A stretch of DNA of 63,733 bases from the IMG/VR virus record IMGVR_UViG_3300024048_000003, positions 1-63,733 of that record; one strand, written 5' to 3'. Numbering within the stretch: the first letter of the stretch is position 1; each line of letters begins with the position of its first letter. The position numbers were made by a program, and so were the translations under genes. Positions 1 to 63,733 of this stretch are shown here, in pieces. The notes below the pieces were generated by a model. The model was given only the letters and a program-made list of their open reading frames with translations. It did no database searches and was not told where the DNA came from. This stretch comes from a virus.

Positions 1-1517
1 AAGAAACAACTAGATACGGTGATGAAGCAATATTGGAAGTAATGGAAAAATTAATTACTGTAGGCGGAGTTGTACCTTCTAAATTAAAAAGAGCAACCCA
101 AGCTGTTGTAGATTTTGCAGCAGGGTCCGGAAGAAGCCTATCAGAAGCGGGTGAGCTAATAGCAAAAAGTGCTGTTGGATATACAATGCAAATATCTAGG
201 TTGTTCGGAGTTACTATACCTAAAAGCATGTCTGTAGCCAAACAATTTGAAATGGTTCTTGGATTGATAGAAGGAAAGATGGCTGGAAGAGCTCAAAGAG
301 ATATAAAAAGTTATGCAGGTAGCGTAGCGCAGATGGCTAACGCTTGGAGTGATGCAAAAGAAGCTTTAGGTTTTTTTCTTAATAAAACATTTCATTTGCA
401 GGCTGGTATGAAAATAATGAAAGATATGTTTGATACGTGGTCTGGTAAAAATGCTTCTACTGCAATGATGGTATTAGATAAAGAAATAAGCAAAGTTGAT
501 AAATCGTTACAAATTTTAATTAAAACTAGCAAGAATATAAGTGGGAAAAATTTCTTATTCATGAAACCTGATAATCTTACAAATAAGATTGCAGAGAAAC
601 AACAAGAAAGACTTGCTTTGATAACAAGAAAAACACAGTTAGAAATTCAATCATTTATGGATTCAATTAGACTTAAAGAACAAGGTAAAATAATAGAAGC
701 AGAACAAGCTAAAATGGCAACACAAAAAGAATGGGCAGATACATATTCAATATTTCAAAGAACTCGAGCTGATTATCAAATAGAACAATTAAATCAAGAG
801 TATGCTTTATACCTAAAAGTATTTGAAGATAATGCAGCTAGAAAATTAGAGATAGAGGAATGGTATCAAGCTAAAGTAACAAAATTACGAAAGCTTGCGT
901 TAACAGATGCCAAAGATCAATACGATGCTATGGAAGTAATGACGAAATCATTTGCTGTTAATATGCGTAATTCTATGTCTGATGGTTTTTTTAAGGTTAT
1001 CAAAGGAGATTTTGAATCATTAAAAGATGTATTAGTGTCATTTGGTGATGCAATGTTAAAAACTATTACAGATATTATTGCTAATTTAATAATAATGTCA
1101 ATATGGCAAAAAGCAGCTGGGCTATTAGGATATTCAGGAGGGGTTGTTGGTGCCGTTATTAATGCAGGAACTGCACGCGCTCATTCTGGTGGGTATATTA
1201 TGGATTCAAAAAATAGTTTTGGGTATCGAAAGAAGTTTCATTCTGGAGGAGAAGTTCCCGCAACATTACTTGAGGGTGAGGGTGTATTAAACCGAAGAGC
1301 AATGGGCAATTTAGGTGTAGATAATTTGAATAAGCTTAATCGCGGAGAAGGTTCCGGCGGCGGCGGCGGAGTAGTAAATAATTATTATATTCAAACTATT
1401 GATGAACGATCATTCAGAGAAAGGTTACAGCAGAACGGAGATATTTATGCAAATGCTTCCGGAAGAAGCATAATGGATAATCAATCATTAAGAGGAATTA
1501 CACAAAAATATGGCTAA
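1..1517 (+). CDS. Tape measure protein, C-terminal part
   Basis: Remaining 500 or so codons of the gene that starts at 63293. It is open in frame from base 3, so the TTG at 33 and later ATGs are not needed as starts. The middle (about 560-960) is a lysine/glutamate-rich coiled coil. Near 1060-1180 is a hydrophobic segment (IIANLIIMSIWQKAAGLLG), then a Gly-rich C-terminal part with a GGGGGVVNNYYIQTID motif common at the ends of tape measure proteins. It overlaps the next gene by 8 bp, suggesting coupled translation. Confidence 0.87.
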   Translation, partial: ETTRYGDEAILEVMEKLITVGGVVPSKLKRATQAVVDFAAGSGRSLSEAGELIAKSAVGYTMQISRLFGVTIPKSMSVAKQFEMVLGLIEGKMAGRAQRDIKSYAGSVAQMANAWSDAKEALGFFLNKTFHLQAGMKIMKDMFDTWSGKNASTAMMVLDKEISKVDKSLQILIKTSKNISGKNFLFMKPDNLTNKIAEKQQERLALITRKTQLEIQSFMDSIRLKEQGKIIEAEQAKMATQKEWADTYSIFQRTRADYQIEQLNQEYALYLKVFEDNAARKLEIEEWYQAKVTKLRKLALTDAKDQYDAMEVMTKSFAVNMRNSMSDGFFKVIKGDFESLKDVLVSFGDAMLKTITDIIANLIIMSIWQKAAGLLGYSGGVVGAVINAGTARAHSGGYIMDSKNSFGYRKKFHSGGEVPATLLEGEGVLNRRAMGNLGVDNLNKLNRGEGSGGGGGVVNNYYIQTIDERSFRERLQQNGDIYANASGRSIMDNQSLRGITQKYG

Positions 1518-2451
1518 TACTAATATACTAACATTAACACCTGAATTTGGTTTAAAAGAAACTATAAGTTTTAATACCAATATAAGTGATTCTGAAAGTG
1601 GCATAGAACAACGCGATGCTTTATGGGATCATGGATTAAGAGATTATAACCTTACTTGTAAATTCCTAACCCAAACAGCAATGAATGTAATTTGGGATTT
1701 TTATATTGCAAGGTTAGGCGCTTATGATTATTTTTTATTAAAAATTCTTACCGAGTATCAAATAACAGATGAAGCATTAGGGTCAGCTGATGGAGTAACA
1801 GCCGCTTTTTTACTTCATAATTTTCCTGTTGATGTTTCTGCAAATAGTTCTTGTACTGTTGGTGGCGTTGCTAATACAAACTACACTTTAAGCAATAATT
1901 TTACCACTGAAAAATCATATATAACATTCAATCCTATTCCGGCAAGTGGCGCGATATTACTTTCTTATGAATATTATTTTAAAGTTAGGTTTACTGATGA
2001 TAAATTAACTAGAGAATTAGCCGCGTATCAGTTATTGCATTCCGGTATTAATTTAAAAGAGATTAGGTGGAGTTCTTATAATCCTCCTGAAGGAAACTTT
2101 AGTTCTTCTAGTTCTTCTAGTTCAATGAGTTCCAGCTCATCGTCTAGTTCAAGTAGATCTTCTTCAAGCTCATCTAGCTCAAGTTCTAGCTCATCTAGCT
2201 CAAGTTCTAGCTCATCTAGCTCATCGAGTTCATCTTCTCTTTCATCAAGTTCTTCGAGCTCATCAAGTTCAAGTAATTCTAGTTCATCATCAAGCAGTAG
2301 TGATTCTTCTAGTTCATCATCAAGTAGTAGCTCATTTAGTTCAAGCAGTTCTTTCAGCTCAAGTAGTTCTAGTTCATCAAGTAGCTCATTTAGTTCAAGC
2401 AGTTCTTTCAGCTCAAGTAGCTTTAGTTCATCAAGTAGCTCTAGCGGTTAA
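1510..2451 (+). CDS. Distal tail protein (DUF2460-like) with poly-serine tail
   Basis: Residues 1-195 resemble the DUF2460 tail family: sGIEQRDAL, then a Y-L-T-C-F strand, and the helix VIWDFYIARLGAYDYF. This family corresponds to ORFg12 of the Rhodobacter gene transfer agent and lies at the tail tip. From about residue 196 to the end (DNA 2098-2448) the protein is almost pure serine with rare M, R, L, N, D or F, a non-family extension. Codons mix AGY and TCN, so this is not a simple trinucleotide tract. The domain call is by motif memory. Confidence 0.72.
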   Translation: MANTNILTLTPEFGLKETISFNTNISDSESGIEQRDALWDHGLRDYNLTCKFLTQTAMNVIWDFYIARLGAYDYFLLKILTEYQITDEALGSADGVTAAFLLHNFPVDVSANSSCTVGGVANTNYTLSNNFTTEKSYITFNPIPASGAILLSYEYYFKVRFTDDKLTRELAAYQLLHSGINLKEIRWSSYNPPEGNFSSSSSSSSMSSSSSSSSSRSSSSSSSSSSSSSSSSSSSSSSSSSSSLSSSSSSSSSSSNSSSSSSSSDSSSSSSSSSSFSSSSSFSSSSSSSSSSSFSSSSSFSSSSFSSSSSSSG

Positions 2452-2462
2452 GGGGGTTTAAA

Positions 2463-3323
2463 ATGTTGAGTTTATCTGCAACGTTAATAGCTATTAAGAA
2501 TCAACTGCAACATAAGCCGGTAGAGATACATGACATTTATTTAGGTTCGCAAACTGCCGAAGATTCTAATACCCTTCATTTCATTAACTTCTATTTTCCA
2601 TTATATTTTTTTAATTACCTTAGCCATACATCACAACAATATACTCCTGTAGGCGTGTCAAGAAGTGCAATGAAAAAAAGTACACATGGCGAGATAGAGC
2701 GTGTTGGATACCAAATAGATAATGTCACAAAAGCAATGTCTGTTTATGCAGCAGCTCATGATTTAAGAAATAAACGAATTGTTACAAGGCTAATATTCAG
2801 AGATCATTTAAGTTCTTACTTAGATGCTAAAATAGTTTTTGATGGCTTTATCCAGAATGTATCTTTTTCTAGAAAAAAAATGGCTGCAAACTGTACCCCC
2901 GTTTTAGGGTCATTAAGTTTTGAAACTGGGTGGCCCTACCAAATTGAATGTAATGCAAGATTTGGAGATAGCTATTGTCAAATAGATAAAGATGCAGTAG
3001 CTAATAAAGTAATAGGTGCAGTTACAGGCGGAACAACTACTACTATTATAGATACTGTTAATTTAGACCAAGCAGATGATTATTGGAACTGGGGTATAAT
3101 TACATTTACTTCAGGAAACAATAATGGTTCATCGAGAAAGATATTAGATTTTGTTTCATCTACGCATACATTAACATTAGATTATGCTTTAGACGTTGCT
3201 CCAACTGCTACTGATGCATTTGCAGTATATCGTGGCTGTGATAAAACATTAAATTCTTGTGATACAATATTTTCTAATACTATTAATTATCATGGATTCC
3301 ATACAATACCTTTAACAAAATGA
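2463..3323 (+). CDS. Distal tail protein, DUF2163-like (GTA ORFg13 type)
   Basis: 286 residues. The segment near residues 155-180 (WPYQIECNARFGDSYCQID) matches the cysteine-bearing signature of the DUF2163/BR0599 phage family, where conserved cysteines are thought to bind metal; more cysteines follow at the C-terminus (GCDKTLNSCD). In gene transfer agents this family follows DUF2460 and precedes an NlpC/P60 peptidase, exactly as here. An AAGGGGG ribosome site precedes the ATG. The stop overlaps the next start by 4 bp. Confidence 0.75.
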   Translation: MLSLSATLIAIKNQLQHKPVEIHDIYLGSQTAEDSNTLHFINFYFPLYFFNYLSHTSQQYTPVGVSRSAMKKSTHGEIERVGYQIDNVTKAMSVYAAAHDLRNKRIVTRLIFRDHLSSYLDAKIVFDGFIQNVSFSRKKMAANCTPVLGSLSFETGWPYQIECNARFGDSYCQIDKDAVANKVIGAVTGGTTTTIIDTVNLDQADDYWNWGIITFTSGNNNGSSRKILDFVSSTHTLTLDYALDVAPTATDAFAVYRGCDKTLNSCDTIFSNTINYHGFHTIPLTK

Positions 3324-3715
3324 TAGATTTAAATAAACTTATTGGCATCCCTTTTAAATTAAATCATAAAGACTTTAAATTTTGTGATTGTAGAGGAATT
3401 GTTTATTTATATTATAAATATGTTAAGAACAAAGAGTTACCATTTACTGACGGAAAAAATATAATATTTAGAAATCAAAAAAAAGATAAGAATAGAATGG
3501 CATCTGTTTTAAATACTTTTGCTGATATAGTAGATATAAATGATATTGATGAAGGAGATATTGTTGTCATCGATAATCATAAACAAGTAGGATCATTAGG
3601 AGTATGCATTAATAATAAACAAATATTACATATGGACGGAGTTGTTGGATCGTGTCTTACTAGATTAAGATATTTAAAAGAATTTATATCATTAATATAT
3701 AGACCAAATGATTAA
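3320..3715 (+). CDS. NlpC/P60-like tail-tip peptidoglycan peptidase
   Basis: 131 residues. The start GIPFK and the motif CDCRGIVYLYYKYV fit NlpC/P60 peptidases, with the cysteine in DCRG as probable nucleophile. A later ILHMDGVVG could carry the histidine. In GTA-type tails this enzyme (ORFg14) locally opens the cell wall during DNA entry. It overlaps both neighbours, consistent with coupled translation. The exact third catalytic residue cannot be assigned by eye. Confidence 0.7.
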   Translation: MIDLNKLIGIPFKLNHKDFKFCDCRGIVYLYYKYVKNKELPFTDGKNIIFRNQKKDKNRMASVLNTFADIVDINDIDEGDIVVIDNHKQVGSLGVCINNKQILHMDGVVGSCLTRLRYLKEFISLIYRPND

Positions 3716-6542
3716 AAAAATACTTTTACTATTTGCATTTTTTCAGTTTTTCATCGTTACATACGCTTATGCCGGAGTAGTAGGCGGCGCAATAGGAGCC
3801 GCAATTTGGTCGATAGGTGTTATGATAGTTGATTATGCATGGGTTCATCCTTTTATAACTGCTTTCACCGTAGCGTCTATTGCTTACTCATTAGCTTCTG
3901 GAAGTAAAGCAGATAAGTTAGGTGCATCAGGTTCAAAATATACATCGCGAAGTATAGAAAACACTTTTTCTAATGAAGGAATTGTTCCAATAATTTATGG
4001 AGGCCCAATACTCGTTGGAGGAAATATAATATGGCAGTCTGAACCCGGGACTACTGTACAAAGATTCATCGGTTTTTGTATAGGTGAAGTGAGTTCAGTA
4101 AGTAATATTATTATTGATGAAAAAGATATAGCAACTTTATCTGGATGTAGTTATACAGCATACACAGGAACTTCTACACAAACTGTTGATGCAAGAGGAT
4201 CCGCAACAGTTAAAGGATTAAGAGATGTATGCTATGTTGCCGCAACAATAGCTGCCGGAGATGATGTCAGTAGTAACCCAACATTAGGCGCTAAAATAAC
4301 AGGAAAGAAAGTTGCTCTTTGGGATGCTGGAATACATCAATGGACTGCTTCTAAAGCATTTTCTAAAAATCCATCCGCTATAATTCGTGATTATATGGGC
4401 TTAAGTGTAGTGCTTGGTGGGTGTGGAGTTTCATCAAGCTTCATTGATGATGATAGCTTTGGTGATTTTTACGAGCACTGTGCTGAAGGTGTGAGCAATG
4501 GTTCTGGCGGAACAGAAGAAAGATATGAATTAACTATTGCTCTTGATACAAAACATTCAGCATTAGATAACTTAGCAAAAATGTTAATTACTTGCAATGC
4601 ACAATTGATACGCAGTGGTGCAACTTATAAAATAGTATATGAAAAATCAGGTGAAACATCAGTAATGGCATTTACTGAGGATAATATAGATAACGATACA
4701 TTTAATTATGGGTATGGAAAGTCAGACGAAATACATAATAAAATAGGAGTAGAATGGATATCTCCGTTAGAAATAAAGAACCCTAAAAGAATAGCATGGG
4801 CAGAAGATGAATTAGATCAGGACATAAGGGGAATACGAGAAAGCAAAATCGAAATGTATGGCATCATAAGACAATCTCAAGCATCTAGACAAGCAAATAA
4901 AATATTATATGAAGGTAAGTTAAATGATATTTGGTGTGAATTTGAATCTACGATTGAAGCAATGCATTGTGAGCAATATGATATTGTTTCAGTTACGCAT
5001 TCAAGACCTAATTGGGATACTGCATTGTTTAGAATTATGAGTATAACTGAAGCGAATTTTGGGCGGGCTAAATATGTATGCAATGCATATAACAGTTCTG
5101 TATTAGATGATGGTTTTGGATCAACCTTCGATGATTGGGATTCTGGAAATCCTCCTAACCCATACGAAGCTGTTGTAGATGTTACTAATATTGCTTTATC
5201 GGAAACTGGATGGGTTAATGTTGATGGAACGTGGGTAGTTGTAGTTGACGTAAGTTGGACTGCGCCGGCAACAAATCGTGATTTATTAAACAATTATATT
5301 ATTGAATTAGCAAAATCAGGAGGTAGTTATACTCAATACGGAATTGCAGATAAATCTGCTACTACATTTAGAATAAGTAGCGGATTAAATAGTGGTCAAA
5401 CATATAATATTAAAGTTAAAACACAATCAGTAAAGAATATTATATCTACAGGTCGCATCTCAAATCCAATTACATTAGTTGGAAAATCTACTAATCCTTC
5501 TAATGTTTCTAGCTTCACTTCCTCTTGGGGTAAAAATTTAGAGTTATCTTGGGCAATTGTTACTGATTCTGATTTATCTGGATATGAAATAAGAGATGAA
5601 GATGCTAACTTTGGAACTGATGATGCACATTTAATATATCGTGGGTTAGCAAATAAAAAAGTTTTAATTCCTTCTAGCCGAGCTCCGGGTACATATTGGT
5701 TGAGATCAATAAATTCAAGCGGTAAGTATTCTATTACTTCAGCCCAAATAACTCCGGTAAATGCTGCCCCGGCGATCCCATTATCTTTAACTGCTGATAT
5801 TGTTTTTAATATAGCACGTTTATGCTGGACTGATGATACCGCAACTGATATTGAATACTATGATGTATATTATTCTAAAACTAATGCTTGGGCTGGAGAA
5901 GAAAAATTATTTGGTAAAGTACCGGGGCGTAACTGCACAATACAAGGTGAAAGCTCACAGAATGGAATGTCAGATGATAATGGCGCGGCAAATACTGATT
6001 ACGTTACTGATTTAGATTTAGCCGGTTGGGGGCCTGATTATTGGAAAGGAAGTTACATAGAAATAATATCTGGTACAGGAGTAGGTGAAGAATTAAAAGT
6101 ATCAGCGTATGCTACAGCTACAGGTAAGTTTACTATGGATGATAATTGGGTAGCACCTCCTGATACAACTTCTAAGTTTTTTTTACATCCTGTTAGGTAC
6201 TATAAAGTAAGAGGTGTTGATGGTTTTGGCGCAGGAAATTTTACATCAGCTGTAGAAGTAAAATATATAGAGTTTACAGAAGGTATGCTTGGCGATCAAA
6301 TCATAACCGCGAGGAAAGTTTATGCCGGAGAAGTAATAACTTTATCAGCACAAATAAAAGATGCAATTATTCAAAATGCTCATATTATCGATTTGTCTGC
6401 TGATAAGATAACAGCAGGTAGCTTGACAATTACAGTTAATGTTGGTAGTGCTGGAAAAATAGTATTAGACGGTGCTAATGATGTAATAAAAGTATATGAT
6501 GCATCAAGCATACTAAGAGTTGAGCTAGGCAAATTATCATGA
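3708..6542 (+). CDS. Tail tip host-interaction protein (megatron/gpJ-like)
   Basis: 944 residues. It starts with a signal-like hydrophobic segment (residues 4-24) and a second hydrophobic stretch around 25-65. The middle resembles the baseplate hub/gpJ region (NEGIVPIIYGGPILVGGNIIW). Two or three fibronectin-III-like modules follow (about residues 485-590, 595-690, 690-800). The C-terminal 80 residues (DQIITARKVYAGEVITLSAQ and on) resemble the end domains of gpJ-type proteins. It corresponds by position to GTA ORFg15. The N-terminal membrane-like segment is unusual for a tail protein. Confidence 0.72.
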   Translation: MIKKILLLFAFFQFFIVTYAYAGVVGGAIGAAIWSIGVMIVDYAWVHPFITAFTVASIAYSLASGSKADKLGASGSKYTSRSIENTFSNEGIVPIIYGGPILVGGNIIWQSEPGTTVQRFIGFCIGEVSSVSNIIIDEKDIATLSGCSYTAYTGTSTQTVDARGSATVKGLRDVCYVAATIAAGDDVSSNPTLGAKITGKKVALWDAGIHQWTASKAFSKNPSAIIRDYMGLSVVLGGCGVSSSFIDDDSFGDFYEHCAEGVSNGSGGTEERYELTIALDTKHSALDNLAKMLITCNAQLIRSGATYKIVYEKSGETSVMAFTEDNIDNDTFNYGYGKSDEIHNKIGVEWISPLEIKNPKRIAWAEDELDQDIRGIRESKIEMYGIIRQSQASRQANKILYEGKLNDIWCEFESTIEAMHCEQYDIVSVTHSRPNWDTALFRIMSITEANFGRAKYVCNAYNSSVLDDGFGSTFDDWDSGNPPNPYEAVVDVTNIALSETGWVNVDGTWVVVVDVSWTAPATNRDLLNNYIIELAKSGGSYTQYGIADKSATTFRISSGLNSGQTYNIKVKTQSVKNIISTGRISNPITLVGKSTNPSNVSSFTSSWGKNLELSWAIVTDSDLSGYEIRDEDANFGTDDAHLIYRGLANKKVLIPSSRAPGTYWLRSINSSGKYSITSAQITPVNAAPAIPLSLTADIVFNIARLCWTDDTATDIEYYDVYYSKTNAWAGEEKLFGKVPGRNCTIQGESSQNGMSDDNGAANTDYVTDLDLAGWGPDYWKGSYIEIISGTGVGEELKVSAYATATGKFTMDDNWVAPPDTTSKFFLHPVRYYKVRGVDGFGAGNFTSAVEVKYIEFTEGMLGDQIITARKVYAGEVITLSAQIKDAIIQNAHIIDLSADKITAGSLTITVNVGSAGKIVLDGANDVIKVYDASSILRVELGKLS

Positions 6543-7099
6543 ACGAATTTGGATTAAAAGTATATGATTCATTAGGTTCAAACTACACTACAATTACTCC
6601 TAAAATATCTACCATTGTTAGCTCTGGAAGAATAACAATGCCTAATACTTTAAATGTTGATAACACTTACGGTGTTGTTATAGACTTGCCCGGAACTAGT
6701 GCGATTCCTAAAGAAGATATTACTGTTTTAATTGCTCCTATTGAACATACATATAAGATAACTAATATTTTATATTCTTCACAAAATATTGGCTATATGG
6801 ATTCTGCTATGTCTTATTATAAGCACGCAAAGGCAACAGGAGTTATGACTTCTTGGACTGCTGGAAATTTGACTCCATCAACTGCAACTACTTATGATGG
6901 GTTTGCTGGAATATTCCCTGTTAGCTTTTGGGATATTAAAGGTGGAACAACTTTTACATCTGTATTATTATTCGCGGCAACATGTTATTTAGCTTACGAT
7001 GCTAGCGCAAGTGAGTTTATAAAAGTTTATTCGATCGGAGATAAAGGAGTAAATAAAATAGAATATGTAGTAACTATTAAGAATCATAATTATGAGTAA
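6539..7099 (+). CDS. Tail-tip accessory protein, paralogue 1 of 3
   Basis: 186 residues. It opens FGLKVYDSLGSN, then ISTIVSSGRITMP and VIDLPGTSAIP, and shares this N-terminal layout with the next two genes. FWDIKGGTTFTSVLLFAATCYL near the end recurs in paralogue 3. It overlaps the megatron stop by 4 bp. Probably a tail-tip or fibre-attached subunit; no enzymatic motif is visible. Confidence 0.6.
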   Translation: MNEFGLKVYDSLGSNYTTITPKISTIVSSGRITMPNTLNVDNTYGVVIDLPGTSAIPKEDITVLIAPIEHTYKITNILYSSQNIGYMDSAMSYYKHAKATGVMTSWTAGNLTPSTATTYDGFAGIFPVSFWDIKGGTTFTSVLLFAATCYLAYDASASEFIKVYSIGDKGVNKIEYVVTIKNHNYE

Positions 7100-8225
7100 T
7101 TACGGATTAAAAATATTTGATACTATAGGAAACAGCAGTTTAATTGTTCCAAATATTGCTCAAATAATATCTTCTGGAACAATAACATTGCCTAATGCTT
7201 TAAATGGTGACGGTACTTATGGTGTAGACATTGATCTACCCGGAGATTATGATATTGATAATACTGACCTTGGTATGATTGTGCAAATAAGAGATTTTGA
7301 TTATCGACTTTCTGTACATGAGTTTACATATCCAACTAATAATTCTTTGAAAGTATTCTATGGTGACGATAGCTATACTTACTATGATAAAGATGTAAAT
7401 ACAGGGGTAATGACATCATGGACACCCGGAGATATGACAGCATCAGATATAACTAAGTGGAATCATTTAATACAAATATCATTACTGGCTGGTTGGGATA
7501 AGTTTGGAAGCACGTCAAAAGCAATGCGAATATTCGCCGCAGTGCATTATGGGTTTTTAAATATTGCCGGAGGTACTGCGGCTACTACAACATTTTATGG
7601 TAGAGATACTACACAAACTGTCAATGGTCAAGCAGGGTATATCTTATCTGAAACACAAGGTTCAACACTCCAAACATATACAATAACTAGCGATGCATCT
7701 TATAGACTTATTGCTGCTGTAACAACAAACTGTAGTATATATAGAATTTCTTATCCTAGTGGTGCAACATTATTAGGCAACAACGTTGCATCTGATACAA
7801 GTTTTGTAAGAGGTGGAGAAGGATCAGTAAGTGGAACTTGGGCTTGCCCTTTGACTAACTTAACTCCCGGTGATGCAGTTTGTATTGTTGTAAATGTATG
7901 GTGTTATTTTAGAGATAATGCGTGGCTATCAGGTGATAAGGCTTTTGCTATTGTTTTTATTACTACTGTTTCAGAAGATTGGTGTACATTAGAATCTAAT
8001 ACATGGACTGTTTACAGATATATAACTGCTATTGAAAGTACAGGAGCCGGCGGTAACTACGCTACTGTTACATTATCATGGGGAAATTCAACAAAAGAAA
8101 TGAAAACTACAGGGATAAAATATAAACCATTAGTATATTCTGGAAAAGATGTAGCTACTATTGGAACAAATGGTGTTTCAGAAGTTGATTATATAATGTA
8201 TATGAAAAAGTATAGAGGAGATTAA
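7092..8225 (+). CDS. Tail-tip accessory protein, paralogue 2 of 3 (enlarged)
   Basis: 377 residues. The N-terminal half aligns with the flanking paralogues (YGLKIFDTIGN, IIDLPG-type strand, MTSWTPGDM). An extra region, about residues 158-375, is absent from the others and has a beta-rich look (QTYTITSDASYRLIAAVTTN), possibly a carbohydrate-binding or adhesive domain. Starts and stops overlap neighbours (ATGA type), so the three genes appear translationally coupled. Function is inferred from position only. Confidence 0.6.
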   Translation: MSNYGLKIFDTIGNSSLIVPNIAQIISSGTITLPNALNGDGTYGVDIDLPGDYDIDNTDLGMIVQIRDFDYRLSVHEFTYPTNNSLKVFYGDDSYTYYDKDVNTGVMTSWTPGDMTASDITKWNHLIQISLLAGWDKFGSTSKAMRIFAAVHYGFLNIAGGTAATTTFYGRDTTQTVNGQAGYILSETQGSTLQTYTITSDASYRLIAAVTTNCSIYRISYPSGATLLGNNVASDTSFVRGGEGSVSGTWACPLTNLTPGDAVCIVVNVWCYFRDNAWLSGDKAFAIVFITTVSEDWCTLESNTWTVYRYITAIESTGAGGNYATVTLSWGNSTKEMKTTGIKYKPLVYSGKDVATIGTNGVSEVDYIMYMKKYRGD

Positions 8226-8776
8226 TGGATTACGGTCTTAGAGTAAGCGATACATTAGGTCATTCAGTCATAATAACTCCTAATGTATCAAATATTATAA
8301 GCTCTGGAACTACAGCAATGCCGCAAGCACTGAATGGCGATACAACATACGGTGTTGATATTGATCTACCCGGCACTAGCTCATATAAATTAGAAGATAT
8401 TGGAGTTCAAATAAGAGTAAGATATTTTACATATTCGTTCTCTGAAAAAATGATTGGTGATGATGCTGGAGGGTATGCTTTTTTTAGAAGTATATATACT
8501 ACTAGCAAAACATACTATTCTCGTAATGATGCCACAGGTGCAATGACAGCATGGGTTCCTGAATTTTTTAAAGATACTTTATATAATATGTTTCCTATTG
8601 GTTTTTGGGATCCGTTAGGAGCCACTACATTTACATCGGTAAGGTTATTCGCGGCAACATGTTATTTATGTTATGATAATTCAACATCAACATACAAAAA
8701 AGTTTATACTATTGATGATGCAAAATTCATTGATTATGTAGTTTATCTTAAAAATTTACAAACAGAGGAGGTATAA
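8225..8776 (+). CDS. Tail-tip accessory protein, paralogue 3 of 3
   Basis: 183 residues, opening DYGLRVSDTLGHS, with IDLPGTSSYKLEDIGVQIRV and FWDPLGATTFTSVRLFAATCYL. The last segment nearly matches paralogue 1, so 1 and 3 are closer to each other than to the enlarged copy 2. An AAAGTATAGAGGAG ribosome site lies inside the end of gene 2. Probably a structural tip protein. Confidence 0.6.
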   Translation: MDYGLRVSDTLGHSVIITPNVSNIISSGTTAMPQALNGDTTYGVDIDLPGTSSYKLEDIGVQIRVRYFTYSFSEKMIGDDAGGYAFFRSIYTTSKTYYSRNDATGAMTAWVPEFFKDTLYNMFPIGFWDPLGATTFTSVRLFAATCYLCYDNSTSTYKKVYTIDDAKFIDYVVYLKNLQTEEV

Positions 8777-9171
8777 TGTTATTAGGTTACAATAAGAATG
8801 GAGATATCCAATTTATATTTACTGATGAAAAATATTTAGCAATGAAATATCCAAACAATACAGCAAAGATAAGTAATTTTTGGGGAACAGTAAAGCATGA
8901 TCTAACAGAATTATTTGTGCCTATAAGCACTTTTATAGATTGGGATAATTATAAAAATTATAGAATTGTAAATAGTGTTATTGTAAAAAAAACTAAAGAA
9001 GAAATAAACAAAAATAATATTAAAAAAAACATCATGAAAAGAGAAATCATTAAAAAAAAAATTGGAGGGATGAAAAATGGGAGCTTAACAAATAAAGTAC
9101 CAAAAAAAATAGCAGGAGAAATACCATGGAAAACGGAAATGGAAAACAAGTCACTAGAAGGAATGATGTAG
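8776..9171 (+). CDS. Hypothetical tail-region protein with lysine-rich C-terminus
   Basis: 131 residues. The N-terminal 75 residues form a compact alpha/beta segment (LLGYNKNGDIQFIFTDEKYLAMKYP). The C-terminus is strongly basic and lysine/asparagine-rich. An AGAGGAGG ribosome site overlaps the previous gene. Its end overlaps the next ORF by 46 bp in another frame. Similar short proteins follow tail-tip genes in other phages, but no function can be assigned. Confidence 0.5.
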   Translation: MLLGYNKNGDIQFIFTDEKYLAMKYPNNTAKISNFWGTVKHDLTELFVPISTFIDWDNYKNYRIVNSVIVKKTKEEINKNNIKKNIMKREIIKKKIGGMKNGSLTNKVPKKIAGEIPWKTEMENKSLEGMM

Positions 9172-9389
9172 GAAATAAAATATTAACGGCTGTAATATCA
9201 GCTATGGTAATTGCAATAATGGGAATGACTATCTCAGTTGCAAGCCAAGCAACTGCAAAAGCTAACGCTAATTGTATATCATTAAAAGCATTAGAGATCG
9301 CCCAACAATTTGTTAAAGAATATACTTATACAGCTATTGACGAAATTAAAAGTGATATTAAAGAAATAAAACGAGCAGTAGTAAAATAA
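9126..9389 (+). CDS. Small membrane protein (holin-accessory-like)
   Basis: 87 residues with one transmembrane helix (about 22-42, LTAVISAMVIAIMGMTISVA), a hydrophilic N-terminus and a C-terminal amphipathic helix. This layout resembles XhlA/hemolysin-like lysis accessories, but the similarity is of architecture only. It sits in a run of four small membrane proteins ending the late arm, a plausible lysis cassette. Confidence 0.5.
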   Translation: MENGNGKQVTRRNDVGNKILTAVISAMVIAIMGMTISVASQATAKANANCISLKALEIAQQFVKEYTYTAIDEIKSDIKEIKRAVVK

Positions 9390-9393
9390 AAAG

Positions 9394-9582
9394 ATGTCTA
9401 AAAACAAAATGGATATATTTGAGGAAATCTTCTTATTTTTAATCGATGTACCTTCTATACGTTGGAAACTAAAAAAAATAATAGATTCCAAAGATACTGT
9501 AGATTTTGCTTCGTTAAATGTAAGTTTAAATAAATTAGAATTAGAAATAATACGAAGAAAAAAGGAGGCTCGAGATGAATAA
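9394..9582 (+). CDS. Small hypothetical protein of the terminal late cassette
   Basis: 62 residues, charged, with a hydrophobic patch (IFLFLIDVPSIRW) and a helical lysine/glutamate C-terminus. It starts 5 bp after the preceding stop. The end carries the AAGGAGG site of the next gene and overlaps its start. Unrecognised. Confidence 0.45.
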   Translation: MSKNKMDIFEEIFLFLIDVPSIRWKLKKIIDSKDTVDFASLNVSLNKLELEIIRRKKEARDE

Positions 9583-9733
9583 GACAGTTGCTAAAGTAGT
9601 AGTTTTACTGGCATTAGTAATATGTGTCATAATATTTTTCAAGACGATTTTTTTTGGCGTTGTAGTAGGTGCTTTAGCGTCAATAGTTTATTTTTCTTTA
9701 ACAGGAAGTACATTAAACTGGAAGAAGAAATAG
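9575..9733 (+). CDS. 52-residue double-TM peptide, holin candidate
   Basis: ATG at 9575 has an AAGGAGG site 8 bases upstream and overlaps the previous stop. The peptide starts NKTVAKVVVLLALVICVIIFF and has a second hydrophobic segment (FFGVVVGALASIVYF) before a basic KKK end. Two closely spaced helices, short length and a basic tail fit a small class II holin, but this is inference. Confidence 0.5.
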   Translation: MNKTVAKVVVLLALVICVIIFFKTIFFGVVVGALASIVYFSLTGSTLNWKKK

Positions 9734-9734
9734 A

Positions 9735-10109
9735 ATGGAAAAACCTGCAAACGGAAAATTCAGCCTTAAATACTTTTTGTTTGGTAAAGGATTACCGGAC
9801 TGGATATCTGCATGGGGGAGTGGGTGGCGTATAGTAATGACACTTACTATATTATTCTTTATAGTAATTACTATATATAGGGCATTTTTTAAGAAAGATC
9901 AAACTCAATCTCAACACTTGAATGTCTGGCCTCTAAGTTTCTCAACAGTAACATATACTCCGCAACAATCTCAAAAACAAGTAGGGAAAAAACGCGCTTG
10001 GTGGTTACCAACATTCTTCGCGGAAGGGTATGGCTTTTCAGAAACTTCTAATAATGCTACTTCTAGAACTGGTATCGGAGCTAGAATCGGTGGGCGATTT
10101 GAATTATAA
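9735..10109 (+). CDS. Membrane-anchored phage protein, last gene of late arm
   Basis: 124 residues, one transmembrane helix (about 33-52, IVMTLTILFFIVITIYRAFF). A basic, tryptophan-rich segment follows (KKRAWWLPTFFAEGYGFSE), then a GIGARIGGRFEL ending. Small anchored proteins with this ending follow the tail/lysis modules of other phages; function unknown. The next element is the convergent hairpin. Confidence 0.5.
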   Translation: MEKPANGKFSLKYFLFGKGLPDWISAWGSGWRIVMTLTILFFIVITIYRAFFKKDQTQSQHLNVWPLSFSTVTYTPQQSQKQVGKKRAWWLPTFFAEGYGFSETSNNATSRTGIGARIGGRFEL

Positions 10110-10112
10110 AGT

Positions 10113-10174
10113 ATTATATGCCTAAATCAAACAGAAATGGCGTATTTTGCCACGTTAAAATTTAGGCATATAAT
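10113..10174. terminator. Convergent bidirectional terminator hairpin
   Basis: Perfect 15-bp inverted repeat (10113-10127 with 10160-10174; arm ATTATATGCCTAAAT). Its 32-nt loop contains a second hairpin (TGGC 10138-10141 with GCCA 10149-10152). It lies 4 bp after the last rightward gene and 68 bp before the last leftward gene, exactly where the two arms collide. The AT-rich arms give A/U flanks on both strands. Confidence 0.72.
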
Positions 10175-10241
10175 TTCTTTGATTCATTGCCTTATTAGCA
10201 CCACGCTAATCCTTGTTAGAAAAAGTGACATTGTACGTGCA

Positions 10242-10730
10242 TTATCGTAATAATATTTGCAATGTTGCTATAATTGCAAAACCTCTCCCTAATTCCTCTA
10301 TCCATACAGAATATCTTAGCTTATATTTATTGACAATATAGTTTAAGCCTCCCATAAATACAGCTAAGATAACTGATCTGGCAATTAACATTAGCCAACA
10401 GCCTGTAATTATAGCGTAAGGGAAATAAGCTAATCCAATAAACAATCCATGTAAATAAAAATTATCCTCTGGATACATCCAATTTATTAATCTCGCCAAC
10501 ATATCTTTAATTGGATTCTTACTGTTATCATAATATGTTGTAAGACTTGCTCCCAACAAGCCGTAAGATATGAGATGGATATACCCAGGCACTTTTAGTT
10601 TAAGCACGAATAACACAGAGATGATTGCTACTAATGGAATGAGCCAATCTCTCATCCAAGATTTGAATGGTTTACCGTATCCACCCATTCTGTAAAATAT
10701 TGCGCTGATACACGATAGAAAAAATGTCAT
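10242..10730 (-). CDS. Polytopic membrane protein
   Basis: 162 residues with about four hydrophobic helices: near 5-13, 30-47 (WLIPLVAIISVLFVLKL), 95-118 (GLFIGLAYFPYAIITGCWLML) and 118-135. It opens FFLSCISAIFYRMGGYGKP. Unrecognised phage membrane protein; possibly holin or superinfection related. It is the last gene of the leftward arm and follows a lipoprotein. Confidence 0.5.
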   Translation of the reverse strand: MTFFLSCISAIFYRMGGYGKPFKSWMRDWLIPLVAIISVLFVLKLKVPGYIHLISYGLLGASLTTYYDNSKNPIKDMLARLINWMYPEDNFYLHGLFIGLAYFPYAIITGCWLMLIARSVILAVFMGGLNYIVNKYKLRYSVWIEELGRGFAIIATLQILLR

Positions 10731-10753
10731 TAATCACCTCCTCTTAGCTACTA

Positions 10754-10966
10754 TTAATTAACTGGAGTAACTCTTATCTTAGTTTCTCCGGCTTCTTTGT
10801 TATTCAATACACCAACAAAAGAATTAAACTCTGCATATCCTTTTTGAATAATTAAATTACCTTGACCGTCTGAGCTAATGCTTGTTACGAATGGTCCGGC
10901 TGTTGAACACCCAACGATTGAAAATAAAATCACTGATAACACTATCATCATTATACCTTTATTCAT
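10754..10966 (-). CDS. Small lipoprotein
   Basis: 70 residues with a signal peptide and lipobox (SIVGC, cysteine near residue 20), then a short soluble domain ending IRVTPVN. Expected at a membrane with lipid anchorage. An AAAAGGAGGG ribosome site precedes the ATG. Could be a spanin-like or superinfection-exclusion protein; nothing decides this. Confidence 0.55.
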   Translation of the reverse strand: MNKGIMMIVLSVILFSIVGCSTAGPFVTSISSDGQGNLIIQKGYAEFNSFVGVLNNKEAGETKIRVTPVN

Positions 10967-10980
10967 ATTTCCCTCCTTTT

Positions 10981-11187
10981 TTACATTCCACTATTTACAT
11001 TCCATGTTTTTCTATTATAGCCTAAGTAGTTAGCATTGTTGTAAGGGTTGCCGTCATTAGACGTATCTCTGTAGTGACCACTAACATAAGTGCCGTTACT
11101 TCTTGAGTATCCGTTTATCCACTTAATTGCTGCAAAACAGTTACCCATAATCATCATCGAGATTAGAACCAACCAAATTATTTTCAT
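10981..11187 (-). CDS. Secreted small protein with GYxRSNGTYVxGHYR repeat-type domain
   Basis: Start chosen at 11187 because an AAGGAGG site lies just upstream; an upstream ATG at 11211 would add eight residues before the signal peptide. About 68 residues: signal peptide (MKIIWLVLISMMIMGNCFA), then GYSRSNGTYVSGHYRDTSN and NANYLGYN. This short glycine/tyrosine-rich motif occurs in many exported bacterial and phage proteins of unknown role. Confidence 0.55.
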   Translation of the reverse strand: MKIIWLVLISMMIMGNCFAAIKWINGYSRSNGTYVSGHYRDTSNDGNPYNNANYLGYNRKTWNVNSGM

Positions 11188-11212
11188 GAACACCTCCTTA
11201 TTATCTGTCATA

Positions 11213-11392
11213 CTATTTAATGAAATTTATAGCCTCTTGTAAACCATTTCTAATTTTTTTCCTCTCAATCGGAGTATCTGCTTGTAAAAGATTGTACGCT
11301 ATATTCTTCCGCATTTTACTTTTAACTATTCCGATCACCTCATCTTTTGTAGATATTTCCCCCAAGATACTGAGTAACTTCTTTTTCGTCAT
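11213..11392 (-). CDS. 59-residue hypothetical protein
   Basis: Translated by eye: begins MTKKKLLSILGEISTKDEV and ends AINFIK with TAG. A strong AAAGGAGGATGAT site precedes the ATG. Basic, helical and possibly nucleic-acid binding. The opposite-strand frame here lacks a ribosome site. Confidence 0.5.
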   Translation of the reverse strand: MTKKKLLSILGEISTKDEVIGIVKSKMRKNIAYNLLQADTPIERKKIRNGLQEAINFIK

Positions 11393-11407
11393 ATCATCCT
11401 CCTTTTT

Positions 11408-11902
11408 TCACTCTACCACCTTCAATTTATAAACATTACCCTTTAACTCTGCTGTGATTATATCTCCTGTTTTGATTGATTCCTCTTTTGGTTTTATGAG
11501 GGTGTACCAGTGTTGCTGACCTATTATCCACCCAGTACTAGCATTCTTACGCAAAATAAAATAACCTACCCCATCATTAGAACTATCTATAGCTCCTAAC
11601 ACTTCTCTTATATCTCCATACTCATCCTCAACCTTATCATGTCTCCTAACAACATCATTATTCCTATCCACTCCACATTTAGCATAGGCTACTATTTTGG
11701 CGTTGACATTTTCTAAGTCTGCTTTTGACCAAGAAGCACCACTAAATTCAGTTTCTTCTGCTCTTTTCAATATTCCACAACAACTACCACAATTTATTCT
11801 TTCATTTCCAACATAATCCACTCTACGATAATAACCCTCATTCCCTTTCCACACACACCCAACCTCGAATTTCTGTTTGTTTGCTTCAAATGTTTTATTC
11901 AC
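11408..11902 (-). CDS. Hypothetical early protein with cysteine cluster
   Basis: 164 residues, soluble. CGSCCG near residue 40 could bind metal. The last 40 residues (SIKTGDIITAELKGNVYKLKVVE) look like a small beta-barrel. AAAAGGAGG ribosome site. Unrecognised; position suggests an accessory early function. Confidence 0.45.
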   Translation of the reverse strand: MNKTFEANKQKFEVGCVWKGNEGYYRRVDYVGNERINCGSCCGILKRAEETEFSGASWSKADLENVNAKIVAYAKCGVDRNNDVVRRHDKVEDEYGDIREVLGAIDSSNDGVGYFILRKNASTGWIIGQQHWYTLIKPKEESIKTGDIITAELKGNVYKLKVVE

Positions 11903-11932
11903 AACCCCTCCTTTTTAATTTATAACGCCAAG

Positions 11933-12223
11933 TTAATGTTTCTTGTTAAGAAAACCCCTTAAACCTTCTGACATTGTGCTATTATCATTAAATTCTTCTT
12001 CCACTTCTTCTTCCACTTCCGATAACCTTTCCCCAAAGTATGGGGTTTTAGCCAAGCCCTTTAAAACTATTTTATCAACTGGGATACATTCAATCTCTAC
12101 CACCTCAAACAAGCACTCCTTAACTTCAACCCTTTCACCAACTTTCCATGGAATAAGTTTCCCCTTTACGTTAAGAATCTCTTTTTTTGTTAAATCATAA
12201 ATGTGTCCATTATCACTGTTCAT
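11933..12223 (-). CDS. Hypothetical early protein, acidic C-terminal segment
   Basis: 96 residues. The middle (KVGERVEVKECLFEVVEIECIPVDKIVLKGL) looks like a small SH3-like beta fold. An acidic stretch (EVEEEVEEEFNDN) and a basic tail follow. AAAAGGAGGTAGATA ribosome site. Similar short proteins are common in phage early regions; no function is known to me. Confidence 0.5.
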   Translation of the reverse strand: MNSDNGHIYDLTKKEILNVKGKLIPWKVGERVEVKECLFEVVEIECIPVDKIVLKGLAKTPYFGERLSEVEEEVEEEFNDNSTMSEGLRGFLNKKH

Positions 12224-12226
12224 TAT

Positions 12227-12301
12227 CTACCTCCTTTTTAATTTATACCAATAACGCCAAGTTAATAATAATGCTATTACTAGAGATATAATTAGTATCA
12301 T
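12227..12301 (-). CDS. 24-residue membrane micropeptide (candidate)
   Basis: Reads MILIISLVIALLLTWRYWYK plus a basic LKRR end. It starts inside an ATGA overlap with the upstream small gene and ends just before the next gene, whose ribosome site lies over its last codons. A GAGGAAA sequence could serve as ribosome site. One helix with a basic tail; real but unproven. Confidence 0.35.
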   Translation of the reverse strand: MILIISLVIALLLTWRYWYKLKRR

Positions 12302-12450
12302 TTGTTTATTTCCTCATAAAATATAATCTTTAATAAATCTTCTTTTGTATTCCATTGCTTACTGTATAATAACAACTTGAGATTATAAATATTCATCCAA
12401 CTCCCTCCTAAGGTTGTTTCATCATATTCAAAAATTACTTTTATCTTCAT
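12298..12450 (-). CDS. 50-residue hypothetical protein
   Basis: Translated by eye: begins MKIKVIFEYDETTLGG and ends KIIFYEEINK. AAGGAGGGATGT ribosome site. An internal GGAGGGAGTTGGATG could also start a shorter form. Unrecognised. Confidence 0.45.
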   Translation of the reverse strand: MKIKVIFEYDETTLGGSWMNIYNLKLLLYSKQWNTKEDLLKIIFYEEINK

Positions 12451-12472
12451 ACATCCCTCCTTATAATTAGTA

Positions 12473-12847
12473 TCATATTAATAGTTCTGGGTTTTCATAT
12501 ATGTTTCCGATTATTCCGACTTCAGGCTCAATCCTAAATGTTATAAATTTACGACCAAAAGATGTCGGTTCATAAAACCCAAAACAAGCATAATCGTGAT
12601 TCCATTCAATCTTCGAAACATTACGATATTCTTTAACCACATCCCCCTCATATATCTCCTTATCGTTTTTATCTTTTAATCCTGTGTATTGCATAAGTTC
12701 CCATTTATGATAATCATCTAATTCTTGATGACCAACAAATCTCCTGAAATCATAGTGGCTTCCATCATCAAATACAATCCCAGTTTGTACGTTGCAATAC
12801 ATTATCTTATCTACTTTATCCCAAGCTCTAAACTTTATCTCTCTCAT
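12473..12847 (-). CDS. YopX-family protein
   Basis: 124 residues with the recognisable YopX layout: MREIKFRAWDKVDKIMYCN at the start, LMQYTGLKDKNDKEIYEGDVV in the middle, and IGNIYENPELL at the end. YopX proteins are widespread in phages; their biochemical role is unknown. AAGGAGGGATGT ribosome site. Confidence 0.88.
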   Translation of the reverse strand: MREIKFRAWDKVDKIMYCNVQTGIVFDDGSHYDFRRFVGHQELDDYHKWELMQYTGLKDKNDKEIYEGDVVKEYRNVSKIEWNHDYACFGFYEPTSFGRKFITFRIEPEVGIIGNIYENPELLI

Positions 12848-12866
12848 ACATCCCTCCTTATTTAAA

Positions 12867-12969
12867 GGTCGGTGGCAGGAATTTAACCTGCTTTGATGTG
12901 TGTCTTACTGGTGGTTCACACTCTTAACCATTTAAACCAATTCAGCGTTTCCCAAACGCCACACCGACC
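12867..12969 (-). tRNA. tRNA-like cloverleaf, identity unresolved
   Basis: Read on the minus strand, an 8-bp acceptor-type stem (GGTCGGTG with CACCGACC) closes the element. Inside are GCGTTT-GGG-AAACGC (6-bp stem), a GTGTG/CACAC hairpin with a 14-nt loop, and a T-arm-like GCAGG-TTAAATT-CCTGC directly stacked on the acceptor. The 8+5 stacking and 6-bp first arm recall selenocysteine tRNA; the extra G:C end pair recalls tRNA-His. No canonical anticodon arm can be drawn: candidate loops are TTTAAAT or GTG-containing. It lies alone between protein genes. Confidence 0.45.
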
Positions 12970-12979
12970 CATTATTTTC

Positions 12980-13096
12980 TTAATCCACAACCCTTTTTTC
13001 TTCTTCCTTTATCCTTCTAGTAGACAAGGCATTGTCAATCCAATATTTGTTATGAGCTGGGATTAACTTTTTATGTTTTTCTTTTAGTTTATACAT
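12980..13096 (-). CDS. 38-residue basic peptide
   Basis: Translated by eye: begins MYKLKEKHKKLIPAHNKYW and ends EEEKRVVD. GGAGGG ribosome site; abuts the preceding gene. Very basic N-terminus. Unrecognised small phage peptide. Confidence 0.4.
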   Translation of the reverse strand: MYKLKEKHKKLIPAHNKYWIDNALSTRRIKEEEKRVVD

Positions 13097-13258
13097 TTAA
13101 ATACCCTCCTTTTTTAATTCAGTTTGTTGAACAAGTTGCGTAATACCTTCTTGCAATTTCATATAGTCTTTACTCTTAATCGTCGTGCTTAACTTCATGT
13201 TTACTTGGCAAATGCCATCTCTTTCAAATAACTTAAATTCCCATTCATATAATTTCAT
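13097..13258 (-). CDS. 53-residue hypothetical protein
   Basis: Translated by eye: begins MKLYEWEFKLFERDGICQV and ends LKKEGI. It overlaps the end of the preceding zinc-ribbon gene. The ribosome site of the next peptide lies in its last codons. Unrecognised. Confidence 0.42.
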   Translation of the reverse strand: MKLYEWEFKLFERDGICQVNMKLSTTIKSKDYMKLQEGITQLVQQTELKKEGI

Positions 13259-13457
13259 TTTTGCTCCTTCCGCATATTGCGTATTTGCTCAAGAATAAAC
13301 TTCTCGTGTTACACAAATTATTATCAATTTTTTTACATCTAACATCTTTCCCAGTTTCTTCACAATAGCTTATTAAAGACTTTCTCCCTTTAACCAATTT
13401 AGTCCTTCCATCTCGCTTGATTATCTTCTTGCATTTTGGGCATTTAAAATAACTCAT
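13245..13457 (-). CDS. Small zinc-ribbon-like protein
   Basis: 70 residues. An N-terminal CPKCKK and later cysteines (YCEETGKDVRCKK) could form a zinc ribbon; the rest is basic. It starts within an ATGA overlap of the previous gene. Probably nucleic-acid or protein binding. Confidence 0.5.
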   Translation of the reverse strand: MSYFKCPKCKKIIKRDGRTKLVKGRKSLISYCEETGKDVRCKKIDNNLCNTRSLFLSKYAICGRSKNEII

Positions 13458-13606
13458 TTCCTACACAAATTATTATCATTTCTTATTGATACCGCCAAAC
13501 AAGCGTGGCATAGAGCATATTTATTGTAGCTGTTTAGTTGCTTTCCACACTTACAATGAGTTTGGTTTTTCCTTCTCAATAGGTTTATATCTTTTCTTCT
13601 AGCCAT
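13454..13606 (-). CDS. 50-residue zinc-finger peptide
   Basis: Translated by eye: begins MARRKDINLLRRKNQ, then CKCGKQ and LCHACLA, giving a CxC plus CxxC treble-clef-like pattern. The ATG overlaps the methyltransferase stop (TAATG), so translation is coupled. The methyltransferase end supplies the AAAGGAG site. Function unknown. Confidence 0.5.
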   Translation of the reverse strand: MARRKDINLLRRKNQTHCKCGKQLNSYNKYALCHACLAVSIRNDNNLCRK

Positions 13607-14643
13607 TAAAATAATCTCCTTTCTTGATCTATTCTTTTATTTGCAATCTTTATATAATTCGGATTTAATTCTATTCCGATAAATTTTCTACTAAATTTTT
13701 CTGCTACTACTCCTGTTGTTCCTGAGCCACAAAATATATCTAAAACAGTTCCTCCTATAGGACATCCAGCTTTAATCGGTGTTTCTATAAGTTCTTCAGG
13801 AAATACAGCAAAGTGAGCTTCTTTAAATGGCTTAGTTGTTATTTTCCATACTGTTCGTTTGTTGCGACCGGGTTTATTTATTAGATTTTTGAAACTTCTT
13901 CTTGTTTGAGCAGGGTCTTTAGATTTATTTCCCATATTTGCTTTCATAAAATCTTTAGTATTTTCTGTTTTTACTTCTTTTCCGAATCGACTATCGTTTA
14001 TTGTAGTTTCTGACATTGGTTCATACTGAGTTTCAAATCGATACTTCTTATTCTTAACGAAGAAAAACATCTTCTCAAAATCTACTGTAAACCTATCTTT
14101 AATACTTGACGGCATACAGTTTGGCTTATACCAAATAATTTCATTCCGGAGTATCCACCCTCGATTGCACATTTCTATTGCAAAGCGAGAGGGAATTTGG
14201 CATAGGCATTTACTTGGTAAAAATACTTTACCTTTTTTAATTGAATAAGTATCTCCTAAATTAACCCAACAAGTACCATCTCTTTTTAATACTCTTTTAG
14301 CCTCATCAAATATTCCGCATAGCCTCATTACATATTCGTGGAATGTTGGTTCTAATCCTAATTGGAAATCTATTTTTTTCGCGCCGCAATCAGGGCAAAT
14401 ATTTTTCCACCTCGGCGCATCTGTTCCTTTTCTATTTCCGTCTTGTATCGGGCTTGATTTTAATGAGTAATCATACCTACTTTTTTTCTTTGCATTTGCA
14501 TGAGTGCAGTTTTTATTGCCTCCTTTCCACGTAGCTGTTCCATAATCTCTTAATCCCCAATAAGGCGGAGATGTAATAATACAATTTATGCTTTCGCTTT
14601 TAAAAGTTCTTAATACTGTCAACGCATCGCCCTTAATTACCAA
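13606..14643 (-). CDS. DNA methyltransferase (m4C/m6A, beta-class order)
   Basis: 345 residues. Catalytic motif TSPPYWGLRDYG at residues 24-35, and the AdoMet motif near the C-terminus (DIFCGSGTTGVVAEKF, then GIELNPNY), the order typical of beta-class amino-methyltransferases. A CTHA/CPDCG cysteine pair near 45-85 may bind zinc. The start is TTG, preceded by a perfect AGGAGG. No restriction enzyme gene adjoins it, so it is an orphan enzyme, probably for host-restriction evasion or genome marking. Confidence 0.88.
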   Translation of the reverse strand: MVIKGDALTVLRTFKSESINCIITSPPYWGLRDYGTATWKGGNKNCTHANAKKKSRYDYSLKSSPIQDGNRKGTDAPRWKNICPDCGAKKIDFQLGLEPTFHEYVMRLCGIFDEAKRVLKRDGTCWVNLGDTYSIKKGKVFLPSKCLCQIPSRFAIEMCNRGWILRNEIIWYKPNCMPSSIKDRFTVDFEKMFFFVKNKKYRFETQYEPMSETTINDSRFGKEVKTENTKDFMKANMGNKSKDPAQTRRSFKNLINKPGRNKRTVWKITTKPFKEAHFAVFPEELIETPIKAGCPIGGTVLDIFCGSGTTGVVAEKFSRKFIGIELNPNYIKIANKRIDQERRLF

Positions 14644-14645
14644 AT

Positions 14646-14801
14646 TTACCTCCTTCGCTTATAATCTAAACACCAATTATGTTTGGTGTATTTAATAAAT
14701 ATCTTTTTCTTTTTGCAATAATATCTTTTGTTTGAGAATAGTTTTTTAAATAAAACATATGAGCTATATAAACAATCTTTACAATTATATTTACTAATCA
14801 T
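14646..14801 (-). CDS. 51-residue cysteine-containing basic protein
   Basis: Translated by eye: begins MISKYNCKDCLYSSYVLF, with YYCKKKK and NWCLDYKRRR at the end. Two cysteine pairs suggest a zinc-knuckle. Its ATG overlaps the upstream stop; its last codons hold the AAGGAGG of the methyltransferase. Confidence 0.45.
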   Translation of the reverse strand: MISKYNCKDCLYSSYVLFKKLFSNKRYYCKKKKIFIKYTKHNWCLDYKRRR

Positions 14802-15078
14802 TGACTACTGTTCCGTTAAACATCTCTACTATTTTTTTTACTAATTCATTCTGCATTGCTTTTCTATGAAGATATAGAGATTCAAACCTTCTTTTTTCTG
14901 TCGGAGATAAAGAATTCCATGAAGCTTCTAGAGGATCCTCAAACTTTGTTTGGAAATTATTTATTACATTTTTCCATTTCTTTTGGTCTGCTTTTAAATC
15001 ACTCTCGTTTTCAGAGATATACTTTAATGCTTTAGAAAACCTTTCATATGCTTTTTTAAACTCCGCTATTTTATTCAT
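14794..15078 (-). CDS. Helical hypothetical protein
   Basis: 94 residues, all-helical and charged (KKAYERFSKALKYISENESDLKADQKKW style heptads). It overlaps both neighbours by 4-8 bp. Unrecognised; probably part of a coupled set with the upstream 131-residue gene. Confidence 0.5.
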   Translation of the reverse strand: MNKIAEFKKAYERFSKALKYISENESDLKADQKKWKNVINNFQTKFEDPLEASWNSLSPTEKRRFESLYLHRKAMQNELVKKIVEMFNGTVVND

Positions 15079-15470
15079 TGTAATTTTTCCTTTCGTTTTA
15101 CATAATATTCTTTGTTGTATTTTTTAATCATATCTTTTAAATTTGATTTTTTTGTTAGAGCATATGTTGCTTTAAAAACCATTAATTCTTTTTTCCGTTC
15201 TTTAAAAAATATTGTCATATGGGATTTTGCGCTTTCAAAAAACTTTCTTTGATGTTCTTCTAGCTTATGCTTATTTTGTTCATAGAATGCTACTTTACAC
15301 GTCATATATGGCGCATTGGGTTCATTAGATAACGGAATAATAGCGTGCTTGGGTATCTGTTGAAATACATCAATAATATACTCAAATGATTCCGGCATAG
15401 TTTCATCTCTTACTTTAGAGATATGTTTTAAATATTTGTAAGCCTTATCTTTTATTCTTATCATTTTCAT
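15075..15470 (-). CDS. Helical basic hypothetical protein
   Basis: 131 residues, lysine-rich, mostly helical, with IPLSNEPNAPYMTCKVAFYEQNK mid-way. It is the first gene downstream of the repeat-rich region 15570-15880, which may contain its promoter or the origin. AAAAAGGAA ribosome site. Unrecognised. Confidence 0.5.
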   Translation of the reverse strand: MKMIRIKDKAYKYLKHISKVRDETMPESFEYIIDVFQQIPKHAIIPLSNEPNAPYMTCKVAFYEQNKHKLEEHQRKFFESAKSHMTIFFKERKKELMVFKATYALTKKSNLKDMIKKYNKEYYVKRKEKLQ

Positions 15471-15569
15471 TTTACAATTCCTTTTTATTTGTTCAGCAAT
15501 CGTTCCATGCTAGGTTTTTTTCTTTGTTCAAAATTTCCTTCAAATGTAGCATTTTTTTGATGTAACATT

Positions 15570-15601
15570 TTTGAGGGTAAAAATGCTGTTTTACCCTCAA
15601 A
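15570..15601. terminator. Perfect 13-bp hairpin
   Basis: TTTGAGGGTAAAA (15570-15582) pairs with TTTTACCCTCAAA (15589-15601) around a 6-nt loop. It lies between the primase gene and the 15470 gene. It has no long U-run, but its A/U-flanked G-C core fits a bidirectional terminator or RNA processing site. Confidence 0.55.
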
Positions 15602-15622
15602 TCAGCGATTTCCGCGTAACGC

Positions 15623-15880
15623 GTAACGGTTTAGCAAAACTGCATTTTCTTTTGGTATCAAACACTTATGTAAATTTCCTAAACCGTTATACCGTTACAA
15701 TCCCGCACGAAATAACCGTTTTTTCATAAATATTGAACTTGAAAAAGGTGTTTTTAAGGGTAAGGATATATGGAAAAATAGTTTGTTCGTGCGGAAACGT
15801 AATGCTGTAACGGTTTAGCAAAATCAAAAAAACTATTGATTTTATTGAAAACGGAAAAAAATAAACCGTTATACCGTTAC
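15623..15880. repeat. Duplicated hairpin module; operator or origin candidate
   Basis: Two modules of about 75 bp, 15623-15698 and 15807-15880. Each opens GTAACGGTTTAGCAAAA and closes TAAACCGTTATACCGTTAC, so the ends pair over 11-12 bp. Between the modules, CCGCACGAA (15703-15711) and TTCGTGCGG (15786-15794) form a further inverted repeat. The closing motif at 15679-15698 is the exact reverse complement of 22755-22774. The 439-bp gap 15471-15909 holds no gene I can support. Confidence 0.7.
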
Positions 15881-15909
15881 GCACCCCCAAAAATCTATGC
15901 TGAACGCTT

Positions 15910-18555
15910 TTAACCCTCAATTAACTCCTTTGAAACACTCTCATCATCCTCTACAGCTTCTACACTCTCACCCTCATTGTCGATCAATCCTTCAGGAGCA
16001 TCTGCAACTTCTGGATTTATTATTGAACCAGTTATTGCATTATAAAATGTATCTTTATCACAAGGAAACTTACTATATATATCTTCTATCTTAGGTAGAA
16101 ATCCTAATGTAGAACTTGACCACTCTAATCCTCGTCTAGATATTCTAAATTGTGAAGCTTTACCTCTACCGCCTGCACCTTTTTCAGAATACTCAATAAG
16201 ATTTGCCCTCATTAAAACATACATCCATTTCTTAACCTTATCTACTTTCCAATCCATATATTCAGCAATATCTTTATATTTAAAAATAAACTCATTCTCA
16301 TAACTTTCATCTTCTTCTGGCTTCCAATTATCACTCATTGTTTTAATTGCTTTCCAAAGCTGTTCTGCTGATGGGCCTATTTCATATATAGTATATGTCA
16401 ATATAGATTCCGCTACTGTTTTAGCTACAAAATAATCTGCTAATGTAGAGATTAAATGTATTGTTCCGTCAGGTTGCTTTTTTTGTTCTCTATGGAATTG
16501 GTGTAGTATTGTCACTATTTCAATTAGCACTCTAAATCTTTCCCTATCTCTTCTTATTCTTACAGGTTTATCAGGGAACACAGAAAATACCTCTTTTGCG
16601 TATGGAATAATTATCTTGAAATCTGGATTAAGTAAACGTTGTATATTTTTCCAGAGATTTAATTCTTTTTCATCTAACTTAAATGTTTCTCCCATTGCCT
16701 TACGAATAGTTATATCACCTATTGCTTGTGTTAACTGTGGAGAATCATCACTAAATACTGAAAAGTTTCTAGTTTCATTTTCATCAAACATCTGCGCTTT
16801 GGTAGTTGTGATAAGAAATCCTACAGGTCCTTTAACTTTCTTTGTTATAGTTTCCATTTGACCAGAGTGTTGATCCTTAACAGGCATCATTAAAATTAAA
16901 TCGCCTTCTGATTGCGCGGTTCTTATAGAATAATCAGCCGCTTCTGAGCCGGGAAGCTCATTGATAAATATAATTCTGTTTTGCATTCCGTCCTCGGGTA
17001 AATGGAAGAAAGCATTTTGCGTTGCTCTCGTAATGAAATGATAACCTTCTTCCGGTATAAGCCTTTGGATACATTGACACGAAAAAGATTTACCACTAGA
17101 AGCTTCACCTTTGACTGTTATTGATAATGGCTCTTTTGTTATTCTTGACGTATAACATAAATAAACCATTAGCCTCATTATTTCTTCTCCAACAACACCC
17201 ATTTTATTTGTTAAAGAAATGACATTATATAAAACATTTTTATTCTCCGTAAGGAATTTTATTGCTTCATTCTTTTCACCTTCTGTCATTATATATAATT
17301 GCTTAGGTGCAGTTAATTTATCATGCTCTTCTTTTTCTAATTGCTTTTTAACTAGATCCTCTAATTTAATTAAATCAGAATCTATCTCGTCCTCTTGTGA
17401 TGCTTTAACAAATCTTGCTCTATTAGATGCCATACTTAATTTAATAGAATCTTTAAATAATATTTTTCCTGATTTGCTTAATGTAAGAGATACTTTAAAA
17501 TTTCCAGATTTCATAAATTCAAAGTTAGCTAATCTAAACTCATAATCTTTCTTTCTAAATACCATTATTTCTTTATCTCTAAAAATCATAGTAATGATGC
17601 CTTTATCTATTTGCTCTTTTCTCATCTGTGAGCTTGTTAGAGGGCAAGTTGTTTTATCACAATAATTTTGGATTATCGCATCATCACAACCATAGCTTTT
17701 ATAACCACCTTTAAAGACAGAGTTTATTATTTTAATTAGAACTCTTTCAGGTAGAGGTGGTGTATTTCTCTCGTTCCAGCCTGCTATTAGAGTTTGAATA
17801 TCATTCTCTGACATTCCTTTTTCTTTATAATTTATAGCTAATCTGAAACAGGCATTATCTCGATGACCTTTAGAAACTCCTTCTTTTATTTTATGTATGC
17901 AAGGTAACTCTTTGCTTGGGATATAATGTTTATTATCGGATCCTGTATCTAGCATTGTTACTTTTTTTCTTCCTAAACTTTTTCCAATAATAGTTATTTT
18001 TATTAGAGTAATATCTGTTTTTTTAATTTTAGAAAGGTCTTTAATATTATTTATAAATGTTTTATTATCATCATCTACAAAAATTGTTCTATCATTCCCG
18101 GCATCTCCACCGAACAAAGGGAGGTTAATGTAGTTTCCAAAAGGATGAGCTTCATTAACGCTGTCTTGCTTAGGAAAGATTTCGCAGATAATACCCATCT
18201 CACTCAATATATTTTCAAAAACTAATCTTGGCTTTATAGCTTCAATTTTTTCATTGAAGAAACACCAGATATGAAATCCTTTACTCTTACTTCTTTCAAT
18301 ATAAATATTTAATCTTAACTCTTCTAATTTTTGTTTTATTGCTAATGCTTTCTCGAAGTTATTCTCATCTAAATCTACTGCAATCCAATTAACAAACTCT
18401 TTATTGTAAATAGGATATATACCCATTCTTTGCATTCCGTCTATATGTTTTTTATATATTTCTAATGTTAGCTTTTCTTTTAGACAGAAATTATTTCGCC
18501 CATAGGCATCATCTCTTCCGGAAAAGAGTTCAGAAAATTGTTTAATGTCATTCAT
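15910..18555 (-). CDS. AEP primase-helicase (TOTE-type primase plus AAA+ ATPase)
   Basis: 881 residues. The N-terminal 155 match the TOTE-type archaeo-eukaryotic primase fold: MGIYPIYNKEFVNWIAVDLDEN (metal-binding DLDE), SKSKGFHIWCFF, and FPKQDSVNEAHPFGNYINLPL. A cysteine-bearing linker (CDDAIIQNYCDKTTCPL) precedes a C-terminal ATPase with Walker A GEASSGKSFS, Walker B-like IIFINELPG and a sensor-like TTTKAQMFDENETR. The end has a winged-helix-like segment and an acidic tail. It probably primes and unwinds the phage genome. AGGAGATAAA ribosome site. No polymerase gene was seen nearby. Confidence 0.8.
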   Translation of the reverse strand: MNDIKQFSELFSGRDDAYGRNNFCLKEKLTLEIYKKHIDGMQRMGIYPIYNKEFVNWIAVDLDENNFEKALAIKQKLEELRLNIYIERSKSKGFHIWCFFNEKIEAIKPRLVFENILSEMGIICEIFPKQDSVNEAHPFGNYINLPLFGGDAGNDRTIFVDDDNKTFINNIKDLSKIKKTDITLIKITIIGKSLGRKKVTMLDTGSDNKHYIPSKELPCIHKIKEGVSKGHRDNACFRLAINYKEKGMSENDIQTLIAGWNERNTPPLPERVLIKIINSVFKGGYKSYGCDDAIIQNYCDKTTCPLTSSQMRKEQIDKGIITMIFRDKEIMVFRKKDYEFRLANFEFMKSGNFKVSLTLSKSGKILFKDSIKLSMASNRARFVKASQEDEIDSDLIKLEDLVKKQLEKEEHDKLTAPKQLYIMTEGEKNEAIKFLTENKNVLYNVISLTNKMGVVGEEIMRLMVYLCYTSRITKEPLSITVKGEASSGKSFSCQCIQRLIPEEGYHFITRATQNAFFHLPEDGMQNRIIFINELPGSEAADYSIRTAQSEGDLILMMPVKDQHSGQMETITKKVKGPVGFLITTTKAQMFDENETRNFSVFSDDSPQLTQAIGDITIRKAMGETFKLDEKELNLWKNIQRLLNPDFKIIIPYAKEVFSVFPDKPVRIRRDRERFRVLIEIVTILHQFHREQKKQPDGTIHLISTLADYFVAKTVAESILTYTIYEIGPSAEQLWKAIKTMSDNWKPEEDESYENEFIFKYKDIAEYMDWKVDKVKKWMYVLMRANLIEYSEKGAGGRGKASQFRISRRGLEWSSSTLGFLPKIEDIYSKFPCDKDTFYNAITGSIINPEVADAPEGLIDNEGESVEAVEDDESVSKELIEG

Positions 18556-18588
18556 TTTATCTCCTAAATTATAATTATTAATAATACG

Positions 18589-18614
18589 CCGGCGCTAGAT
18601 TGCTCTAACGCCGG
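18589..18614. promoter_or_regulatory. GNRA-capped hairpin upstream of primase
   Basis: On the leftward transcript an 11-bp stem (18589-18599 with 18604-18614, one G-U pair) is capped by a GCAA tetraloop. It lies between the stop of the 18629 gene and the primase start. No U-run follows, so mRNA stabilisation, processing or leader control is likelier than termination. Confidence 0.6.
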
Positions 18615-18628
18615 TTGGAAAAGATGGA

Positions 18629-19375
18629 TTACTCAGAGTTTTCTTCTGTCAACTCAACGTCAATGTCAGCTTTACGTCTATAAAGCGAATCAAACATCTT
18701 TTTTGCAGTATCATATTCTTCGTTTGTGCATCTCCTAACGAATTTAATAATAGGTACTGCATAAGTTCCTTTTGTTCCTTTTTCAATCTTTGAGGAAAGA
18801 TTATATACTCTAGCAAACATATCTTCGCCAGAATACCTCGCCATTGAAAGGAATGTTTTCGCTGTTTTAATTGCTGTTTTCATCATCGACAATGAGAGTG
18901 GGAATTGTTGTAGTCTATCAACAAGTATGCAAGGAAAATTGTAAACCTGCGAGAATTTAGGTGGCTCTTTTCCTTCCCAAGCTGAACCGGGAACCTCTTC
19001 AACAGGTTTATCTAAAAATTGCTCATATTCCTCAATAGCCATTGTTACTTTAATGTTATCTCTAGACATCATTACAAGCCCGCGCTCAAGATCAAATTGA
19101 GCTCTGGTTTTAAACATGAACAAAGGAATTATTTCTAATTCATCACCAAACACTTCATCAGTTAAGTTATTAAATAACTCTCCCATTTTTGCGTTTCCAT
19201 CAACGCATACTTGAGATAATCCTTGAGCAAGCCCAAGCCGAGCTATTTTAATATCTCCTTCGTCCATTGCCTCAAAACCTGCCGGAACGTGTGATTTGTC
19301 TGTTCCTCCTGATACTCTTAATTCGAGATTCTGTGATTCGTTAGATGTTACTTCATTCTTTTTTTCTTCACTCAT
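18629..19375 (-). CDS. Replication-cluster protein, candidate ssDNA-binding protein
   Basis: 248 residues. The central region (DELEIIPLFMFKTRAQFDLERGL, VYNFPCILVDRL) is beta-rich. The C-terminus is acidic (DIDVELTEENSE), as in ssDNA-binding proteins. It sits immediately upstream of the primase-helicase. Families with this outline accompany phage replication genes, but I cannot name one securely. AAAGGAGGG ribosome site. Confidence 0.45.
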   Translation of the reverse strand: MSEEKKNEVTSNESQNLELRVSGGTDKSHVPAGFEAMDEGDIKIARLGLAQGLSQVCVDGNAKMGELFNNLTDEVFGDELEIIPLFMFKTRAQFDLERGLVMMSRDNIKVTMAIEEYEQFLDKPVEEVPGSAWEGKEPPKFSQVYNFPCILVDRLQQFPLSLSMMKTAIKTAKTFLSMARYSGEDMFARVYNLSSKIEKGTKGTYAVPIIKFVRRCTNEEYDTAKKMFDSLYRRKADIDVELTEENSE

Positions 19376-19388
19376 CTTACCCTCCTTT

Positions 19389-19790
19389 TTACTTCATTAA
19401 TGTTATGGCTAACTCTGGTTTAAAGAAATATTTAAATAGATCATCCGGAATTTGCTCTCCTTCTTTTAGTAGACCAGAGATAAAGGAAGATAAGGTTTTA
19501 TTATGTATAGCTGACTTAATCATATCTGACCTGCCGCAATCCTCAGCAATCCACCTTAAAGCTTCTTCTTTTTTATCTTTGTCAACACTAACATAGAGCG
19601 TTTCTTTTCGGACAGCAGAACAATTCAAAGTATTGCTTTTAAATGACTTTAAATCTCTGTTCTCCATATACTCTATTAGAGCTAATTCCGCTTCTTGTTT
19701 CACCTTTTTTGCATCTGACAAGAGTACAGTAAATTCTTTTTCTCTTGTTCTAGCATCAAGGACTAACTGAAGTAACTCTGTTTCATTCAT
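19389..19790 (-). CDS. Helical replication-cluster protein
   Basis: 133 residues. The N-terminal half is a coiled coil (LLQLVLDARTREKEFTVLLSDAKKVKQEAE); an alpha/beta part follows. The outline resembles Gp157-like phage proteins that accompany ssDNA-binding proteins; this is a weak architectural match. AGGAGG ribosome site. Confidence 0.45.
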   Translation of the reverse strand: MNETELLQLVLDARTREKEFTVLLSDAKKVKQEAELALIEYMENRDLKSFKSNTLNCSAVRKETLYVSVDKDKKEEALRWIAEDCGRSDMIKSAIHNKTLSSFISGLLKEGEQIPDDLFKYFFKPELAITLMK

Positions 19791-19808
19791 TCAACTCACC
19801 TCCTAAAA

Positions 19809-20009
19809 CTATTCTTTTGATATTGTCCAGATTGCTTTTCCTTCTTGATTCTTGAGCGTAATCTCCCCTTTTGCATAACGCTTATCAGAAACATAACTAG
19901 CGTTAATTTTCCGCGATGCAGCTACTTTTGCGCTAAAGTTATCTCTTGCTGGTATTGGCAACGTTGTTGTCATATTCTCGTACGTAGCAGATAGAACATA
20001 GATTCTCAT
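19809..20009 (-). CDS. 66-residue hypothetical protein
   Basis: Small beta-rich protein (RIYVLSATYENMTTTLPIP and ITLKNQEGKAIWTISKE). AAAGGAGG ribosome site. Unrecognised. Confidence 0.5.
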   Translation of the reverse strand: MRIYVLSATYENMTTTLPIPARDNFSAKVAASRKINASYVSDKRYAKGEITLKNQEGKAIWTISKE

Positions 20010-20024
20010 TTTTCCTCACCTCCT

Positions 20025-20234
20025 TTATTTTATTTTTTCATTCCACACTAATCTCATATCAAAACCTTGTTCCAAACAATATATTTTATGTTCTAAATTA
20101 TCTTTCTTAATCTCAATTACTCTATAATTTTCATATGGCTTATGCATAGGAGCGCAACCTAAAATAAGCCACATGAAAACTACACTTAATAATAAACATA
20201 CCAATATACACAAAAAAAGAAATAGCTTATCCAT
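20025..20234 (-). CDS. Small membrane or lipoprotein
   Basis: 69 residues. A long hydrophobic N-terminus (residues 4-27) ends at WLILGCAP, a possible lipobox, followed by a charged 40-residue tail. Its start overlaps the nuclease stop by 8 bp. Role unknown. Confidence 0.5.
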   Translation of the reverse strand: MDKLFLFLCILVCLLLSVVFMWLILGCAPMHKPYENYRVIEIKKDNLEHKIYCLEQGFDMRLVWNEKIK

Positions 20235-20544
20235 TATATTTCTCCTTTATTATTGTCATTATCTTATCAATAAACTCATTCAATGTTTCTTGTTTATCAA
20301 TATATAATAATGATTCTCCACCGGCAATCATGAACGCTGTCATTTGATAACTTTGATATAAAGTTAATGCACCGTCAGCACTCTTGAATTCAATAGCGAA
20401 TGGAACTCCTTTGATAACTAAGAAACCGTCAAATGGTTTTTTATTTCCGAGATTGAGTGTATCTGGTATTTTATACCAAAAGCAATTAGGGTCTGCTTTC
20501 GCTATCTTATCCTTAAACTTTTGATATAATTTTCTTTCACTCAT
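20227..20544 (-). CDS. VRR-NUC-like PD-(D/E)xK nuclease
   Basis: 105 residues. FWYKIPDTLNLGNKKPFDGFLV, then GVPFAIEFKS and LTLYQSYQMTAF follow the VRR-NUC pattern, with D in FDG and E-x-K in EFK as catalytic residues. Such stand-alone nucleases occur in phage replication clusters, often next to SNF2 helicases as here, and may cut branched DNA. It overlaps both neighbours. Confidence 0.75.
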   Translation of the reverse strand: MSERKLYQKFKDKIAKADPNCFWYKIPDTLNLGNKKPFDGFLVIKGVPFAIEFKSADGALTLYQSYQMTAFMIAGGESLLYIDKQETLNEFIDKIMTIIKEKYNG

Positions 20545-20858
20545 AATCCATCTCTCATTTCTTCATCTTCGATCAACCCTCTTAACAATGCTAGATATAC
20601 TCTTGCATCTTTAATCCTACTTTCAATTGGCTCTTCTGAAAAAGTTTGATTGTTTCTGATATAACTGCAAATAGAATCTAAATGTTTTTTGAGATATACC
20701 CATAATACTAACTTTGCATCTATGTTTAATTCTTTACCTAATCTTTTAAAATTATCTAATTTATCGCCTTGAGTATATTCTTTACCTTTTTCTGAGCTAA
20801 CCTTGATCTCTTCTTCTACCATGTTTTTATATAATTTATGAAAATATTCTGCATCCAT
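20541..20858 (-). CDS. DUF1599 / nucleotide-modification-associated domain protein
   Basis: 105 residues. KGKEYTQGDKLDNFKRLGKEL, a central YLKKHLDSI helix and EEPIESRIKDARVYLALLRGLI are the family hallmarks. The family is MazG-like, helical, and associated with modified-nucleotide metabolism in phages. The presence of this gene hints at nucleotide-pool control, though no base-modifying synthase was seen. Confidence 0.8.
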   Translation of the reverse strand: MDAEYFHKLYKNMVEEEIKVSSEKGKEYTQGDKLDNFKRLGKELNIDAKLVLWVYLKKHLDSICSYIRNNQTFSEEPIESRIKDARVYLALLRGLIEDEEMRDGL

Positions 20859-20860
20859 AC

Positions 20861-21019
20861 TTACCTCCTTTTTTTACTTGCTATAAACTTTTTCATTGCT
20901 TCTCTAAAGTAAGGCAAAAAAGAATTATAACAATCATTGCACAAACCATGACTATTTAATGGAGTTGGTAAATTTTCCTCTTTCTTTCCACATTTACGGC
21001 ACTTAGTTCCTTTATTCAT
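20861..21019 (-). CDS. 52-residue zinc-finger protein
   Basis: Start set at 21019 (MNKGTKCRKCGKKEE), where an AAGGGG site lies just upstream and the ATG overlaps the helicase stop (TAATG). CRKCG and LCNDCYN give a four-cysteine zinc finger; the C-terminus is basic. Probably nucleic-acid binding. Confidence 0.6.
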   Translation of the reverse strand: MNKGTKCRKCGKKEENLPTPLNSHGLCNDCYNSFLPYFREAMKKFIASKKRR

Positions 21020-22626
21020 TATTGCCCCTTTAACATGTTTAAACATGATTCTGATAGGTTCTGTTTGGTTTTTAATGCCTTATATATCACTTCATCAATA
21101 GAGTTCTTAGCAAGTAGTTGAAAGTATGTAGTATTATATTTTTGACCAATCCTGTGGCATCTGTCGCACGCTTGGACGTATTCCTCATAACTATAAGATA
21201 ACGAATACCAAATAGAATAACTACACTGTTGGAGATTTAATCCATGCCCTCCTGATTTCGGATGAGCTATTAAGAAACGTTTTTTCCCTGCTTGAAAGTC
21301 TTGTATATTTTTAATCTTTTCTTTCTGAGGTATTGTGCCGTTTAATAATACAGCATCATCTCCTAATAAGAGCTTTAGCTCTGCTGATTCCCAATGGTAT
21401 TGTATCCATATTATTATTTGTTTATTTTTAGGTATTGAGTTTATTGTTTCAGTTAATACTTTAATTTTTGAATCACTTACTTTAACAGGAATCCCATTTA
21501 TATTTATTACGAATCCTCCTGTTATCTCTCTAAGCTTACATATCTTTGATAATTCATTAGCGGCTAGAGTAATACTATCTTTAAATTCTAAAACATTCTC
21601 TTTCTTCATTGATTCATATGCTTTCTCTTGCACCTTATCCATATAGACTAATCTAGTTTCAAATATTTGTTCTGGTAAATCTAATGCATCTTCTTTTTGT
21701 AAAGAGAATGCTTGTCTTGATATTCTATCCATTATTGCCTCTTTGGCTCCACTCATTGTGCGGTAAAGATAACCTCCGTAACCTGTTGAGTAAAAGAAAC
21801 TATTTCTATATTTATAAAAATTATCACTAAGTAGCTCATCATTAACAAACGCCATTTGACCCCAATACTCTAATAAATTATTAGGCGCTGGAATACCGCT
21901 TAAACATATTCTATGTTTTATTTTATTTTTATAGTCAAGAATAGTTTTAGTTATCGCTGATGAGTGTGATTTTATTTTAGCGCTCTCATCTATTATTAAA
22001 CAACTTATTTTGTTCTCAATAGACGGTTTCTTTATCTTTGATAGTTTTTTAAACCCTTCAAAATTTATAATATATACATCGTAATCATTGTTCCACTCTT
22101 TCAAATTATTCCATAGCACAATTGACCTGAGATTACTCCATTTATTTATTTCTGCTACCCATACACTCTCTAATGTAGATAAAGGCGCAATGATGATTGC
22201 CGGTAACTTCCAATGCTCTATTAGTTTTATAGCTGTTAATGTTTTGCCGAGCCCCGGATCCATAAACAAAGCGTAGCTATCAAACATAGCAGCAAGAGCA
22301 ATAGCTTTCTTTTGATGCTGATAGCACATTGATAAATCAGTTTTACCTAACTTATCAATCAAGCAATCATTTATTTTTATTTTATTAGCGAGGTTAACTT
22401 TTTCGTGGTACTTTTGTTTCTCGTTGCGTAATTGTTGGTATATAATCTTAGTATCTAAATCGTATTGAATATTTAGATGCTCTATTATATCTATTAATTT
22501 TCTTTTTGGGAATACCCACGAAGAGGTTGCTTTATGAAACTTATATTCTCCGATTGATTTGACTAATTCTTTTTCTTCAAACAGGCATTTTACGATTGCC
22601 GAATCATTATTTACAGATACAAACAT
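21019..22626 (-). CDS. SNF2-family DEAD/H ATPase (helicase)
   Basis: 535 residues. Motif I DPGLGKTLTAIKL (near 125), Ia IIAPLSTLESVW, II IIDESAKIK, III CLSGIPAPNNLLEYWG, and motif VI QACDRCHRIGQKYNTTYFQLL near the C-terminus are all present. The N-terminal 100 residues hold a HARP-like segment (YKFHKATSSWVFPK). Phage SNF2 proteins are thought to act in replication or recombination. Leftward expression comes from the consensus promoter at 22706-22733. Confidence 0.9.
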   Translation of the reverse strand: MFVSVNNDSAIVKCLFEEKELVKSIGEYKFHKATSSWVFPKRKLIDIIEHLNIQYDLDTKIIYQQLRNEKQKYHEKVNLANKIKINDCLIDKLGKTDLSMCYQHQKKAIALAAMFDSYALFMDPGLGKTLTAIKLIEHWKLPAIIIAPLSTLESVWVAEINKWSNLRSIVLWNNLKEWNNDYDVYIINFEGFKKLSKIKKPSIENKISCLIIDESAKIKSHSSAITKTILDYKNKIKHRICLSGIPAPNNLLEYWGQMAFVNDELLSDNFYKYRNSFFYSTGYGGYLYRTMSGAKEAIMDRISRQAFSLQKEDALDLPEQIFETRLVYMDKVQEKAYESMKKENVLEFKDSITLAANELSKICKLREITGGFVININGIPVKVSDSKIKVLTETINSIPKNKQIIIWIQYHWESAELKLLLGDDAVLLNGTIPQKEKIKNIQDFQAGKKRFLIAHPKSGGHGLNLQQCSYSIWYSLSYSYEEYVQACDRCHRIGQKYNTTYFQLLAKNSIDEVIYKALKTKQNLSESCLNMLKGQ

Positions 22627-22643
22627 ATGAAAACTCCTTGTTT

Positions 22644-22661
22644 ATACCGTTACGAGTATTG
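22644..22661. promoter_or_regulatory. Operator-like arm 1 (18-bp inverted repeat)
   Basis: ATACCGTTACGAGTATTG is perfectly inverted at 22747-22764. It lies downstream of the leftward -10, in the leader of the helicase mRNA, 18 bp before its ATG. The two arms enclose the promoter. Confidence 0.7.
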
Positions 22662-22705
22662 CGAATCAAAGCAAATGATTTTTAATAGAATGTTATTGAA
22701 AATCC

Positions 22706-22733
22706 ATTATAACATTGCTTTTTTTCGTGTCAA
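22706..22733 (-). promoter_or_regulatory. Consensus sigma70 promoter for helicase-primase block
   Basis: Minus strand TTGACA (complement of 22728-22733), 16-bp spacer, TATAAT (complement of 22706-22711): both hexamers perfect. Transcription would start about 22700 and run into the SNF2 gene. Confidence 0.82.
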
Positions 22734-22746
22734 GGGCTTTTTTTTA

Positions 22747-22774
22747 CAATACTCGTAACGGTATAACGGTTTAG
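22747..22774. promoter_or_regulatory. Operator-like arm 2 plus shared 20-bp motif
   Basis: CAATACTCGTAACGGTAT (22747-22764) is the inverted partner of 22644-22661. Overlapping it, GTAACGGTATAACGGTTTAG (22755-22774) is the exact reverse complement of 15679-15698. It ends 5 bp from the stop of the RHH gene and lies upstream of the -35. Confidence 0.75.
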
Positions 22775-22778
22775 GTTA

Positions 22779-22964
22779 TTAACCAATATTCAATATTTCT
22801 GGATGTTCCATTGCGTTCCTAACAAGCAATCTTATTAGCGCTGACCGCGATGCTATCTCGGGAATTTTCTTCTTTACTTTCCTATCAAGGAATGTAATTT
22901 CGCTTTGAGTAAATCCCACCAATATATTAATTTTGCGGTCTTTTGCGCTCACTTTTTTTGTCAT
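22779..22964 (-). CDS. Ribbon-helix-helix DNA-binding regulator
   Basis: 61 residues. RKINILVGFTQSEITFLDRKV supplies the strand and first helix, and ASRSALIRLLVRNAMEHPE the second helix of a CopG/Arc-type fold. Such dimers bind short inverted repeats. The gene adjoins the palindromic promoter region at 22644-22774, making it the obvious candidate to bind there. Confidence 0.72.
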   Translation of the reverse strand: MTKKVSAKDRKINILVGFTQSEITFLDRKVKKKIPEIASRSALIRLLVRNAMEHPEILNIG

Positions 22965-22977
22965 AATCCTCCTTTTA

Positions 22978-23196
22978 TTAATCTTTGTCTTGGTTTCCTA
23001 ATAGTGTGAAAGTAATTCCATTCTTTCTCATTTCTACGAGCAAAGTGTTAACTATTTTGTTCATAACATATTCATTAGCAAAAGGTCCGTGAGTATGTAT
23101 ATGCCCTGTCTTATTAATTACCACTACTAAATGCTCATCAGCATCATTTAACTCTGGAATGTCATTTTTGTTCTCGCAGTTAAATGGACATTTCAT
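22978..23196 (-). CDS. 72-residue hypothetical protein
   Basis: Opens MKCPFNCENKNDIPEL; the rest (HLVVVINKTGHIHTHGPFANEYVMNKIV) is a small alpha/beta domain. Its start overlaps the RNase H end by 17 bp. CPFNC may bind metal. Unrecognised. Confidence 0.5.
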   Translation of the reverse strand: MKCPFNCENKNDIPELNDADEHLVVVINKTGHIHTHGPFANEYVMNKIVNTLLVEMRKNGITFTLLGNQDKD

Positions 23197-23602
23197 TTAT
23201 CCCTCCAGTTTTTGCTGCTCTATCAGCTAAATGGATTAATTGTCTAGGTATCCAACTTATCTTGAAGTTTAATACTTGCTGTTTTAATTCCATAAACTCT
23301 AGATAGAGCAATTTTGTGTTTTTGTGTTTAATCCTCCAATATCCTTTTGCTTGATTGACAACAGTTTTGCTATCAGAAAAGATATACTTTTCAGCTTTTC
23401 TATCTTTTTTATTAGCAAACCTCATCCCTGCAATTAGCGCTGACCACTCTGCCTGCATACTTGTCTTGATGCCAATATCAGCACAATACCTATAATTAGG
23501 CAGAATGATTTTTGAGTTTCTAGAGCGATCCCAAGCTACAACTCCTATCGATGATGGTCCGGGATTACCTCTACTAGATCCGTCACAAAGAATTACTATC
23601 AC
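23180..23602 (-). CDS. Ribonuclease HI
   Basis: 140 residues. ILCDGSSRGNPGPSSIGVVAWD carries the first aspartate, MQAEWSALIAGMRFA the glutamate, YIFSDSKTVVNQ the second aspartate, and LADRAAK the last, completing the D-E-D-D site. It removes RNA from RNA/DNA hybrids, probably primers laid by the AEP primase or R-loops at an origin. Confidence 0.92.
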   Translation of the reverse strand: MIVILCDGSSRGNPGPSSIGVVAWDRSRNSKIILPNYRYCADIGIKTSMQAEWSALIAGMRFANKKDRKAEKYIFSDSKTVVNQAKGYWRIKHKNTKLLYLEFMELKQQVLNFKISWIPRQLIHLADRAAKTGGINEMSI

Positions 23603-23605
23603 TGT

Positions 23606-25198
23606 TTAGCTCCCTTTTATCATTTCTTTTGGCACTTTTGTTTTTGTAAGTCCTAACATTTCTTTAATAATTTCTCCCTTCTTTTCTTTCCAAGCTAAGC
23701 TACCTACTTTAAGTTTCAATTCTTTTGACAGTTTTTGCAAACCAGCTTTTGAGAATTTTTCGAGATATTCTTGAGTAATTCTGAATTTCTTACCGATATT
23801 AATACCGGCTTCTTCACCAAGATCCTCTAATTCTTTTGTTTCGTATTTACTCAATCTATCTAACACAACTTTTTCAACAATTTTAAGCAATTCATCGGTT
23901 TTTAATTTCAATAAGAAATTTTTAAACTCTTTTGTTCCTCTTACTTCGTAATTTGGTAAATCTTTCTTAAATCCAAGATAACCAGATATACTATTACTTG
24001 CTCCTGACTCCATATCAAAGAGTTGGTCAAGCAATATTCGATTAATTTGCACCACTTTAGCATTTACCTTGAGTTCAGATATAAAGAATTGTCGTTTAAA
24101 TATATCCACTCTGTTTGCTTTCTGCCTCGCTTCATACTGAGCTGATGCATCTATTTCTTTATCACCTGTTTTGATTGACATTGCTTTACGCTCTACTGCT
24201 TTTGATTTCCGCATTGTTCGTTTGAAGCAATCTCTATTCAAGCAAACTTGTTTCTCTCTACCGGTTGGTCCGATAATAATAGCAAATGTTGGACAAGTTT
24301 TTATGCACTCTGTTTTGAATTGCTCTGCCGGAAATCCATTACCTTCATAACCAGAAAAATCAACGATGTCTTTTAATAACTCTGCATCCTTTGACCCATA
24401 TTGAGGTTCGGTTTTCAATATTATTACTTTTTTGCCTTTTTTCTTGTACGCTTCCTCTTTTTCTTTTTGTACTTCTCTTATTTTCTTTGAGAAACAAAGA
24501 TTATTCATACATTTTCCTTTAAGAGAATTACTCCTATCAAACAAATCATCGTATGTACTGCCATTAAATGAGCAAGTTTTACAATCTTTCTTGTTAAAGC
24601 AAGCAGTTTCTAATCTTTGCGAGTAGTTTTCTAATTCTCCTTCTGCTTTCACCGGAGAATATCGGTAGCGAATAATATCATTAGCTAAATGCTTTTGGTA
24701 CTTAGCATCAGATAACCTTGTAAGCACGAATCCATGATCTGCGGAGATTTTACCTTCTTTAATCATTTTCTTTACTTCATCACATAAATCAAGGAGTGAC
24801 AATATTCTCTTTACACGATACTCAGATTTACCAGTGATTACCATAATGTCTTTTGCTTTGTAGTTTTCTCCTAATGATTTGTATGCCAATGCCTCATCAA
24901 TAGGGTTTAAATCTTTGCGCTGTAAATTTGCAACTAATTGATACTCAACTCTATCATTTTTTTCAGCATCAACAGATAACACAGGAATCTCTGTAAGACC
25001 TGCGTACTTTGCCGCGCTGAATCTCCTATGACCATCGAGTAAATCAATTTTACTTCCATTCTTCCTTACTAATAAAGGTTGAAGTATTCCTTTCTCTTTT
25101 AATGAGATAATCAAACTAGATAAACTTTCTTTCGTAATATCTTTTCTGATATTCTCTCCAACAATTATTTTGTCTATTGTTACCGTAGATAATTCCAT
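23606..25198 (-). CDS. ParB-like nuclease/partition-domain protein, enlarged
   Basis: 530 residues. The ParB/Srx N-terminus (ENIRKDI, LLDGHRRFSAAKYAGLTEIPV) is followed by a KorB/HTH-type region (LQRKDLNPIDEALAYKSLGENY, SEYRVKRILSLLDL). Then come two cysteine clusters (CFNKKDCKTCSFNG, CMNNLCFSKK; CIKTCPTF, CLNRDCFKR) and a long helical C-terminus. Large phage ParB-like proteins of this kind regulate transcription or bind DNA; they rarely partition. No ParA is present. Confidence 0.82.
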   Translation of the reverse strand: MELSTVTIDKIIVGENIRKDITKESLSSLIISLKEKGILQPLLVRKNGSKIDLLDGHRRFSAAKYAGLTEIPVLSVDAEKNDRVEYQLVANLQRKDLNPIDEALAYKSLGENYKAKDIMVITGKSEYRVKRILSLLDLCDEVKKMIKEGKISADHGFVLTRLSDAKYQKHLANDIIRYRYSPVKAEGELENYSQRLETACFNKKDCKTCSFNGSTYDDLFDRSNSLKGKCMNNLCFSKKIREVQKEKEEAYKKKGKKVIILKTEPQYGSKDAELLKDIVDFSGYEGNGFPAEQFKTECIKTCPTFAIIIGPTGREKQVCLNRDCFKRTMRKSKAVERKAMSIKTGDKEIDASAQYEARQKANRVDIFKRQFFISELKVNAKVVQINRILLDQLFDMESGASNSISGYLGFKKDLPNYEVRGTKEFKNFLLKLKTDELLKIVEKVVLDRLSKYETKELEDLGEEAGINIGKKFRITQEYLEKFSKAGLQKLSKELKLKVGSLAWKEKKGEIIKEMLGLTKTKVPKEMIKGS

Positions 25199-25199
25199 A

Positions 25200-25379
25200 C
25201 TAATCTCCTTGTGTTACTGTCATCTTGACAGCGAGTTCTTTCTTAAAATAATCTTTCTTCAAATAAATCCTCTTCGGGAACACGATTGGAGATAACTCCT
25301 TATTCTTAACTACAAATATATGATATTGTTGTGTAGTTTTGCCTGCGTATTCAAATTCTATCTCCACACTTTTACTCAT
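25200..25379 (-). CDS. 59-residue hypothetical protein
   Basis: Start set at 25379 because AAAAGGAGGTGAGT lies directly upstream; an earlier ATG at 25400 would overlap the next upstream gene. Sequence SVEIEFEYAGKTTQQYHIFVV and AVKMTVTQGD suggests a small beta fold. It precedes parB by 1 bp. Unrecognised. Confidence 0.5.
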   Translation of the reverse strand: MSKSVEIEFEYAGKTTQQYHIFVVKNKELSPIVFPKRIYLKKDYFKKELAVKMTVTQGD

Positions 25380-25396
25380 ACTCACCTCCTTTTTAT

Positions 25397-25603
25397 TCAT
25401 TCTTTATCATCTTCTTGTGGGAAAACTTGTGGTAAAAATGTTAAATCTTCAGGGCATGTAGCAGCTCCAGTATAGTCTCGGAATTTATTCCATAGATTAT
25501 CACAATGATAAACAACAAAGATAAATTGTTTATTCCAAGATTTAATTCTACCTTGCTCTTTTTTAAAGCCACTATCATAAATAACCCAATTACCAATATT
25601 CAC
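25397..25603 (-). CDS. 68-residue hypothetical protein
   Basis: NIGNWVIYDSGFKKEQGRIKSWN and IFVVYHCDNLWNKFRDYTG suggest a small SH3/Tudor-like barrel, common among short phage early proteins. Ends acidic. AAAGTGAAT start context is weak. Unrecognised. Confidence 0.5.
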   Translation of the reverse strand: MNIGNWVIYDSGFKKEQGRIKSWNKQFIFVVYHCDNLWNKFRDYTGAATCPEDLTFLPQVFPQEDDKE

Positions 25604-25657
25604 TTTTTTTAATTCAGCAATTTAAATCAACTCATCACCTCCTTTAAATTTTTTATA

Positions 25658-25951
25658 TTACTTAGTATCTATTATCTTTTTTTGCTGATTCATATATTGA
25701 ATAGCACAGTTTTTTAATTCTCTGATTAAATCTCCTATCAAAGATAAAGATTTCATAGAAACTTCCATTTTACCTAAGGTGTAATATTCTTTTGTAGTCA
25801 TTACAACTGTAGTTATTTTTTTCCCATAATCATCAATAAGAGATACATTAATACTTACACTAGGAAGTGCATTCTTGCACTCAATGCTTATTCCAGTTAT
25901 CTCTCCCTCAACAATGTTAATCGGCAACATTTTCATTTCCTTTTTTTTCAT
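25658..25951 (-). CDS. Hypothetical early protein
   Basis: Start set at 25951 (MKKKEMKMLPINIVEGE), preceded by GAAGGAGTTAAT; the frame stays open upstream but lies inside another gene there. About 97 residues, beta strands then a helix (LIGDLIRELKNCAIQYMNQQ). Unrecognised. Confidence 0.5.
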   Translation of the reverse strand: MKKKEMKMLPINIVEGEITGISIECKNALPSVSINVSLIDDYGKKITTVVMTTKEYYTLGKMEVSMKSLSLIGDLIRELKNCAIQYMNQQKKIIDTK

Positions 25952-25964
25952 ATTAACTCCTTCT

Positions 25965-26243
25965 TTAATATCTATATTTTTTAAACGCTTCATAATCACA
26001 ATTGACACACATTTTAATATGGTGTGTTCCGAAAATTTTCTTTCCATGCTTTTGTATCCATTCTGCATTATGATTAGAGAGATGACAATAAATAGTCCAA
26101 TCACCAATCTCTCCTGTTACTGCTACCCAACGAAGTTCTTTACCTGTTTTAGCTATAAATAAACCAGACTCATTATCAATAGCTGTTCCGGTTGCAAATA
26201 TAAAATGCTTCTTTAGCTCTTTTAACTTCTTAACTGTTAACAT
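25965..26243 (-). CDS. Hypothetical early protein
   Basis: 92 residues, with a WTIYCHLSNHNAEWIQKHGKKI segment and a CVNCDYE pair that may bind metal. AGGAGG ribosome site. The style matches small conserved phage proteins of unknown role. Confidence 0.5.
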   Translation of the reverse strand: MLTVKKLKELKKHFIFATGTAIDNESGLFIAKTGKELRWVAVTGEIGDWTIYCHLSNHNAEWIQKHGKKIFGTHHIKMCVNCDYEAFKKYRY

Positions 26244-26255
26244 TTCCTCACCTCC

Positions 26256-26438
26256 TTATACTCCACTTGCTAATTTTCTGAGTGATCTCCACTCTTTTTC
26301 TGACATCATTTTCAACCATTGTTCTCCGGTGTGGTTTAAATCTTTTTTTACTTGCTTTACTGCATCTTTTTTAGTATCAGCATTAAATATAAAAAATTTA
26401 AACTTTTTATTAACTACTTGTAAGACATAATACTCCAT
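26256..26438 (-). CDS. 60-residue hypothetical protein
   Basis: EYYVLQVVNKKFKFFIFNAD, then a basic helix AVKQVKKDLNHTGEQWLKMM. Small alpha/beta protein with AAGGAGG ribosome site. Unrecognised. Confidence 0.48.
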   Translation of the reverse strand: MEYYVLQVVNKKFKFFIFNADTKKDAVKQVKKDLNHTGEQWLKMMSEKEWRSLRKLASGV

Positions 26439-26454
26439 TTTCCTCCTTCTTTAA

Positions 26455-26628
26455 TTAAAATCTTTCTGTTATTGTTAATTTATTTCCTTTAACTTCTAAA
26501 TCACAATTAGAATATCCATTTCTATGAGCCCAATTTAATATAGCCTCTTCTTTAGATAAATTTGGATAAACCTTTTTAAATGCTTTTATCTCTTCTGCAT
26601 CAAACTTTATTATTTGTTTGCTTTCCAT
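26455..26628 (-). CDS. 57-residue hypothetical protein
   Basis: Translated by eye: begins MESKQIIKFDAEEIKAFKK and ends GNKLTITERF. A helical N-half and two strands. AAAGGAG ribosome site. Unrecognised. Confidence 0.45.
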   Translation of the reverse strand: MESKQIIKFDAEEIKAFKKVYPNLSKEEAILNWAHRNGYSNCDLEVKGNKLTITERF

Positions 26629-26641
26629 AAAACTCCTTTGT

Positions 26642-26923
26642 TTACGTTACCATTTGAGCTATTTCCCAAAGTTTACTCATCTCTTTTTTATCTTGTTTTA
26701 CATCTGCTTTAGCATTATCTAATAATCCACTTTCTTCAAAATCTCCGTAATATCCCCAACATCCACCTTTCTCATTTCCTAATTCATCCTCTATCATAAA
26801 TCCATAAATGTTACCACTCAAGTAATCATTCCAAGTTTTAATCAAATCTAGAGCTAAACCTCTTGCTATCTTTTTTGTTTTAGCTTCTGTTTTATTAACA
26901 AACACTAATCCTAATTGGCTCAC
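26642..26923 (-). CDS. Hypothetical early protein
   Basis: 93 residues; SGNIYGFMIEDELGNEKGGCWGYYGDFEESG resembles small phage/plasmid proteins seen near DUF932 genes. Stops 3 bp from the next start. Function unknown. Confidence 0.5.
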   Translation of the reverse strand: MSQLGLVFVNKTEAKTKKIARGLALDLIKTWNDYLSGNIYGFMIEDELGNEKGGCWGYYGDFEESGLLDNAKADVKQDKKEMSKLWEIAQMVT

Positions 26924-26926
26924 ATC

Positions 26927-27244
26927 TCATCTCCGATCGGGAAAATTTCCTTCATTCTTTAGAGCTAAGCTAACTCCGCTATGAATGTATGCCTCTAGTC
27001 TGAAGATATAATATTCTTTAATATATTTCAGAGCTTCTTCGTCATTATCTCCATACTCGTCCACTCCTTCGTTGGCTATACATATTGCTAATTTTTTATT
27101 AACATTAGTATCTACATAAAAATCTCTATGATAGCCAACGAGAAATAATACTTCATCTCCGTTACTATCAGGACTTTCCGGGTCTTGGTCTTGATAAATA
27201 TTTATTTTATAACCTTTATATTCTTTCTGTTCTACGATTTCCAT
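26927..27244 (-). CDS. Hypothetical early protein
   Basis: 105 residues. Beta N-terminus (KGYKINIYQDQDPESPDSNGDEVLFLVGYHRDF), then a helical acidic segment. Proteins with the E-SPR/D-E-DNG-LVGYHRDF outline are widespread in phages with no known role. AAAGGAGGTAGAG ribosome site. Confidence 0.55.
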   Translation of the reverse strand: MEIVEQKEYKGYKINIYQDQDPESPDSNGDEVLFLVGYHRDFYVDTNVNKKLAICIANEGVDEYGDNDEEALKYIKEYYIFRLEAYIHSGVSLALKNEGNFPDRR

Positions 27245-27258
27245 CTCTACCTCCTTTA

Positions 27259-27435
27259 TTATTTAGTGATTTTATATTTATACATATCTCGTTGAACTCC
27301 GCAAGGTTTAATATCCTCAAACCCTTTGTCATCAATATAAGTTTCAAATACTCTTCCATATTTATCTGTTATTTGCCCATTAACTATTTTTAAACCCATT
27401 TTCTCTTTCAATTGCTTTGTAACTCTTGTTTTCAT
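27259..27435 (-). CDS. 58-residue hypothetical protein
   Basis: Translated by eye: begins MKTRVTKQLKEKMGLKIV and ends QRDMYKYKITK. AAGGAGGG ribosome site. The next 80 bases to 27517 hold only a small hairpin (27489-27512). Unrecognised. Confidence 0.45.
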   Translation of the reverse strand: MKTRVTKQLKEKMGLKIVNGQITDKYGRVFETYIDDKGFEDIKPCGVQRDMYKYKITK

Positions 27436-27517
27436 TTTCCCTCCTTAATATAATGGAGTGCGTAGAGCCAAGGCACTTAGCCTCGCAGTATTGTTCCGCT
27501 CCCCAATATTTCGAGAT

Positions 27518-27709
27518 TTACTTTTCTGGTAGAGTTGTAATAGTTGTAATAGTTTTTCTATCTGCTGAGAATGTATCTGAATAAGAGATATCATTATCAA
27601 CTCTCAAGCGATAAGTTGTTCCTCTTTCCAATATCCTTATCTCTATAATCGTTGCATCTACCATAACTTTATCTCCAATCCCGATCTCTTTAATTTCTTC
27701 TGTTTCCAT
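27518..27709 (-). CDS. 63-residue hypothetical protein
   Basis: A small beta-barrel outline (GIGDKVMVDATIIEIRILERGTTYRL). AAAAGGAGGTA ribosome site. Unrecognised. Confidence 0.48.
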   Translation of the reverse strand: METEEIKEIGIGDKVMVDATIIEIRILERGTTYRLRVDNDISYSDTFSADRKTITTITTLPEK

Positions 27710-27722
27710 TAGTACCTCCTTT

Positions 27723-28298
27723 TTATACTTTAACTTTTGTTGAATATAACTCAGACATATCTTTTGAAACTTTCGCTCCGTCTGCCTCTACTTTCTCCCA
27801 ATTTGGTTCTTTACTATCTGGATTTATATCCAATTCACAAACGAAGCAATGAGCGTAGTTTGGAGAATTCCATTCATTCCCATTCACTCCTTTTTCTTTA
27901 GTTTCTCCTTTTGCTCTACCCTGAACATAGATAGTAAGTGTTTTCTTCTCAACATCAATTGCATATACCCACTCTATAAATAGAGCATCTGCTGTTTTTT
28001 CATTCATTGTTCCGTCAGGAACTCCATCTCTCATAACGAAATCAGGAGTATGGCAATAGCAACTCTCTGGAAAGTTTGACCAACCTCCACGATGCCCCTT
28101 GATATAAATATCAACAAAAGATCGGAGAGCACGAGTTCCGTCATTTGAAACTCCAATTACTCCTTTGTTTAATATAAATTTTTTCATCAATATATCCCAT
28201 ATCTCTTTTCCTCTACAAGTAGGATAACCGTCAAAATGACAGTAAACTCCTTTGAATCCAGTTTTTGTTTTCTCCGCTATACAGCTTCTCGTTGACAT
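27723..28298 (-). CDS. Conserved phage protein, MSTRSxIA-HxDGYPxxxG family
   Basis: 191 residues. MSTRSCIAEKT, then GVYCHFDGYPTCRGKEIWDIL mark a protein family common in phages and their hosts' mobile DNA; its role is unknown. AAAAGGAGGGG ribosome site. It lies in a conserved neighbourhood with DUF932. Confidence 0.7.
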   Translation of the reverse strand: MSTRSCIAEKTKTGFKGVYCHFDGYPTCRGKEIWDILMKKFILNKGVIGVSNDGTRALRSFVDIYIKGHRGGWSNFPESCYCHTPDFVMRDGVPDGTMNEKTADALFIEWVYAIDVEKKTLTIYVQGRAKGETKEKGVNGNEWNSPNYAHCFVCELDINPDSKEPNWEKVEADGAKVSKDMSELYSTKVKV

Positions 28299-28322
28299 TT
28301 CCCCTCCTTTTTTACTCTTTCC

Positions 28323-29273
28323 TTAATTTTTTACTAAAGCCAGAGCAGTATCATACGCTTTCATCTTTAATGTTGCGCCACTCCCGAGCCAAATATTCTG
28401 TAATCTATTAGAGGGATTGTTGTTTTTAATACCTCTAAAATGATCAACGTAACGAGTAACTGCGTTGTAAGCACTCCATAGTGTATCTTTACTCTCTGAA
28501 TATTCTGGACGGTTGTGGAGATTCATTAAATCACCAATTTGGTTTTGTTTTCTCTGAGATATATCTAAATCGTCTTTGCCACAGATAAGAGATGTGAAAT
28601 AAACCTCTGCTTGCTCATCCCTTACCTTCTCTCCTGCAAATGCTTTTAGCGATTCTTCAAAGTCAGAGTAGAAAGTTACTGCTATTCCTAATGCTCTTTG
28701 CGCTTCTCTTATTTTGCTGTTAATATTTCCTGTATGTCTAATGGAGATTCCGTCTTTAGTTCTGGACAGAGCAGCGGAAAGAGTATTTTGACATACTACT
28801 CTTACAGGAGTGAAGAACATCTTCAAAGCTGAACAGCCATCGTGTGAATTCGTGAGTAAAAGATATTTCTCCACAACATCCTTTTTCGTTACTTCGATAA
28901 TATCTGGTAGCTCTGCAAGTATCCATATTCGCTCGCCCTTACCTAAAGCTCCGGCAGTATGATACATTGCAAATTTATCTCCAACTACTGAATCGAAGAA
29001 ATCAAATGACTCTGTATTTTGCACAGGTTGATATGAGCTACCAACAATCCCAAGAGGTTGGTTTGTGTCAATTCTAACTGTTGCGAATTTATTCTCGATT
29101 TCTACTCGGTCCTCTGTATAAATCTTTTGGAGATTAACTTGATAATCCAACTTTGATGCCTCAATTGCCTCTTTCGCTGTTGCTGGATTATCGAGCTTTA
29201 CTCCTAATCCGTGCCAAGGAACCGCTCCGGTGTAAAACATTCTGTTACCATTCTCATTTAAATTATGAGCCAT
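28323..29273 (-). CDS. DUF932 phage/plasmid protein
   Basis: 316 residues. NRMFYTGAVPWHGLGVKLDNPATAKEAI, GSSYQPVQNTESFDFFDS, and VRVVCQNTLSAAL are hallmarks of the DUF932 (TIGR03299) family. The fold recalls recombination mediators, but function is unproven. AAAAGGAGGTTTAT ribosome site. Confidence 0.9.
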   Translation of the reverse strand: MAHNLNENGNRMFYTGAVPWHGLGVKLDNPATAKEAIEASKLDYQVNLQKIYTEDRVEIENKFATVRIDTNQPLGIVGSSYQPVQNTESFDFFDSVVGDKFAMYHTAGALGKGERIWILAELPDIIEVTKKDVVEKYLLLTNSHDGCSALKMFFTPVRVVCQNTLSAALSRTKDGISIRHTGNINSKIREAQRALGIAVTFYSDFEESLKAFAGEKVRDEQAEVYFTSLICGKDDLDISQRKQNQIGDLMNLHNRPEYSESKDTLWSAYNAVTRYVDHFRGIKNNNPSNRLQNIWLGSGATLKMKAYDTALALVKN

Positions 29274-29285
29274 ATAAACCTCCTT

Positions 29286-29477
29286 TTAACTTTTAACTAA
29301 ACTCTTTGTTGCGTTTTCACTATCTTTTCTCCCTAACTCGAAGCACCTTTCACAGTTGCAAGATAATTTTCCTGTTCCCTCCCACATAACCCAATCTCTG
29401 TAGTCAGTAGATGCTCCGATAAAAAAAGATACCTCTTCTTTTACCTTACCGCAGTAGTCGCAATATAATTTCTTCAT
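29286..29477 (-). CDS. Small zinc-binding protein
   Basis: 63 residues. YCDYCGKVKEE and LSCNCERCFELG give two metal-binding pairs. AAAGGAGGTGAGG ribosome site. Adjoins DUF932. Function unknown. Confidence 0.55.
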   Translation of the reverse strand: MKKLYCDYCGKVKEEVSFFIGASTDYRDWVMWEGTGKLSCNCERCFELGRKDSENATKSLVKS

Positions 29478-29580
29478 TTTTCCTCACCTCCTTTTTAGAA
29501 TAGATTTATGCTGAGATAACAAATAATACCTCTTTCTTATATCAGCACAGATAACTTGCTGAACTCTTTTACCTCGTCAG

Positions 29581-29622
29581 AGCCGGTATCTCCGGCTGAC
29601 ACCTGCGATTTCTCGCAGGTGT
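29581..29622. terminator. Tandem hairpins after the 29634 gene
   Basis: AGCCGG-TATCT-CCGGCT (29581-29597) and ACACCTGCGA-TTTC-TCGCAGGTGT (29599-29622, perfect 10-bp stem). They lie 11 bp past the stop of the leftward gene at 29634. No U-run follows, so termination would be weak; mRNA end protection or a structured regulator is also possible. Confidence 0.55.
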
Positions 29623-29633
29623 TTCGGCATCTC

Positions 29634-30170
29634 TTAGTTATGATAATCAACTACTACTGCCCACTTCTTACCAACTAATTGCTCTTCTGATAAATCAACC
29701 TCATCTTCCTCTATATCGCAGAAATGCTTGTACTCTTCTTCTGCAATCAACTCTTTAATTAAGTTGTCATACAATACTTTATCAATTATTTGAGCATCAT
29801 CTTCCTCTCCGATAGGATTATACTTATCTCTCCAGAAAGGAATTACTCCTGTATAGTCTGGAAAGTATTTATTGAACATAGATGCAAATTGTTCTCTTCT
29901 CTGTTTTTCTGTATCTTCGGCGCTAGTATTCCAACCAAAATCTTTTTCAAACTCTTCAACGCAAGTTTTTAATTTTACTTTATCTAATCTCACCGATGAT
30001 AAATCTCCTGACCATCTCCCACCTATAACAAACCAATCAGCCATTCCTGAAGCAAATCTCCCTTGCCCGCAGAAGCCATTCTCATCCAACCAACCTTGAA
30101 CAAAATGCCTCGCTTCCTTGGAGTCATTTGCTTTTTCTTTATCCATAGTTACTATCATTCTATAATGCAT
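29634..30170 (-). CDS. Conserved phage protein, FASGMADWFVIGGRWSG family
   Basis: 178 residues. GFCGQGRFASGMADWFVIGGRWSGDL is a signature of a phage family of unknown role. A long acidic C-terminal half includes EEDEVDLSEEQLVGKKWAVVVDYHN. AAGGAGGGAAGAG ribosome site. Often linked with DUF932 and MSTRS-type genes, as here. Confidence 0.65.
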   Translation of the reverse strand: MHYRMIVTMDKEKANDSKEARHFVQGWLDENGFCGQGRFASGMADWFVIGGRWSGDLSSVRLDKVKLKTCVEEFEKDFGWNTSAEDTEKQRREQFASMFNKYFPDYTGVIPFWRDKYNPIGEEDDAQIIDKVLYDNLIKELIAEEEYKHFCDIEEDEVDLSEEQLVGKKWAVVVDYHN

Positions 30171-30188
30171 CTCTTCCCTCCTTTTTGT

Positions 30189-30365
30189 TTACCATAACTC
30201 GTCTATATAATCAGGTTCTAAACCAAACCACTCTTGACATATTCCGAAAGGCATTTCTCCTTGAGATAACCTTTCATCAAAATCATCTTTCGCTTGGGAG
30301 ATCAAATCATCAGCCTCTTGTTCACTGATTCCATCTCTTTTCATTATAACTTCTTTGATACTCAC
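30189..30365 (-). CDS. 58-residue hypothetical protein, GTG start
   Basis: Start is GTG: the nearby ATG at 30367 is followed at once by TGA. Begins MSIKEVIMKRDGISEQEAD and ends EPDYIDELW. The GISEQEADDLI helix and FGLEPDYIDEL ending recur in many phage small proteins. GGGGGTAAAT ribosome site. Confidence 0.6.
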   Translation of the reverse strand: MSIKEVIMKRDGISEQEADDLISQAKDDFDERLSQGEMPFGICQEWFGLEPDYIDELW

Positions 30366-30367
30366 AT

Positions 30368-30508
30368 TTACCCCCTTTTTGTTTTGAAGTAAAGAGCATA
30401 TAACTGCTTTTTACTCATTTTGCCTAATCTCTTCTTGCTATATCCGCAAGCAAGAGATAAAGCATTTATCAACTCTGATTTGTATCGAGGAACCAAAAAA
30501 TCTCTCAT
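30368..30508 (-). CDS. 46-residue hypothetical protein
   Basis: Translated by eye: begins MRDFLVPRYKSELINALS, then SKKRLGKMSKKQLYALY, a basic helical motif frequent in short phage proteins. AAGAGGTGAT ribosome site. Confidence 0.5.
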   Translation of the reverse strand: MRDFLVPRYKSELINALSLACGYSKKRLGKMSKKQLYALYFKTKRG

Positions 30509-30509
30509 A

Positions 30510-30659
30510 TCACCTCTTTTGTTTAATCACATCATAATTAAAGTCGAATGAGTGTAGTTGCACGTGGAGTTTATTTATCTCGTACTTTAAACTATGAATT
30601 TTTACTTTAATCAACTTTTGTTGCTCTACTTGGTTTTTTACAAGAACTGCTTGTTTCAT
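30510..30659 (-). CDS. 49-residue hypothetical protein
   Basis: Translated by eye: begins MKQAVLVKNQVEQQKLIKV, coiled-coil-like, ends FNYDVIKQKR. AAGAGGTAAAGA ribosome site. Unrecognised. Confidence 0.45.
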   Translation of the reverse strand: MKQAVLVKNQVEQQKLIKVKIHSLKYEINKLHVQLHSFDFNYDVIKQKR

Positions 30660-30670
30660 TTCTTTACCTC

Positions 30671-31066
30671 TTATTCCTCTCTGTAAAATACTTGGTCTTT
30701 ATACTCATACACTTTTGTCATATCCTTAACCCAATAAGGAGTTCCGAACGCTTTAATATTTTCCCAATGAGTTGCTCCAGAAGTAATATCTTTGTTCATA
30801 CTCTCAAGCCACGCTTTTTCTGCGAGATCAAATACCCATTGAGGCTCGTTGCTGACGTGCTTCGCATTCTCTCCGTAAACTCCTTTCAATGTTCCGCGAT
30901 TCCGTATTGCGCAAGCCACCGCAACCATTCCGATATAACCTTGATTACTCGCTTCACCAATGATTGCTCTTATTGCTCTTTGCTTATCAATATTCGCTGA
31001 ATAACTCGAAGTGTGAAAGATAAGCAGAAAGATAAGAGCTAGTAAGCGTTTTTTGCTCTTGCTCAT
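30671..31066 (-). CDS. Exported SleB-like cell-wall hydrolase (endolysin candidate)
   Basis: 131 residues. Signal peptide at residues 7-24 (LLALIFLLIFHTSSYSA). The mature part IRAIIGEASNQGYIGMVAVACAIRNRG has the catalytic glutamate in GEA of hydrolase_2/SleB-type lytic transglycosylases. THWENIKAFGTPYW is typical near the end. It would cleave peptidoglycan after export by the host Sec route. Its place in the early arm, far from the putative holin, is unusual. Confidence 0.78.
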   Translation of the reverse strand: MSKSKKRLLALIFLLIFHTSSYSANIDKQRAIRAIIGEASNQGYIGMVAVACAIRNRGTLKGVYGENAKHVSNEPQWVFDLAEKAWLESMNKDITSGATHWENIKAFGTPYWVKDMTKVYEYKDQVFYREE

Positions 31067-31075
31067 TTTTTCTCC

Positions 31076-31225
31076 TTATACTTTTGCTGATTTACATTGA
31101 GATAACCAAAATTCTTGTTTGCAACAAAATACTCCGTATCTCGTTTCCTCACTTGGATGAATCTCTCGGTTGCAGAAAGGGCAATAAAACTTATGTTCTA
31201 TCAACTCTCTTAACGCTATAAACAT
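31076..31225 (-). CDS. 49-residue zinc-binding protein
   Basis: Translated by eye: begins MFIALRELIEHKFYCPFC, then GVFCCKQEFWLSQCK. CPFC plus CC/C suggest a zinc finger. AAAGGAGGTGAGG ribosome site. Confidence 0.52.
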   Translation of the reverse strand: MFIALRELIEHKFYCPFCNREIHPSEETRYGVFCCKQEFWLSQCKSAKV

Positions 31226-31276
31226 TTTCCTCACCTCCTTTATTGTTTAAATAGCTCATCAGTATGTTATACATAG

Positions 31277-31297
31277 ACGGCGGAGATAATCCGCCGT
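31277..31297. terminator. Compact G-C hairpin
   Basis: ACGGCGGA-GATAA-TCCGCCGT, a perfect 8-bp stem in the 148-bp gap 31226-31373. No clear U-run; may stabilise or end the leftward mRNA. A 16-codon ORF with AGGAGG site also lies in the gap but is too short to call. Confidence 0.5.
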
Positions 31298-31373
31298 TTC
31301 GCTATTCAATCCCTATAACTCTCTGGAAATAACCACGCTAACATCTCATCATCCATCTTTCCTCCTTGGTTAA

Positions 31374-31631
31374 TTATATCAACTCTTTGATTATATTTCT
31401 TAAAGCAGTATCAACGTGTTGGTCATAAGCGTAAGTATAAACTTCTCTAACAATAAAGTTGCTCAACCCTGCAAGATATAATAAATCCCAGCGTAATCTC
31501 TTCTCTTTATCTTTGCCAAGATTATTGTCGATATAATACTTCAACTCTTTTTCAACCGTTGTTTTGTTATGCACTAACACTTGAGATATATCCTTTTTCA
31601 TTTTTTCGTAGTGGTTACTCTTAACCTTCAT
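31374..31631 (-). CDS. Helical hypothetical protein
   Basis: 85 residues, wholly helical (VHNKTTVEKELKYYIDNNLGKDKEKRLRWDLLYLAGL). AAAAGGAGGTTTA ribosome site. Unrecognised. Confidence 0.5.
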   Translation of the reverse strand: MKVKSNHYEKMKKDISQVLVHNKTTVEKELKYYIDNNLGKDKEKRLRWDLLYLAGLSNFIVREVYTYAYDQHVDTALRNIIKELI

Positions 31632-31642
31632 TAAACCTCCTT

Positions 31643-31810
31643 TTAGCTTCCGTATAATCCGTAAGAGTTTAAAAGCTGTATTGCTTGCATTGCAATTAAA
31701 TTATTATTGCAATATACCTCAAGATGATCATCCAGCCTATATAATAGCTGAAATAACGTATTAACTTCTTCCTTCGTTATCCTCTTTACTTCTATGTTCT
31801 CTTTCTTCAT
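31643..31810 (-). CDS. 55-residue hypothetical protein
   Basis: Translated by eye: begins MKKENIEVKRITKEEVNTL and ends LNSYGLYGS. AAAGGAGGTTT ribosome site. Last small gene before the AT-rich 31811-32200 gap. Unrecognised. Confidence 0.48.
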   Translation of the reverse strand: MKKENIEVKRITKEEVNTLFQLLYRLDDHLEVYCNNNLIAMQAIQLLNSYGLYGS

Positions 31811-31919
31811 AAACCTCCTTTGTTTAATCTATGCTGATATTCTTTGATACTTCGTTATTGTAATGAGGGGAGGGGAGAGGTATCGCGCTCCCGCATTACT
31901 TCAATGCTTCATTTAATCC

Positions 31920-32149
31920 TCTATTATATATAATATAATAATATATTTATAGTAAGTTACTTTACTATATATAGTATATATACAATAAGAGTGCAATTTT
32001 AAAAAAACGTTTGGTTTAAATATAACTTAAAACTCCTAATAACAGATATAATTGGAGATAATTGGAGTTAGCTCTTAGAATCTTTTCTGTTGCCTTGAAA
32101 GTAATAGCTTTTTTGTTGCCTTGAAAGTCTTTTCTGTTGCCTTGAAAGT
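31920..32149. repeat. AT-rich repeat region, origin or control candidate
   Basis: The 390-bp gap 31811-32200 has no supported gene. It holds an A/T tract (31920-31992) with the inverted repeat TATAGTAA (31948-31955) / TTACTATA (31962-31969). It also has two AATTGGAG copies near 32050-32066 and three exact direct repeats TGTTGCCTTGAAAGT at 32088-32102, 32114-32128 and 32135-32149. Iterons beside an easily melted tract are typical of origins, but operators are equally possible. Confidence 0.5.
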
Positions 32150-32154
32150 CTAGC

Positions 32155-32179
32155 AGTGTATTTTTTTTTGGGATGCTTT
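32155..32179. repeat. Left arm of long inverted repeat
   Basis: AGTGTA, nine T, GGGATGCTTT. Inverted copy at 32743-32766 with eight A instead of nine T. The two arms flank the gene 32201-32716. Confidence 0.8.
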
Positions 32180-32200
32180 TAAAAATTTTTAACTATTACT

Positions 32201-32716
32201 TTACGCCGAAACATTACTTTTTACTAAGCAACTTGCTTTGTAAACTATATTGTCCGCAACTCTGTCAACGCCGTTGATGCCTTGCAATGCAAGTTTAGCT
32301 TTGAAGTTTTTCTGCCAGTTTGGATTATTTACATCAATAGTGATATCGTTAATCCCTTCACGTTTTAAAGTTAAACTATTATCTGTCAACAAAAATTCTT
32401 GCTTGCGTTTGTTTAAACTTGCATCATTCTTGTAGTTAACGAAAGCTAAAATCTCCTTAGCGAAAGCTACTTTTTCGCGGATATCAACCATTGATAATTT
32501 GAATTCCGCTTTAAGTTTTGCGACGTCTGTTTTAGCTGTTTCAAGTATTGTTTTTGCCTCTTCAAGCTGTTTTTCCTTGTCGCTGTCGCTCAAGCAATCC
32601 CGATATTCAGTAGCAATGACTTGTTTCTGCTTCTGCATCTCCGCCTTTAATGCTTTTTGTTTTTCCTTTAGTAGCTTAGCATCCGCCAATAAATCTTGAA
32701 TTGTTTTTTTAGCCAT
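32201..32716 (-). CDS. Coiled-coil protein flanked by inverted repeats
   Basis: 171 residues. Residues 1-100 are a lysine/glutamate-rich coiled coil (LLADAKLLKEKQKALKAEMQKQ). The C-terminal part (DNSLTLKREGINDITIDVNNPNWQKNFKAKL) is folded-looking. First gene of the leftward arm, just below the promoter at 32795-32822. AAGGCGGTACCAAA ribosome region. Unrecognised; could be a DNA-binding or structuring protein. Confidence 0.55.
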   Translation of the reverse strand: MAKKTIQDLLADAKLLKEKQKALKAEMQKQKQVIATEYRDCLSDSDKEKQLEEAKTILETAKTDVAKLKAEFKLSMVDIREKVAFAKEILAFVNYKNDASLNKRKQEFLLTDNSLTLKREGINDITIDVNNPNWQKNFKAKLALQGINGVDRVADNIVYKASCLVKSNVSA

Positions 32717-32742
32717 TTTGGTACCGCCTTATTATTGTTTGT

Positions 32743-32766
32743 AAAGCATCCCAAAAAAAATACACT
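32743..32766. repeat. Right arm of long inverted repeat
   Basis: AAAGCATCCC, eight A, TACACT: partner of 32155-32179. It lies in the leader of the leftward mRNA, between its promoter and first gene, so the mRNA could pair its 5' and 3' ends around the gene. Confidence 0.8.
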
Positions 32767-32794
32767 AATTGTCAAGGAACTATATTGATACATC

Positions 32795-32822
32795 ATTATC
32801 GCATATATATATATCTTGTCAA
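32795..32822 (-). promoter_or_regulatory. Leftward sigma70 promoter
   Basis: Minus strand TTGACA (complement of 32817-32822), 16-bp spacer, GATAAT (complement of 32795-32800). It drives the early arm, start near 32788. Confidence 0.68.
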
Positions 32823-32853
32823 TATATATTTTTTACCGCTGGGATTATATTAC

Positions 32854-32882
32854 TTGACATAACTATATATGTATGCTATAAG
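32854..32882 (+). promoter_or_regulatory. Rightward promoter 1 (extended -10)
   Basis: TTGACA at 32854-32859, 17-bp spacer, TATAAG at 32877-32882 preceded by TGC (extended -10). Divergent from the leftward promoter 31 bp away. Its RNA would run through the leader to the terminator at 33228. Confidence 0.75.
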
Positions 32883-33105
32883 ATGAAAAGTTAGAAAAAA
32901 GATTATAAGAAATCCGCACCTCCTCTCCCCTATATAGCTTAGAACTCTCATTTCAGCACATCTAACATTCTCTCTCAACTAAAAATCGTTCGCACCTTAT
33001 TGCCTTTTTTCCATTTCCCTACTTTTATATTTAGCTTAGACTTTGATTTCCCATAAAAAAGGTATAGCGAGAATTCCAAGCATTATAAAAAAAACAAAAA
33101 AACAC

Positions 33106-33134
33106 TTGACTTAACATCAAATTTGGTATATATT
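33106..33134 (+). promoter_or_regulatory. Rightward promoter 2
   Basis: TTGACT at 33106-33111, 17-bp spacer, TATATT at 33129-33134. Start would be about 33141, some 90 nt before the terminator hairpin. The rest of the 32717-33276 gap holds no supported gene except the leader ORF. Confidence 0.75.
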
Positions 33135-33190
33135 TTGTGTATTGATAAAAGTGTAGACCTATGTGGCGATAAAAGCTAAAAGAAAATATA

Positions 33191-33280
33191 ATGAATAAGA
33201 TAAAAACAAATGAAAGCAAAAGTTCAGCCCTGAATAATTCAGGGTTTTTTTATTTTGTAAGCAAAAAGGAGGAAGTATGA
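33191..33280 (+). CDS. 29-codon leader ORF through the terminator
   Basis: ATG at 33191 reads MNKIKTNESKSSALNNSGFF and ends KKEEV, its TGA overlapping the GroES ATG. The terminator hairpin lies inside it, so a translating ribosome would melt the hairpin. Its own ribosome site is weak. A leader peptide for attenuation or an accident; coding is unproven. Confidence 0.35.
   Translation: MNKIKTNESKSSALNNSGFFYFVSKKEEV
33228..33251 (+). terminator. Intrinsic terminator upstream of late arm
   Basis: CCCTGAA-TAA-TTCAGGG followed by seven T: a textbook intrinsic terminator 26 bp before the GroES start and downstream of both rightward promoters. Confidence 0.85.
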
Positions 33281-33579
33281 ATATAATTGAACCGTTAAAT
33301 AAGCGGATAATAGTTGAGCCAGATGCAAAGGAAAGTGTATCGAAAGGTGGGATTTTCATACCGCAGACTGCCAGCCAGAAAGCACCAACGAAAGGTAGGG
33401 TCGTTTCAATAGCGAGTGACTGCGCTATAAAGATTCGGCTAAGCAAAGGGGATTTGGTTATTTTCCCGAAGTTCGCCGGCACAGAGATTATCGTGCCACC
33501 ATTAGATATAGAAGGGAAAGATAAAGTATTACAGATTATAAAGGAAGAGGATATACTTGCCGTTATCAAACCAAGTTAA
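33277..33579 (+). CDS. groES: Phage GroES-like co-chaperonin
   Basis: 100 residues. IEPLNKRIIVEPDAKESVSKGGIFIPQTA, KAPTKGRVVSIAS, and LSKGDLVIFPKFAGTEI follow the GroES domain, including the GGIFIP mobile-loop segment that contacts GroEL. No GroEL is encoded, so it would pair with the host ring, as T4 gp31 does for capsid folding. AAAGGAGGAAGT ribosome site. First gene of the late arm. Confidence 0.88.
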   Translation: MNIIEPLNKRIIVEPDAKESVSKGGIFIPQTASQKAPTKGRVVSIASDCAIKIRLSKGDLVIFPKFAGTEIIVPPLDIEGKDKVLQIIKEEDILAVIKPS

Positions 33580-33590
33580 AAAGGAGAATA

Positions 33591-34001
33591 ATGGACGATA
33601 AAAACGGTACATTAGGAAAAAAAAGAGAAGATCTAAGAGAAAGCCAAGTAGCAGCAATAAAATCAGCTGTTTTAGAAACATTGCATAAACTAGAAGATCT
33701 AGAGAAGGAAAAGCAAATTATACATGGCGCCATTAAGATATTGAAACACGACCTATTTGATTTGAAGGATGGGCGGTTGGACAGGATAGTCGAGCGTCAC
33801 GAGATAGATGAGAGATCAAAGGAGTTGAGTGCAGTTTGTATTGAAAGGATTAAGGACCAAAAACCCTCAGCGCCTTGGTTTATCTTGTATGGGTTGAAAG
33901 GAAAGGCAGATAAAGGATCTACTGATGTAAATAACTCAATTACTAAAACTCATGCTTCTGGAAGTTATAAGTTATCTGATGGAAGCATCAAATATCTATG
34001 A
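33591..34001 (+). CDS. Coiled-coil hypothetical protein
   Basis: 136 residues. A long helical N-half (LRESQVAAIKSAVLETLHKLEDLEKEKQ), then an aromatic/serine C-terminus. Directly follows GroES with AAAAAGGAGAATA site. Unrecognised. Confidence 0.5.
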   Translation: MDDKNGTLGKKREDLRESQVAAIKSAVLETLHKLEDLEKEKQIIHGAIKILKHDLFDLKDGRLDRIVERHEIDERSKELSAVCIERIKDQKPSAPWFILYGLKGKADKGSTDVNNSITKTHASGSYKLSDGSIKYL

Positions 34002-34004
34002 CAA

Positions 34005-34238
34005 ATGGTAAAAAAACAGATTAAGATAGACGTCGATGAAGGATCTGATACATTCGGGATGTTCGTGGTGTTGGAAGGAATATTTTATGTTACCCACCAC
34101 AAATGTGATTTCAAGAATAACGTCCTTATTAGCAAGGATAATAGGGTGAGAATAGCTAAATCGATGCTAAATGGTTTGGAAAAGACACTAGATACAGGGT
34201 TAAGAGTAGAACAGCTAACTTATAGCAAAAGGAAATGA
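34005..34238 (+). CDS. 77-residue hypothetical protein
   Basis: Basic small protein, KIDVDEGSDTFGMFVVLEGIFYVTHH. Weak ribosome context; lies 3 bp after the previous stop, so may be coupled. Unrecognised. Confidence 0.45.
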   Translation: MVKKQIKIDVDEGSDTFGMFVVLEGIFYVTHHKCDFKNNVLISKDNRVRIAKSMLNGLEKTLDTGLRVEQLTYSKRK

Positions 34239-34242
34239 TAAA

Positions 34243-34824
34243 ATGATTAAATATAATGTTGATTACTATTACAATCTTTTGAAGATTCATACGTGTACAG
34301 CAAAGGAAATTAATGACTTGCGGTGGAATTTTGTCGCAAAATATACAATGATTGATAAAATCGCTAGACAATATGCAACAGTTCTTGATTATGGGTGCGG
34401 TCCGGGCTGGTTTGCTGCATTTAAGCCTGACTACATTAGGCAGAATAACATTGATACTTTCGATATTATGCCTGTTCCGCAGACAGGGATAAGAAGGATT
34501 CAGTATAGCGTTGTAACGCTTTGGGATGTGCTGGAACATATTGCGGATTTTACTGATATTGAGAATGTGATTAATCGGACAAATTTTGTTGCGATGACTA
34601 TTCCGATTAAACCTGATAGCATAAGGTGGAATTCGTGGAAACACTTTAAGCCGGGCGAGCATCTCCATTATTATACAGTTGATTTACTAAAAGCATTGTT
34701 TAGATTGTATGGTTTTTCATTAAAAATTGATGAAATGATTGAATGTCCTCCAAGAAGCGATGTGCATTCATTGATTTTCGAGAAATCTGATTGGGTTACT
34801 ACAACGACGAGGAATAATGGATAA
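34243..34824 (+). CDS. Class I SAM methyltransferase (Methyltransf_23-like)
   Basis: 193 residues. AdoMet motif VLDYGCGPGWF near residue 50, VVTLWDVLEHIADF near 92, and HFKPGEHLHYYTVDLLKALF, typical of small-molecule/sugar methyltransferases rather than DNA enzymes. First enzyme of the glycan island. Substrate unknown; a sugar or lipid-linked glycan is inferred from neighbours. Confidence 0.78.
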   Translation: MIKYNVDYYYNLLKIHTCTAKEINDLRWNFVAKYTMIDKIARQYATVLDYGCGPGWFAAFKPDYIRQNNIDTFDIMPVPQTGIRRIQYSVVTLWDVLEHIADFTDIENVINRTNFVAMTIPIKPDSIRWNSWKHFKPGEHLHYYTVDLLKALFRLYGFSLKIDEMIECPPRSDVHSLIFEKSDWVTTTTRNNG

Positions 34825-36592
34825 AGAGAAAGTAGTCTTAGTAAACGATTTATCCCCGGGCGATATTTTAATAATGTCAGTGGCGATCCGGTCATTGTAT
34901 AAAGCTTACCCTAATAAGTATATGATTGACGTTCGTTCGCCATGCAATGAGATATTCAATAATAATCCTTATATTCAAAAAATACCGATAAGTAATAATG
35001 CTAAAGTCAATGAGGCTATCGAGAAATTAAAGAAAAATGACAACCTTCCTCCGATATTGGTGGAAGATACTAAATATATTATATCCCACTACCCTCTTAT
35101 CCATATTTCTGGCATGTCAGGGCTTCCTTTTGCTGATGGGCATCGAATGTTTTTGGCGCAGAAGCTAGGGATTGAAATACCGCGAACAGGTATGAAGCCA
35201 GATATTTTCTTTTCAAACGAGGAATTGGCACTACCTAGGCAGATAAAAGGCAAATATTGGCTGATAAATGCTGGAATCAAGAATGACTACACCTTAAAAT
35301 ACTATCCTTACTATCAAGAAGTGGTAAATCTGCTAAAAGATAAGATTCAAGTCGTTCAAGTTGGACATACAGCTCACAACCACCCACTATTGGACAATGT
35401 ATTGGATTTAAGGGGGAAAACTAACCTAAGGCAACTGTTTCTACTGTCTAAGTACGCAGAAGGGGCTATATGCCCAGTTTCGTTGCAAATGGTTATAATG
35501 GCATCGTTAAGTAAGCCTTGCGTAGTGGTTGCCGGCGCCAGAGAGGGGGTTAGGTGGCAATTAAATCCAGATCATCGCTTCCTATATACTAATGGCGCAA
35601 TTAAATGTGCAAAGTATGACGGCTGTTGGCGGTCAAAGATAGAAGAATGCACGTTCAAATCTTCTGAAGGTAATCCAATGTGCATGGAATTAATTCGCCC
35701 GGAGGACATCGCGCGAGCGGTAGAGTTGTATTACTTAGGTGGAGTGTTGAAGTATGAGAAAGAAAACCCGGTTATTCTTAACCAAAAAGAAGGAGTAAAT
35801 AAAATGGATAAAGTGACTCTTAACGCTATTGTTCCTGAGAATACTGGTGATAACACTGCAGTTCCAAATATATTAAACGCTGATAATAGCAATTTAAACA
35901 AAGATATTATAGATGTTAATAAAATAACCGTTTCTGAATCTTTTCCTGTCGGTATTAATTCTCCACAAGCAACATCTTCGATATTTAATATATTAAGGAT
36001 ATTAAAGAAGTTAAATGATAGCGATACATTTCTCGAGGCGTATCACTGGCATTTGAATAAGCGTAAAGATACATTTATGGATACGTATCATTTTATGCAG
36101 TGGGTTGGTGCTAATGTAAGACCTAAACGAATATTAGAGATAGGAACACGCACTGGTATATCAATTTGCCAATTATTATCAGCCTATACTAATTATGATA
36201 GTTTAGAAGAAATAATACTTTGTGATTTGTTTAATGATGGATTAGCAACGCCTCAAGGCGTTTTAAATGCTTTGAACTATTTGAATATTCCAACTGATAA
36301 AGTTAAATTCATTGTTGGCAGTTCATTAGATGAAATACCTAAATTTATTGGAAAGCAAACTTTCGATTATATTCTTGTTGATGGAAATCATGATAAAGAT
36401 TATGCAAGAAAAGATTTAATTAATGCAGTTCAATTAATAGAAAAAGGCGGTTACATTGTCTTTGATGATATAACACCTGACGGCTGTTCACTCCAAGATG
36501 TATGGGATGAGTTTAAAACAAATAACAATGCCTCTTTTAATTTCATGGAGAATCATGACGGTAAAGGATTAGGCGTAGCTAAAAAAATATGA
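34817..36592 (+). CDS. Fusion: GT9-like glycosyltransferase plus SAM methyltransferase
   Basis: 591 residues. Residues 1-310 resemble GT9/ADP-heptose transferases (VVLVNDLSPGDILIMSVAIRSL, IGTRT-independent middle, GAICPVSLQMVIMASLSKP). Residues 330-591 hold a class I methyltransferase (RILEIGTRTGISICQLL, FDYILVDGNHDKDYARKDL, GGYIVFDDI). A strong AGAAGGAG site lies just before an in-frame ATG at 35804 (M330), so the methyltransferase may also be made alone. Fusion of two once-separate genes is the simplest reading. Confidence 0.75.
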   Translation: MDKEKVVLVNDLSPGDILIMSVAIRSLYKAYPNKYMIDVRSPCNEIFNNNPYIQKIPISNNAKVNEAIEKLKKNDNLPPILVEDTKYIISHYPLIHISGMSGLPFADGHRMFLAQKLGIEIPRTGMKPDIFFSNEELALPRQIKGKYWLINAGIKNDYTLKYYPYYQEVVNLLKDKIQVVQVGHTAHNHPLLDNVLDLRGKTNLRQLFLLSKYAEGAICPVSLQMVIMASLSKPCVVVAGAREGVRWQLNPDHRFLYTNGAIKCAKYDGCWRSKIEECTFKSSEGNPMCMELIRPEDIARAVELYYLGGVLKYEKENPVILNQKEGVNKMDKVTLNAIVPENTGDNTAVPNILNADNSNLNKDIIDVNKITVSESFPVGINSPQATSSIFNILRILKKLNDSDTFLEAYHWHLNKRKDTFMDTYHFMQWVGANVRPKRILEIGTRTGISICQLLSAYTNYDSLEEIILCDLFNDGLATPQGVLNALNYLNIPTDKVKFIVGSSLDEIPKFIGKQTFDYILVDGNHDKDYARKDLINAVQLIEKGGYIVFDDITPDGCSLQDVWDEFKTNNNASFNFMENHDGKGLGVAKKI

Positions 36593-37626
36593 AAATATTA
36601 ATTACTGGCGGAGCAGGTCTTGTTGGAAGTCATTGTGCGGAACATTTTGCTAATAAAGGAGATTCTGTTGTTATCCTTGATAATTTAATGCGCTCTAAGT
36701 TATTTGGATATGATAAAGAGTCAGTTGAGTTTAATTGGAACTTTTTAGGTTCGTTTGATAATATTGAACGTATAAAAGGCGATGTTAGAAATGTTGAAGA
36801 TGTAAACAACTCTATGAGTAAAGGTGTTGATGCAGTTATACATACCGCTGGCCAGCCGGGAGTTCCTAGTTCTACAAGAATGCCGATAGAAGATTTTCAG
36901 ATAAACGCATTCGGCACTCTTAACGTTCTTGAGTGTTTGAGAAAAATAAATCCAAAAGCTACATTTTGTTATTGTTCTACCAATAAAGTTTATGGCGAGA
37001 ATGTAGACACGATACCATTAGAAGAAGGAAGGACACGATATAATTATTTAGGTACTAAAGGAGTTAAAGAAACTCTGCCTGTTGATTTAACAGGACATAC
37101 TCCGTATGGTGTCTCTAAATTAGTCGGAGATTTATATGCTCAGGAATATGCACATATTTATGGGATGCGAACTGGTGTATTTAGAATGTCTTGTATTTAT
37201 GGGATTAGACAGTTTGGCTTTGAGGATCAAGGTTGGGTTGCTTGGTTTATAATTGCTAATTTATTAAAGAAAGAAATAACTATTTTTGGCGATGGTAAGC
37301 AAGTTAGAGATCTTCTTTATGTTACTGATTTAGTAGATGCTTTTGATAAATTTATATATAGCGATGTTAAGTCAGATGTTTTCAACATAGGTGGAGGTTC
37401 TGAGAATACGGAGTCTTTAAAGGAATTCATAACACACTTAGAATCTCTGACGAATAGATCTACACAATTGAAATATGCTGATTGGCGGCCGTCTGATCAA
37501 AAGGTATATATTACAGATATATCTAAGGTTAAAAAAATTCTTAATTGGGAGCCTAAGATTCATACACTTACAGGTATAAAAAAAGTTATAAATTGGATTG
37601 ATAATAATAAGGAAATATTTATTTAA
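36589..37626 (+). CDS. NAD-dependent sugar epimerase, CDP-paratose 2-epimerase-like
   Basis: 345 residues. Rossmann motif TGGAGLVGSH at residues 6-15. CSTNKVYGEN and the HTPYGVSKLVGD segment give the S/T-YxxxK catalytic set. RMSCIYGIRQFGFEDQGWVAWFI with FGDGKQVRDLLYV matches the CDP-paratose/tyvelose epimerase branch of extended SDRs. It would interconvert a nucleotide-bound sugar. The start overlaps the preceding stop (ATGA). Confidence 0.83.
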   Translation: MKILITGGAGLVGSHCAEHFANKGDSVVILDNLMRSKLFGYDKESVEFNWNFLGSFDNIERIKGDVRNVEDVNNSMSKGVDAVIHTAGQPGVPSSTRMPIEDFQINAFGTLNVLECLRKINPKATFCYCSTNKVYGENVDTIPLEEGRTRYNYLGTKGVKETLPVDLTGHTPYGVSKLVGDLYAQEYAHIYGMRTGVFRMSCIYGIRQFGFEDQGWVAWFIIANLLKKEITIFGDGKQVRDLLYVTDLVDAFDKFIYSDVKSDVFNIGGGSENTESLKEFITHLESLTNRSTQLKYADWRPSDQKVYITDISKVKKILNWEPKIHTLTGIKKVINWIDNNKEIFI

Positions 37627-37627
37627 A

Positions 37628-38278
37628 ATGCAACATCCTAAAGACATTGAATACTTTAAAGAATACCCAGCACCGCTAATGGAATTATTTCATTCAGCAC
37701 ATTTTACTAATATAAATGCGACTGATTCTTTTTTTGGCTGTATGCTTTATTTTTTAATTAGAGCATTCAGATGTCAGAAAGTTTTAGAGATAGGATCCGC
37801 AGAAGGTTATTCAGCATGGTATATGGCTAATGGTGTCAGAGATAATGCTATAAGGCATAACTTTAAAGACGTTATGTATTATGGAATAGATATTGTTAAG
37901 ATAGGTGAAGTAGAAAAAATTTTAACTGACCATAATCTTCCGAATACTATGTTACCAATAGACACAATAACTTTGGGGAAAGAAGTGTTTGAAGATACTA
38001 AATTTGATTTAGTATTCCAAGACGGCTGTCATGAAGCAACTCATGTATTTCATGAGTTTAAAACTCTCTGGCCATTATTAAAAGGTAATGGTTTAGGCTA
38101 TTGGATTATGCACGACACGCGAGGTCCGGCTGAAGAAGGTTATAAAAGGATTTTAGAATATATAAAACAAGAAAATATAGATATTCAACATATTAATTTG
38201 GATGAAGGTATTTATGGATTAGGTATGTTTAGAAAAATGGAAGGCTTTGATTATTCTAAGAAACTTTGGAATGACTAA
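37628..38278 (+). CDS. Class I SAM methyltransferase-like protein
   Basis: Start set at 37628 (MQHPKDIEYFKEY); the frame opens at 37598 but that overlaps the epimerase. KVLEIGSAEGYSAWYMANG is the AdoMet motif, FDLVFQDGCHEATHVFHEFKTLWPLL the equivalent of VDGxH in Methyltransf_24-type enzymes, and GYWIMHDT follows. Probably sugar or cephalosporin-hydroxylase-like methyl transfer; substrate unknown. Confidence 0.75.
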   Translation: MQHPKDIEYFKEYPAPLMELFHSAHFTNINATDSFFGCMLYFLIRAFRCQKVLEIGSAEGYSAWYMANGVRDNAIRHNFKDVMYYGIDIVKIGEVEKILTDHNLPNTMLPIDTITLGKEVFEDTKFDLVFQDGCHEATHVFHEFKTLWPLLKGNGLGYWIMHDTRGPAEEGYKRILEYIKQENIDIQHINLDEGIYGLGMFRKMEGFDYSKKLWND

Positions 38279-38283
38279 TATTA

Positions 38284-38727
38284 ATGAGTAAAATGAAAAA
38301 TAAAATTATAGGTTACGCATACGTAGTGGGAGATATAATTCATACAGGTCATTTATTACATCTTGAAAACTGTTCAAAATTATGTGATGCGCTTTTTGTA
38401 GGAGTATTATCGGAGAAGGCAGTAATGGAAAAGAAGCCTAGCCCAATAATGTCTTTAGCAGAACGCATTTACATTATAAACAGTTTGAAGTTTGTAACTT
38501 GTGCTATATGTCAGGATGACTATAGTCCTTTGGGGAATTGTAAGGCAACCAAGCCAGATATCTTATTTGAGTCAACTTCGCATTCAGAATATCCAGCTAA
38601 TAACTTTATGAAATCGATTGGCGGTCGAGTTATTGTAATGCCTTACTTCAGTGAACAGAGTTCAACAAACATTAAGGAGAAGATAAATGCGGATAATAAT
38701 AATGGCAATAGTTCTAATAATGGTTAA
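38284..38727 (+). CDS. Cytidylyltransferase-like nucleotidyltransferase
   Basis: 147 residues. GYAYVVGDIIHTGHLLHLENC contains the HxGH nucleotide-binding motif, LAERIYIINSLKFV and SEQSSTNIKEKI correspond to later motifs of glycerol-3-phosphate/phosphocholine-type cytidylyltransferases. It would activate a phospho-alcohol or sugar as a CDP donor. This suits a LicD-type transferase two genes on. An asparagine/serine-rich tail ends the protein. Confidence 0.78.
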   Translation: MSKMKNKIIGYAYVVGDIIHTGHLLHLENCSKLCDALFVGVLSEKAVMEKKPSPIMSLAERIYIINSLKFVTCAICQDDYSPLGNCKATKPDILFESTSHSEYPANNFMKSIGGRVIVMPYFSEQSSTNIKEKINADNNNGNSSNNG

Positions 38728-38873
38728 TGGTTGCGCTGGGTTAGGTTTAAATAAAAAATGCACAGTAATACCAGACGAGATATGGATATCAGGAGATTTA
38801 GATCCAAATAATAATTACAACGCTGTTGAATATACCGGGGGGATAAAATGGAAATTAAAATAAAAGAAACTGA
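38697..38873 (+). CDS. 58-residue lipoprotein
   Basis: Translated by eye: begins MRIIIMAIVLIMVNGCAGL, a signal peptide with lipobox VNGC, and ends EYTGGIKWKLK. AAGGAGA ribosome site. It overlaps the cytidylyltransferase end and the start of the next gene. Small lipoproteins like this can be outer spanin subunits, but this gene lies away from lysis genes. Confidence 0.55.
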
Positions 38874-39252
38874 AACAAGGTCGGTAGTAAAAAGTGCAAT
38901 TTGGCGTGTTGTAGGAGTGCTCGTACTTGGAGCCGTAACTTATTTTTATACTAGACAATGGGTACAAACATCTTGGATAACTTTTTTACATCATGGAGTG
39001 TTCTTTTTTGTATTCTGGGCACATGAGAGATTTTATTTACATACTGATTTTGTTGGTTTAAAGAGAAAAATTTTAAAGATGATTACATATGAGAGCATAC
39101 TAGGTTTTCTAATCCTAGGTGTAATCACCTTAATAGTCACTGGGGATGTTCAGACTATGAATAAAATAACCATTACTTATATTCTAATCAAACATTTTCT
39201 TTATGTATTTAATGAGTTTATCTGGGATAAGATTAATTGGGGTAAAAAATGA
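38848..39252 (+). CDS. DUF2061-like membrane protein
   Basis: 134 residues. RSVVKSAIWRVVGVLVLGAVTYFYTRQWVQTSWITFLHHGVFFFVFWAHERFY fits DUF2061; a second, similar helical pair follows (ILKMITYESILGFLILGVITLIV). About four transmembrane helices, possibly a tandem duplication of the domain. In bacteria DUF2061 often accompanies sulfate/sugar-nucleotide genes. Role here unknown. Confidence 0.7.
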   Translation: MEIKIKETETRSVVKSAIWRVVGVLVLGAVTYFYTRQWVQTSWITFLHHGVFFFVFWAHERFYLHTDFVGLKRKILKMITYESILGFLILGVITLIVTGDVQTMNKITITYILIKHFLYVFNEFIWDKINWGKK

Positions 39253-39890
39253 AAAAATGGTCTTCGCACGACGCGTTGTATAAAGAAATGACCAGTAAGG
39301 AGAAATACGAAGGTCATCCTCAACGAATGAATTTTAAGAGGACTAATGAATATTTACAAGATTTAAGATTAGTCTTTGGAAAAGTAGGAATAAAATTCTT
39401 TTTATTCTGCGGAACATTAGTTGGGGCTATCCGCGATCATGATTTCCCTTGGCTAGACGATGATGCTGACGTTGGTGTTCTTTTCGAAGATGCAGATAAG
39501 TTTGTTGAAGCTGAGAAAATCTTTAAAGAAATGGGTTACTATACTTGTTTCGGTGAGACAATCGATGGTCGCAGAACATCTGGATACATTGCAAGAAAAG
39601 AGCATAGAGAGAAAATAGATTTTTATGTTCTTTTTTCTTTTGGCGGAGAACGTTGTTTTTACAGATTTGTTAAAGACGGATATGATTTGTATATACCATA
39701 TCCTCAAAAATACTTTGACAATTTGAAAGAAATAGAATTTAAAGGAGAGAAGTATTTTGTGCCTAATCCGCCAGAAGAATTTTTAACATACCTCTGGGGC
39801 AATTGGAAAGTTCCGAGAGGCGGTCAATGGGGTCTTATCAGCCATAAAAAGGTTTTAAAAGAAGAATTCAAACATGAGGGGGCACGATGA
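39249..39890 (+). CDS. LicD/fukutin-like phosphoryl-alcohol transferase
   Basis: 213 residues. FFLFCGTLVGAIRDHDFPWLDDDADVGVLF is the LicD nucleotidyltransferase-fold motif with its acidic triad in LDDDAD. YIARKEHREKIDFYVLF continues the fold. LicD enzymes move phosphocholine or similar groups from CDP donors to sugars. The cytidylyltransferase upstream could make the donor. Acceptor unknown. Confidence 0.8.
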   Translation: MKKWSSHDALYKEMTSKEKYEGHPQRMNFKRTNEYLQDLRLVFGKVGIKFFLFCGTLVGAIRDHDFPWLDDDADVGVLFEDADKFVEAEKIFKEMGYYTCFGETIDGRRTSGYIARKEHREKIDFYVLFSFGGERCFYRFVKDGYDLYIPYPQKYFDNLKEIEFKGEKYFVPNPPEEFLTYLWGNWKVPRGGQWGLISHKKVLKEEFKHEGAR

Positions 39891-40762
39891 AATACGCATT
39901 TACACTTTCTTGCACTGGTGGATATTTGTTCGGTATGATAAGTGCCATGAACGCTATGGCTCATTTTGGGGTAAGAGCTGATTGGGAAGTTGCTTATGCC
40001 AATATACCTTCAGAAATGAGAAATAAAATATCTTGCTCTTTTCCATTTAAAGTTAATTGGACGTTTATACCAGAATTGATCGAGGGAACAAATAAGATAG
40101 CTGATAGGCATTGGATCGCAACTTGGTTGATGACAAAGAAAGTTATTAATAATTATGACGCTATATGCCACACTCAAGCAGACCATATGCCTTTAAGCAA
40201 TATGACAGCTCTTTTCAAAGCGGCTGCTGATGGCTGTCTTGTTTTAACAGAACATTTCAATTATTCTAACACTATAGAAGATTTATACGCAAGAAATTCT
40301 CCTGTTGTTGATAGAGGGCAGTGTTCGTTGACAGACCAATTCATTTTTGCAAATCCAACACATAAGAATATCTTTTCCACTGTTGCTGAGACAATGGATC
40401 AGAAGTTAGAGGGAGATAGAAACCATCCGGTTATAATTCTCAACAATGTTGTAAAGGCAGCTGTTCCTTTTGAAGAAGTGATTACTCTTGAGCGTCATAT
40501 ATGGGCGTTCCAAAAGAATCTTAATAATATACCTTTACGTAGAAGCGGAAATAATATCTTAACGAATAATGACGTTAGGCTTCGAGGGATCCACAACCGT
40601 TGGTGGCAGAAAGGAAGGGCTAATAGTGAGCTAAGGAATAATCCTGGAAAAGACATGTCAATCACAATAGCTAACTGGAATTTAATTCGTGACTATATGG
40701 CTGAGTTCAATGCAATGCGTCCAGAAATAGCAGTGGAGGATTATGAAAGAACTGTTTGGTAA
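39887..40762 (+). CDS. Putative GT-A-type glycosyltransferase
   Basis: 291 residues. MKYAFTLSCTGGYLFGMISAMNAM is an N-terminal strand-helix, VINNYDAICHTQADHMPLSN a DxD-like metal site (QADHM), and SLTDQFIFANPTHKNIF a typical mid-domain. I infer a glycosyltransferase by fold pattern and neighbours; the donor is unknown. It overlaps the previous stop by 4 bp. Confidence 0.6.
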   Translation: MKYAFTLSCTGGYLFGMISAMNAMAHFGVRADWEVAYANIPSEMRNKISCSFPFKVNWTFIPELIEGTNKIADRHWIATWLMTKKVINNYDAICHTQADHMPLSNMTALFKAAADGCLVLTEHFNYSNTIEDLYARNSPVVDRGQCSLTDQFIFANPTHKNIFSTVAETMDQKLEGDRNHPVIILNNVVKAAVPFEEVITLERHIWAFQKNLNNIPLRRSGNNILTNNDVRLRGIHNRWWQKGRANSELRNNPGKDMSITIANWNLIRDYMAEFNAMRPEIAVEDYERTVW

Positions 40763-40907
40763 AATAGAAACTCCTAGGTGGGAGGTTGTTGAGACTTTAA
40801 TTAATAAATATGATCTTAGGAAAATAGCTGAGATAGGTATTTTCCATGCAGACATGGCATGCAAGGTGTTGCATGGTGCTAGGGTTACAACAATTAAACA
40901 ATTTTAA
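40743..40907 (+). pseudogene. Truncated paralogue of the following methyltransferase
   Basis: 54 codons: begins MKELFGKIETPRWEVVETL, then INKYDLRKIAEIGIFHADMACKVL, and stops. It aligns with RWDLLTLLIRQYNLKQIAEVGVYRGDTAKRIL of the next gene at about 14 of 32 identical positions, including the AdoMet motif start, but lacks the rest. Likely a remnant of a duplicated methyltransferase. Confidence 0.65.
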
Positions 40908-40908
40908 T

Positions 40909-41514
40909 ATGTGGGAAATAAAAAGAAATCTAAAATTTGAGAAACTAACTGAAGGCTATAAATTATTCCCAATTCAGAATTTAATGCGTTGGGATTTGCT
41001 GACGTTATTGATACGACAATATAATTTAAAGCAAATAGCTGAAGTAGGAGTTTATCGAGGCGATACTGCAAAAAGAATATTGAGAGAACATCATTCTTTC
41101 TTTGATAAAGGAAACATGGGTAGCCCTTTACAATTTAAGCATTACTACATGATAGATCATTCACCTTCGAAACAATGCTTAGAACTTGCAAAAGAATATT
41201 CTGATATAAGCACTTTTCTTTGTGCTAAATCAATAAATGCCGTTAAAGATTTTCAAGATAATTCCCTGGACCTTGTTTTTGTTGATGCTTGTCATTGGTA
41301 TAAAGATGCAAAAGAAGATATGGTGGCATGGCTTTCTAAAGTAAAAAAAGGTGGTTGGTTTGTTGGACATGATTTTTATTTAGATGGTGTTGATAAGTGG
41401 CATGAGGATGTTAGGAAAGCCGCTGACGAAGTATTAGGTTATCGTGATTATTATATTTTCCCTGACGTTGAGCCATGTGGTAGAGGTTGCATGTTTATGA
41501 AACGCATAATGTAA
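40909..41514 (+). CDS. Class I SAM methyltransferase (Methyltransf_24-like)
   Basis: Start set at 40909 (MWEIKRNLKFEKL), two bases past the fragment stop; an upstream ATG at 40846 is inside the fragment. 201 residues. IAEVGVYRGDTAKRIL is the AdoMet motif, LDLVFVDACHWYKDAKEDMVAWL the second, GGWFVGHDFY the third. Probably methylates a sugar of the glycan made here. Confidence 0.77.
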   Translation: MWEIKRNLKFEKLTEGYKLFPIQNLMRWDLLTLLIRQYNLKQIAEVGVYRGDTAKRILREHHSFFDKGNMGSPLQFKHYYMIDHSPSKQCLELAKEYSDISTFLCAKSINAVKDFQDNSLDLVFVDACHWYKDAKEDMVAWLSKVKKGGWFVGHDFYLDGVDKWHEDVRKAADEVLGYRDYYIFPDVEPCGRGCMFMKRIM

Positions 41515-41527
41515 AAGGAGATAACAA

Positions 41528-42565
41528 ATGGAAGAAGTAAATACAAACCCTGGAAAAGTTTTCTCAGTAGAATGTAACGAGCCTAGAAGTAAGTATGCGT
41601 ATGTAGTTTGTGCAGATATACGATACCTTCCAGAAGTTGTTGCCGAATTGAATTCTTTAGATTATGTTGGCAATACTCAAGACGTTCATTTCTATGGTTC
41701 TAAAATTCCAATGATAGTTAAAGACCAATTCAAATTACTTAATTATAGAATTATTTTTCATGACATTAGTGAGGAAGAAATAAAAGAATCTCATGGTCTT
41801 AGTGAAGTTGTTTGTCGTAAGCGATATTGGTTTGCAAATAAGATAGGTAAACTTTATGATGCAATATGTGTTTTAGATGCTGATATGATATTCTGCCGAA
41901 ACCCAATACATTACTTTACAATGGCAGCAAAGACTGGATTGGTATTATGTGCCGGTAAAGAGCAGAATAAAGTTTACGATGATCCGCACCATCAATTCAA
42001 AGGAGAATGGTTAATGCCGAAGGGTTATTATAATCCTGTTGATTTATGTAATTGTCCGCTGTTCGTTGATATGAAGATATGGGGTGAATGCTTAGCTAAA
42101 AGTTTTTCTATATTTATGGACGGTTTTGATGAAATGAAAGGCACTAATTTCAAAGCTCCAGATATGGACGCAATGAATTTATGTTTGTTAGAAGCTGGCT
42201 CAGCAGATAAGACAGTTGTCTTGGCAGGGATTCAATGGTTATCGACCAACGAGCAATTACTCAAGCCATATATTCGTGCCGTTAAAGATAGAGGATTAAT
42301 AAAGACTGAGTGTGGAATCCCAATTTACTCTTATCATGGCCAATATTACCATAAAAAGTGGCGTAATTGCCAGATAGAGAATCGGCATGGCTGTGCTGCT
42401 AGATACTTAAAAGCTAATAAACATAAAGAAACTCAGGAACATATGGATAGTCAAGCTCAAGGTTCGATGAATTTACTTTATGAGAATTTCAAGAAAATGT
42501 TGAATTTTAGGATAAAGATACCTATAATAAACTATAGGCATCCCGAAAAGCCTTATGAGGAGTAA
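41528..42565 (+). CDS. GT-A-type glycosyltransferase (GT8-like)
   Basis: 345 residues. YAYVVCADIRYLPEVVAELNSL, then LYDAICVLDADMIFCRNP with the metal-binding DAD, and a later PIYSYHGQYYHKKWRNC with the histidine typical of the domain end. Cytoplasmic transferase adding a sugar from a nucleotide donor; linkage unknown. AAAAGGAGATAAC ribosome site. Confidence 0.72.
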   Translation: MEEVNTNPGKVFSVECNEPRSKYAYVVCADIRYLPEVVAELNSLDYVGNTQDVHFYGSKIPMIVKDQFKLLNYRIIFHDISEEEIKESHGLSEVVCRKRYWFANKIGKLYDAICVLDADMIFCRNPIHYFTMAAKTGLVLCAGKEQNKVYDDPHHQFKGEWLMPKGYYNPVDLCNCPLFVDMKIWGECLAKSFSIFMDGFDEMKGTNFKAPDMDAMNLCLLEAGSADKTVVLAGIQWLSTNEQLLKPYIRAVKDRGLIKTECGIPIYSYHGQYYHKKWRNCQIENRHGCAARYLKANKHKETQEHMDSQAQGSMNLLYENFKKMLNFRIKIPIINYRHPEKPYEE

Positions 42566-42567
42566 TA

Positions 42568-42615
42568 ATGCTGAGACTTAAAAGAATATGGGCAAGTGAA
42601 AAAAGATTAGTTAAA
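42568..42615 (+). pseudogene. 5' remnant of a GT9-like gene
   Basis: The first 16 codons (MLRLKRIWASEKRLVK) match the start of the gene at 43082 (MLRIKQIWKGNKKLVD) in protein and partly in DNA. The reading frame then enters antisense HNH sequence and is not plausibly coding. Suggests a second copy interrupted or replaced by the HNH gene. Confidence 0.6.
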
Positions 42616-43041
42616 TCTACCAAGTTTATTTCTTTTTCTATTTTTCCAATGAGTTTGACCAACGTTATGATTATGACCATGAATTTTTTGCGTAGTCAAT
42701 TCAAGATTTATAATTCTATTATCATTAAGAATACCATTGATATGATGAATTATTTCTTCAGGTTTAAGATATCTACCAAGTTTCTTTTCCATTACCAATC
42801 GATGTTCCATTACATAACCATGGCTGTCTCTAAATGGATGATCTTTAGAAAGGATTTGTACATACCCATTTCTTTTTCTTCGTCCTCCTTTCCATCTATA
42901 ATGATTTTTACCATTAGGAACATTTTTAATAAACAATTTAATAGAGCATTTTCTAGAACAAACAAAATCTTTTTTATTTTTGATTTGACAAGGGAATCTT
43001 TCAATTCTTTTACCACAAATAGAACATTTTTTAATAACCAT
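42607..43041 (-). CDS. Free-standing HNH homing-type endonuclease
   Basis: About 144 residues from ATG 43041 (MVIKKCSICGKRIERFP); the frame opens to 43113. A zinc finger (CSICGK, CSRKC) precedes WKGGRRKRNGYVQI, GYVMEHRLVMEKKLGRYLKPEEIIHHINGILNDNRIINLEL (HNH core with EEIIHHING) and a basic tail. It lies antisense in the rightward glycan operon. Likely a mobile gene. A hairpin covers its ribosome site. Confidence 0.85.
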   Translation of the reverse strand: MVIKKCSICGKRIERFPCQIKNKKDFVCSRKCSIKLFIKNVPNGKNHYRWKGGRRKRNGYVQILSKDHPFRDSHGYVMEHRLVMEKKLGRYLKPEEIIHHINGILNDNRIINLELTTQKIHGHNHNVGQTHWKNRKRNKLGRFN

Positions 43042-43042
43042 A

Positions 43043-43063
43043 GTCCTATTGTAGCAATAGGAC
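43043..43063. promoter_or_regulatory. Hairpin masking the HNH ribosome site
   Basis: GTCCTATTG-TAG-CAATAGGAC, a perfect 9-bp stem, ends 1 nt from the HNH start codon on the minus strand. The AGGA just upstream of the ATG lies in the stem, so translation would be blocked unless RNA begins inside it. Confidence 0.6.
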
Positions 43064-43081
43064 AGCGAGGAGTCAAGTAAT

Positions 43082-43924
43082 ATGTTGAGGATAAAACAAA
43101 TCTGGAAAGGCAATAAAAAATTAGTAGATTACATTAAAGAACATAATCCAAAAAAGATCGGATTATGTTTTGGGCACGGATTAGGCGATACAGTTATGTT
43201 CATGTCTCCTTTCGAATCTTTATGTCAAAAATATCCAGAAATTAAGTTTACTTTAATAATGCAGAAAGGTTTAGGCTTTGAAGAAATAGAGAAAGATATA
43301 CTTAGTAATAATATTGATGTTGTGTTTACTAATGACTTGTCATACAACGAAGTGGTACTTGGATATGACATTATTGCAGATATTGATTTTCCAATGAGTG
43401 AGGGGCAGATAAAATTGACTAAGGGTGAATATTGTTGTGTTCATGAATTAGGTATTGATCCTGTGAATGGTCATAAAAAGATAACTTGCGGAAAAAATAG
43501 ACTAATAGGAATACATTATTTTATAACTTGCTTACCTGATGCGTGCAATCCAGACGAAGAAACTGCTAAACGAATATGGGATGATGTTTTAGGTGCTGGT
43601 TTTATTCCGATAGAAATGCATTTCCAACATGTCTTTCACAATCCTGTAAATAAGAAGTTTGATTTTGTTGATAGCAATGTAAGAAAAGTAAAGCCTCAAG
43701 TAAGCACACTAGTAGGATTGATCGAACAGTGTGCTGGAGTTATTTGTGTAGTTAGCGGTAATCTTCATACAGCGATTTCTGTGCTTCCTCCGGAAAGGAT
43801 ATTCTTTTTAGAAAAACATTTTAAATTAGAATCATTCACAAAATTAGAAATTGCTAGGGCATCAATTATGCCTAATGAATATAAGAACGAAGTCAGAGAT
43901 TGGCTTGTAAGTTTAGATAAATAA
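43082..43924 (+). CDS. GT9-like (heptosyltransferase-type) glycosyltransferase
   Basis: 280 residues. KIGLCFGHGLGDTVMFMSPFESLCQKYPEIKFTLIM is the GT9 N-terminal pattern; VSTLVGLIEQCAGVICVVSGNLHTAISV near 215-240 is the nucleotide-sugar site. Last gene of the glycan island, followed by an intrinsic terminator. Related to the N-half of the 34817 fusion. Confidence 0.75.
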   Translation: MLRIKQIWKGNKKLVDYIKEHNPKKIGLCFGHGLGDTVMFMSPFESLCQKYPEIKFTLIMQKGLGFEEIEKDILSNNIDVVFTNDLSYNEVVLGYDIIADIDFPMSEGQIKLTKGEYCCVHELGIDPVNGHKKITCGKNRLIGIHYFITCLPDACNPDEETAKRIWDDVLGAGFIPIEMHFQHVFHNPVNKKFDFVDSNVRKVKPQVSTLVGLIEQCAGVICVVSGNLHTAISVLPPERIFFLEKHFKLESFTKLEIARASIMPNEYKNEVRDWLVSLDK

Positions 43925-43949
43925 GAATAAAGTACCAAACTTTAATTTG

Positions 43950-43986
43950 GCAGAGATATATGAATAATGTATCTCTGCTTTTTTTT
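43950..43986 (+). terminator. Intrinsic terminator ending the glycan island
   Basis: GCAGAGATA (43950-43958) pairs with TATCTCTGC (43970-43978), followed by eight T. It separates the glycan genes from the fibre and structural genes, implying read-through, antitermination or a further promoter for those. Confidence 0.85.
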
Positions 43987-44008
43987 GGTCTTAAATAAGG
44001 AGGTTAAA

Positions 44009-45010
44009 ATGGCTATAGAACAACCAGTTGCAAGTGATCCTTTAAATGTACCAAGTCATTCATTACAGCATAGAATAATAGCAGCTGACGCATCTGCTCC
44101 AGTTCAGAGTATAGCCGTTGATGCAAGTGGCGTTCTTGTTGGAGGCACACCTTTGTTTAGCACTATTAACCCCACTAACTTATTATCTAACGGAAACTTT
44201 GAAGCTTGGACAGCAGGAACAGCAGTTGCTCCTGATGGGTGGGCATTAGCAGGTGTTAGTGCAAGTGTAGCAAGAGAAGGAACAATAATTAAAGTAGGAA
44301 CATATTCTGCTAAAGTTACGAGAGCAGGGGCAAATGCTTATATACATACAACCTTTCACGAAGCTAAAGGTGCTGATTATTATAAAAGTAGAACTGTTAC
44401 TTTTGGTGTTTGGGTCTACGCCACCGTAGCTGATAGAGCTAAATTAGGTATAGGAGATGGTCTAACTAATAGTTGGTCATCTTTTCACACAGGGGGTTCT
44501 ACTTGGGAATGGCTTACAGTTACAAAAACATTTGCTGCTGGAGCAACTGAAGGAAGAATGTTGTGTTTTATAGATACTGGCGATACTTCAGGATACTTCG
44601 ACGGTGTTATGCTTGTAGAAGGTTCATCTGCTTTTGCGTTCTCTCCTAAACCAGCAGAAGAAGGAGTGTGGGCTGATTATTTTGCTACTTCAACTATTAA
44701 TGGTTGGGCAGCAACCCCAACAGGAAACATTTATACTAAGAAGATAGGTAAGACGGTATTTGTTGCTTATACTATTACTGGAACAAGTAACTCTGCTGTA
44801 ACTAACTTTACTGTACCATACGCAATAATTGGTTTTAACCAGATACTTTTAAATCGTTCTATTGATAATGGGGGAACTGCTGTTACGGGTTATGTCGCAG
44901 TAGATACAGGAGCGTCATTAATAGGTTTTGCAAAAAATTTGGCAGGAAATGCGTGGACAACATCTGGAACAAAAACAATAAACGGTCAATTTTTTTATGA
45001 AACAGAATAA
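44009..45010 (+). CDS. Virion adhesion protein with carbohydrate-binding-like domain
   Basis: Start set at 44009 after AAGGAGG; an ATG at 43967 lies in the terminator. About 333 residues. After PSHSLQHRIIAADASAPVQSI comes LLSNGNFEAWTAGTAVAPDGW, the opening of a CBM_4_9-like jelly roll, ending DTGDTSGYFDGVMLVEG. The rest is repetitive and tail-fibre-like. Probably a virion protein binding cell-surface glycans. Confidence 0.65.
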   Translation: MAIEQPVASDPLNVPSHSLQHRIIAADASAPVQSIAVDASGVLVGGTPLFSTINPTNLLSNGNFEAWTAGTAVAPDGWALAGVSASVAREGTIIKVGTYSAKVTRAGANAYIHTTFHEAKGADYYKSRTVTFGVWVYATVADRAKLGIGDGLTNSWSSFHTGGSTWEWLTVTKTFAAGATEGRMLCFIDTGDTSGYFDGVMLVEGSSAFAFSPKPAEEGVWADYFATSTINGWAATPTGNIYTKKIGKTVFVAYTITGTSNSAVTNFTVPYAIIGFNQILLNRSIDNGGTAVTGYVAVDTGASLIGFAKNLAGNAWTTSGTKTINGQFFYETE

Positions 45011-45019
45011 AGGAGATAA

Positions 45020-46192
45020 ATGAAAAAACTAATCATAACAACACTATTCTTACTAACAATATCACTTAACTCCTATGCTACAGACTTATCTTCCTTATAT
45101 GGAAGCCCAGGAGCTACAGTAGAATTAGACAATCTTGGAACAGTAGCAATAAACACTGACCTTATATCAGATACAGACTCTACAGACGATTTAGGAAGTG
45201 CAGCTAAAGAATGGAAAGACCTCTACATAGACGGTACTGCTAATATAGATTCATTAGTTGCAGATACAGCAGATATAAACGCAGGAACATTTGACGGAGT
45301 AGTAGGTGGAACGACACCTGCTGCTGGAAGTTTTACAACTTTAGGTGCTACTGGTGGTGCAATTTTCAATGAAGATAGTACTGATGTAGATTTCAGAGTT
45401 GAGAGTGATACTAATGCAAATGCTTTATTTGTTCAAGGAAGTGATGGCAGAGTTGGGATAGGTACAGCAACTCCGTCTTTTATATTAGAAATGAAAGGAG
45501 ATTCAGCTATCTCTTGGCCTGCAACATCAGGAACAACACAAACTGGTGGAATAGCAAGATTAGAAGGTGCTGATGTAGCTATGATAGATTTTGGTTCAAA
45601 TGGAGGAAATGGACTTTGGATTCAATCTGGAAGGTCTGATAATCTAGCTTCACAGTTCTCATTAACTCTGAATAAGAATGGTGGTGATATTGGAATAGGT
45701 TTAGCCCCAACAGCAAGAAATAACACATCCCTACAAATATTGGATGGTATAGGTTTCCCTGCAACTCAAGTAGCCTCATCAGATGCAAATACTTTAGATG
45801 ATTATGAGGAAGGAACTTGGACTCCTACATTAGCATTAGTGACGCCAGGAAATAGCTCACATTCTATCCAATTAGGTAGATACCAAAAAATAGGTAATAG
45901 AGTTTTTTTCCATGGCAATATAGGATTTGTAAAAGGAACTGGAACAGGGGTTCTTTCTCTTTCTGGGTTGCCATTTACGTCTGAAAATTTATCAAATCTA
46001 TATTCAGCCGTTGCAACAGCTATTTTTGCAATAGGAAATACAGATGAAACATTCTGTGCTGTAAAGTCCCCAAACTCAACATCTATTCTTTTCACTATGC
46101 AACCAGAGAGTACGGCTGGTCATGGTGATGTAACAGATACTGATTTGGGAGCAACTATATATCTAAGAGTTTCAGGACAATATAATATATAA
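45020..46192 (+). CDS. Tail-fibre-like protein with signal peptide
   Basis: 390 residues. Residues 1-20 form a clear signal peptide (KKLIITTLFLLTISLNSYA), unusual for a phage fibre. Then come DLGSAAKEWKDLYIDGTANID, VGGTTPAAGSFTTLGATGGA and VGIGTATPSFILEMKG, repeats of phage/host fibre and adhesin proteins. The C-terminus DDYEEGTWTPTLAL starts a common fibre end domain. AAAGGAGATAA ribosome site. Confidence 0.7.
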   Translation: MKKLIITTLFLLTISLNSYATDLSSLYGSPGATVELDNLGTVAINTDLISDTDSTDDLGSAAKEWKDLYIDGTANIDSLVADTADINAGTFDGVVGGTTPAAGSFTTLGATGGAIFNEDSTDVDFRVESDTNANALFVQGSDGRVGIGTATPSFILEMKGDSAISWPATSGTTQTGGIARLEGADVAMIDFGSNGGNGLWIQSGRSDNLASQFSLTLNKNGGDIGIGLAPTARNNTSLQILDGIGFPATQVASSDANTLDDYEEGTWTPTLALVTPGNSSHSIQLGRYQKIGNRVFFHGNIGFVKGTGTGVLSLSGLPFTSENLSNLYSAVATAIFAIGNTDETFCAVKSPNSTSILFTMQPESTAGHGDVTDTDLGATIYLRVSGQYNI

Positions 46193-46255
46193 AAGGAGAA
46201 ATATGAAAATACTATCAATCACAATCGGATTACTTTTAATCAAAGGAGAAAATAA

Positions 46256-46753
46256 ATGTTAGAAAAACAAATAAAACTAAAACATGGAATATCAGAATTA
46301 GGGAATTTACAAGTCTATCCAATAATAGAAATACTTGAAGAAGATAAAGTAATAAGTTCCACACGAGGTCAAGCATATACATCTAAGAGCATTAAGAACA
46401 TGGAAGGCTTTGACCAAAAAAGTAAAGATATAGTTTCAGTAATCACTCCCAAAGAAGTTAAAGATGCATTCCTTTTAGAAAATAAAATAAGAACAAACAA
46501 TGGAATTGAGAAAATAATTACTCACGATCGCATAGTAGAAGAGTCTGGTTGTATAGCCGTTCGTAGAATAACTAGAATTTTTGATAATGGAAAAGAAATT
46601 GATAAGAAGTATCATCGCAGTTGGATAAACCCAGGGGATAATCCAGACAATAATGACATAATTTCAAAAGCATTAGCAATGGGATTACATACACCAAAAG
46701 TAATTGCGGATTATAACGAGAAGAACGCAAAAAGAGAAATCAGCAATAAATAA
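46256..46753 (+). CDS. Conserved fibre-neighbour protein
   Basis: 165 residues. IAVRRITRIFDNGKEIDKKYHRSWINPGDN near the C-terminal half recurs in phage proteins encoded beside tail fibres. CAAAGGAGAAAATAA-type ribosome site. No enzymatic motif; function unknown. Confidence 0.55.
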   Translation: MLEKQIKLKHGISELGNLQVYPIIEILEEDKVISSTRGQAYTSKSIKNMEGFDQKSKDIVSVITPKEVKDAFLLENKIRTNNGIEKIITHDRIVEESGCIAVRRITRIFDNGKEIDKKYHRSWINPGDNPDNNDIISKALAMGLHTPKVIADYNEKNAKREISNK

Positions 46754-46803
46754 CCGTCAGTATGGGAATGGGGTGTGCAATTTTTAAATATAGAGAGTAA
46801 ATA

Positions 46804-49725
46804 ATGGCAATAATATACGACCAGAGTAGTAATGCTTATGATGACAGCAACCTAAGCTATGACGGAACGTTAGGAAGTTCTAGTTCATCTAGTTCTTCTA
46901 GTTCCTCAAGCAGTTCTAGTAGTTCATTAAGCTCAAGCAGTTCTAGTTCCTCAAGTAGCTCTTTAAGTTCTATCAGTTCAAGTTCATCAAGTTCCTCTAG
47001 CAGTTCATTCAGCTCAAGCAGTTCTAGTTCATCAAGTAGCTCAAGCAGTTCATTAAGTTCAAGTAGCTCTAGTTCTTCTAGTTCCTCAAGCAGTTCATAT
47101 AGCTCAAGTAGTTCCAGTTCATCAAGTAGCTCATTCAGCTCAAGTAGCTCTAGTTCTTCAAGTAGCTCAAGTAGTTCTTTCAGCTCAAGTAGTTCAAGCT
47201 CATCAAGTAGCTCAAGTAGTTCATTAAGTTCTAGTAGCTCTAGTTCTTCTAGTTCCTCAAGTAGCTCATTTAGCTCAAGTAGCTCAAGCAGTTCATCAAG
47301 TTCTTCTTTTAGCTCTAGCTCATCAAGTTCATCAAGTAGCTCAAGTAGTTCTTTCAGCTCAAGTAGCTCAAGTAGTTCTTCAAGTAGTTCCTTTAGTTCA
47401 AGTTCTTCTAGTTCTTCTAGTAGCTCTAGCAGTTCATTCAGCTCAAGTAGTTCAAGCTCATCAAGTAGCTCAAGCAGTTCATTAAGTTCAAGTAGCTCTA
47501 GTAGCTCATCAAGCAGTTCATTCAGTTCAAGTAGCTCTAGCTCATCAAGCAGTTCTAGTAGCTCAAGCAGCTCAAGTAGTTCCTTTAGCTCAAGTAGCTC
47601 TAGCTCATCAAGTAGTTCTAGTTCATCAAGCTCATCAAGCAGTTCATTCAGTTCAAGTTCTTCAAGTAGCTCATTCAGCTCAAGCAGTTCTTCCAGTTCA
47701 TCAAGTAGTTCTTTCAGTTCTTCTAGTTCATCAAGTAGCTCAAGTAGTTCTTTAAGTTCTAGCAGTTCAAGCTCATCAAGTTCCTCAAGTAGTTCCTTTA
47801 GCTCTAGTAGCTCAAGCTCATCAAGCTCATCAAGTAGTTCTTTCAGCTCAAGCAGTTCTAGTTCATCTAGCAGTTCTAGTAGCTCAAGTAGTTCATATAG
47901 CTCAAGCTCATCAAGTAGCTCAAGCAGTTCTAGCAGTTCTAGCTCATCAAGCAGTTCTTTTAGTTCCTCAAGTAGCTCAAGCAGTTCATCAAGCAGTTCA
48001 TTCAGTTCAAGTAGCTCAAGCAGTTCATCTAGCAGTTCTTTTAGTTCAAGTTCTTCTAGTTCCTCAAGTAGCTCAAGCAGTTCATCAAGCAGTTCAAGTA
48101 GTTCTTTCAGCTCAAGCAGTTCTAGTTCATCTAGCAGTTCTAGTAGCTCAAGTAGTTCATCTAGCAGTTCTAGTAGCTCAAGTAGTTCTAGTTCATCAAG
48201 TAGCTCAAGTAGCTCATATAGTTCTAGTAGTTCAAGTAGCTCAAGTAGCTCATTTAGTTCAAGTAGCTCAAGTAGTTCTAGTTCATCAAGTAGCTCATTT
48301 AGTTCAAGCAGTTCAAGCAGTTCTAGTTCTTCTAGTAGCTCATTCAGTTCAAGCAGTTCTAGTTCTTCTAGTAGCTCAAGTAGTTCTTTAAGTTCTAGCA
48401 GTTCAAGCTCATCGAGTAGTTCATTTAGCTCAAGTTCTTCCAGTTCATCAAGTAGTTCTAGTAGTTCAAATAGTTCTTTTAGTTCCTCAAGTAGCTCAAG
48501 TAGTTCCTTTAGCTCAAGTAGTTCTAGCTCATCAAGCAGTTCAAGCTCGTCTAGTTCATCAAGCAGTTCTTTCAGCTCAAGTAGTTCCAGTTCATCAAGT
48601 TCCTCTAGCAGTTCTTTCAGCTCTAGTAGCTCAAGCTCATCAAGTTCCTCTAGCAGTTCTTTCAGCTCAAGTAGTTCCAGTTCATCAAGTAGCTCTAGCA
48701 GTTCTTTCAGCTCAAGTAGTTCCAGTTCATCAAGTAGCTCAAGCAGTTCTTTTAGCTCAAGTAGTTCCAGTTCATCAAGTAGCTCAAGTAGTTCTTTCAG
48801 CTCGAGCAGTTCATCAAGTAGCTCAAGTAGTTCTTTCAGCTCAAGTAGCTCAAGTAGTTCATCAAGTAGTTCATTTAGTTCAAGTAGCTCAAGTAGTTCA
48901 TCAAGTAGTTCATTTAGTTCAAGTAGCTCAAGTAGTAGCTCTAGTAGCTCAAGCTCATCAAGTTCCTCTAGCAGTTCTTTCAGCTCAAGTAGTTCCAGTT
49001 CATCAAGTAGCTCTAGCAGTTCTTTCAGTTCAAGTAGTTCCAGTTCATCAAGTAGCTCTAGCAGTTCATTCAGCTCAAGTAGTTCTAGTTCATCAAGTAG
49101 CTCAAGCAGTTCTTTCAGCTCTAGTTCATCAAGCTCATCAAGCTCATCAAGTAGTTCTTTCAGCTCAAGTTCTTCTTCTTCGAGTTCATCAAGTAGCTCA
49201 AGCTCATCAAGCTCGTCTAGTAGTTCCTTTAGTTCAAGTTCATCAAGTAGCTCTAGTAGCTCAAGCTCATCAAGCTCATCAAGTAGTTCCAGTTCATCTA
49301 GTAGTTCTTTCAGTTCAAGTAGCTCAAGTAGTTCCAGTTCATCTAGCAGTTCATTCAGTTCAAGTAGCTCAAGCTCATCAAGTAGCTCTAGCTCATCTAG
49401 CAGTTCAAGCAGTTCAAGTAGTTCTAGTTCATCAAGCAGTTCATTCAGTTCAAGTAGCTCTAGCTCATCAAGTAGCTCTAGCTCATCTAGCAGTTCAAGC
49501 AGTTCAAGCTCATCAAGTAGTTCAAGTTCTTTTAGTTCTTCAAGTAGTTCAAGCAGTTCAAGTTCATTATCAAGCTCAAGTTCTTCTAGTTCATCAAGCT
49601 CGGCTTCATCATTACCATATCAAGTTGATTTTGTTAATAAAACATATGATTATGAATTTAAAGATGATACAAGCAATTATAAATTTGATAATAAAACATA
49701 TAATTATAAATTTGATGAACAATAA
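46804..49725 (+). CDS. Giant poly-serine protein (973 aa)
   Basis: Opens MAIIYDQSSNAYDDSNLSYDGT, then some 900 residues of serine broken about every 12-21 residues by one F, L or Y. It closes with a tyrosine/asparagine/phenylalanine repeat (KTYDYEFKDDTSNYKFDN). The commonest spacing is 15 residues (45 bp), as in the array from 48571 to 48796. Serine codons alternate AGT, AGC, TCA and TCT, so no frame-shifted or homopolymeric readout explains it. It sits between fibre genes and packaging genes, probably a virion surface brush. Function is inference. Confidence 0.75.
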   Translation: MAIIYDQSSNAYDDSNLSYDGTLGSSSSSSSSSSSSSSSSSLSSSSSSSSSSSLSSISSSSSSSSSSSFSSSSSSSSSSSSSSLSSSSSSSSSSSSSSYSSSSSSSSSSSFSSSSSSSSSSSSSSFSSSSSSSSSSSSSSLSSSSSSSSSSSSSSFSSSSSSSSSSSSFSSSSSSSSSSSSSSFSSSSSSSSSSSSFSSSSSSSSSSSSSSFSSSSSSSSSSSSSSLSSSSSSSSSSSSFSSSSSSSSSSSSSSSSSSSSFSSSSSSSSSSSSSSSSSSSSFSSSSSSSSFSSSSSSSSSSSSFSSSSSSSSSSSSLSSSSSSSSSSSSSSFSSSSSSSSSSSSSSFSSSSSSSSSSSSSSSSSYSSSSSSSSSSSSSSSSSSSSFSSSSSSSSSSSSSFSSSSSSSSSSSSFSSSSSSSSSSSSSSSSSSSSSFSSSSSSSSSSSSSSSSSSSSSSSSSSSSSSSSSSSSYSSSSSSSSSSSFSSSSSSSSSSSSSSFSSSSSSSSSSSSSSFSSSSSSSSSSSSSSLSSSSSSSSSSSFSSSSSSSSSSSSSSNSSFSSSSSSSSSFSSSSSSSSSSSSSSSSSSSSFSSSSSSSSSSSSSSFSSSSSSSSSSSSSSFSSSSSSSSSSSSSSFSSSSSSSSSSSSSSFSSSSSSSSSSSSSSFSSSSSSSSSSSSFSSSSSSSSSSSSFSSSSSSSSSSSSFSSSSSSSSSSSSSSSSSSSSSFSSSSSSSSSSSSSSFSSSSSSSSSSSSSSFSSSSSSSSSSSSSSFSSSSSSSSSSSSSSFSSSSSSSSSSSSSSSSSSSSSSFSSSSSSSSSSSSSSSSSSSSSSSSSSFSSSSSSSSSSSSSSFSSSSSSSSSSSSSSSSSSSSSSSSSSSSSFSSSSSSSSSSSSSSSSSSSSSSSSSSSSFSSSSSSSSSSSLSSSSSSSSSSSASSLPYQVDFVNKTYDYEFKDDTSNYKFDNKTYNYKFDEQ
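46883..49606 (+). repeat. Imperfect minisatellite encoding serine brush
   Basis: Roughly 2.7 kb of tandem units, each a run of AGY/TCN serine codons closed by TTC, TTT, TTA or TAT. Units of 45 bp dominate at 48571-48796; 36, 39 and 63 bp also occur. Such arrays expand and contract by slippage, so copy number here may vary or be mis-assembled. Confidence 0.9.
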
Positions 49726-49739
49726 CAAGGAGATATAGT

Positions 49740-50045
49740 ATGCCAAACAGAAAAAACTTATATTACGTTGCGGATGATGTAACATTCCGCGGATCATTCG
49801 AGATTGTTGGTGAAGCGCAAACACCGGACACTAATAGCGCCAAAGTTCAAATATGGAAGGTTGGTTCTACTACTGCAGTGTTAGCTGAAACAACAGCTAC
49901 GATTGCCGGCACACAAATAAGATATAAATACACTCCATTGATAGTAGGATCATTTGCGTTATTTTTTTACGCAACATTTAATTCAGGGGCAGATAAACGT
50001 ACAGGAACAATAGAATTTTTAGTAAAAAAGAAAGAGGCGCATTAA
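49740..50045 (+). CDS. Small Ig-like structural protein
   Basis: 101 residues. FRGSFEIVGEAQTPDTNSAKVQIWK, LAETTATIAGTQIRYKYTP and GSFALFFYATF describe a seven-strand Ig-like fold, as in phage head or fibre decoration proteins. ACAAGGAGATATAGT ribosome site. Lies between the serine protein and the small terminase. Confidence 0.6.
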   Translation: MPNRKNLYYVADDVTFRGSFEIVGEAQTPDTNSAKVQIWKVGSTTAVLAETTATIAGTQIRYKYTPLIVGSFALFFYATFNSGADKRTGTIEFLVKKKEAH

Positions 50046-50046
50046 T

Positions 50047-50646
50047 ATGGTAAATCCAAAATCATTAGAAAATTTAAGATTCAATAAGGATAAGAAAGAA
50101 GGATATGGATATAGGTATTCTTTACCTCAAGAAAAGATTGATGAGTTGTTTAGCCATTTAGCTGAAGGTATTTCATTAAAACAAGCAGCTAAGAATACAA
50201 AGATATGTTTTGAAACTGCAAGGAAATACTTTAATAAAGGAGATAGCAAACGCGGAATAAAACCACTTCAATGGCGACTTACTATGTTTCAGGATAGAAT
50301 ATCAGAGAAATTTAATGTTTTGCTTGAGGAACGTAGGACAAAGATGCTGTACATTATTAGGGAAACATTAGATAATATAGAAGATAGAATAAAAGATAAA
50401 GAATGTAAATGTTGTAAAGGAGAAGGAACACAATTAAATGGTAAAACTGGTCAGAAGGATTTATGCCAAGCATGTAACGGTGAAGGAAAAATCACTAGCA
50501 AACTAATGGATAAAACAACAATGAAAGATTTTGAACGATTAGCTAGGTTAGAAGTATTTCTTTCTGGTGGAGTAACTCAAAAAACAGAAGAAAGAAAGAT
50601 CTTAACTGCAGAGGAGATAATGCAAGATGCAAGTGATGATACATAA
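50047..50646 (+). CDS. terS: Terminase small subunit-like protein
   Basis: 199 residues. ISLKQAAKNTKICFETARKYFNKGD is a helix-turn-helix, with a coiled middle. CKCCKGEGTQLNGKTGQKDLCQACNGEGKI is a DnaJ-type zinc motif (CxxCxGxG). It overlaps the large terminase gene by 20 bp. By position and HTH it recognises packaging sites on the concatemer. The zinc insertion is uncommon in small terminases. Confidence 0.72.
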   Translation: MVNPKSLENLRFNKDKKEGYGYRYSLPQEKIDELFSHLAEGISLKQAAKNTKICFETARKYFNKGDSKRGIKPLQWRLTMFQDRISEKFNVLLEERRTKMLYIIRETLDNIEDRIKDKECKCCKGEGTQLNGKTGQKDLCQACNGEGKITSKLMDKTTMKDFERLARLEVFLSGGVTQKTEERKILTAEEIMQDASDDT

Positions 50647-52210
50647 TACAGAAAGAATTGATTGGAAAAAAGAAATTGCTACACGATCTCCAAAGGATGC
50701 AAAAAAGTGGCAGTTTAGTGAGTATAGGCGTTGTGTAGAAGATAAGGTTTATTGGTTTAATAATTATGTATGGACGATAGATACTCGTAAAACGCCATCG
50801 ATTCTCCCATTTACTTTACGTGATTATCAAATTAAATTAATCAATCAGTTAGATAAGTATGAAGATGTATTTATTGATAAATGCAGAGATATGGGTATTT
50901 CTTGGTCAGTTATGGGGTGGGAATTACATCAAGTTTGTTACACTAAAGGATTTACCGCATTAAATATTTCTAGAAAAGAATCAGAAGTGCAAGATAACGG
51001 TAATACTTTTCATTCTTTGCATGGTAGGTTGGCATTTATGTATCAACGGCTTCCTCCGTTCATTAAACCAAAGGTACATAATCCTTTTTTAGTTTTTTCA
51101 GTTCCTTTAATGAATTCTGTTATAAAGGGTGAATCAGCTAATCCTAAAGCCGGAAGGGATACGCAATATAAATTTATATTAGTTGATGAAGCAGCTTTTG
51201 TTGATTGCTTAGATGAAATGTATAAAGGATTAAGGAATGCTACAAATACGTTATGCTTAAATTCTACACCTCCGAAAGAAAGTGTGAATAATAAATTTGC
51301 GGAAGTAAAAGATATGAAAAACTCTGGATTTGTTAAACTTGGTTTTGACTGGAATTTAAACCCAGACCATACACAAGGTTGGTATGATAAAAAAACTGCT
51401 TCTATGAGTGAACAGGAAATAGCACAAGAAATATTACGTCAGTACGATAAGGCTTTAACAAATCGTTCTTATCCAGAGTATGATAAGAAATTACATTTAT
51501 TAAGTCATAAAGTATATCTTAATCCAAAATCAAAATTATATTGCTTTATGGATTTTGGTCTTGACGGTGAGCCATTTGTATTTGCACAAAAAGATTTTGA
51601 AGATAGATTATTTATAATCTATTATAAAATATATAGAGATAAGTTAACTACCGAATTATATCAAGAATTTAAAAAGTGTTTAGATGCTATTAGATATTCA
51701 GGAGAGATTAAGGATATAATATTTATAGGTGATAAGTCAGGAAACAAAAGAAATAGAGTTACCAAGACAAGTGTAATCAGCGATTGGAAAACAGTATCTA
51801 ATAATCAAATATTAATTAAATCTAGAGAACTTTCTAATTATGAAAAGATGAAGTGTGTAAGAACTTGCCTTAAAAGATATATTAATGGACGACCACAATT
51901 TAATATATCAAATGAACCGACTTGCTTAAACTTTGCACAATGTATCAATGGGGTTACGCTTAATAAATCTAGGGAAGATCATATAGATAATAAATTTACT
52001 CATGCTGTTAATGCTGTTGAGTATGGAATAAATTATTTATTTCCTGTAACAAAAGCATCAGGCGTAGTTGTTAGTTTAGACCCCGGGGATGATATTAGAG
52101 ATAATGAAGGGAATTTTGTTAGAAGAATTGGAAGAAATATGTTTAAAGGAACTTCTGTTTCCAGCGTTATTGGTGATAGAAGAATAGCAAGAAGGAGCCA
52201 TATATTATGA
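50627..52210 (+). CDS. terL: Terminase large subunit
   Basis: 527 residues. A degenerate Walker A (IDKCRDMGISWSVMGW), Walker B YKFILVDEAAFVD near 190, coupling LCLNSTPP, then a C-terminal RNaseH-like nuclease with FMDFGLDGEPF, IFIGDKSGNKRNR and HIDNKFTHAVNAVEYG. This is the ATP-driven DNA packaging motor and cutter. It overlaps the portal start by 4 bp. Confidence 0.9.
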   Translation: MQVMIHNTERIDWKKEIATRSPKDAKKWQFSEYRRCVEDKVYWFNNYVWTIDTRKTPSILPFTLRDYQIKLINQLDKYEDVFIDKCRDMGISWSVMGWELHQVCYTKGFTALNISRKESEVQDNGNTFHSLHGRLAFMYQRLPPFIKPKVHNPFLVFSVPLMNSVIKGESANPKAGRDTQYKFILVDEAAFVDCLDEMYKGLRNATNTLCLNSTPPKESVNNKFAEVKDMKNSGFVKLGFDWNLNPDHTQGWYDKKTASMSEQEIAQEILRQYDKALTNRSYPEYDKKLHLLSHKVYLNPKSKLYCFMDFGLDGEPFVFAQKDFEDRLFIIYYKIYRDKLTTELYQEFKKCLDAIRYSGEIKDIIFIGDKSGNKRNRVTKTSVISDWKTVSNNQILIKSRELSNYEKMKCVRTCLKRYINGRPQFNISNEPTCLNFAQCINGVTLNKSREDHIDNKFTHAVNAVEYGINYLFPVTKASGVVVSLDPGDDIRDNEGNFVRRIGRNMFKGTSVSSVIGDRRIARRSHIL

Positions 52211-53625
52211 AAAGAAAGAAAGATCAACCAGAACAAGATTCAAGTAATGTTATATTGAATTTTAAAGAACGTAAAAAAAGGTCAATAGAGTTACAGAGAA
52301 GAATAGCTGAATCATACCCAATGGTAGGGGGTACTGGTGAAGATGCTCAATGGCGTTCTTTGACATCTAATTCACTCAGGGATTTGAGCCTCCTTACACA
52401 GAATAGAATGCAGGATATTGCGTTCTATTTATATGATAGCAATCCTATGGCAGGCAGGATTATCGAGATTATAGAAGATTTTGTTATTGGTGACGGATTT
52501 ACTTATTCAGTCAAAGATCCTAATGTAAAAGAAGTTATCGATAATTTTTGGAACGATCCGGATAATAACCTTGATGAAGAAATGAATGTTAATGTTGTTG
52601 AACTATATTTGTTTGGTGAGTTATGTTTACCGACTTGGGTTAATTCAGCTAACGGTGCAGTTAAGCTAGGGTATATAGATCCAAAGACAATTTTAAAAAT
52701 TAGAAAAGATAGAAATAATCCAAAGATACAAAAATCATTAATATGGAAAAGATTAAGTGGTTCTTCTAAAGAACAAGAAATGAGTATAATAAATGTTGAT
52801 AGAAATCTTAGGTCAAAAACATATGGGAAGTTAGTTGGAGATTGTTTTTACTTTACAATAAATAAAGTAAGTTCAGCAACGCGCGGTAGAAGTGTGTTAT
52901 TAAGATTAGCTGATTGGCTAGATGGATATGATCAATTTCTTTTTACAAGGTTAGAAAGAGCATTCTTGTTGAATTCGTTTATTTGGGATGTTGCTTGTGA
53001 AGGAATGAATGAATCAGAGCTTCAAGAATTTGTAAAAAAATTAGCGCCGCCTAGACCTGGCTCTATAAGAGCTCATAATGAAAAAATCACCTGGAAGTCA
53101 GAAACACCTAAATTAGAATCAGCTGATGCATCAGGTGAAGCAGCCTTATTTAAGAACCAGATTTTAGGTGGTGCTGGATTCCCGGGGCATTGGTTTGCTG
53201 AAGGTGATAAAACTACACGTGCAACAGCTATGGAAATGTCGCTTCCTACTCTTAAAAATTTAAAGACTAAACAGAAAAAAATAAAGTTTCTAATTAAGCG
53301 GATGTTTGATTTTGTCATTGACCAAGCAATAATAGCTGGTGTATTAAAAGAGGGTGTTGATAAGACTTTTAAAGTTATTCCTTCTCCAATAGTTTCTAGA
53401 GATAGCAGCAAAGGAACTGCTGAAGCTATGTCAGGATTAATATCTGGATTGGTTCAAGCATCTGATAAAAAATGGGTTAGTGATAAGAAGGCTAAAACTA
53501 TTATTAATGCAGTAATATCACAATTAGGTGTAGATGTAGATAGTGAGGCTGATGATAATGTAGATAGTGATGCTGATGATAATAAGAAAGAAGAAGAAAA
53601 AGGAGTAGCGACAAATGAAGAATAA
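52207..53625 (+). CDS. Portal protein
   Basis: 472 residues. QDIAFYLYDSNPMAGRIIEIIEDFVIGDGFTY and the later LADWLDGYDQFLFTRLERAFLLNSFIWDV, LKNLKTKQKKIKFLIKRMFDFVIDQAI are portal-like. It forms the ring through which DNA enters the capsid. The acidic, lysine-rich C-terminal tail (VDSEADDNVDSDADDNKKEEE) is repetitive. Adjoins TerL as usual. Confidence 0.83.
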   Translation: MKRKKDQPEQDSSNVILNFKERKKRSIELQRRIAESYPMVGGTGEDAQWRSLTSNSLRDLSLLTQNRMQDIAFYLYDSNPMAGRIIEIIEDFVIGDGFTYSVKDPNVKEVIDNFWNDPDNNLDEEMNVNVVELYLFGELCLPTWVNSANGAVKLGYIDPKTILKIRKDRNNPKIQKSLIWKRLSGSSKEQEMSIINVDRNLRSKTYGKLVGDCFYFTINKVSSATRGRSVLLRLADWLDGYDQFLFTRLERAFLLNSFIWDVACEGMNESELQEFVKKLAPPRPGSIRAHNEKITWKSETPKLESADASGEAALFKNQILGGAGFPGHWFAEGDKTTRATAMEMSLPTLKNLKTKQKKIKFLIKRMFDFVIDQAIIAGVLKEGVDKTFKVIPSPIVSRDSSKGTAEAMSGLISGLVQASDKKWVSDKKAKTIINAVISQLGVDVDSEADDNVDSDADDNKKEEEKGVATNEE

Positions 53626-55441
53626 AGGGTTTTTGATTGCTTTGTTAGAAGATTTCTCTTTAGATAAAATAGACATCGTTTCTAAAAACGATAACTTTAT
53701 GGAAGGTGTAAAGCCTGCGTTTGGTTCTCCCGGTGGTAAATTTTTTGTTGCCGGGAAACTAATAAGATTGTTTCCAGAACATAAAAGATACGTTGAATCA
53801 TTTATTGGTGGTGGATCTATATTGTTCAGAAAAAAGAGAAGTGAAGAAGAATTTATAAACGATAGAGATAGTGATATTGCTTCTTGTTTTAAGTTTATGA
53901 AAGACATAACAGAACAACAAGTTGAATCATTAAATAAGCTTGATTGGAAAACATCTAAAGATACATTTAATAAATTGCTTCCTGAGTGGAAAGAAAGTAG
54001 TCAGCATAACGACCCTGTTTATCAGTTCTATCGTTATGTTTATATCAAAGGAGCTTCAGATGCAGGTCAGATGAGTTCCTTTGATAATAGATCTGAAGGT
54101 GATGTTATGAAAGTAACTACACGAATGCTAAAGATAAAAGAACGTCTGCAAGACGTAACAATAGAAAATATGGATTACAGAGATTTTATTAAAAAATATG
54201 CGAACAAAGAATCTTTTACTTTTATGGATCCTCCTTATCCGTCAGCTAAGATGGATTGGAAGTGGTGTCCGACACAAAATGAATTTGAATCATTTACAAA
54301 AACTGTTCCGGGTAAGTGGATGGTTACGTATGAAGTTTGTGACGGTTGGAAAGAATCAAAGTATGATAGAAAGATACTTTCTCAATATAATATTGCTGCA
54401 CCATCAGCAGGTCATATGGCTAGGAAATCAGAATTAATGGTTTCTAATTATCCAATAAAAGAGAACTCAACTTATTTAGAATCTGAAATAGATGATGATA
54501 TAAAGGAATCAATAGTTGACTTTGTTGATAACCTAAGGTTATCGGAAGTACGTGGATTAGGATTAGGCGTTGGTGGTCCTAGACAAGGTGATGCTGGAAC
54601 AGATGTTTGTGTTTGCCCTAAGTGTAAAGAAGAAATTAAACATAACAGAGGAACTCCTTGTAATGAAAGTAAATGTCCTAAGTGCGGAACACCAATGATA
54701 GGAAAAGTTGATAACAAAGAATCTTTAGTTGATGATTTAAAAGATATACTAAAGTTATATGCGGCTAAAAGAAGAGGTGATGATGTTGATAAAACATTCG
54801 AGCAGTTAAAGAGTTCATTTCGTGGTTGTGTATCTGACATCATAGAATCTGGTATTACTGATTTCCATCCAGAAAAGCTTTCTCCGTTTGCTTTAGAGTT
54901 GTTTGATAAATACACAGAGTATAAATATACTGTTGTGCAACCTGATAAATCTGAACAATCATTTAAAACATTAAAAGAATTAAAAGACAGCAATGTTGAT
55001 TATCGCGGATATAAGTTTAATATAAAAATGAAAGAAGCAGAAAAGAAGATAGGTAACTTTACTTTTTATAATCAATGGTGGAGAAACAAAAATGATAAGA
55101 TAGATAATTTTACTGTTTCTACTGATTTAGGAATAGATATTCATTTGTCTGAAAATAAAAGTTTGATCGAAGATGAATTCAAAGAATCAACTTTTTATAT
55201 AAAACCTTCAGAATACTCTGTTAGGAAACTTTCAGAGGGAATATCATTTATGTTACCTCATAGTGATTTTAATATTACTGATATGCTTTCTTGGATTAAA
55301 GTAATAGATAGAGGAAATATATCTATTCTTGAAAGCACAGAGTTAGAGAAAATAATAGAGTTTTCTGGTAAAAAAATTAAAGGTATTTTTACAGCTAAGA
55401 GAGAAAATGAGAACTCAGACTTTTGGGTTTTGAAAAAATAA
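53615..55441 (+). CDS. Dam-type DNA methylase fused to zinc ribbon and C-terminal domain
   Basis: 608 residues. Residues 25-275 are a D12-class adenine methylase: FGSPGGKFFVAGKLIRLFP, YVESFIGGGSILF and FTFMDPPYP (DPPY catalytic motif). Around 305-365 lies GLGVGGPRQGDAGTDVCVCPKCKEEI with CPKCGTPM, a zinc ribbon. A 230-residue unrecognised domain ends IIEFSGKKIKGIFTAKRE. It sits between portal and capsid, where DNA methylases are rare; overlaps the portal gene by 11 bp. May mark DNA as it is packaged. Confidence 0.82.
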   Translation: MKNKGFLIALLEDFSLDKIDIVSKNDNFMEGVKPAFGSPGGKFFVAGKLIRLFPEHKRYVESFIGGGSILFRKKRSEEEFINDRDSDIASCFKFMKDITEQQVESLNKLDWKTSKDTFNKLLPEWKESSQHNDPVYQFYRYVYIKGASDAGQMSSFDNRSEGDVMKVTTRMLKIKERLQDVTIENMDYRDFIKKYANKESFTFMDPPYPSAKMDWKWCPTQNEFESFTKTVPGKWMVTYEVCDGWKESKYDRKILSQYNIAAPSAGHMARKSELMVSNYPIKENSTYLESEIDDDIKESIVDFVDNLRLSEVRGLGLGVGGPRQGDAGTDVCVCPKCKEEIKHNRGTPCNESKCPKCGTPMIGKVDNKESLVDDLKDILKLYAAKRRGDDVDKTFEQLKSSFRGCVSDIIESGITDFHPEKLSPFALELFDKYTEYKYTVVQPDKSEQSFKTLKELKDSNVDYRGYKFNIKMKEAEKKIGNFTFYNQWWRNKNDKIDNFTVSTDLGIDIHLSENKSLIEDEFKESTFYIKPSEYSVRKLSEGISFMLPHSDFNITDMLSWIKVIDRGNISILESTELEKIIEFSGKKIKGIFTAKRENENSDFWVLKK

Positions 55442-55453
55442 ATCATTTTTTCC

Positions 55454-55482
55454 TTGACATTTATAAAAAATAAGACTATATT
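55454..55482 (+). promoter_or_regulatory. Strong internal promoter before the capsid gene
   Basis: TTGACA (55454-55459), 17-bp spacer, TATATT (55477-55482) in the 83-bp gap after the methylase. Start near 55489. It would boost transcription of the small gene at 55525 and the capsid fusion. Confidence 0.82.
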
Positions 55483-55524
55483 TTAAGTGTATAGGTTTTT
55501 AACAGTTTATTCACAGGAGGTAAA

Positions 55525-55841
55525 ATGCCTTATCCAACTGAACACACCTGTCGGGTCGCAGAACCATTACCACAGAACTCTGGTATTTTTGCTCGTAAAT
55601 CAATTGCTTCTGGTATAAGCATAGTAATGCAAAAATCTAAAGGAGATTCTAACTCTCCTATGAAGGTTCAATCTTATCGATTGGAAAACACCAATTCACT
55701 CATACTGAAGCTAAAGAATGGTTAAAAAAACATAGTATAGAATATACTGCGTTTGAACCTGCTAGTAGCCCGGATAAGAAAGAAACAAGAGCTGACATTA
55801 TCAATAGGATAACTAAAGAGTTATCAGGTGTGATAATTTAA
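55525..55841 (+). pseudogene. Small phage gene split by a -1 frameshift
   Basis: Frame 0 from ATG 55525 (MPYPTEHTCRVAEPL) reads to QSYRL then a short alien tail and stop at 55725. In the -1 frame, IGKHQFTHTEAKEWLKKHS and EYTAFEPASS follow, completing the usual MPYP-type phage protein of about 105 residues. Its stop at 55839-55841 overlaps the capsid ATG. The break is near CGATTGG at 55678-55684. Either a recent deletion, a sequencing error or frameshift decoding. Confidence 0.75.
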
Positions 55842-58423
55842 TGAAATATAATCATTTACATATTGCTTCATTCTTAGAAAGTAGTTCTTCTGGCGATAAG
55901 TGGAAAGTAATGGTGATCGAAGAAGGACTGTCGAAAAACGGCAAATACTATACAAAGGAAGCCCTCCAAAAATCTATTCCTTTATTTGAAAAATCAAAAG
56001 TTTGTTTTTATGAGTGGAAAGACAAGCATTTTGACCACATACCTTTATCCGTTGAAAAGATGTGTCCGGAAGGATTTCCTCTACAAACAGCCGGCTACCT
56101 TGATAATGTGAAGTTTGAAACAGTTAAGGTTGAAGGTAGAGAAGTCGCTGGTTTAACTGCATCTTTACACTTATTAGAAAAAAACTCAAGAGTTAAAGAT
56201 TTGAAGCAAATGCTTACAAATGCTTGGAAAAAAGGATTAAAAAACCTACTTGGACTTTCCATAAATGCTGAGGGGCCGTCAAGCGTGCGTATGATGAATG
56301 GGCAACCGATAACAGTTGTCAATGGAATAAGTAAGGTTTTCAGTACCGATTTCGTGACTCAGCCTGCGGCGGGCGGCGGGTTACTAAAAATAATTGAAAG
56401 TTTCAATACAAAAGGAGGTATGGAACAGATGTTTAAGAAGATTATCGAATCGTTGAAAAGGTTTAATTCGAAGATATTAGAAAGCGTAGATATCGCTAAT
56501 ATCACAGAAGAAGAAGTAGTAAGTATTTTTGAATCATTAGCTAAAGAAGCTAAAGAGAAAAATTCAGACAAGGCTGATAACCTTGAAGAGATTGTCGGTA
56601 AAATGAAAGACAAGAAATATGAGGAAGCAGAAGCTTTACTTAATGCTATAACAAATGAACAAAAAATGTCAGATAATGATTTGCTTAATGCTGATGATAA
56701 AACATTAAGCCCCGGAGATTTAAAGAAAAAGAAAGCTTTGCTAAAAGTGGAACAAGATGCTGCTGCAAAAGAAGCAAAGAAACAAGAAGATTTAGAGAAT
56801 AAAAATAAAGATTTAGAATCTAAATTAGATGCTATAAATAGCAAACTAGCTATTAGAGAATGCAAAGAGCTATTAGAAGTTGCTTTATCTGAAAGCAACT
56901 TGCCAGAAGTAATCAAACATAAAATTCGTAATTCCTTTAAAAACAAGGTGTTTAAAGAATCAGAGATAAAAGAATCTGTTAAAGCAGAGCGTGATACATT
57001 GGCAAAATTAGTTGAAAGCAAAGCAGTTATTGATTTTGGTGGTGATTTTGACGGCTCTTTTGTGAAAAGAGATCCTATCACCCGCGTTCAAGCATCTATG
57101 GATTTAATGTTAGGTTACAAACCTAGTGACGTAGATAAAGATAAGTACAAAGATATTGATGGTTTTAGATCATTAAAAGAAGCTTATGTTGCTTTTACTG
57201 ATGATGCAGAAGTATCCGGAAGATTAGGACCTCGTGCATTGTCTAGATTAAGCGAATCAGTTGTTGATGATAACACTACATTTTCCTACGCTTTAGGTTA
57301 TTCTATGCAAAGAAGAATGCTTCCTGAATATAGAGCAATACCTGAACTATGGAAAAAGATAGCAGTGTCAACACCTATCAAAGATTTTAAATTACAGGAA
57401 AGAATTCAATGGGGTGGTTTTGGAGTGCTTCCTACAGTGCAAGCAGCTAGAACAGTTGCCGGAACACCAATAGATAGTGCAACTCCTACATACCCTGAAT
57501 TAGGGTTCCCTGGCGATACCGAGGCAACATACGCTGTGATGACTAAAGGTGGAGTAATCACAGTAACAAGAAGATCAATCATTGATGATGATTTGAAAGT
57601 ATTGACAGGAATTCCTAAAAGAGTTGGGAAAGCAGCTGGATATACTTTGAATCAATTTGCGTTTGATTTAATGTTAGGGTATGGAGCTTCTGGAATCAAT
57701 ACTGCTACTATTTATGATAGTGCAGTTCTTTACATTGCATCTCATAAGAATTATCGCACAGGTGCATTAGGTTACGATAATCTTCAGGACTTGCTTAATG
57801 ATATGTGGTATCAGTGTGAGTTAGGATATAAAACTGACGTGGCAACACAATTAGAAGCAGCTGCTACAACATTAGATGTTACTGCTGGAACTGGTCAGTA
57901 TTTCAAAGCCGGAGATTATGCCTGGCTAGACGGAGAAATTGTTCGTGTAGATTCAGTATCTACTGATGCATTGACTATTGCAAGAGGAATGTTTGGAACA
58001 ACTGATGCTCAGCATTTAGTTGCAGTTGATGTAAGAAAAGTTACTCAGTTCTTAGCATTAGAGAAACCTATCCTATGGGTACCTCGTGCTTTGAATGGTA
58101 CTGCATTGGCATTACAGAAATCAGAAAAACATCCAGAGAATGCTGAAGGTGGAATTAATACACTGAGAAATCAGTTTGAAGTAGAACAAAGCCCATTCTT
58201 ACGTGGTGATGAAAATAATTACTATATTTCATCTAAGATTTCTGACGTAGAAGGAATAGAAATAGGGTTTTTAAATGGTAAAGAAGAACCAGAAATTTTG
58301 GTTCAAGATCAACCTACTGTCGGAAACGTATTTACCTATGATACGATCCGCTACAAAGTTCGTCATGAATACGGCGGAGCAGTTGTTGATTTCAGAGCGT
58401 TTGCAGGGGCGATTGTAACTTAA
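55841..58423 (+). CDS. Fused prohead protease - scaffold - major capsid protein
   Basis: 860 residues. Residues 1-190: protease-like (KWKVMVIEEGLSKNGKYYTKEAL, DHIPLSVEKMCPEG, LLGLSINAEGPSSVRMMNG, serine in GLSIN as candidate nucleophile). Residues 195-400: charged scaffold-like coiled coil. Residues 410-860: major capsid protein (AIPELWKKIAVSTPIKDFKLQERIQWGG, LYIASHKNYRTGALGYDNLQDL), a Mu gpT-type outline. An AAAGGAGG inside (56411-56418) precedes in-frame ATGs at 56420 and 56429, so a protease-free product may also be made. Confidence 0.82.
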   Translation: MKYNHLHIASFLESSSSGDKWKVMVIEEGLSKNGKYYTKEALQKSIPLFEKSKVCFYEWKDKHFDHIPLSVEKMCPEGFPLQTAGYLDNVKFETVKVEGREVAGLTASLHLLEKNSRVKDLKQMLTNAWKKGLKNLLGLSINAEGPSSVRMMNGQPITVVNGISKVFSTDFVTQPAAGGGLLKIIESFNTKGGMEQMFKKIIESLKRFNSKILESVDIANITEEEVVSIFESLAKEAKEKNSDKADNLEEIVGKMKDKKYEEAEALLNAITNEQKMSDNDLLNADDKTLSPGDLKKKKALLKVEQDAAAKEAKKQEDLENKNKDLESKLDAINSKLAIRECKELLEVALSESNLPEVIKHKIRNSFKNKVFKESEIKESVKAERDTLAKLVESKAVIDFGGDFDGSFVKRDPITRVQASMDLMLGYKPSDVDKDKYKDIDGFRSLKEAYVAFTDDAEVSGRLGPRALSRLSESVVDDNTTFSYALGYSMQRRMLPEYRAIPELWKKIAVSTPIKDFKLQERIQWGGFGVLPTVQAARTVAGTPIDSATPTYPELGFPGDTEATYAVMTKGGVITVTRRSIIDDDLKVLTGIPKRVGKAAGYTLNQFAFDLMLGYGASGINTATIYDSAVLYIASHKNYRTGALGYDNLQDLLNDMWYQCELGYKTDVATQLEAAATTLDVTAGTGQYFKAGDYAWLDGEIVRVDSVSTDALTIARGMFGTTDAQHLVAVDVRKVTQFLALEKPILWVPRALNGTALALQKSEKHPENAEGGINTLRNQFEVEQSPFLRGDENNYYISSKISDVEGIEIGFLNGKEEPEILVQDQPTVGNVFTYDTIRYKVRHEYGGAVVDFRAFAGAIVT

Positions 58424-58443
58424 TAACCGAATTAATGGCGATG

Positions 58444-58465
58444 GTCGGGGGAGAAATCTCCCGAC
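58444..58465. promoter_or_regulatory. Hairpin after the capsid gene
   Basis: GTCGG/CCGAC with an inner GAG/CTC stem and two bulged G, 21 bp past the capsid stop. No U-run; possibly an mRNA processing or stability element between capsid and decoration genes. Confidence 0.5.
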
Positions 58466-58512
58466 ACAGCTGTTAGGTTGGAAAATACCTAATATTAAGG
58501 AGGATTTTTTAA

Positions 58513-58854
58513 ATGAAATTCACAAGATATAAATATGGAGTAGCAAATGAAAGAGGTACTGTTCTCTCTAAAACAGCAGATTATACAATATTAGAAAATG
58601 ATATTTTAAGATCCGGTCAGTTTTTTAAAGTTGATGGTCATAAGTTAACATTGCCTGCCGCTAGTGGAAATTTAAAAGGTACAAGTGTATATGTTTTTGG
58701 AAGTAGCGGTTCATCTAAAGTAGCTGTTGTTGCTGGTTTTGGTGGTGGTGGTGCTAGTTATGATACTGTAACCGTAGGAGCATATAATACTATAGAGTTT
58801 TGGTGTGACGGCAGTTATTGGTACGCATTATCTAATGCGGTTGGTGCTAGCTAA
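58513..58854 (+). CDS. Head decoration-like protein, paralogue without serine tail
   Basis: 113 residues. YKYGVANERGTVLSKTADYTI, KLTLPAASGNLKGTSVYVF, then VAVVAGFGGGGASYDTVTV and EFWCDGSYWYALS. Beta-rich; found right after the capsid gene, as phage decoration or stabilising proteins are. TAAGGAGGATTTTTTAA ribosome site. Close paralogue of the next gene. Confidence 0.65.
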   Translation: MKFTRYKYGVANERGTVLSKTADYTILENDILRSGQFFKVDGHKLTLPAASGNLKGTSVYVFGSSGSSKVAVVAGFGGGGASYDTVTVGAYNTIEFWCDGSYWYALSNAVGAS

Positions 58855-58871
58855 AATAAAGGAGGACAATT

Positions 58872-59426
58872 ATGCCAAAACCTACCAGATATAAATATAG
58901 TGTCGCTAACCGTAGGGGTACAACCCTAAGTAAATCCGCAGATTACTCTCTGACAGAGAATGATGTTGAAAGAAGTGGATCTTTATTTGTTAAATTAACT
59001 TCAGGAAATACACTAACTTTACCTGCCGCTAGTGATAGTTTAAAAGGCGCTAGTGTTTATGTTAATACATCTGATCAAGGCATTGTATATGTTGCTGCCG
59101 GATTTGGTGGTGGGGGAGCTAGTTATGATACTGCTAATATAGGAAAGTATGAATCTGCTGAGTTTTGGTGTGACGGCAGTTATTGGTACGCATTAAATGT
59201 AACTGTAGCTGGAAATACTTCTAGTTCATCATCCAGTTCATCATCTTTTTCCAGTAGCTCATCAAGTTCATCAAGTAGCTCAAGTAGCTCATTAAGTTCA
59301 TCAAGTAGTTCATTAAGCTCGAGTAGCTCAAGCTCAAGTAGCTCAAGTAGCTCAAGCTCAAGCTCAAGCTCATCAAACTCAAGTAGTTCTAGCTCATCTA
59401 GTTCGAGCTCAAGCGAATCTAGTTAA
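58872..59426 (+). CDS. Head decoration-like protein with poly-serine tail
   Basis: 184 residues. Residues 1-117 repeat the preceding paralogue (RYKYSVANRRGTTLSKSADYS, GFGGGGASYDTANIG, EFWCDGSYWYALN). After VAGNT comes a 65-residue serine tail with rare F, L, N and E. The domain ends where the paralogue stops, so the tail is an added module. AAAGGAGGACAAT ribosome site. Confidence 0.7.
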   Translation: MPKPTRYKYSVANRRGTTLSKSADYSLTENDVERSGSLFVKLTSGNTLTLPAASDSLKGASVYVNTSDQGIVYVAAGFGGGGASYDTANIGKYESAEFWCDGSYWYALNVTVAGNTSSSSSSSSSFSSSSSSSSSSSSSSLSSSSSSLSSSSSSSSSSSSSSSSSSSSNSSSSSSSSSSSSESS

Positions 59427-59437
59427 AAGTTAAACCT

Positions 59438-59465
59438 ACCCTTGGCGGTAAACTCCGCCAAGGGT
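59438..59465 (+). terminator. Strong hairpin between decoration genes
   Basis: ACCCTTGGCGG-TAAACT-CCGCCAAGGGT, a perfect 11-bp stem. No U-run follows. Likely mRNA protection or partial termination limiting downstream transcription relative to capsid. Confidence 0.6.
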
Positions 59466-59483
59466 TACTAAAGGAGATAGATA

Positions 59484-59777
59484 ATGGCATATCCCGCTTA
59501 TAAATGCCCTTTTAAAAATAATGCCGGTGCAGGAATTGTTTGTGAGAATATTGCATGTGGATTGTTCAACGTTGTTGAAAATGACTGCAATTTTATTATG
59601 AATGAACGAAGAAAACATCAGCTAACTGGTAAAGTAGTTCCTAATACAAATACTTATTCTAGTTCGAGTTCTAGTTCTAGTTCGAGTTCATATAGCTCGA
59701 GTTCTTCTTCGTCGAGTTCTTCTTCGTCGAGTTCTTCTTCGTCGAGTTCTTCTTCGTCGAGTTCGAGTTCTTCTTAA
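59484..59777 (+). CDS. Cysteine-containing small protein with poly-serine tail
   Basis: 97 residues. Head part YKCPFKNNAGAGIVCENIACGLFNVVEND-C holds four or five cysteines. The last 39 residues are almost all serine with one Y. The tail DNA holds four exact 15-bp copies (59701-59760). TCG, AGT and TCT dominate its codons, unlike the giant gene, suggesting separate expansion. AAAGGAGATAGATA ribosome site. Confidence 0.6.
   Translation: MAYPAYKCPFKNNAGAGIVCENIACGLFNVVENDCNFIMNERRKHQLTGKVVPNTNTYSSSSSSSSSSSYSSSSSSSSSSSSSSSSSSSSSSSSSSS
59701..59760 (+). repeat. Four exact 15-bp tandem copies
   Basis: GTTCTTCTTCGTCGA repeated four times without mismatch, encoding five serines per copy. Perfect identity points to recent slippage expansion. 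Confidence 0.92.
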
Positions 59778-59786
59778 GGGGGTATT

Positions 59787-60509
59787 GTGTCTTATACTAG
59801 AGAAGATTATTTAACACGATTAGAAACTGCACTACAGGATGATGCTGAAAAACTGCAACCTGATGATAAGTATCGTATTTTAACGCAATCTGTAGTAATC
59901 TTTTCTAAAGATAAACCAAACACTAAGATAAAAGAATCAACAGGAGATGGTTCTTCTTATGATTTTGCTCTTCCTAGCGATTGGGTAGAAGGTACTTCTT
60001 ATATTATTGGACAGATTGAATATCCAGCTGATGATTATCAAAATCCTAGTTATCTTGAACAGATAGATTGGAAGTTCTTTAAAAAGAACGTTGAGAGTGT
60101 GATGACTACTTATATTCGCATTTTAAGTTTCATCCCTGCGAATGGTAAAATATTAAAATATGAATATGCGTTACCTCAAATATTAAATGAGGAAACTTGT
60201 ACTATAAATGATAGTTATATAGAGGCAGTTACTAATCTAACTGCCGCTCTTTGTTTTTGGGCTCTCGCGGCTAAATTTGCACAAACTACTGATTCTACTA
60301 TCGAAGCTGATGTTATTGATTATCAACGGAAATCTGATCTTTATGCATCCTTAGCAAAAGAGAAGATGTCAGTTTATAATTCATTAATGGGTCTAGGTAT
60401 AGAATCTAAGAATTCAGGTGCGGCCTCTGCTGGGATTGCGGTTAAAGATCTTGACATGGAATACTCATGGAAAGAAGATATGTTAACACATCCTATTAGA
60501 TGGCGATAA
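59787..60509 (+). CDS. Head-tail connector-like protein
   Basis: 240 residues, GTG start behind AAGGGGG. Helical N- and C-parts (REDYLTRLETALQDDAEKLQPDD, CFWALAAKFAQTTDSTIEADVIDYQRKSDLY) around a beta segment. Phage adaptor proteins after the capsid gene look like this. Called from position and fold outline. Confidence 0.6.
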   Translation: MSYTREDYLTRLETALQDDAEKLQPDDKYRILTQSVVIFSKDKPNTKIKESTGDGSSYDFALPSDWVEGTSYIIGQIEYPADDYQNPSYLEQIDWKFFKKNVESVMTTYIRILSFIPANGKILKYEYALPQILNEETCTINDSYIEAVTNLTAALCFWALAAKFAQTTDSTIEADVIDYQRKSDLYASLAKEKMSVYNSLMGLGIESKNSGAASAGIAVKDLDMEYSWKEDMLTHPIRWR

Positions 60510-60593
60510 TTCCCCAAGCAAAGAGATTTAGGAGAAGGCGGAGATAGATGAACATATGGTGATTTTTACATCTATCCTTCCGCTTTATTATGC

Positions 60594-61040
60594 ATGTCAT
60601 TAGCATTAATTAGAACACAAATAAAAACTAAGCTTGAAGCAATATCAGGTGTAGAAAATGTTTATGATTATAAACGTTTCTGTAGCGACCTTACTACATA
60701 TAATACCTTGTTTGTTAAGGATTCTAAAGTAAACACTTGGGAAATAGAAAGGACTTCTTTTGAAAGGATTGGGCATGGGGGGTCAGGTGATGTTGAAGAT
60801 GTAAATAATACTTTTATAATTAGTGGTTTCTATTCTTTTTATGATGAATTAGCCACAGAAAAAACATTTCAAGACCTTATTGAAACTATTTGTGCTAGTT
60901 TTATCAGTGATCCAACATTAGGCGGAACAGCAAATATCGTGCATATTCCTATTACCGGAGAGTTTTCAATGGTAATGTTAGGTGCAGTTTTATGTCATAA
61001 ATGCGATATAACAATTAATATTGATGATAGAATTATTTAA
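60594..61040 (+). CDS. Tail terminator/neck-type protein
   Basis: 148 residues. MSLALIRTQIKTKLEAISGVENVYDYKRF followed by strands and LVIETICASFI-type helix fits small neck or tail-terminator proteins. An imperfect hairpin at 60534-60583 precedes the start and no ribosome site is obvious, so expression may depend on local RNA structure. Confidence 0.58.
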   Translation: MSLALIRTQIKTKLEAISGVENVYDYKRFCSDLTTYNTLFVKDSKVNTWEIERTSFERIGHGGSGDVEDVNNTFIISGFYSFYDELATEKTFQDLIETICASFISDPTLGGTANIVHIPITGEFSMVMLGAVLCHKCDITINIDDRII

Positions 61041-61054
61041 AGGAGGGAAAGAAA

Positions 61055-62074
61055 ATGGCTAAAATATCAAGAGTTGCTCAATTAGCAGGAAAAGTAGAAA
61101 CTATTAGTGGAACAGCAGAAACATTAGCAGCAGCACAAGCTACAATACTGTCATATGAGCCAGTGTTAGATGCTGATTTTGAACAGTATAAAAGAAATCC
61201 TGTTGTGAAGCATATGTCTAGGTTTGCTTCTGAGCCTGGTGCAAGGAAAATGTCGCTTGCTTTTAAAGCTGAGTTAATGGGGCCAATATCCGGATCAAAA
61301 GGAACAACACTACCACTAACGCCGTTTCTTCGTTCTTGTGGATTGTCAGAAAGCCTTTCAGTTGGAACATCTAATATTTATGTTCCTGTATCAAGTAGTT
61401 TTGTTACCTGTACAGTAGCTAAATACTTAGATGGAATAAGAAAAACAATGTCAGGTTGTGCCGGTAATGTTAAATTTCAGTTTAAAGTTGGTGAACCTGT
61501 TTTTTGTGAATTTGCAATGGAAGGTAAATATTACGAACATAGCGATACTGCACTGTTAACTCCTACATACCCGGAACAAGTTCCTTTAATTTTTATGGGT
61601 GCAACTGTTACTATTGACAGTGATAGTTTAGTAATGGATACTTTAGAAATTGATATGCAGAATGAAGTTGTTATATCTCCTAGACCTCAAGATTCATCTG
61701 GTATTGATTATGCTAAAATAGTTGGTAGAAATCCACAAATGTCATTTGACCCTGAATTAGTTTCTATTGCTAGCCATGATTTTTATTCAAAGATACTTTC
61801 TCGTTCTACAATGGCTGTAGTGATTAATATGAATGATAGCAATGGAAATAATATTACTTTTTCATTGCCGGCAGTAAGGTACACAGGATTAAAAGAAGCT
61901 GATAGAAGTGGTATTGCGGCGTTAAGTGCTACTTGCGAAATTTGTAAGAATTCAGACGCGGGTAATGATGAGATAACAATTACTATGGGAACATCATCTA
62001 GTTCATCTAGCTCAAGTAGTTCAAATAGTTCAAGCAGTTCTAGTTCGTCAAGTTCTAGTAGTGAGAGTGCTTAA
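61055..62074 (+). CDS. Major tail tube protein with short poly-serine end
   Basis: 339 residues. AGKVETISGTAETLAAAQATILSYEPVLDADFEQYKR, KMSLAFKAELMG and IVGRNPQMSFDPELVSI outline a long-tail tube protein. The last 30 residues are mostly serine (61990-62065) with N and a final ESA. The position before chaperones and tape measure is standard. AAAGGAGGGAAAGAAA ribosome site. Confidence 0.7.
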   Translation: MAKISRVAQLAGKVETISGTAETLAAAQATILSYEPVLDADFEQYKRNPVVKHMSRFASEPGARKMSLAFKAELMGPISGSKGTTLPLTPFLRSCGLSESLSVGTSNIYVPVSSSFVTCTVAKYLDGIRKTMSGCAGNVKFQFKVGEPVFCEFAMEGKYYEHSDTALLTPTYPEQVPLIFMGATVTIDSDSLVMDTLEIDMQNEVVISPRPQDSSGIDYAKIVGRNPQMSFDPELVSIASHDFYSKILSRSTMAVVINMNDSNGNNITFSLPAVRYTGLKEADRSGIAALSATCEICKNSDAGNDEITITMGTSSSSSSSSSSNSSSSSSSSSSSSESA

Positions 62075-62084
62075 AAGGATATGA

Positions 62085-62561
62085 ATGCCTAGTAGTTTTA
62101 AATGCAGAATAGATATTGATGTTTCTAATCCTGATTATAGTGATGCATCTATTCCATTAGGTCAAGTTGCTAGAAAAATTGCTGAAAGTTCAAGAAGGAA
62201 TATACGCACACAAACTAGCATTAAAGGACACGCATTTAAAGGTTTATCAGTAAAAACAATTAAAGATAAAAGAAGAGAAGGAAGTGACTATCCTACAAGA
62301 GCATTGTATAGAAAAGGAATTATGTATCGTGCAATTCATGTTTATCAAAGAAGTAAAAATGCATTTGAAGTTGGTATAATTCCTAGAGGTAAACCAAAAA
62401 GAGATTTAGTAGGGTATATTCATCAGGAAATATACCCTATAATAAGAGCGTTTTTAGGATTTGATGCAAAATCTAGGCAATGGTCTAAAGAAAGATTTAG
62501 ACGATGGATGAAAGAGAGAAAAGAAAAAGCTAAAAGAACTAAATCAACCTATAGTTATTAA
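62085..62561 (+). CDS. Virion morphogenesis/tail completion protein
   Basis: 158 residues, very basic. RRNIRTQTSIKGHAFKGLSVKTIKDKRREGSDYPTRALYRKGIMYRAI resembles Mu gpG/virion morphogenesis proteins. Its place after the tube gene, not before, is unusual. AAAAGGATATGA ribosome site. Confidence 0.6.
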   Translation: MPSSFKCRIDIDVSNPDYSDASIPLGQVARKIAESSRRNIRTQTSIKGHAFKGLSVKTIKDKRREGSDYPTRALYRKGIMYRAIHVYQRSKNAFEVGIIPRGKPKRDLVGYIHQEIYPIIRAFLGFDAKSRQWSKERFRRWMKERKEKAKRTKSTYSY

Positions 62562-62572
62562 AGGAGGGTGTC

Positions 62573-62983
62573 GTGGTAGATCCAATCAGTGTCGGAATGA
62601 CAAAAGAATACACATTAGAAAAGGATAAAGTAAATCCTACAATTTGGTTAATAGGTCCATTAGACTCTATTATGAAATCAAAGTTTATTTCAAGCTTTGG
62701 TAAAATTGAGATAAAAGATGATAAACCAGTTTACGTTCAAGGAGATATTGATTATACACAAAATAATTTTACTATCTTAAAATATGGATTAAAAGGATTT
62801 AAAAACTTCAAGATCAATGGAAAAGAATTAGAGTTTAAAACAAAAAAAGAAAAAGTTTTCAATATTGAAATTGAAGTTGTTGCTGATGAAACTATGAGAG
62901 CAATTCCTTTATTTGTAATAAATGAATTAGCCGCAATAATTTGGGGTGAAAACGAGGTTGGTGAAGATTTAGAAAAAAACTAA
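62573..62983 (+). CDS. Tail assembly chaperone, G-like
   Basis: 136 residues, GTG start behind AAAGGAGGG. TKEYTLEKDKVNPTIWLIGPLDSIMKS opens a fold typical of tail chaperones that coat the tape measure. The final codons read GAA AAA AAC TAA, placing a slippery A AAA AAC (62974-62980) directly before the stop. Confidence 0.78.
   Translation: MVDPISVGMTKEYTLEKDKVNPTIWLIGPLDSIMKSKFISSFGKIEIKDDKPVYVQGDIDYTQNNFTILKYGLKGFKNFKINGKELEFKTKKEKVFNIEIEVVADETMRAIPLFVINELAAIIWGENEVGEDLEKN
62974..62980 (+). promoter_or_regulatory. Programmed -1 frameshift site
   Basis: Heptamer A AAA AAC in the zero frame, followed immediately by TAA. A -1 slip continues as CTA ATA TTG into the downstream frame without a stop, giving a fusion of about 239 residues. 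Confidence 0.82.
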
Positions 62984-62985
62984 TA

Positions 62986-63291
62986 TTGGCAGTTGAGGTG
63001 TCAAGCTTAGGCCTTAATTGCCACGATTGTAATGAACATCAAAAGAAATTTCGTGGGTGTAATGGCAAACCAATTCAGCCATATTTAATAGATGGTAAGC
63101 CAGCGGATAGGTGCATAGCAAAAATGCTACCACCAGAGGTAAAAACGTATATAAAATATTATGAATATTATAAAAAAGGATTGTTACCTTTCCCCGGTAG
63201 TGTTGCACAGCAACCAGCAAAACTATTAGATATATTCGACATTTTAGAATCAGCTGAGATAAAAGTAATGAACAGTAAACATAAGGTGTAA
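62986..63291 (+). CDS. Tail assembly chaperone extension, T-like (made by frameshift)
   Basis: 101 codons in the -1 frame. LGLNCHDCNEHQKKFRGCNGKPI and DRCIAKM give a four-cysteine, probably zinc-binding domain. There is no ribosome site before the TTG at 62986, whereas the slippery site places it as a C-terminal extension of the G-like chaperone. The extension should contact the tail tube, as lambda T does. Confidence 0.78.
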   Translation: MAVEVSSLGLNCHDCNEHQKKFRGCNGKPIQPYLIDGKPADRCIAKMLPPEVKTYIKYYEYYKKGLLPFPGSVAQQPAKLLDIFDILESAEIKVMNSKHKV

Positions 63292-63292
63292 T

Positions 63293-63733
63293 ATGGCAGT
63301 AGGCGATCAAAATTTTACAGTTAGAGCAACATTTGTTGATAAAGCTTCTGGTAAAGTCATAAAAGCTAATGCAGCAATGATTAATTCCATGAAGAAGGTA
63401 GGAGTCCAATTTCAAAAAACTGGGGCTGAAACTGCTATGGCTTTAGATAAAATGGCGCAAGGACATGAAAAAGCAGGAAGGTTTTCAAGATTCCACAACG
63501 CTCAAATAGGTAAGCTAATAGGATCTATTGGTTCTATGCGTAACATAATACTTGTTTGGATGTTTGCTTTAGGACCATTAATCAATCTTTTTAAATCAGC
63601 TACCAAAGCTATGATGATACAAGAAGATGCTGTAAAGCGTCTTAGCTTTGCTATGGAAATCCAAGGTACTGCTTCTAAATTTATGCAAAATAATCTTAAA
63701 GAATTGTCTGCTGCTTTTCAAGAAACAACTAGA
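63293..63733 (+). CDS. Tape measure protein, N-terminal part (continues at base 15)
   Basis: First 147 codons of the tail tape measure protein, which sets tail length and sits inside the tail tube. The frame reads to the last base of the window and continues at base 15 once the 14-bp end overlap is merged, giving about 647 residues. The N-terminus is amphipathic and helical, with a hydrophobic stretch near residues 80-100 (IILVWMFALGPLINLF), as tape measures often have. It starts one base after the chaperone stop at 63289-63291. Its place after the tube and chaperone genes is the standard siphovirus order. The family call rests on position and composition. Confidence 0.85.
   Translation, partial: MAVGDQNFTVRATFVDKASGKVIKANAAMINSMKKVGVQFQKTGAETAMALDKMAQGHEKAGRFSRFHNAQIGKLIGSIGSMRNIILVWMFALGPLINLFKSATKAMMIQEDAVKRLSFAMEIQGTASKFMQNNLKELSAAFQETTR

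Follow-up and report, generated by a model that had tools for sequence, protein, structure and literature searches.

Organization of the island

The window analysed here, the whole stretch of 63,733 bases, is a whole virus record of a tailed phage, with genes for a lambda-J-like tail protein, terminase, portal and capsid, and several near-identical records of 63.8 kb were found. Positions 34243–43924 are occupied by an island of enzymes on the plus strand, the direction of the virion genes (late strand). Its positions in an earlier reading of the sequence, hereafter the original prediction, were borne out gene by gene. Besides four glycosyltransferases and as many methyltransferases, the island encodes an epimerase similar to CDP-tyvelose 2-epimerase, a LicD protein and a nucleotidyltransferase; on its 3′ side lie three more genes, then a 973-aa poly-serine protein, then the terminase genes. 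The gene content of the window shows no link between the island and lysogeny genes.

The leftmost gene, 34243–34824 (+), encodes a Methyltransf_23 methyltransferase (MTa; PF13489, E 3.2e-11) that is present in some relatives. It is followed by a fusion, 34817–36592 (+), whose N-terminal half (aa 1–312) is a TibC-like GT9 glycosyltransferase with a four-cysteine finger and whose C-terminal half is a Methyltransf_24 domain (PF13578, E 1.4e-15); in many relatives the two halves are separate, adjoining genes. The original prediction had missed this fusion and its GT9 half, which is the key enzyme. The several methyltransferases that it did announce are MTa, the C-terminal half of the fusion and two further Methyltransf_24 proteins, namely MTb at 37598–38278 (+), found in nearly all islands (PF13578, E 2e-12), and MTc at 40846–41514 (+) (PF13578, E 5.9e-17).

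Up to four glycosyltransferases had been proposed, and there are four: two GT9-like and two GT8-like. Besides the GT9 half of the fusion, the former include GTe, 43082–43924 (+), which is distantly homologous to the GT9 half (hhalign against its family, E 4e-7). The latter are GTd, 41528–42565 (+), a GT-A enzyme with a DxD motif (model pLDDT 85.3) whose nearest Foldseek neighbours are LARGE1, LgtC and pneumococcal GlyE, and its homologue GTc, 39887–40762 (+) (hhalign E 4e-9). An open reading frame on the plus strand at 42568–43080 was rejected as a gene, the space being occupied by an HNH_3 endonuclease gene on the minus strand (42607–43113), between GTd and GTe. Relatives of this endonuclease stand at the same place in three other records (G009, G018 and G022). 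A near copy (MLRLKRIW, at 42568) of the plus-strand GTe start, MLRIKQIW, stands just before the HNH gene, as would follow from an insertion of this gene into the beginning of GTe.

The remaining genes are accessory. The SDR epimerase at 36589–37626 (+) is of the CDP-tyvelose/paratose 2-epimerase type, its closest PDB entry being a CDP-tyvelose 2-epimerase (9rl0, E 5.7e-75), which agrees with the CDP-sugar-type epimerase first proposed. The protein at 38284–38727 (+), described originally as a cytidylyltransferase, does belong to that superfamily (PF01467, CTP_transf_like, E 6.7e-7; HxGH motif), but its nearest NCBIfam family is rfaE_dom_II (TIGR02199), the heptose-1-phosphate adenylyltransferase domain, which it matches with 71 bits, far under the cut-off of 181. 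A DUF2061 membrane protein at 38848–39252 (+) (PF09834, E 3.5e-10) precedes the predicted LicD-family phosphotransferase at 39249–39890 (+), which is supported by PF04991 (E 1.3e-11; 45.4 bits against a gathering score of 22.6) over the N-terminal motif region only, aa 46–92.

Across islands the conserved core consists of GT9, Methyltransf_24, MTb, GTd and GTe. The epimerase, nucleotidyltransferase, DUF2061 and LicD genes vary among relatives, most islands having neither membrane protein nor LicD nor nucleotidyltransferase, and the latter trio recurs as a cassette in G019. Accordingly, the epimerase, cytidylyltransferase and LicD genes stressed in the original prediction are present, but as variable accessories and not as the core. 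The self-encoded pathway of that prediction also needs amending: a complete donor pathway is not encoded, and the phage therefore probably draws on host nucleotide sugars. The nucleotidyltransferase could supply LicD with a CDP-linked group.

The proteins encoded at 34817 and 41528 have no relatives among 50,697 GenBank phage records, and consequently no named host can be given. One scan of genome contigs yielded a single weak relative, on contig L122 (6.7 kb) from a Flavobacteriales MAG, which is too little to name a host. This contig holds GT9, GTe, GTd and methyltransferases together, without poly-serine, and may be a binned phage fragment. Elsewhere in the window, three similar proteins (starting at 6539, 7092 and 8225) lie in tandem at 6539–8776 after the J-like protein; they share an N-terminal pattern, are kept in G001 and are possibly duplicated tail-tip or receptor proteins. 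Between the portal and capsid genes, the N-terminal half of the protein at 53615–55441 is a D12-class DNA adenine methylase domain; relatives retain the protein, or its C-terminal part alone (G010).

Serine-tract proteins

The five serine-tract proteins of the original prediction are real. By far the longest is the 973-aa protein at 46804–49725 (+), which is 88% serine, with a tract spanning aa 25–933, and which we propose as the main acceptor; its equivalent occupies the same place in relatives. In the other four, also encoded in the structural module, the tract is C-terminal: a DUF2460 tail protein at 1510–2451 (+) (PF09343, E 4.9e-21; tract aa 198–312), a protein of the structural module at 58872–59426 (+) (aa 117–181), a 97-aa protein at 59484–59777 (+) (aa 59–97) and a protein of a minor-tail PHROG at 61055–62074 (+) (phrog_290, E 2.8e-14; aa 314–336). 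Related phages retain the tracts on the same proteins.

Serine is encoded by two codon classes, TCN and AGY, which no single base change can interconvert. The protein at 46804–49725 has 848 serines within runs, and the class switches at 537 of its 792 neighbouring serine pairs. This mixture of codons indicates that the protein sequence is being kept, and that the tracts are not a slipped DNA repeat.

Single residues interrupt the serine runs, F in the window and L, I, K, R, E or Y in relatives. The gaps between them are divisible by three in 399 of 845 cases, which exceeds chance (9, 12 and 15 are common, and the gaps are not independent owing to tandem duplication) and may reflect a three-residue helix. 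In almost every near-identical record (L003/L214 comparison) the large protein is 973 aa long; in IMGVR_UViG_3300035698_008150 it has 867 aa, through either length variation or assembly collapse. Its conserved non-serine tail (49600–49725 in the window) contains repeats like TYDYKFKD, and this type of tail is common to G001, G003, G005, G009 and G016.

The GT9 half resembles TibC

By itself, the GT9 half of the window protein matches PF01075, the profile of glycosyltransferase family 9, with an E-value of only 0.033, while 13 of 18 family members match this profile, the best with 2e-14. An AlphaFold model computed from 18 diverse relatives reached a pLDDT of 90.8 and a pTM of 0.91 and displays a GT-B fold like that of WaaC and WaaF. 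In a Foldseek comparison with the PDB, the highest TM-scores were those of TibC (0.64–0.68, rmsd about 5); 3tov gave 0.65 with a larger rmsd, WaaF and WaaC gave 0.53–0.62, and the best E-value belonged to WaaF (1psw, 1.6e-11). TibC was not found when the GT9 half was searched against the PDB by sequence, and came from fold comparison alone.

TibC O-heptosylates serines, not threonines, of autotransporters; it requires a four-cysteine iron finger and uses Asp-110, Lys-230, Arg-286 and Trp-305 (PMC4358343). In the phage family, K161 and W247 and, following them in the C-lobe, C264, C270, C278 and C289 are invariant in 18 of 18 members; the first loop carries an Asp in all members covering that region. 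Judging from order and region, these residues would be positionally equivalent to those of TibC. The phage enzyme shares with TibC/Aah (BAHT; PDB 4RAP, 4RB4) a GT9-like GT-B fold, an Asp in the first loop followed in order by Lys and Trp, a four-cysteine finger after the donor site and a gene that adjoins that of a serine-rich putative acceptor, this being the direct neighbour in groups G020–G037 and lying 10 kb downstream in the window. It differs in several respects. The 312-aa domain model has no N-terminal β-barrel; the cysteine spacing is x5-x7-x10 as compared with x2-x15-x11; the putative acceptors are near-pure serine tracts of phage proteins and not β-helical autotransporters; and the enzyme is fused to, or stands beside, methyltransferases. 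The Aah/TibC equivalog TIGR04414 also misses it: only 2 of 18 members were matched, with a best E-value of 0.003, and the window member was not among them. We propose that the GT9 half is the initiating serine O-glycosyltransferase. That the sugar it moves is heptose would be a guess from the modelled fold alone, and we consider it rather doubtful.

Co-occurrence of GT9 and poly-serine genes

Scans with the glycosyltransferase families, with copies of one phage counted once, gave a first set of 25 distinct GT9 records, most of which lack a terminase match to the window phage and whose GC content ranges from 29 to 67%. To count strictly as poly-serine, an ORF needed a start codon, 8 or more consecutive serines and at least 20 serines in 30 residues; a looser threshold (17 of 30, any frame) was dropped, having produced 7 spurious matches in random DNA. 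Strict poly-serine ORFs were present in 21 of the 25 records, and within 4 kb of GT9 in 13. The four others are a contig that stops at the glycosyltransferase genes (G025), a fragment of 6.7 kb, a record of which only 20 kb was read and one with Ser-Pro repeats instead. Among 38 control viral stretches picked by an arbitrary 15-mer, neither a strict poly-serine ORF nor GT9 occurred. The differences correspond to p-values of 5e-13 (21/25 versus 0/38) and, within 4 kb, 5e-7 (13/25 versus 0/38), the latter comparison allowing for the greater average length of the GT9 records, and both overstating the number of separate events because the records are partly related by descent. When records with at least two other proteins in common are grouped, the carriers form about ten groups, most of them still connected by single shared proteins. 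In unrelated phages the poly-serine gene directly adjoins island enzymes, at 220–770 bp, and in G020, G022 and G023 the whole island is flanked on both sides by poly-serine genes.

The prediction that new carriers should have serine tracts was tested on a second set of 46 deduplicated GT9 loci, mostly 31–40% identical. Strict poly-serine was found in 17 of 46 (p 1e-5), in most cases 0–600 bp from GT9. Some neighbours are serine-rich in another form, such as SSGSSGSSG beside GT9 in L381, and for about half of these divergent loci no serine-rich neighbour was seen. Within the close family, enzyme and tract are thus almost always paired, and in the wider family the pairing is partial.

For the reverse direction, the viral collection was scanned by codon pattern, and 70 of 80 loci among the matches listed had real poly-serine. 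GT9 was present in 8 of the 66 poly-serine records tested, two of these being the window phage itself; it was found in 6 of the other 64 and in none of the remaining 58. As compared with random records, this association is not significant (6/64 versus 0/38, p 0.08), and it looks strong only when set against how rare the gene is, at least 146 hits being confirmed in 2.9 million contigs, a lower bound from a scan with one short peptide pattern. Many viral records (loci L170–L248) carry long poly-serine proteins without this GT9. Nor was there clear enrichment of other glycan genes in poly-serine records lacking GT9, be it Methyltransf_24 (2/24 versus 2/26) or GT2 (6/24 versus 2/26). Three viruses with a related epimerase and no GT9 all lack poly-serine, too few to weigh. 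Presence of the enzyme goes together with presence of the tract, but tracts can do without this GT9, so that the co-occurrence proposed as a check of the original prediction holds in one direction and rarely in the other. Related phages keeping one half without the other had been named there as contrary evidence. Such separation is widespread at large, most poly-serine viral records being without GT9; it is not seen in the clade of the window phage itself, all of whose records that cover the region carry both. G001, which has tracts and no island, was dismissed as a counter-example, its contig ending at both island edges.

Discussion

The recurrence of enzyme and tract in unrelated phages, often as adjoining genes, and the modelled fold of the key enzyme, which is like that of a serine O-glycosyltransferase, sustain the link between island and poly-serine proteins, and do so more strongly than the original prediction could tell. 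We consider it likely that the island enzymes O-glycosylate the phage's own poly-serine proteins and form a module for virion-protein glycosylation. In such a scheme the TibC-like GT9 half would begin by glycosylating serines in the tracts of the phage's structural proteins, with a nucleotide sugar, probably of host origin, as donor; GTe and the GT8-like GTd and GTc would lengthen the glycan, and the methyltransferases would O-methylate it. The accessory cassette (2-epimerase, nucleotidyltransferase, DUF2061 and LicD) may provide a special sugar or phospho-substituent, and we tentatively suggest, without leaning towards it, that LicD puts a phospho-group on the poly-serine glycans. Coated with glycans, the serine tracts would thereby form mucin-like tails on the particle. 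This reading draws on the highest PDB TM-scores of the GT9 model being those of a serine O-heptosyltransferase, on the four invariant cysteines, Lys and Trp following the TibC order, on co-occurrence and adjacency in the first set and the outcome of the prediction in the second, and on the resemblance of GTd to GlyE and LgtC together with the position of the island in the late virion-gene strand. Against it stand the weak TIGR04414 matches, the many poly-serine phages without GT9 and the lack of a serine-rich neighbour at about half of the most divergent GT9 loci.

A further point against it, the fold that GT9 shares with the LPS heptosyltransferases, one of which gave the best E-value, leads to the alternative that the targets are LPS, O-antigen or lipid glycans on the surface of the infected cell, for example in superinfection exclusion, the serine tracts being unrelated. 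Glycosyltransferase islands in phages often modify host surface glycans, and LicD and the DUF2061 protein would fit a membrane or polysaccharide target; most islands, however, lack these two proteins and the nucleotidyltransferase, the island sits in the late strand by the terminase with no link to lysogeny genes, and the enzyme tracks and adjoins poly-serine genes across unrelated phages, all of which makes host surface modification unlikely. A role in modifying DNA bases is very improbable. Phage glycosyltransferases often do act on DNA (cited in PMC12619734), but the scanned early-region proteins, an ordinary N6/N4 methylase, primase, helicase and ParB, include none of the base-modifying enzymes that such glycosyltransferases need, and the fold neighbours of the island enzymes act on LPS, proteins or polysaccharide.

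Alternatively, the tracts may be plain flexible linkers or spacers, unglycosylated, and associated with the enzymes through a shared ecology, such as that of hosts rich in both poly-serine and glycosyltransferase islands. The poly-serine viral records devoid of GT9 (58/64), and the lack of excess Methyltransf_24 among them, would be expected under this explanation. Shared ecology nevertheless leaves unexplained both why enzyme and tract genes stand side by side in several genome contexts that are unrelated and why the fold matches a serine glycosyltransferase, and we regard unglycosylated linkers as quite unlikely.

Glycosylation of the poly-serine proteins by the island would have precedents. 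Virion glycosylation by phage glycosyltransferases in mycobacteriophages Che8 and Rita is cited in PMC11256854 and PMC12619734, and the window system, with phage-encoded glycosyltransferases and serine-rich tails on virion proteins, would accordingly be a variant of a known phenomenon. According to the same sources, the mycobacteriophage glycans are on capsid or tail-tube C-termini, whereas the putative acceptors here are long poly-serine tracts on several proteins. The gene clusters of serine-rich repeat adhesins likewise have a serine-rich putative acceptor beside several glycosyltransferases, and GTd resembles their GlyE in fold; in contrast to the GtfA/GtfB of those clusters, the putative initiating enzyme of the phage is GT9-like, and neither a GtfA/GtfB pair nor accessory Sec genes occur among the island proteins. 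Two proteins of uncultured Caudovirales, A0A6J5SVC1 and A0A6J7WHE7, named 'Glycosyltransferase Aah/TibC' and 'RfaF' from annotation only, have the same fold and are phage-encoded. A literature search found no link of either to poly-serine, and one on poly-serine phages found nothing relevant. While phage virion glycosylation is already known, the pairing of GT9 and poly-serine as enzyme and acceptor looks new.

More generally, it is an evenly balanced question in our judgement whether these islands reflect a widespread, previously undescribed phage strategy, in which a TibC-like GT9, often fused to or neighbouring a methyltransferase, O-glycosylates near-homopolymeric serine tracts of several virion proteins to give a mucin-like, methyl- or phospho-capped coat; the variable accessory enzymes would then cause the outer sugar to vary among phages. 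If true, this would explain why the particle proteins of many environmental phages bear tracts of hardly anything but serine, and why glycosyltransferase and methyltransferase islands lie inside the late regions of these phages, and it would predict mucin-like virions, with effects on adsorption, shielding and particle stability.
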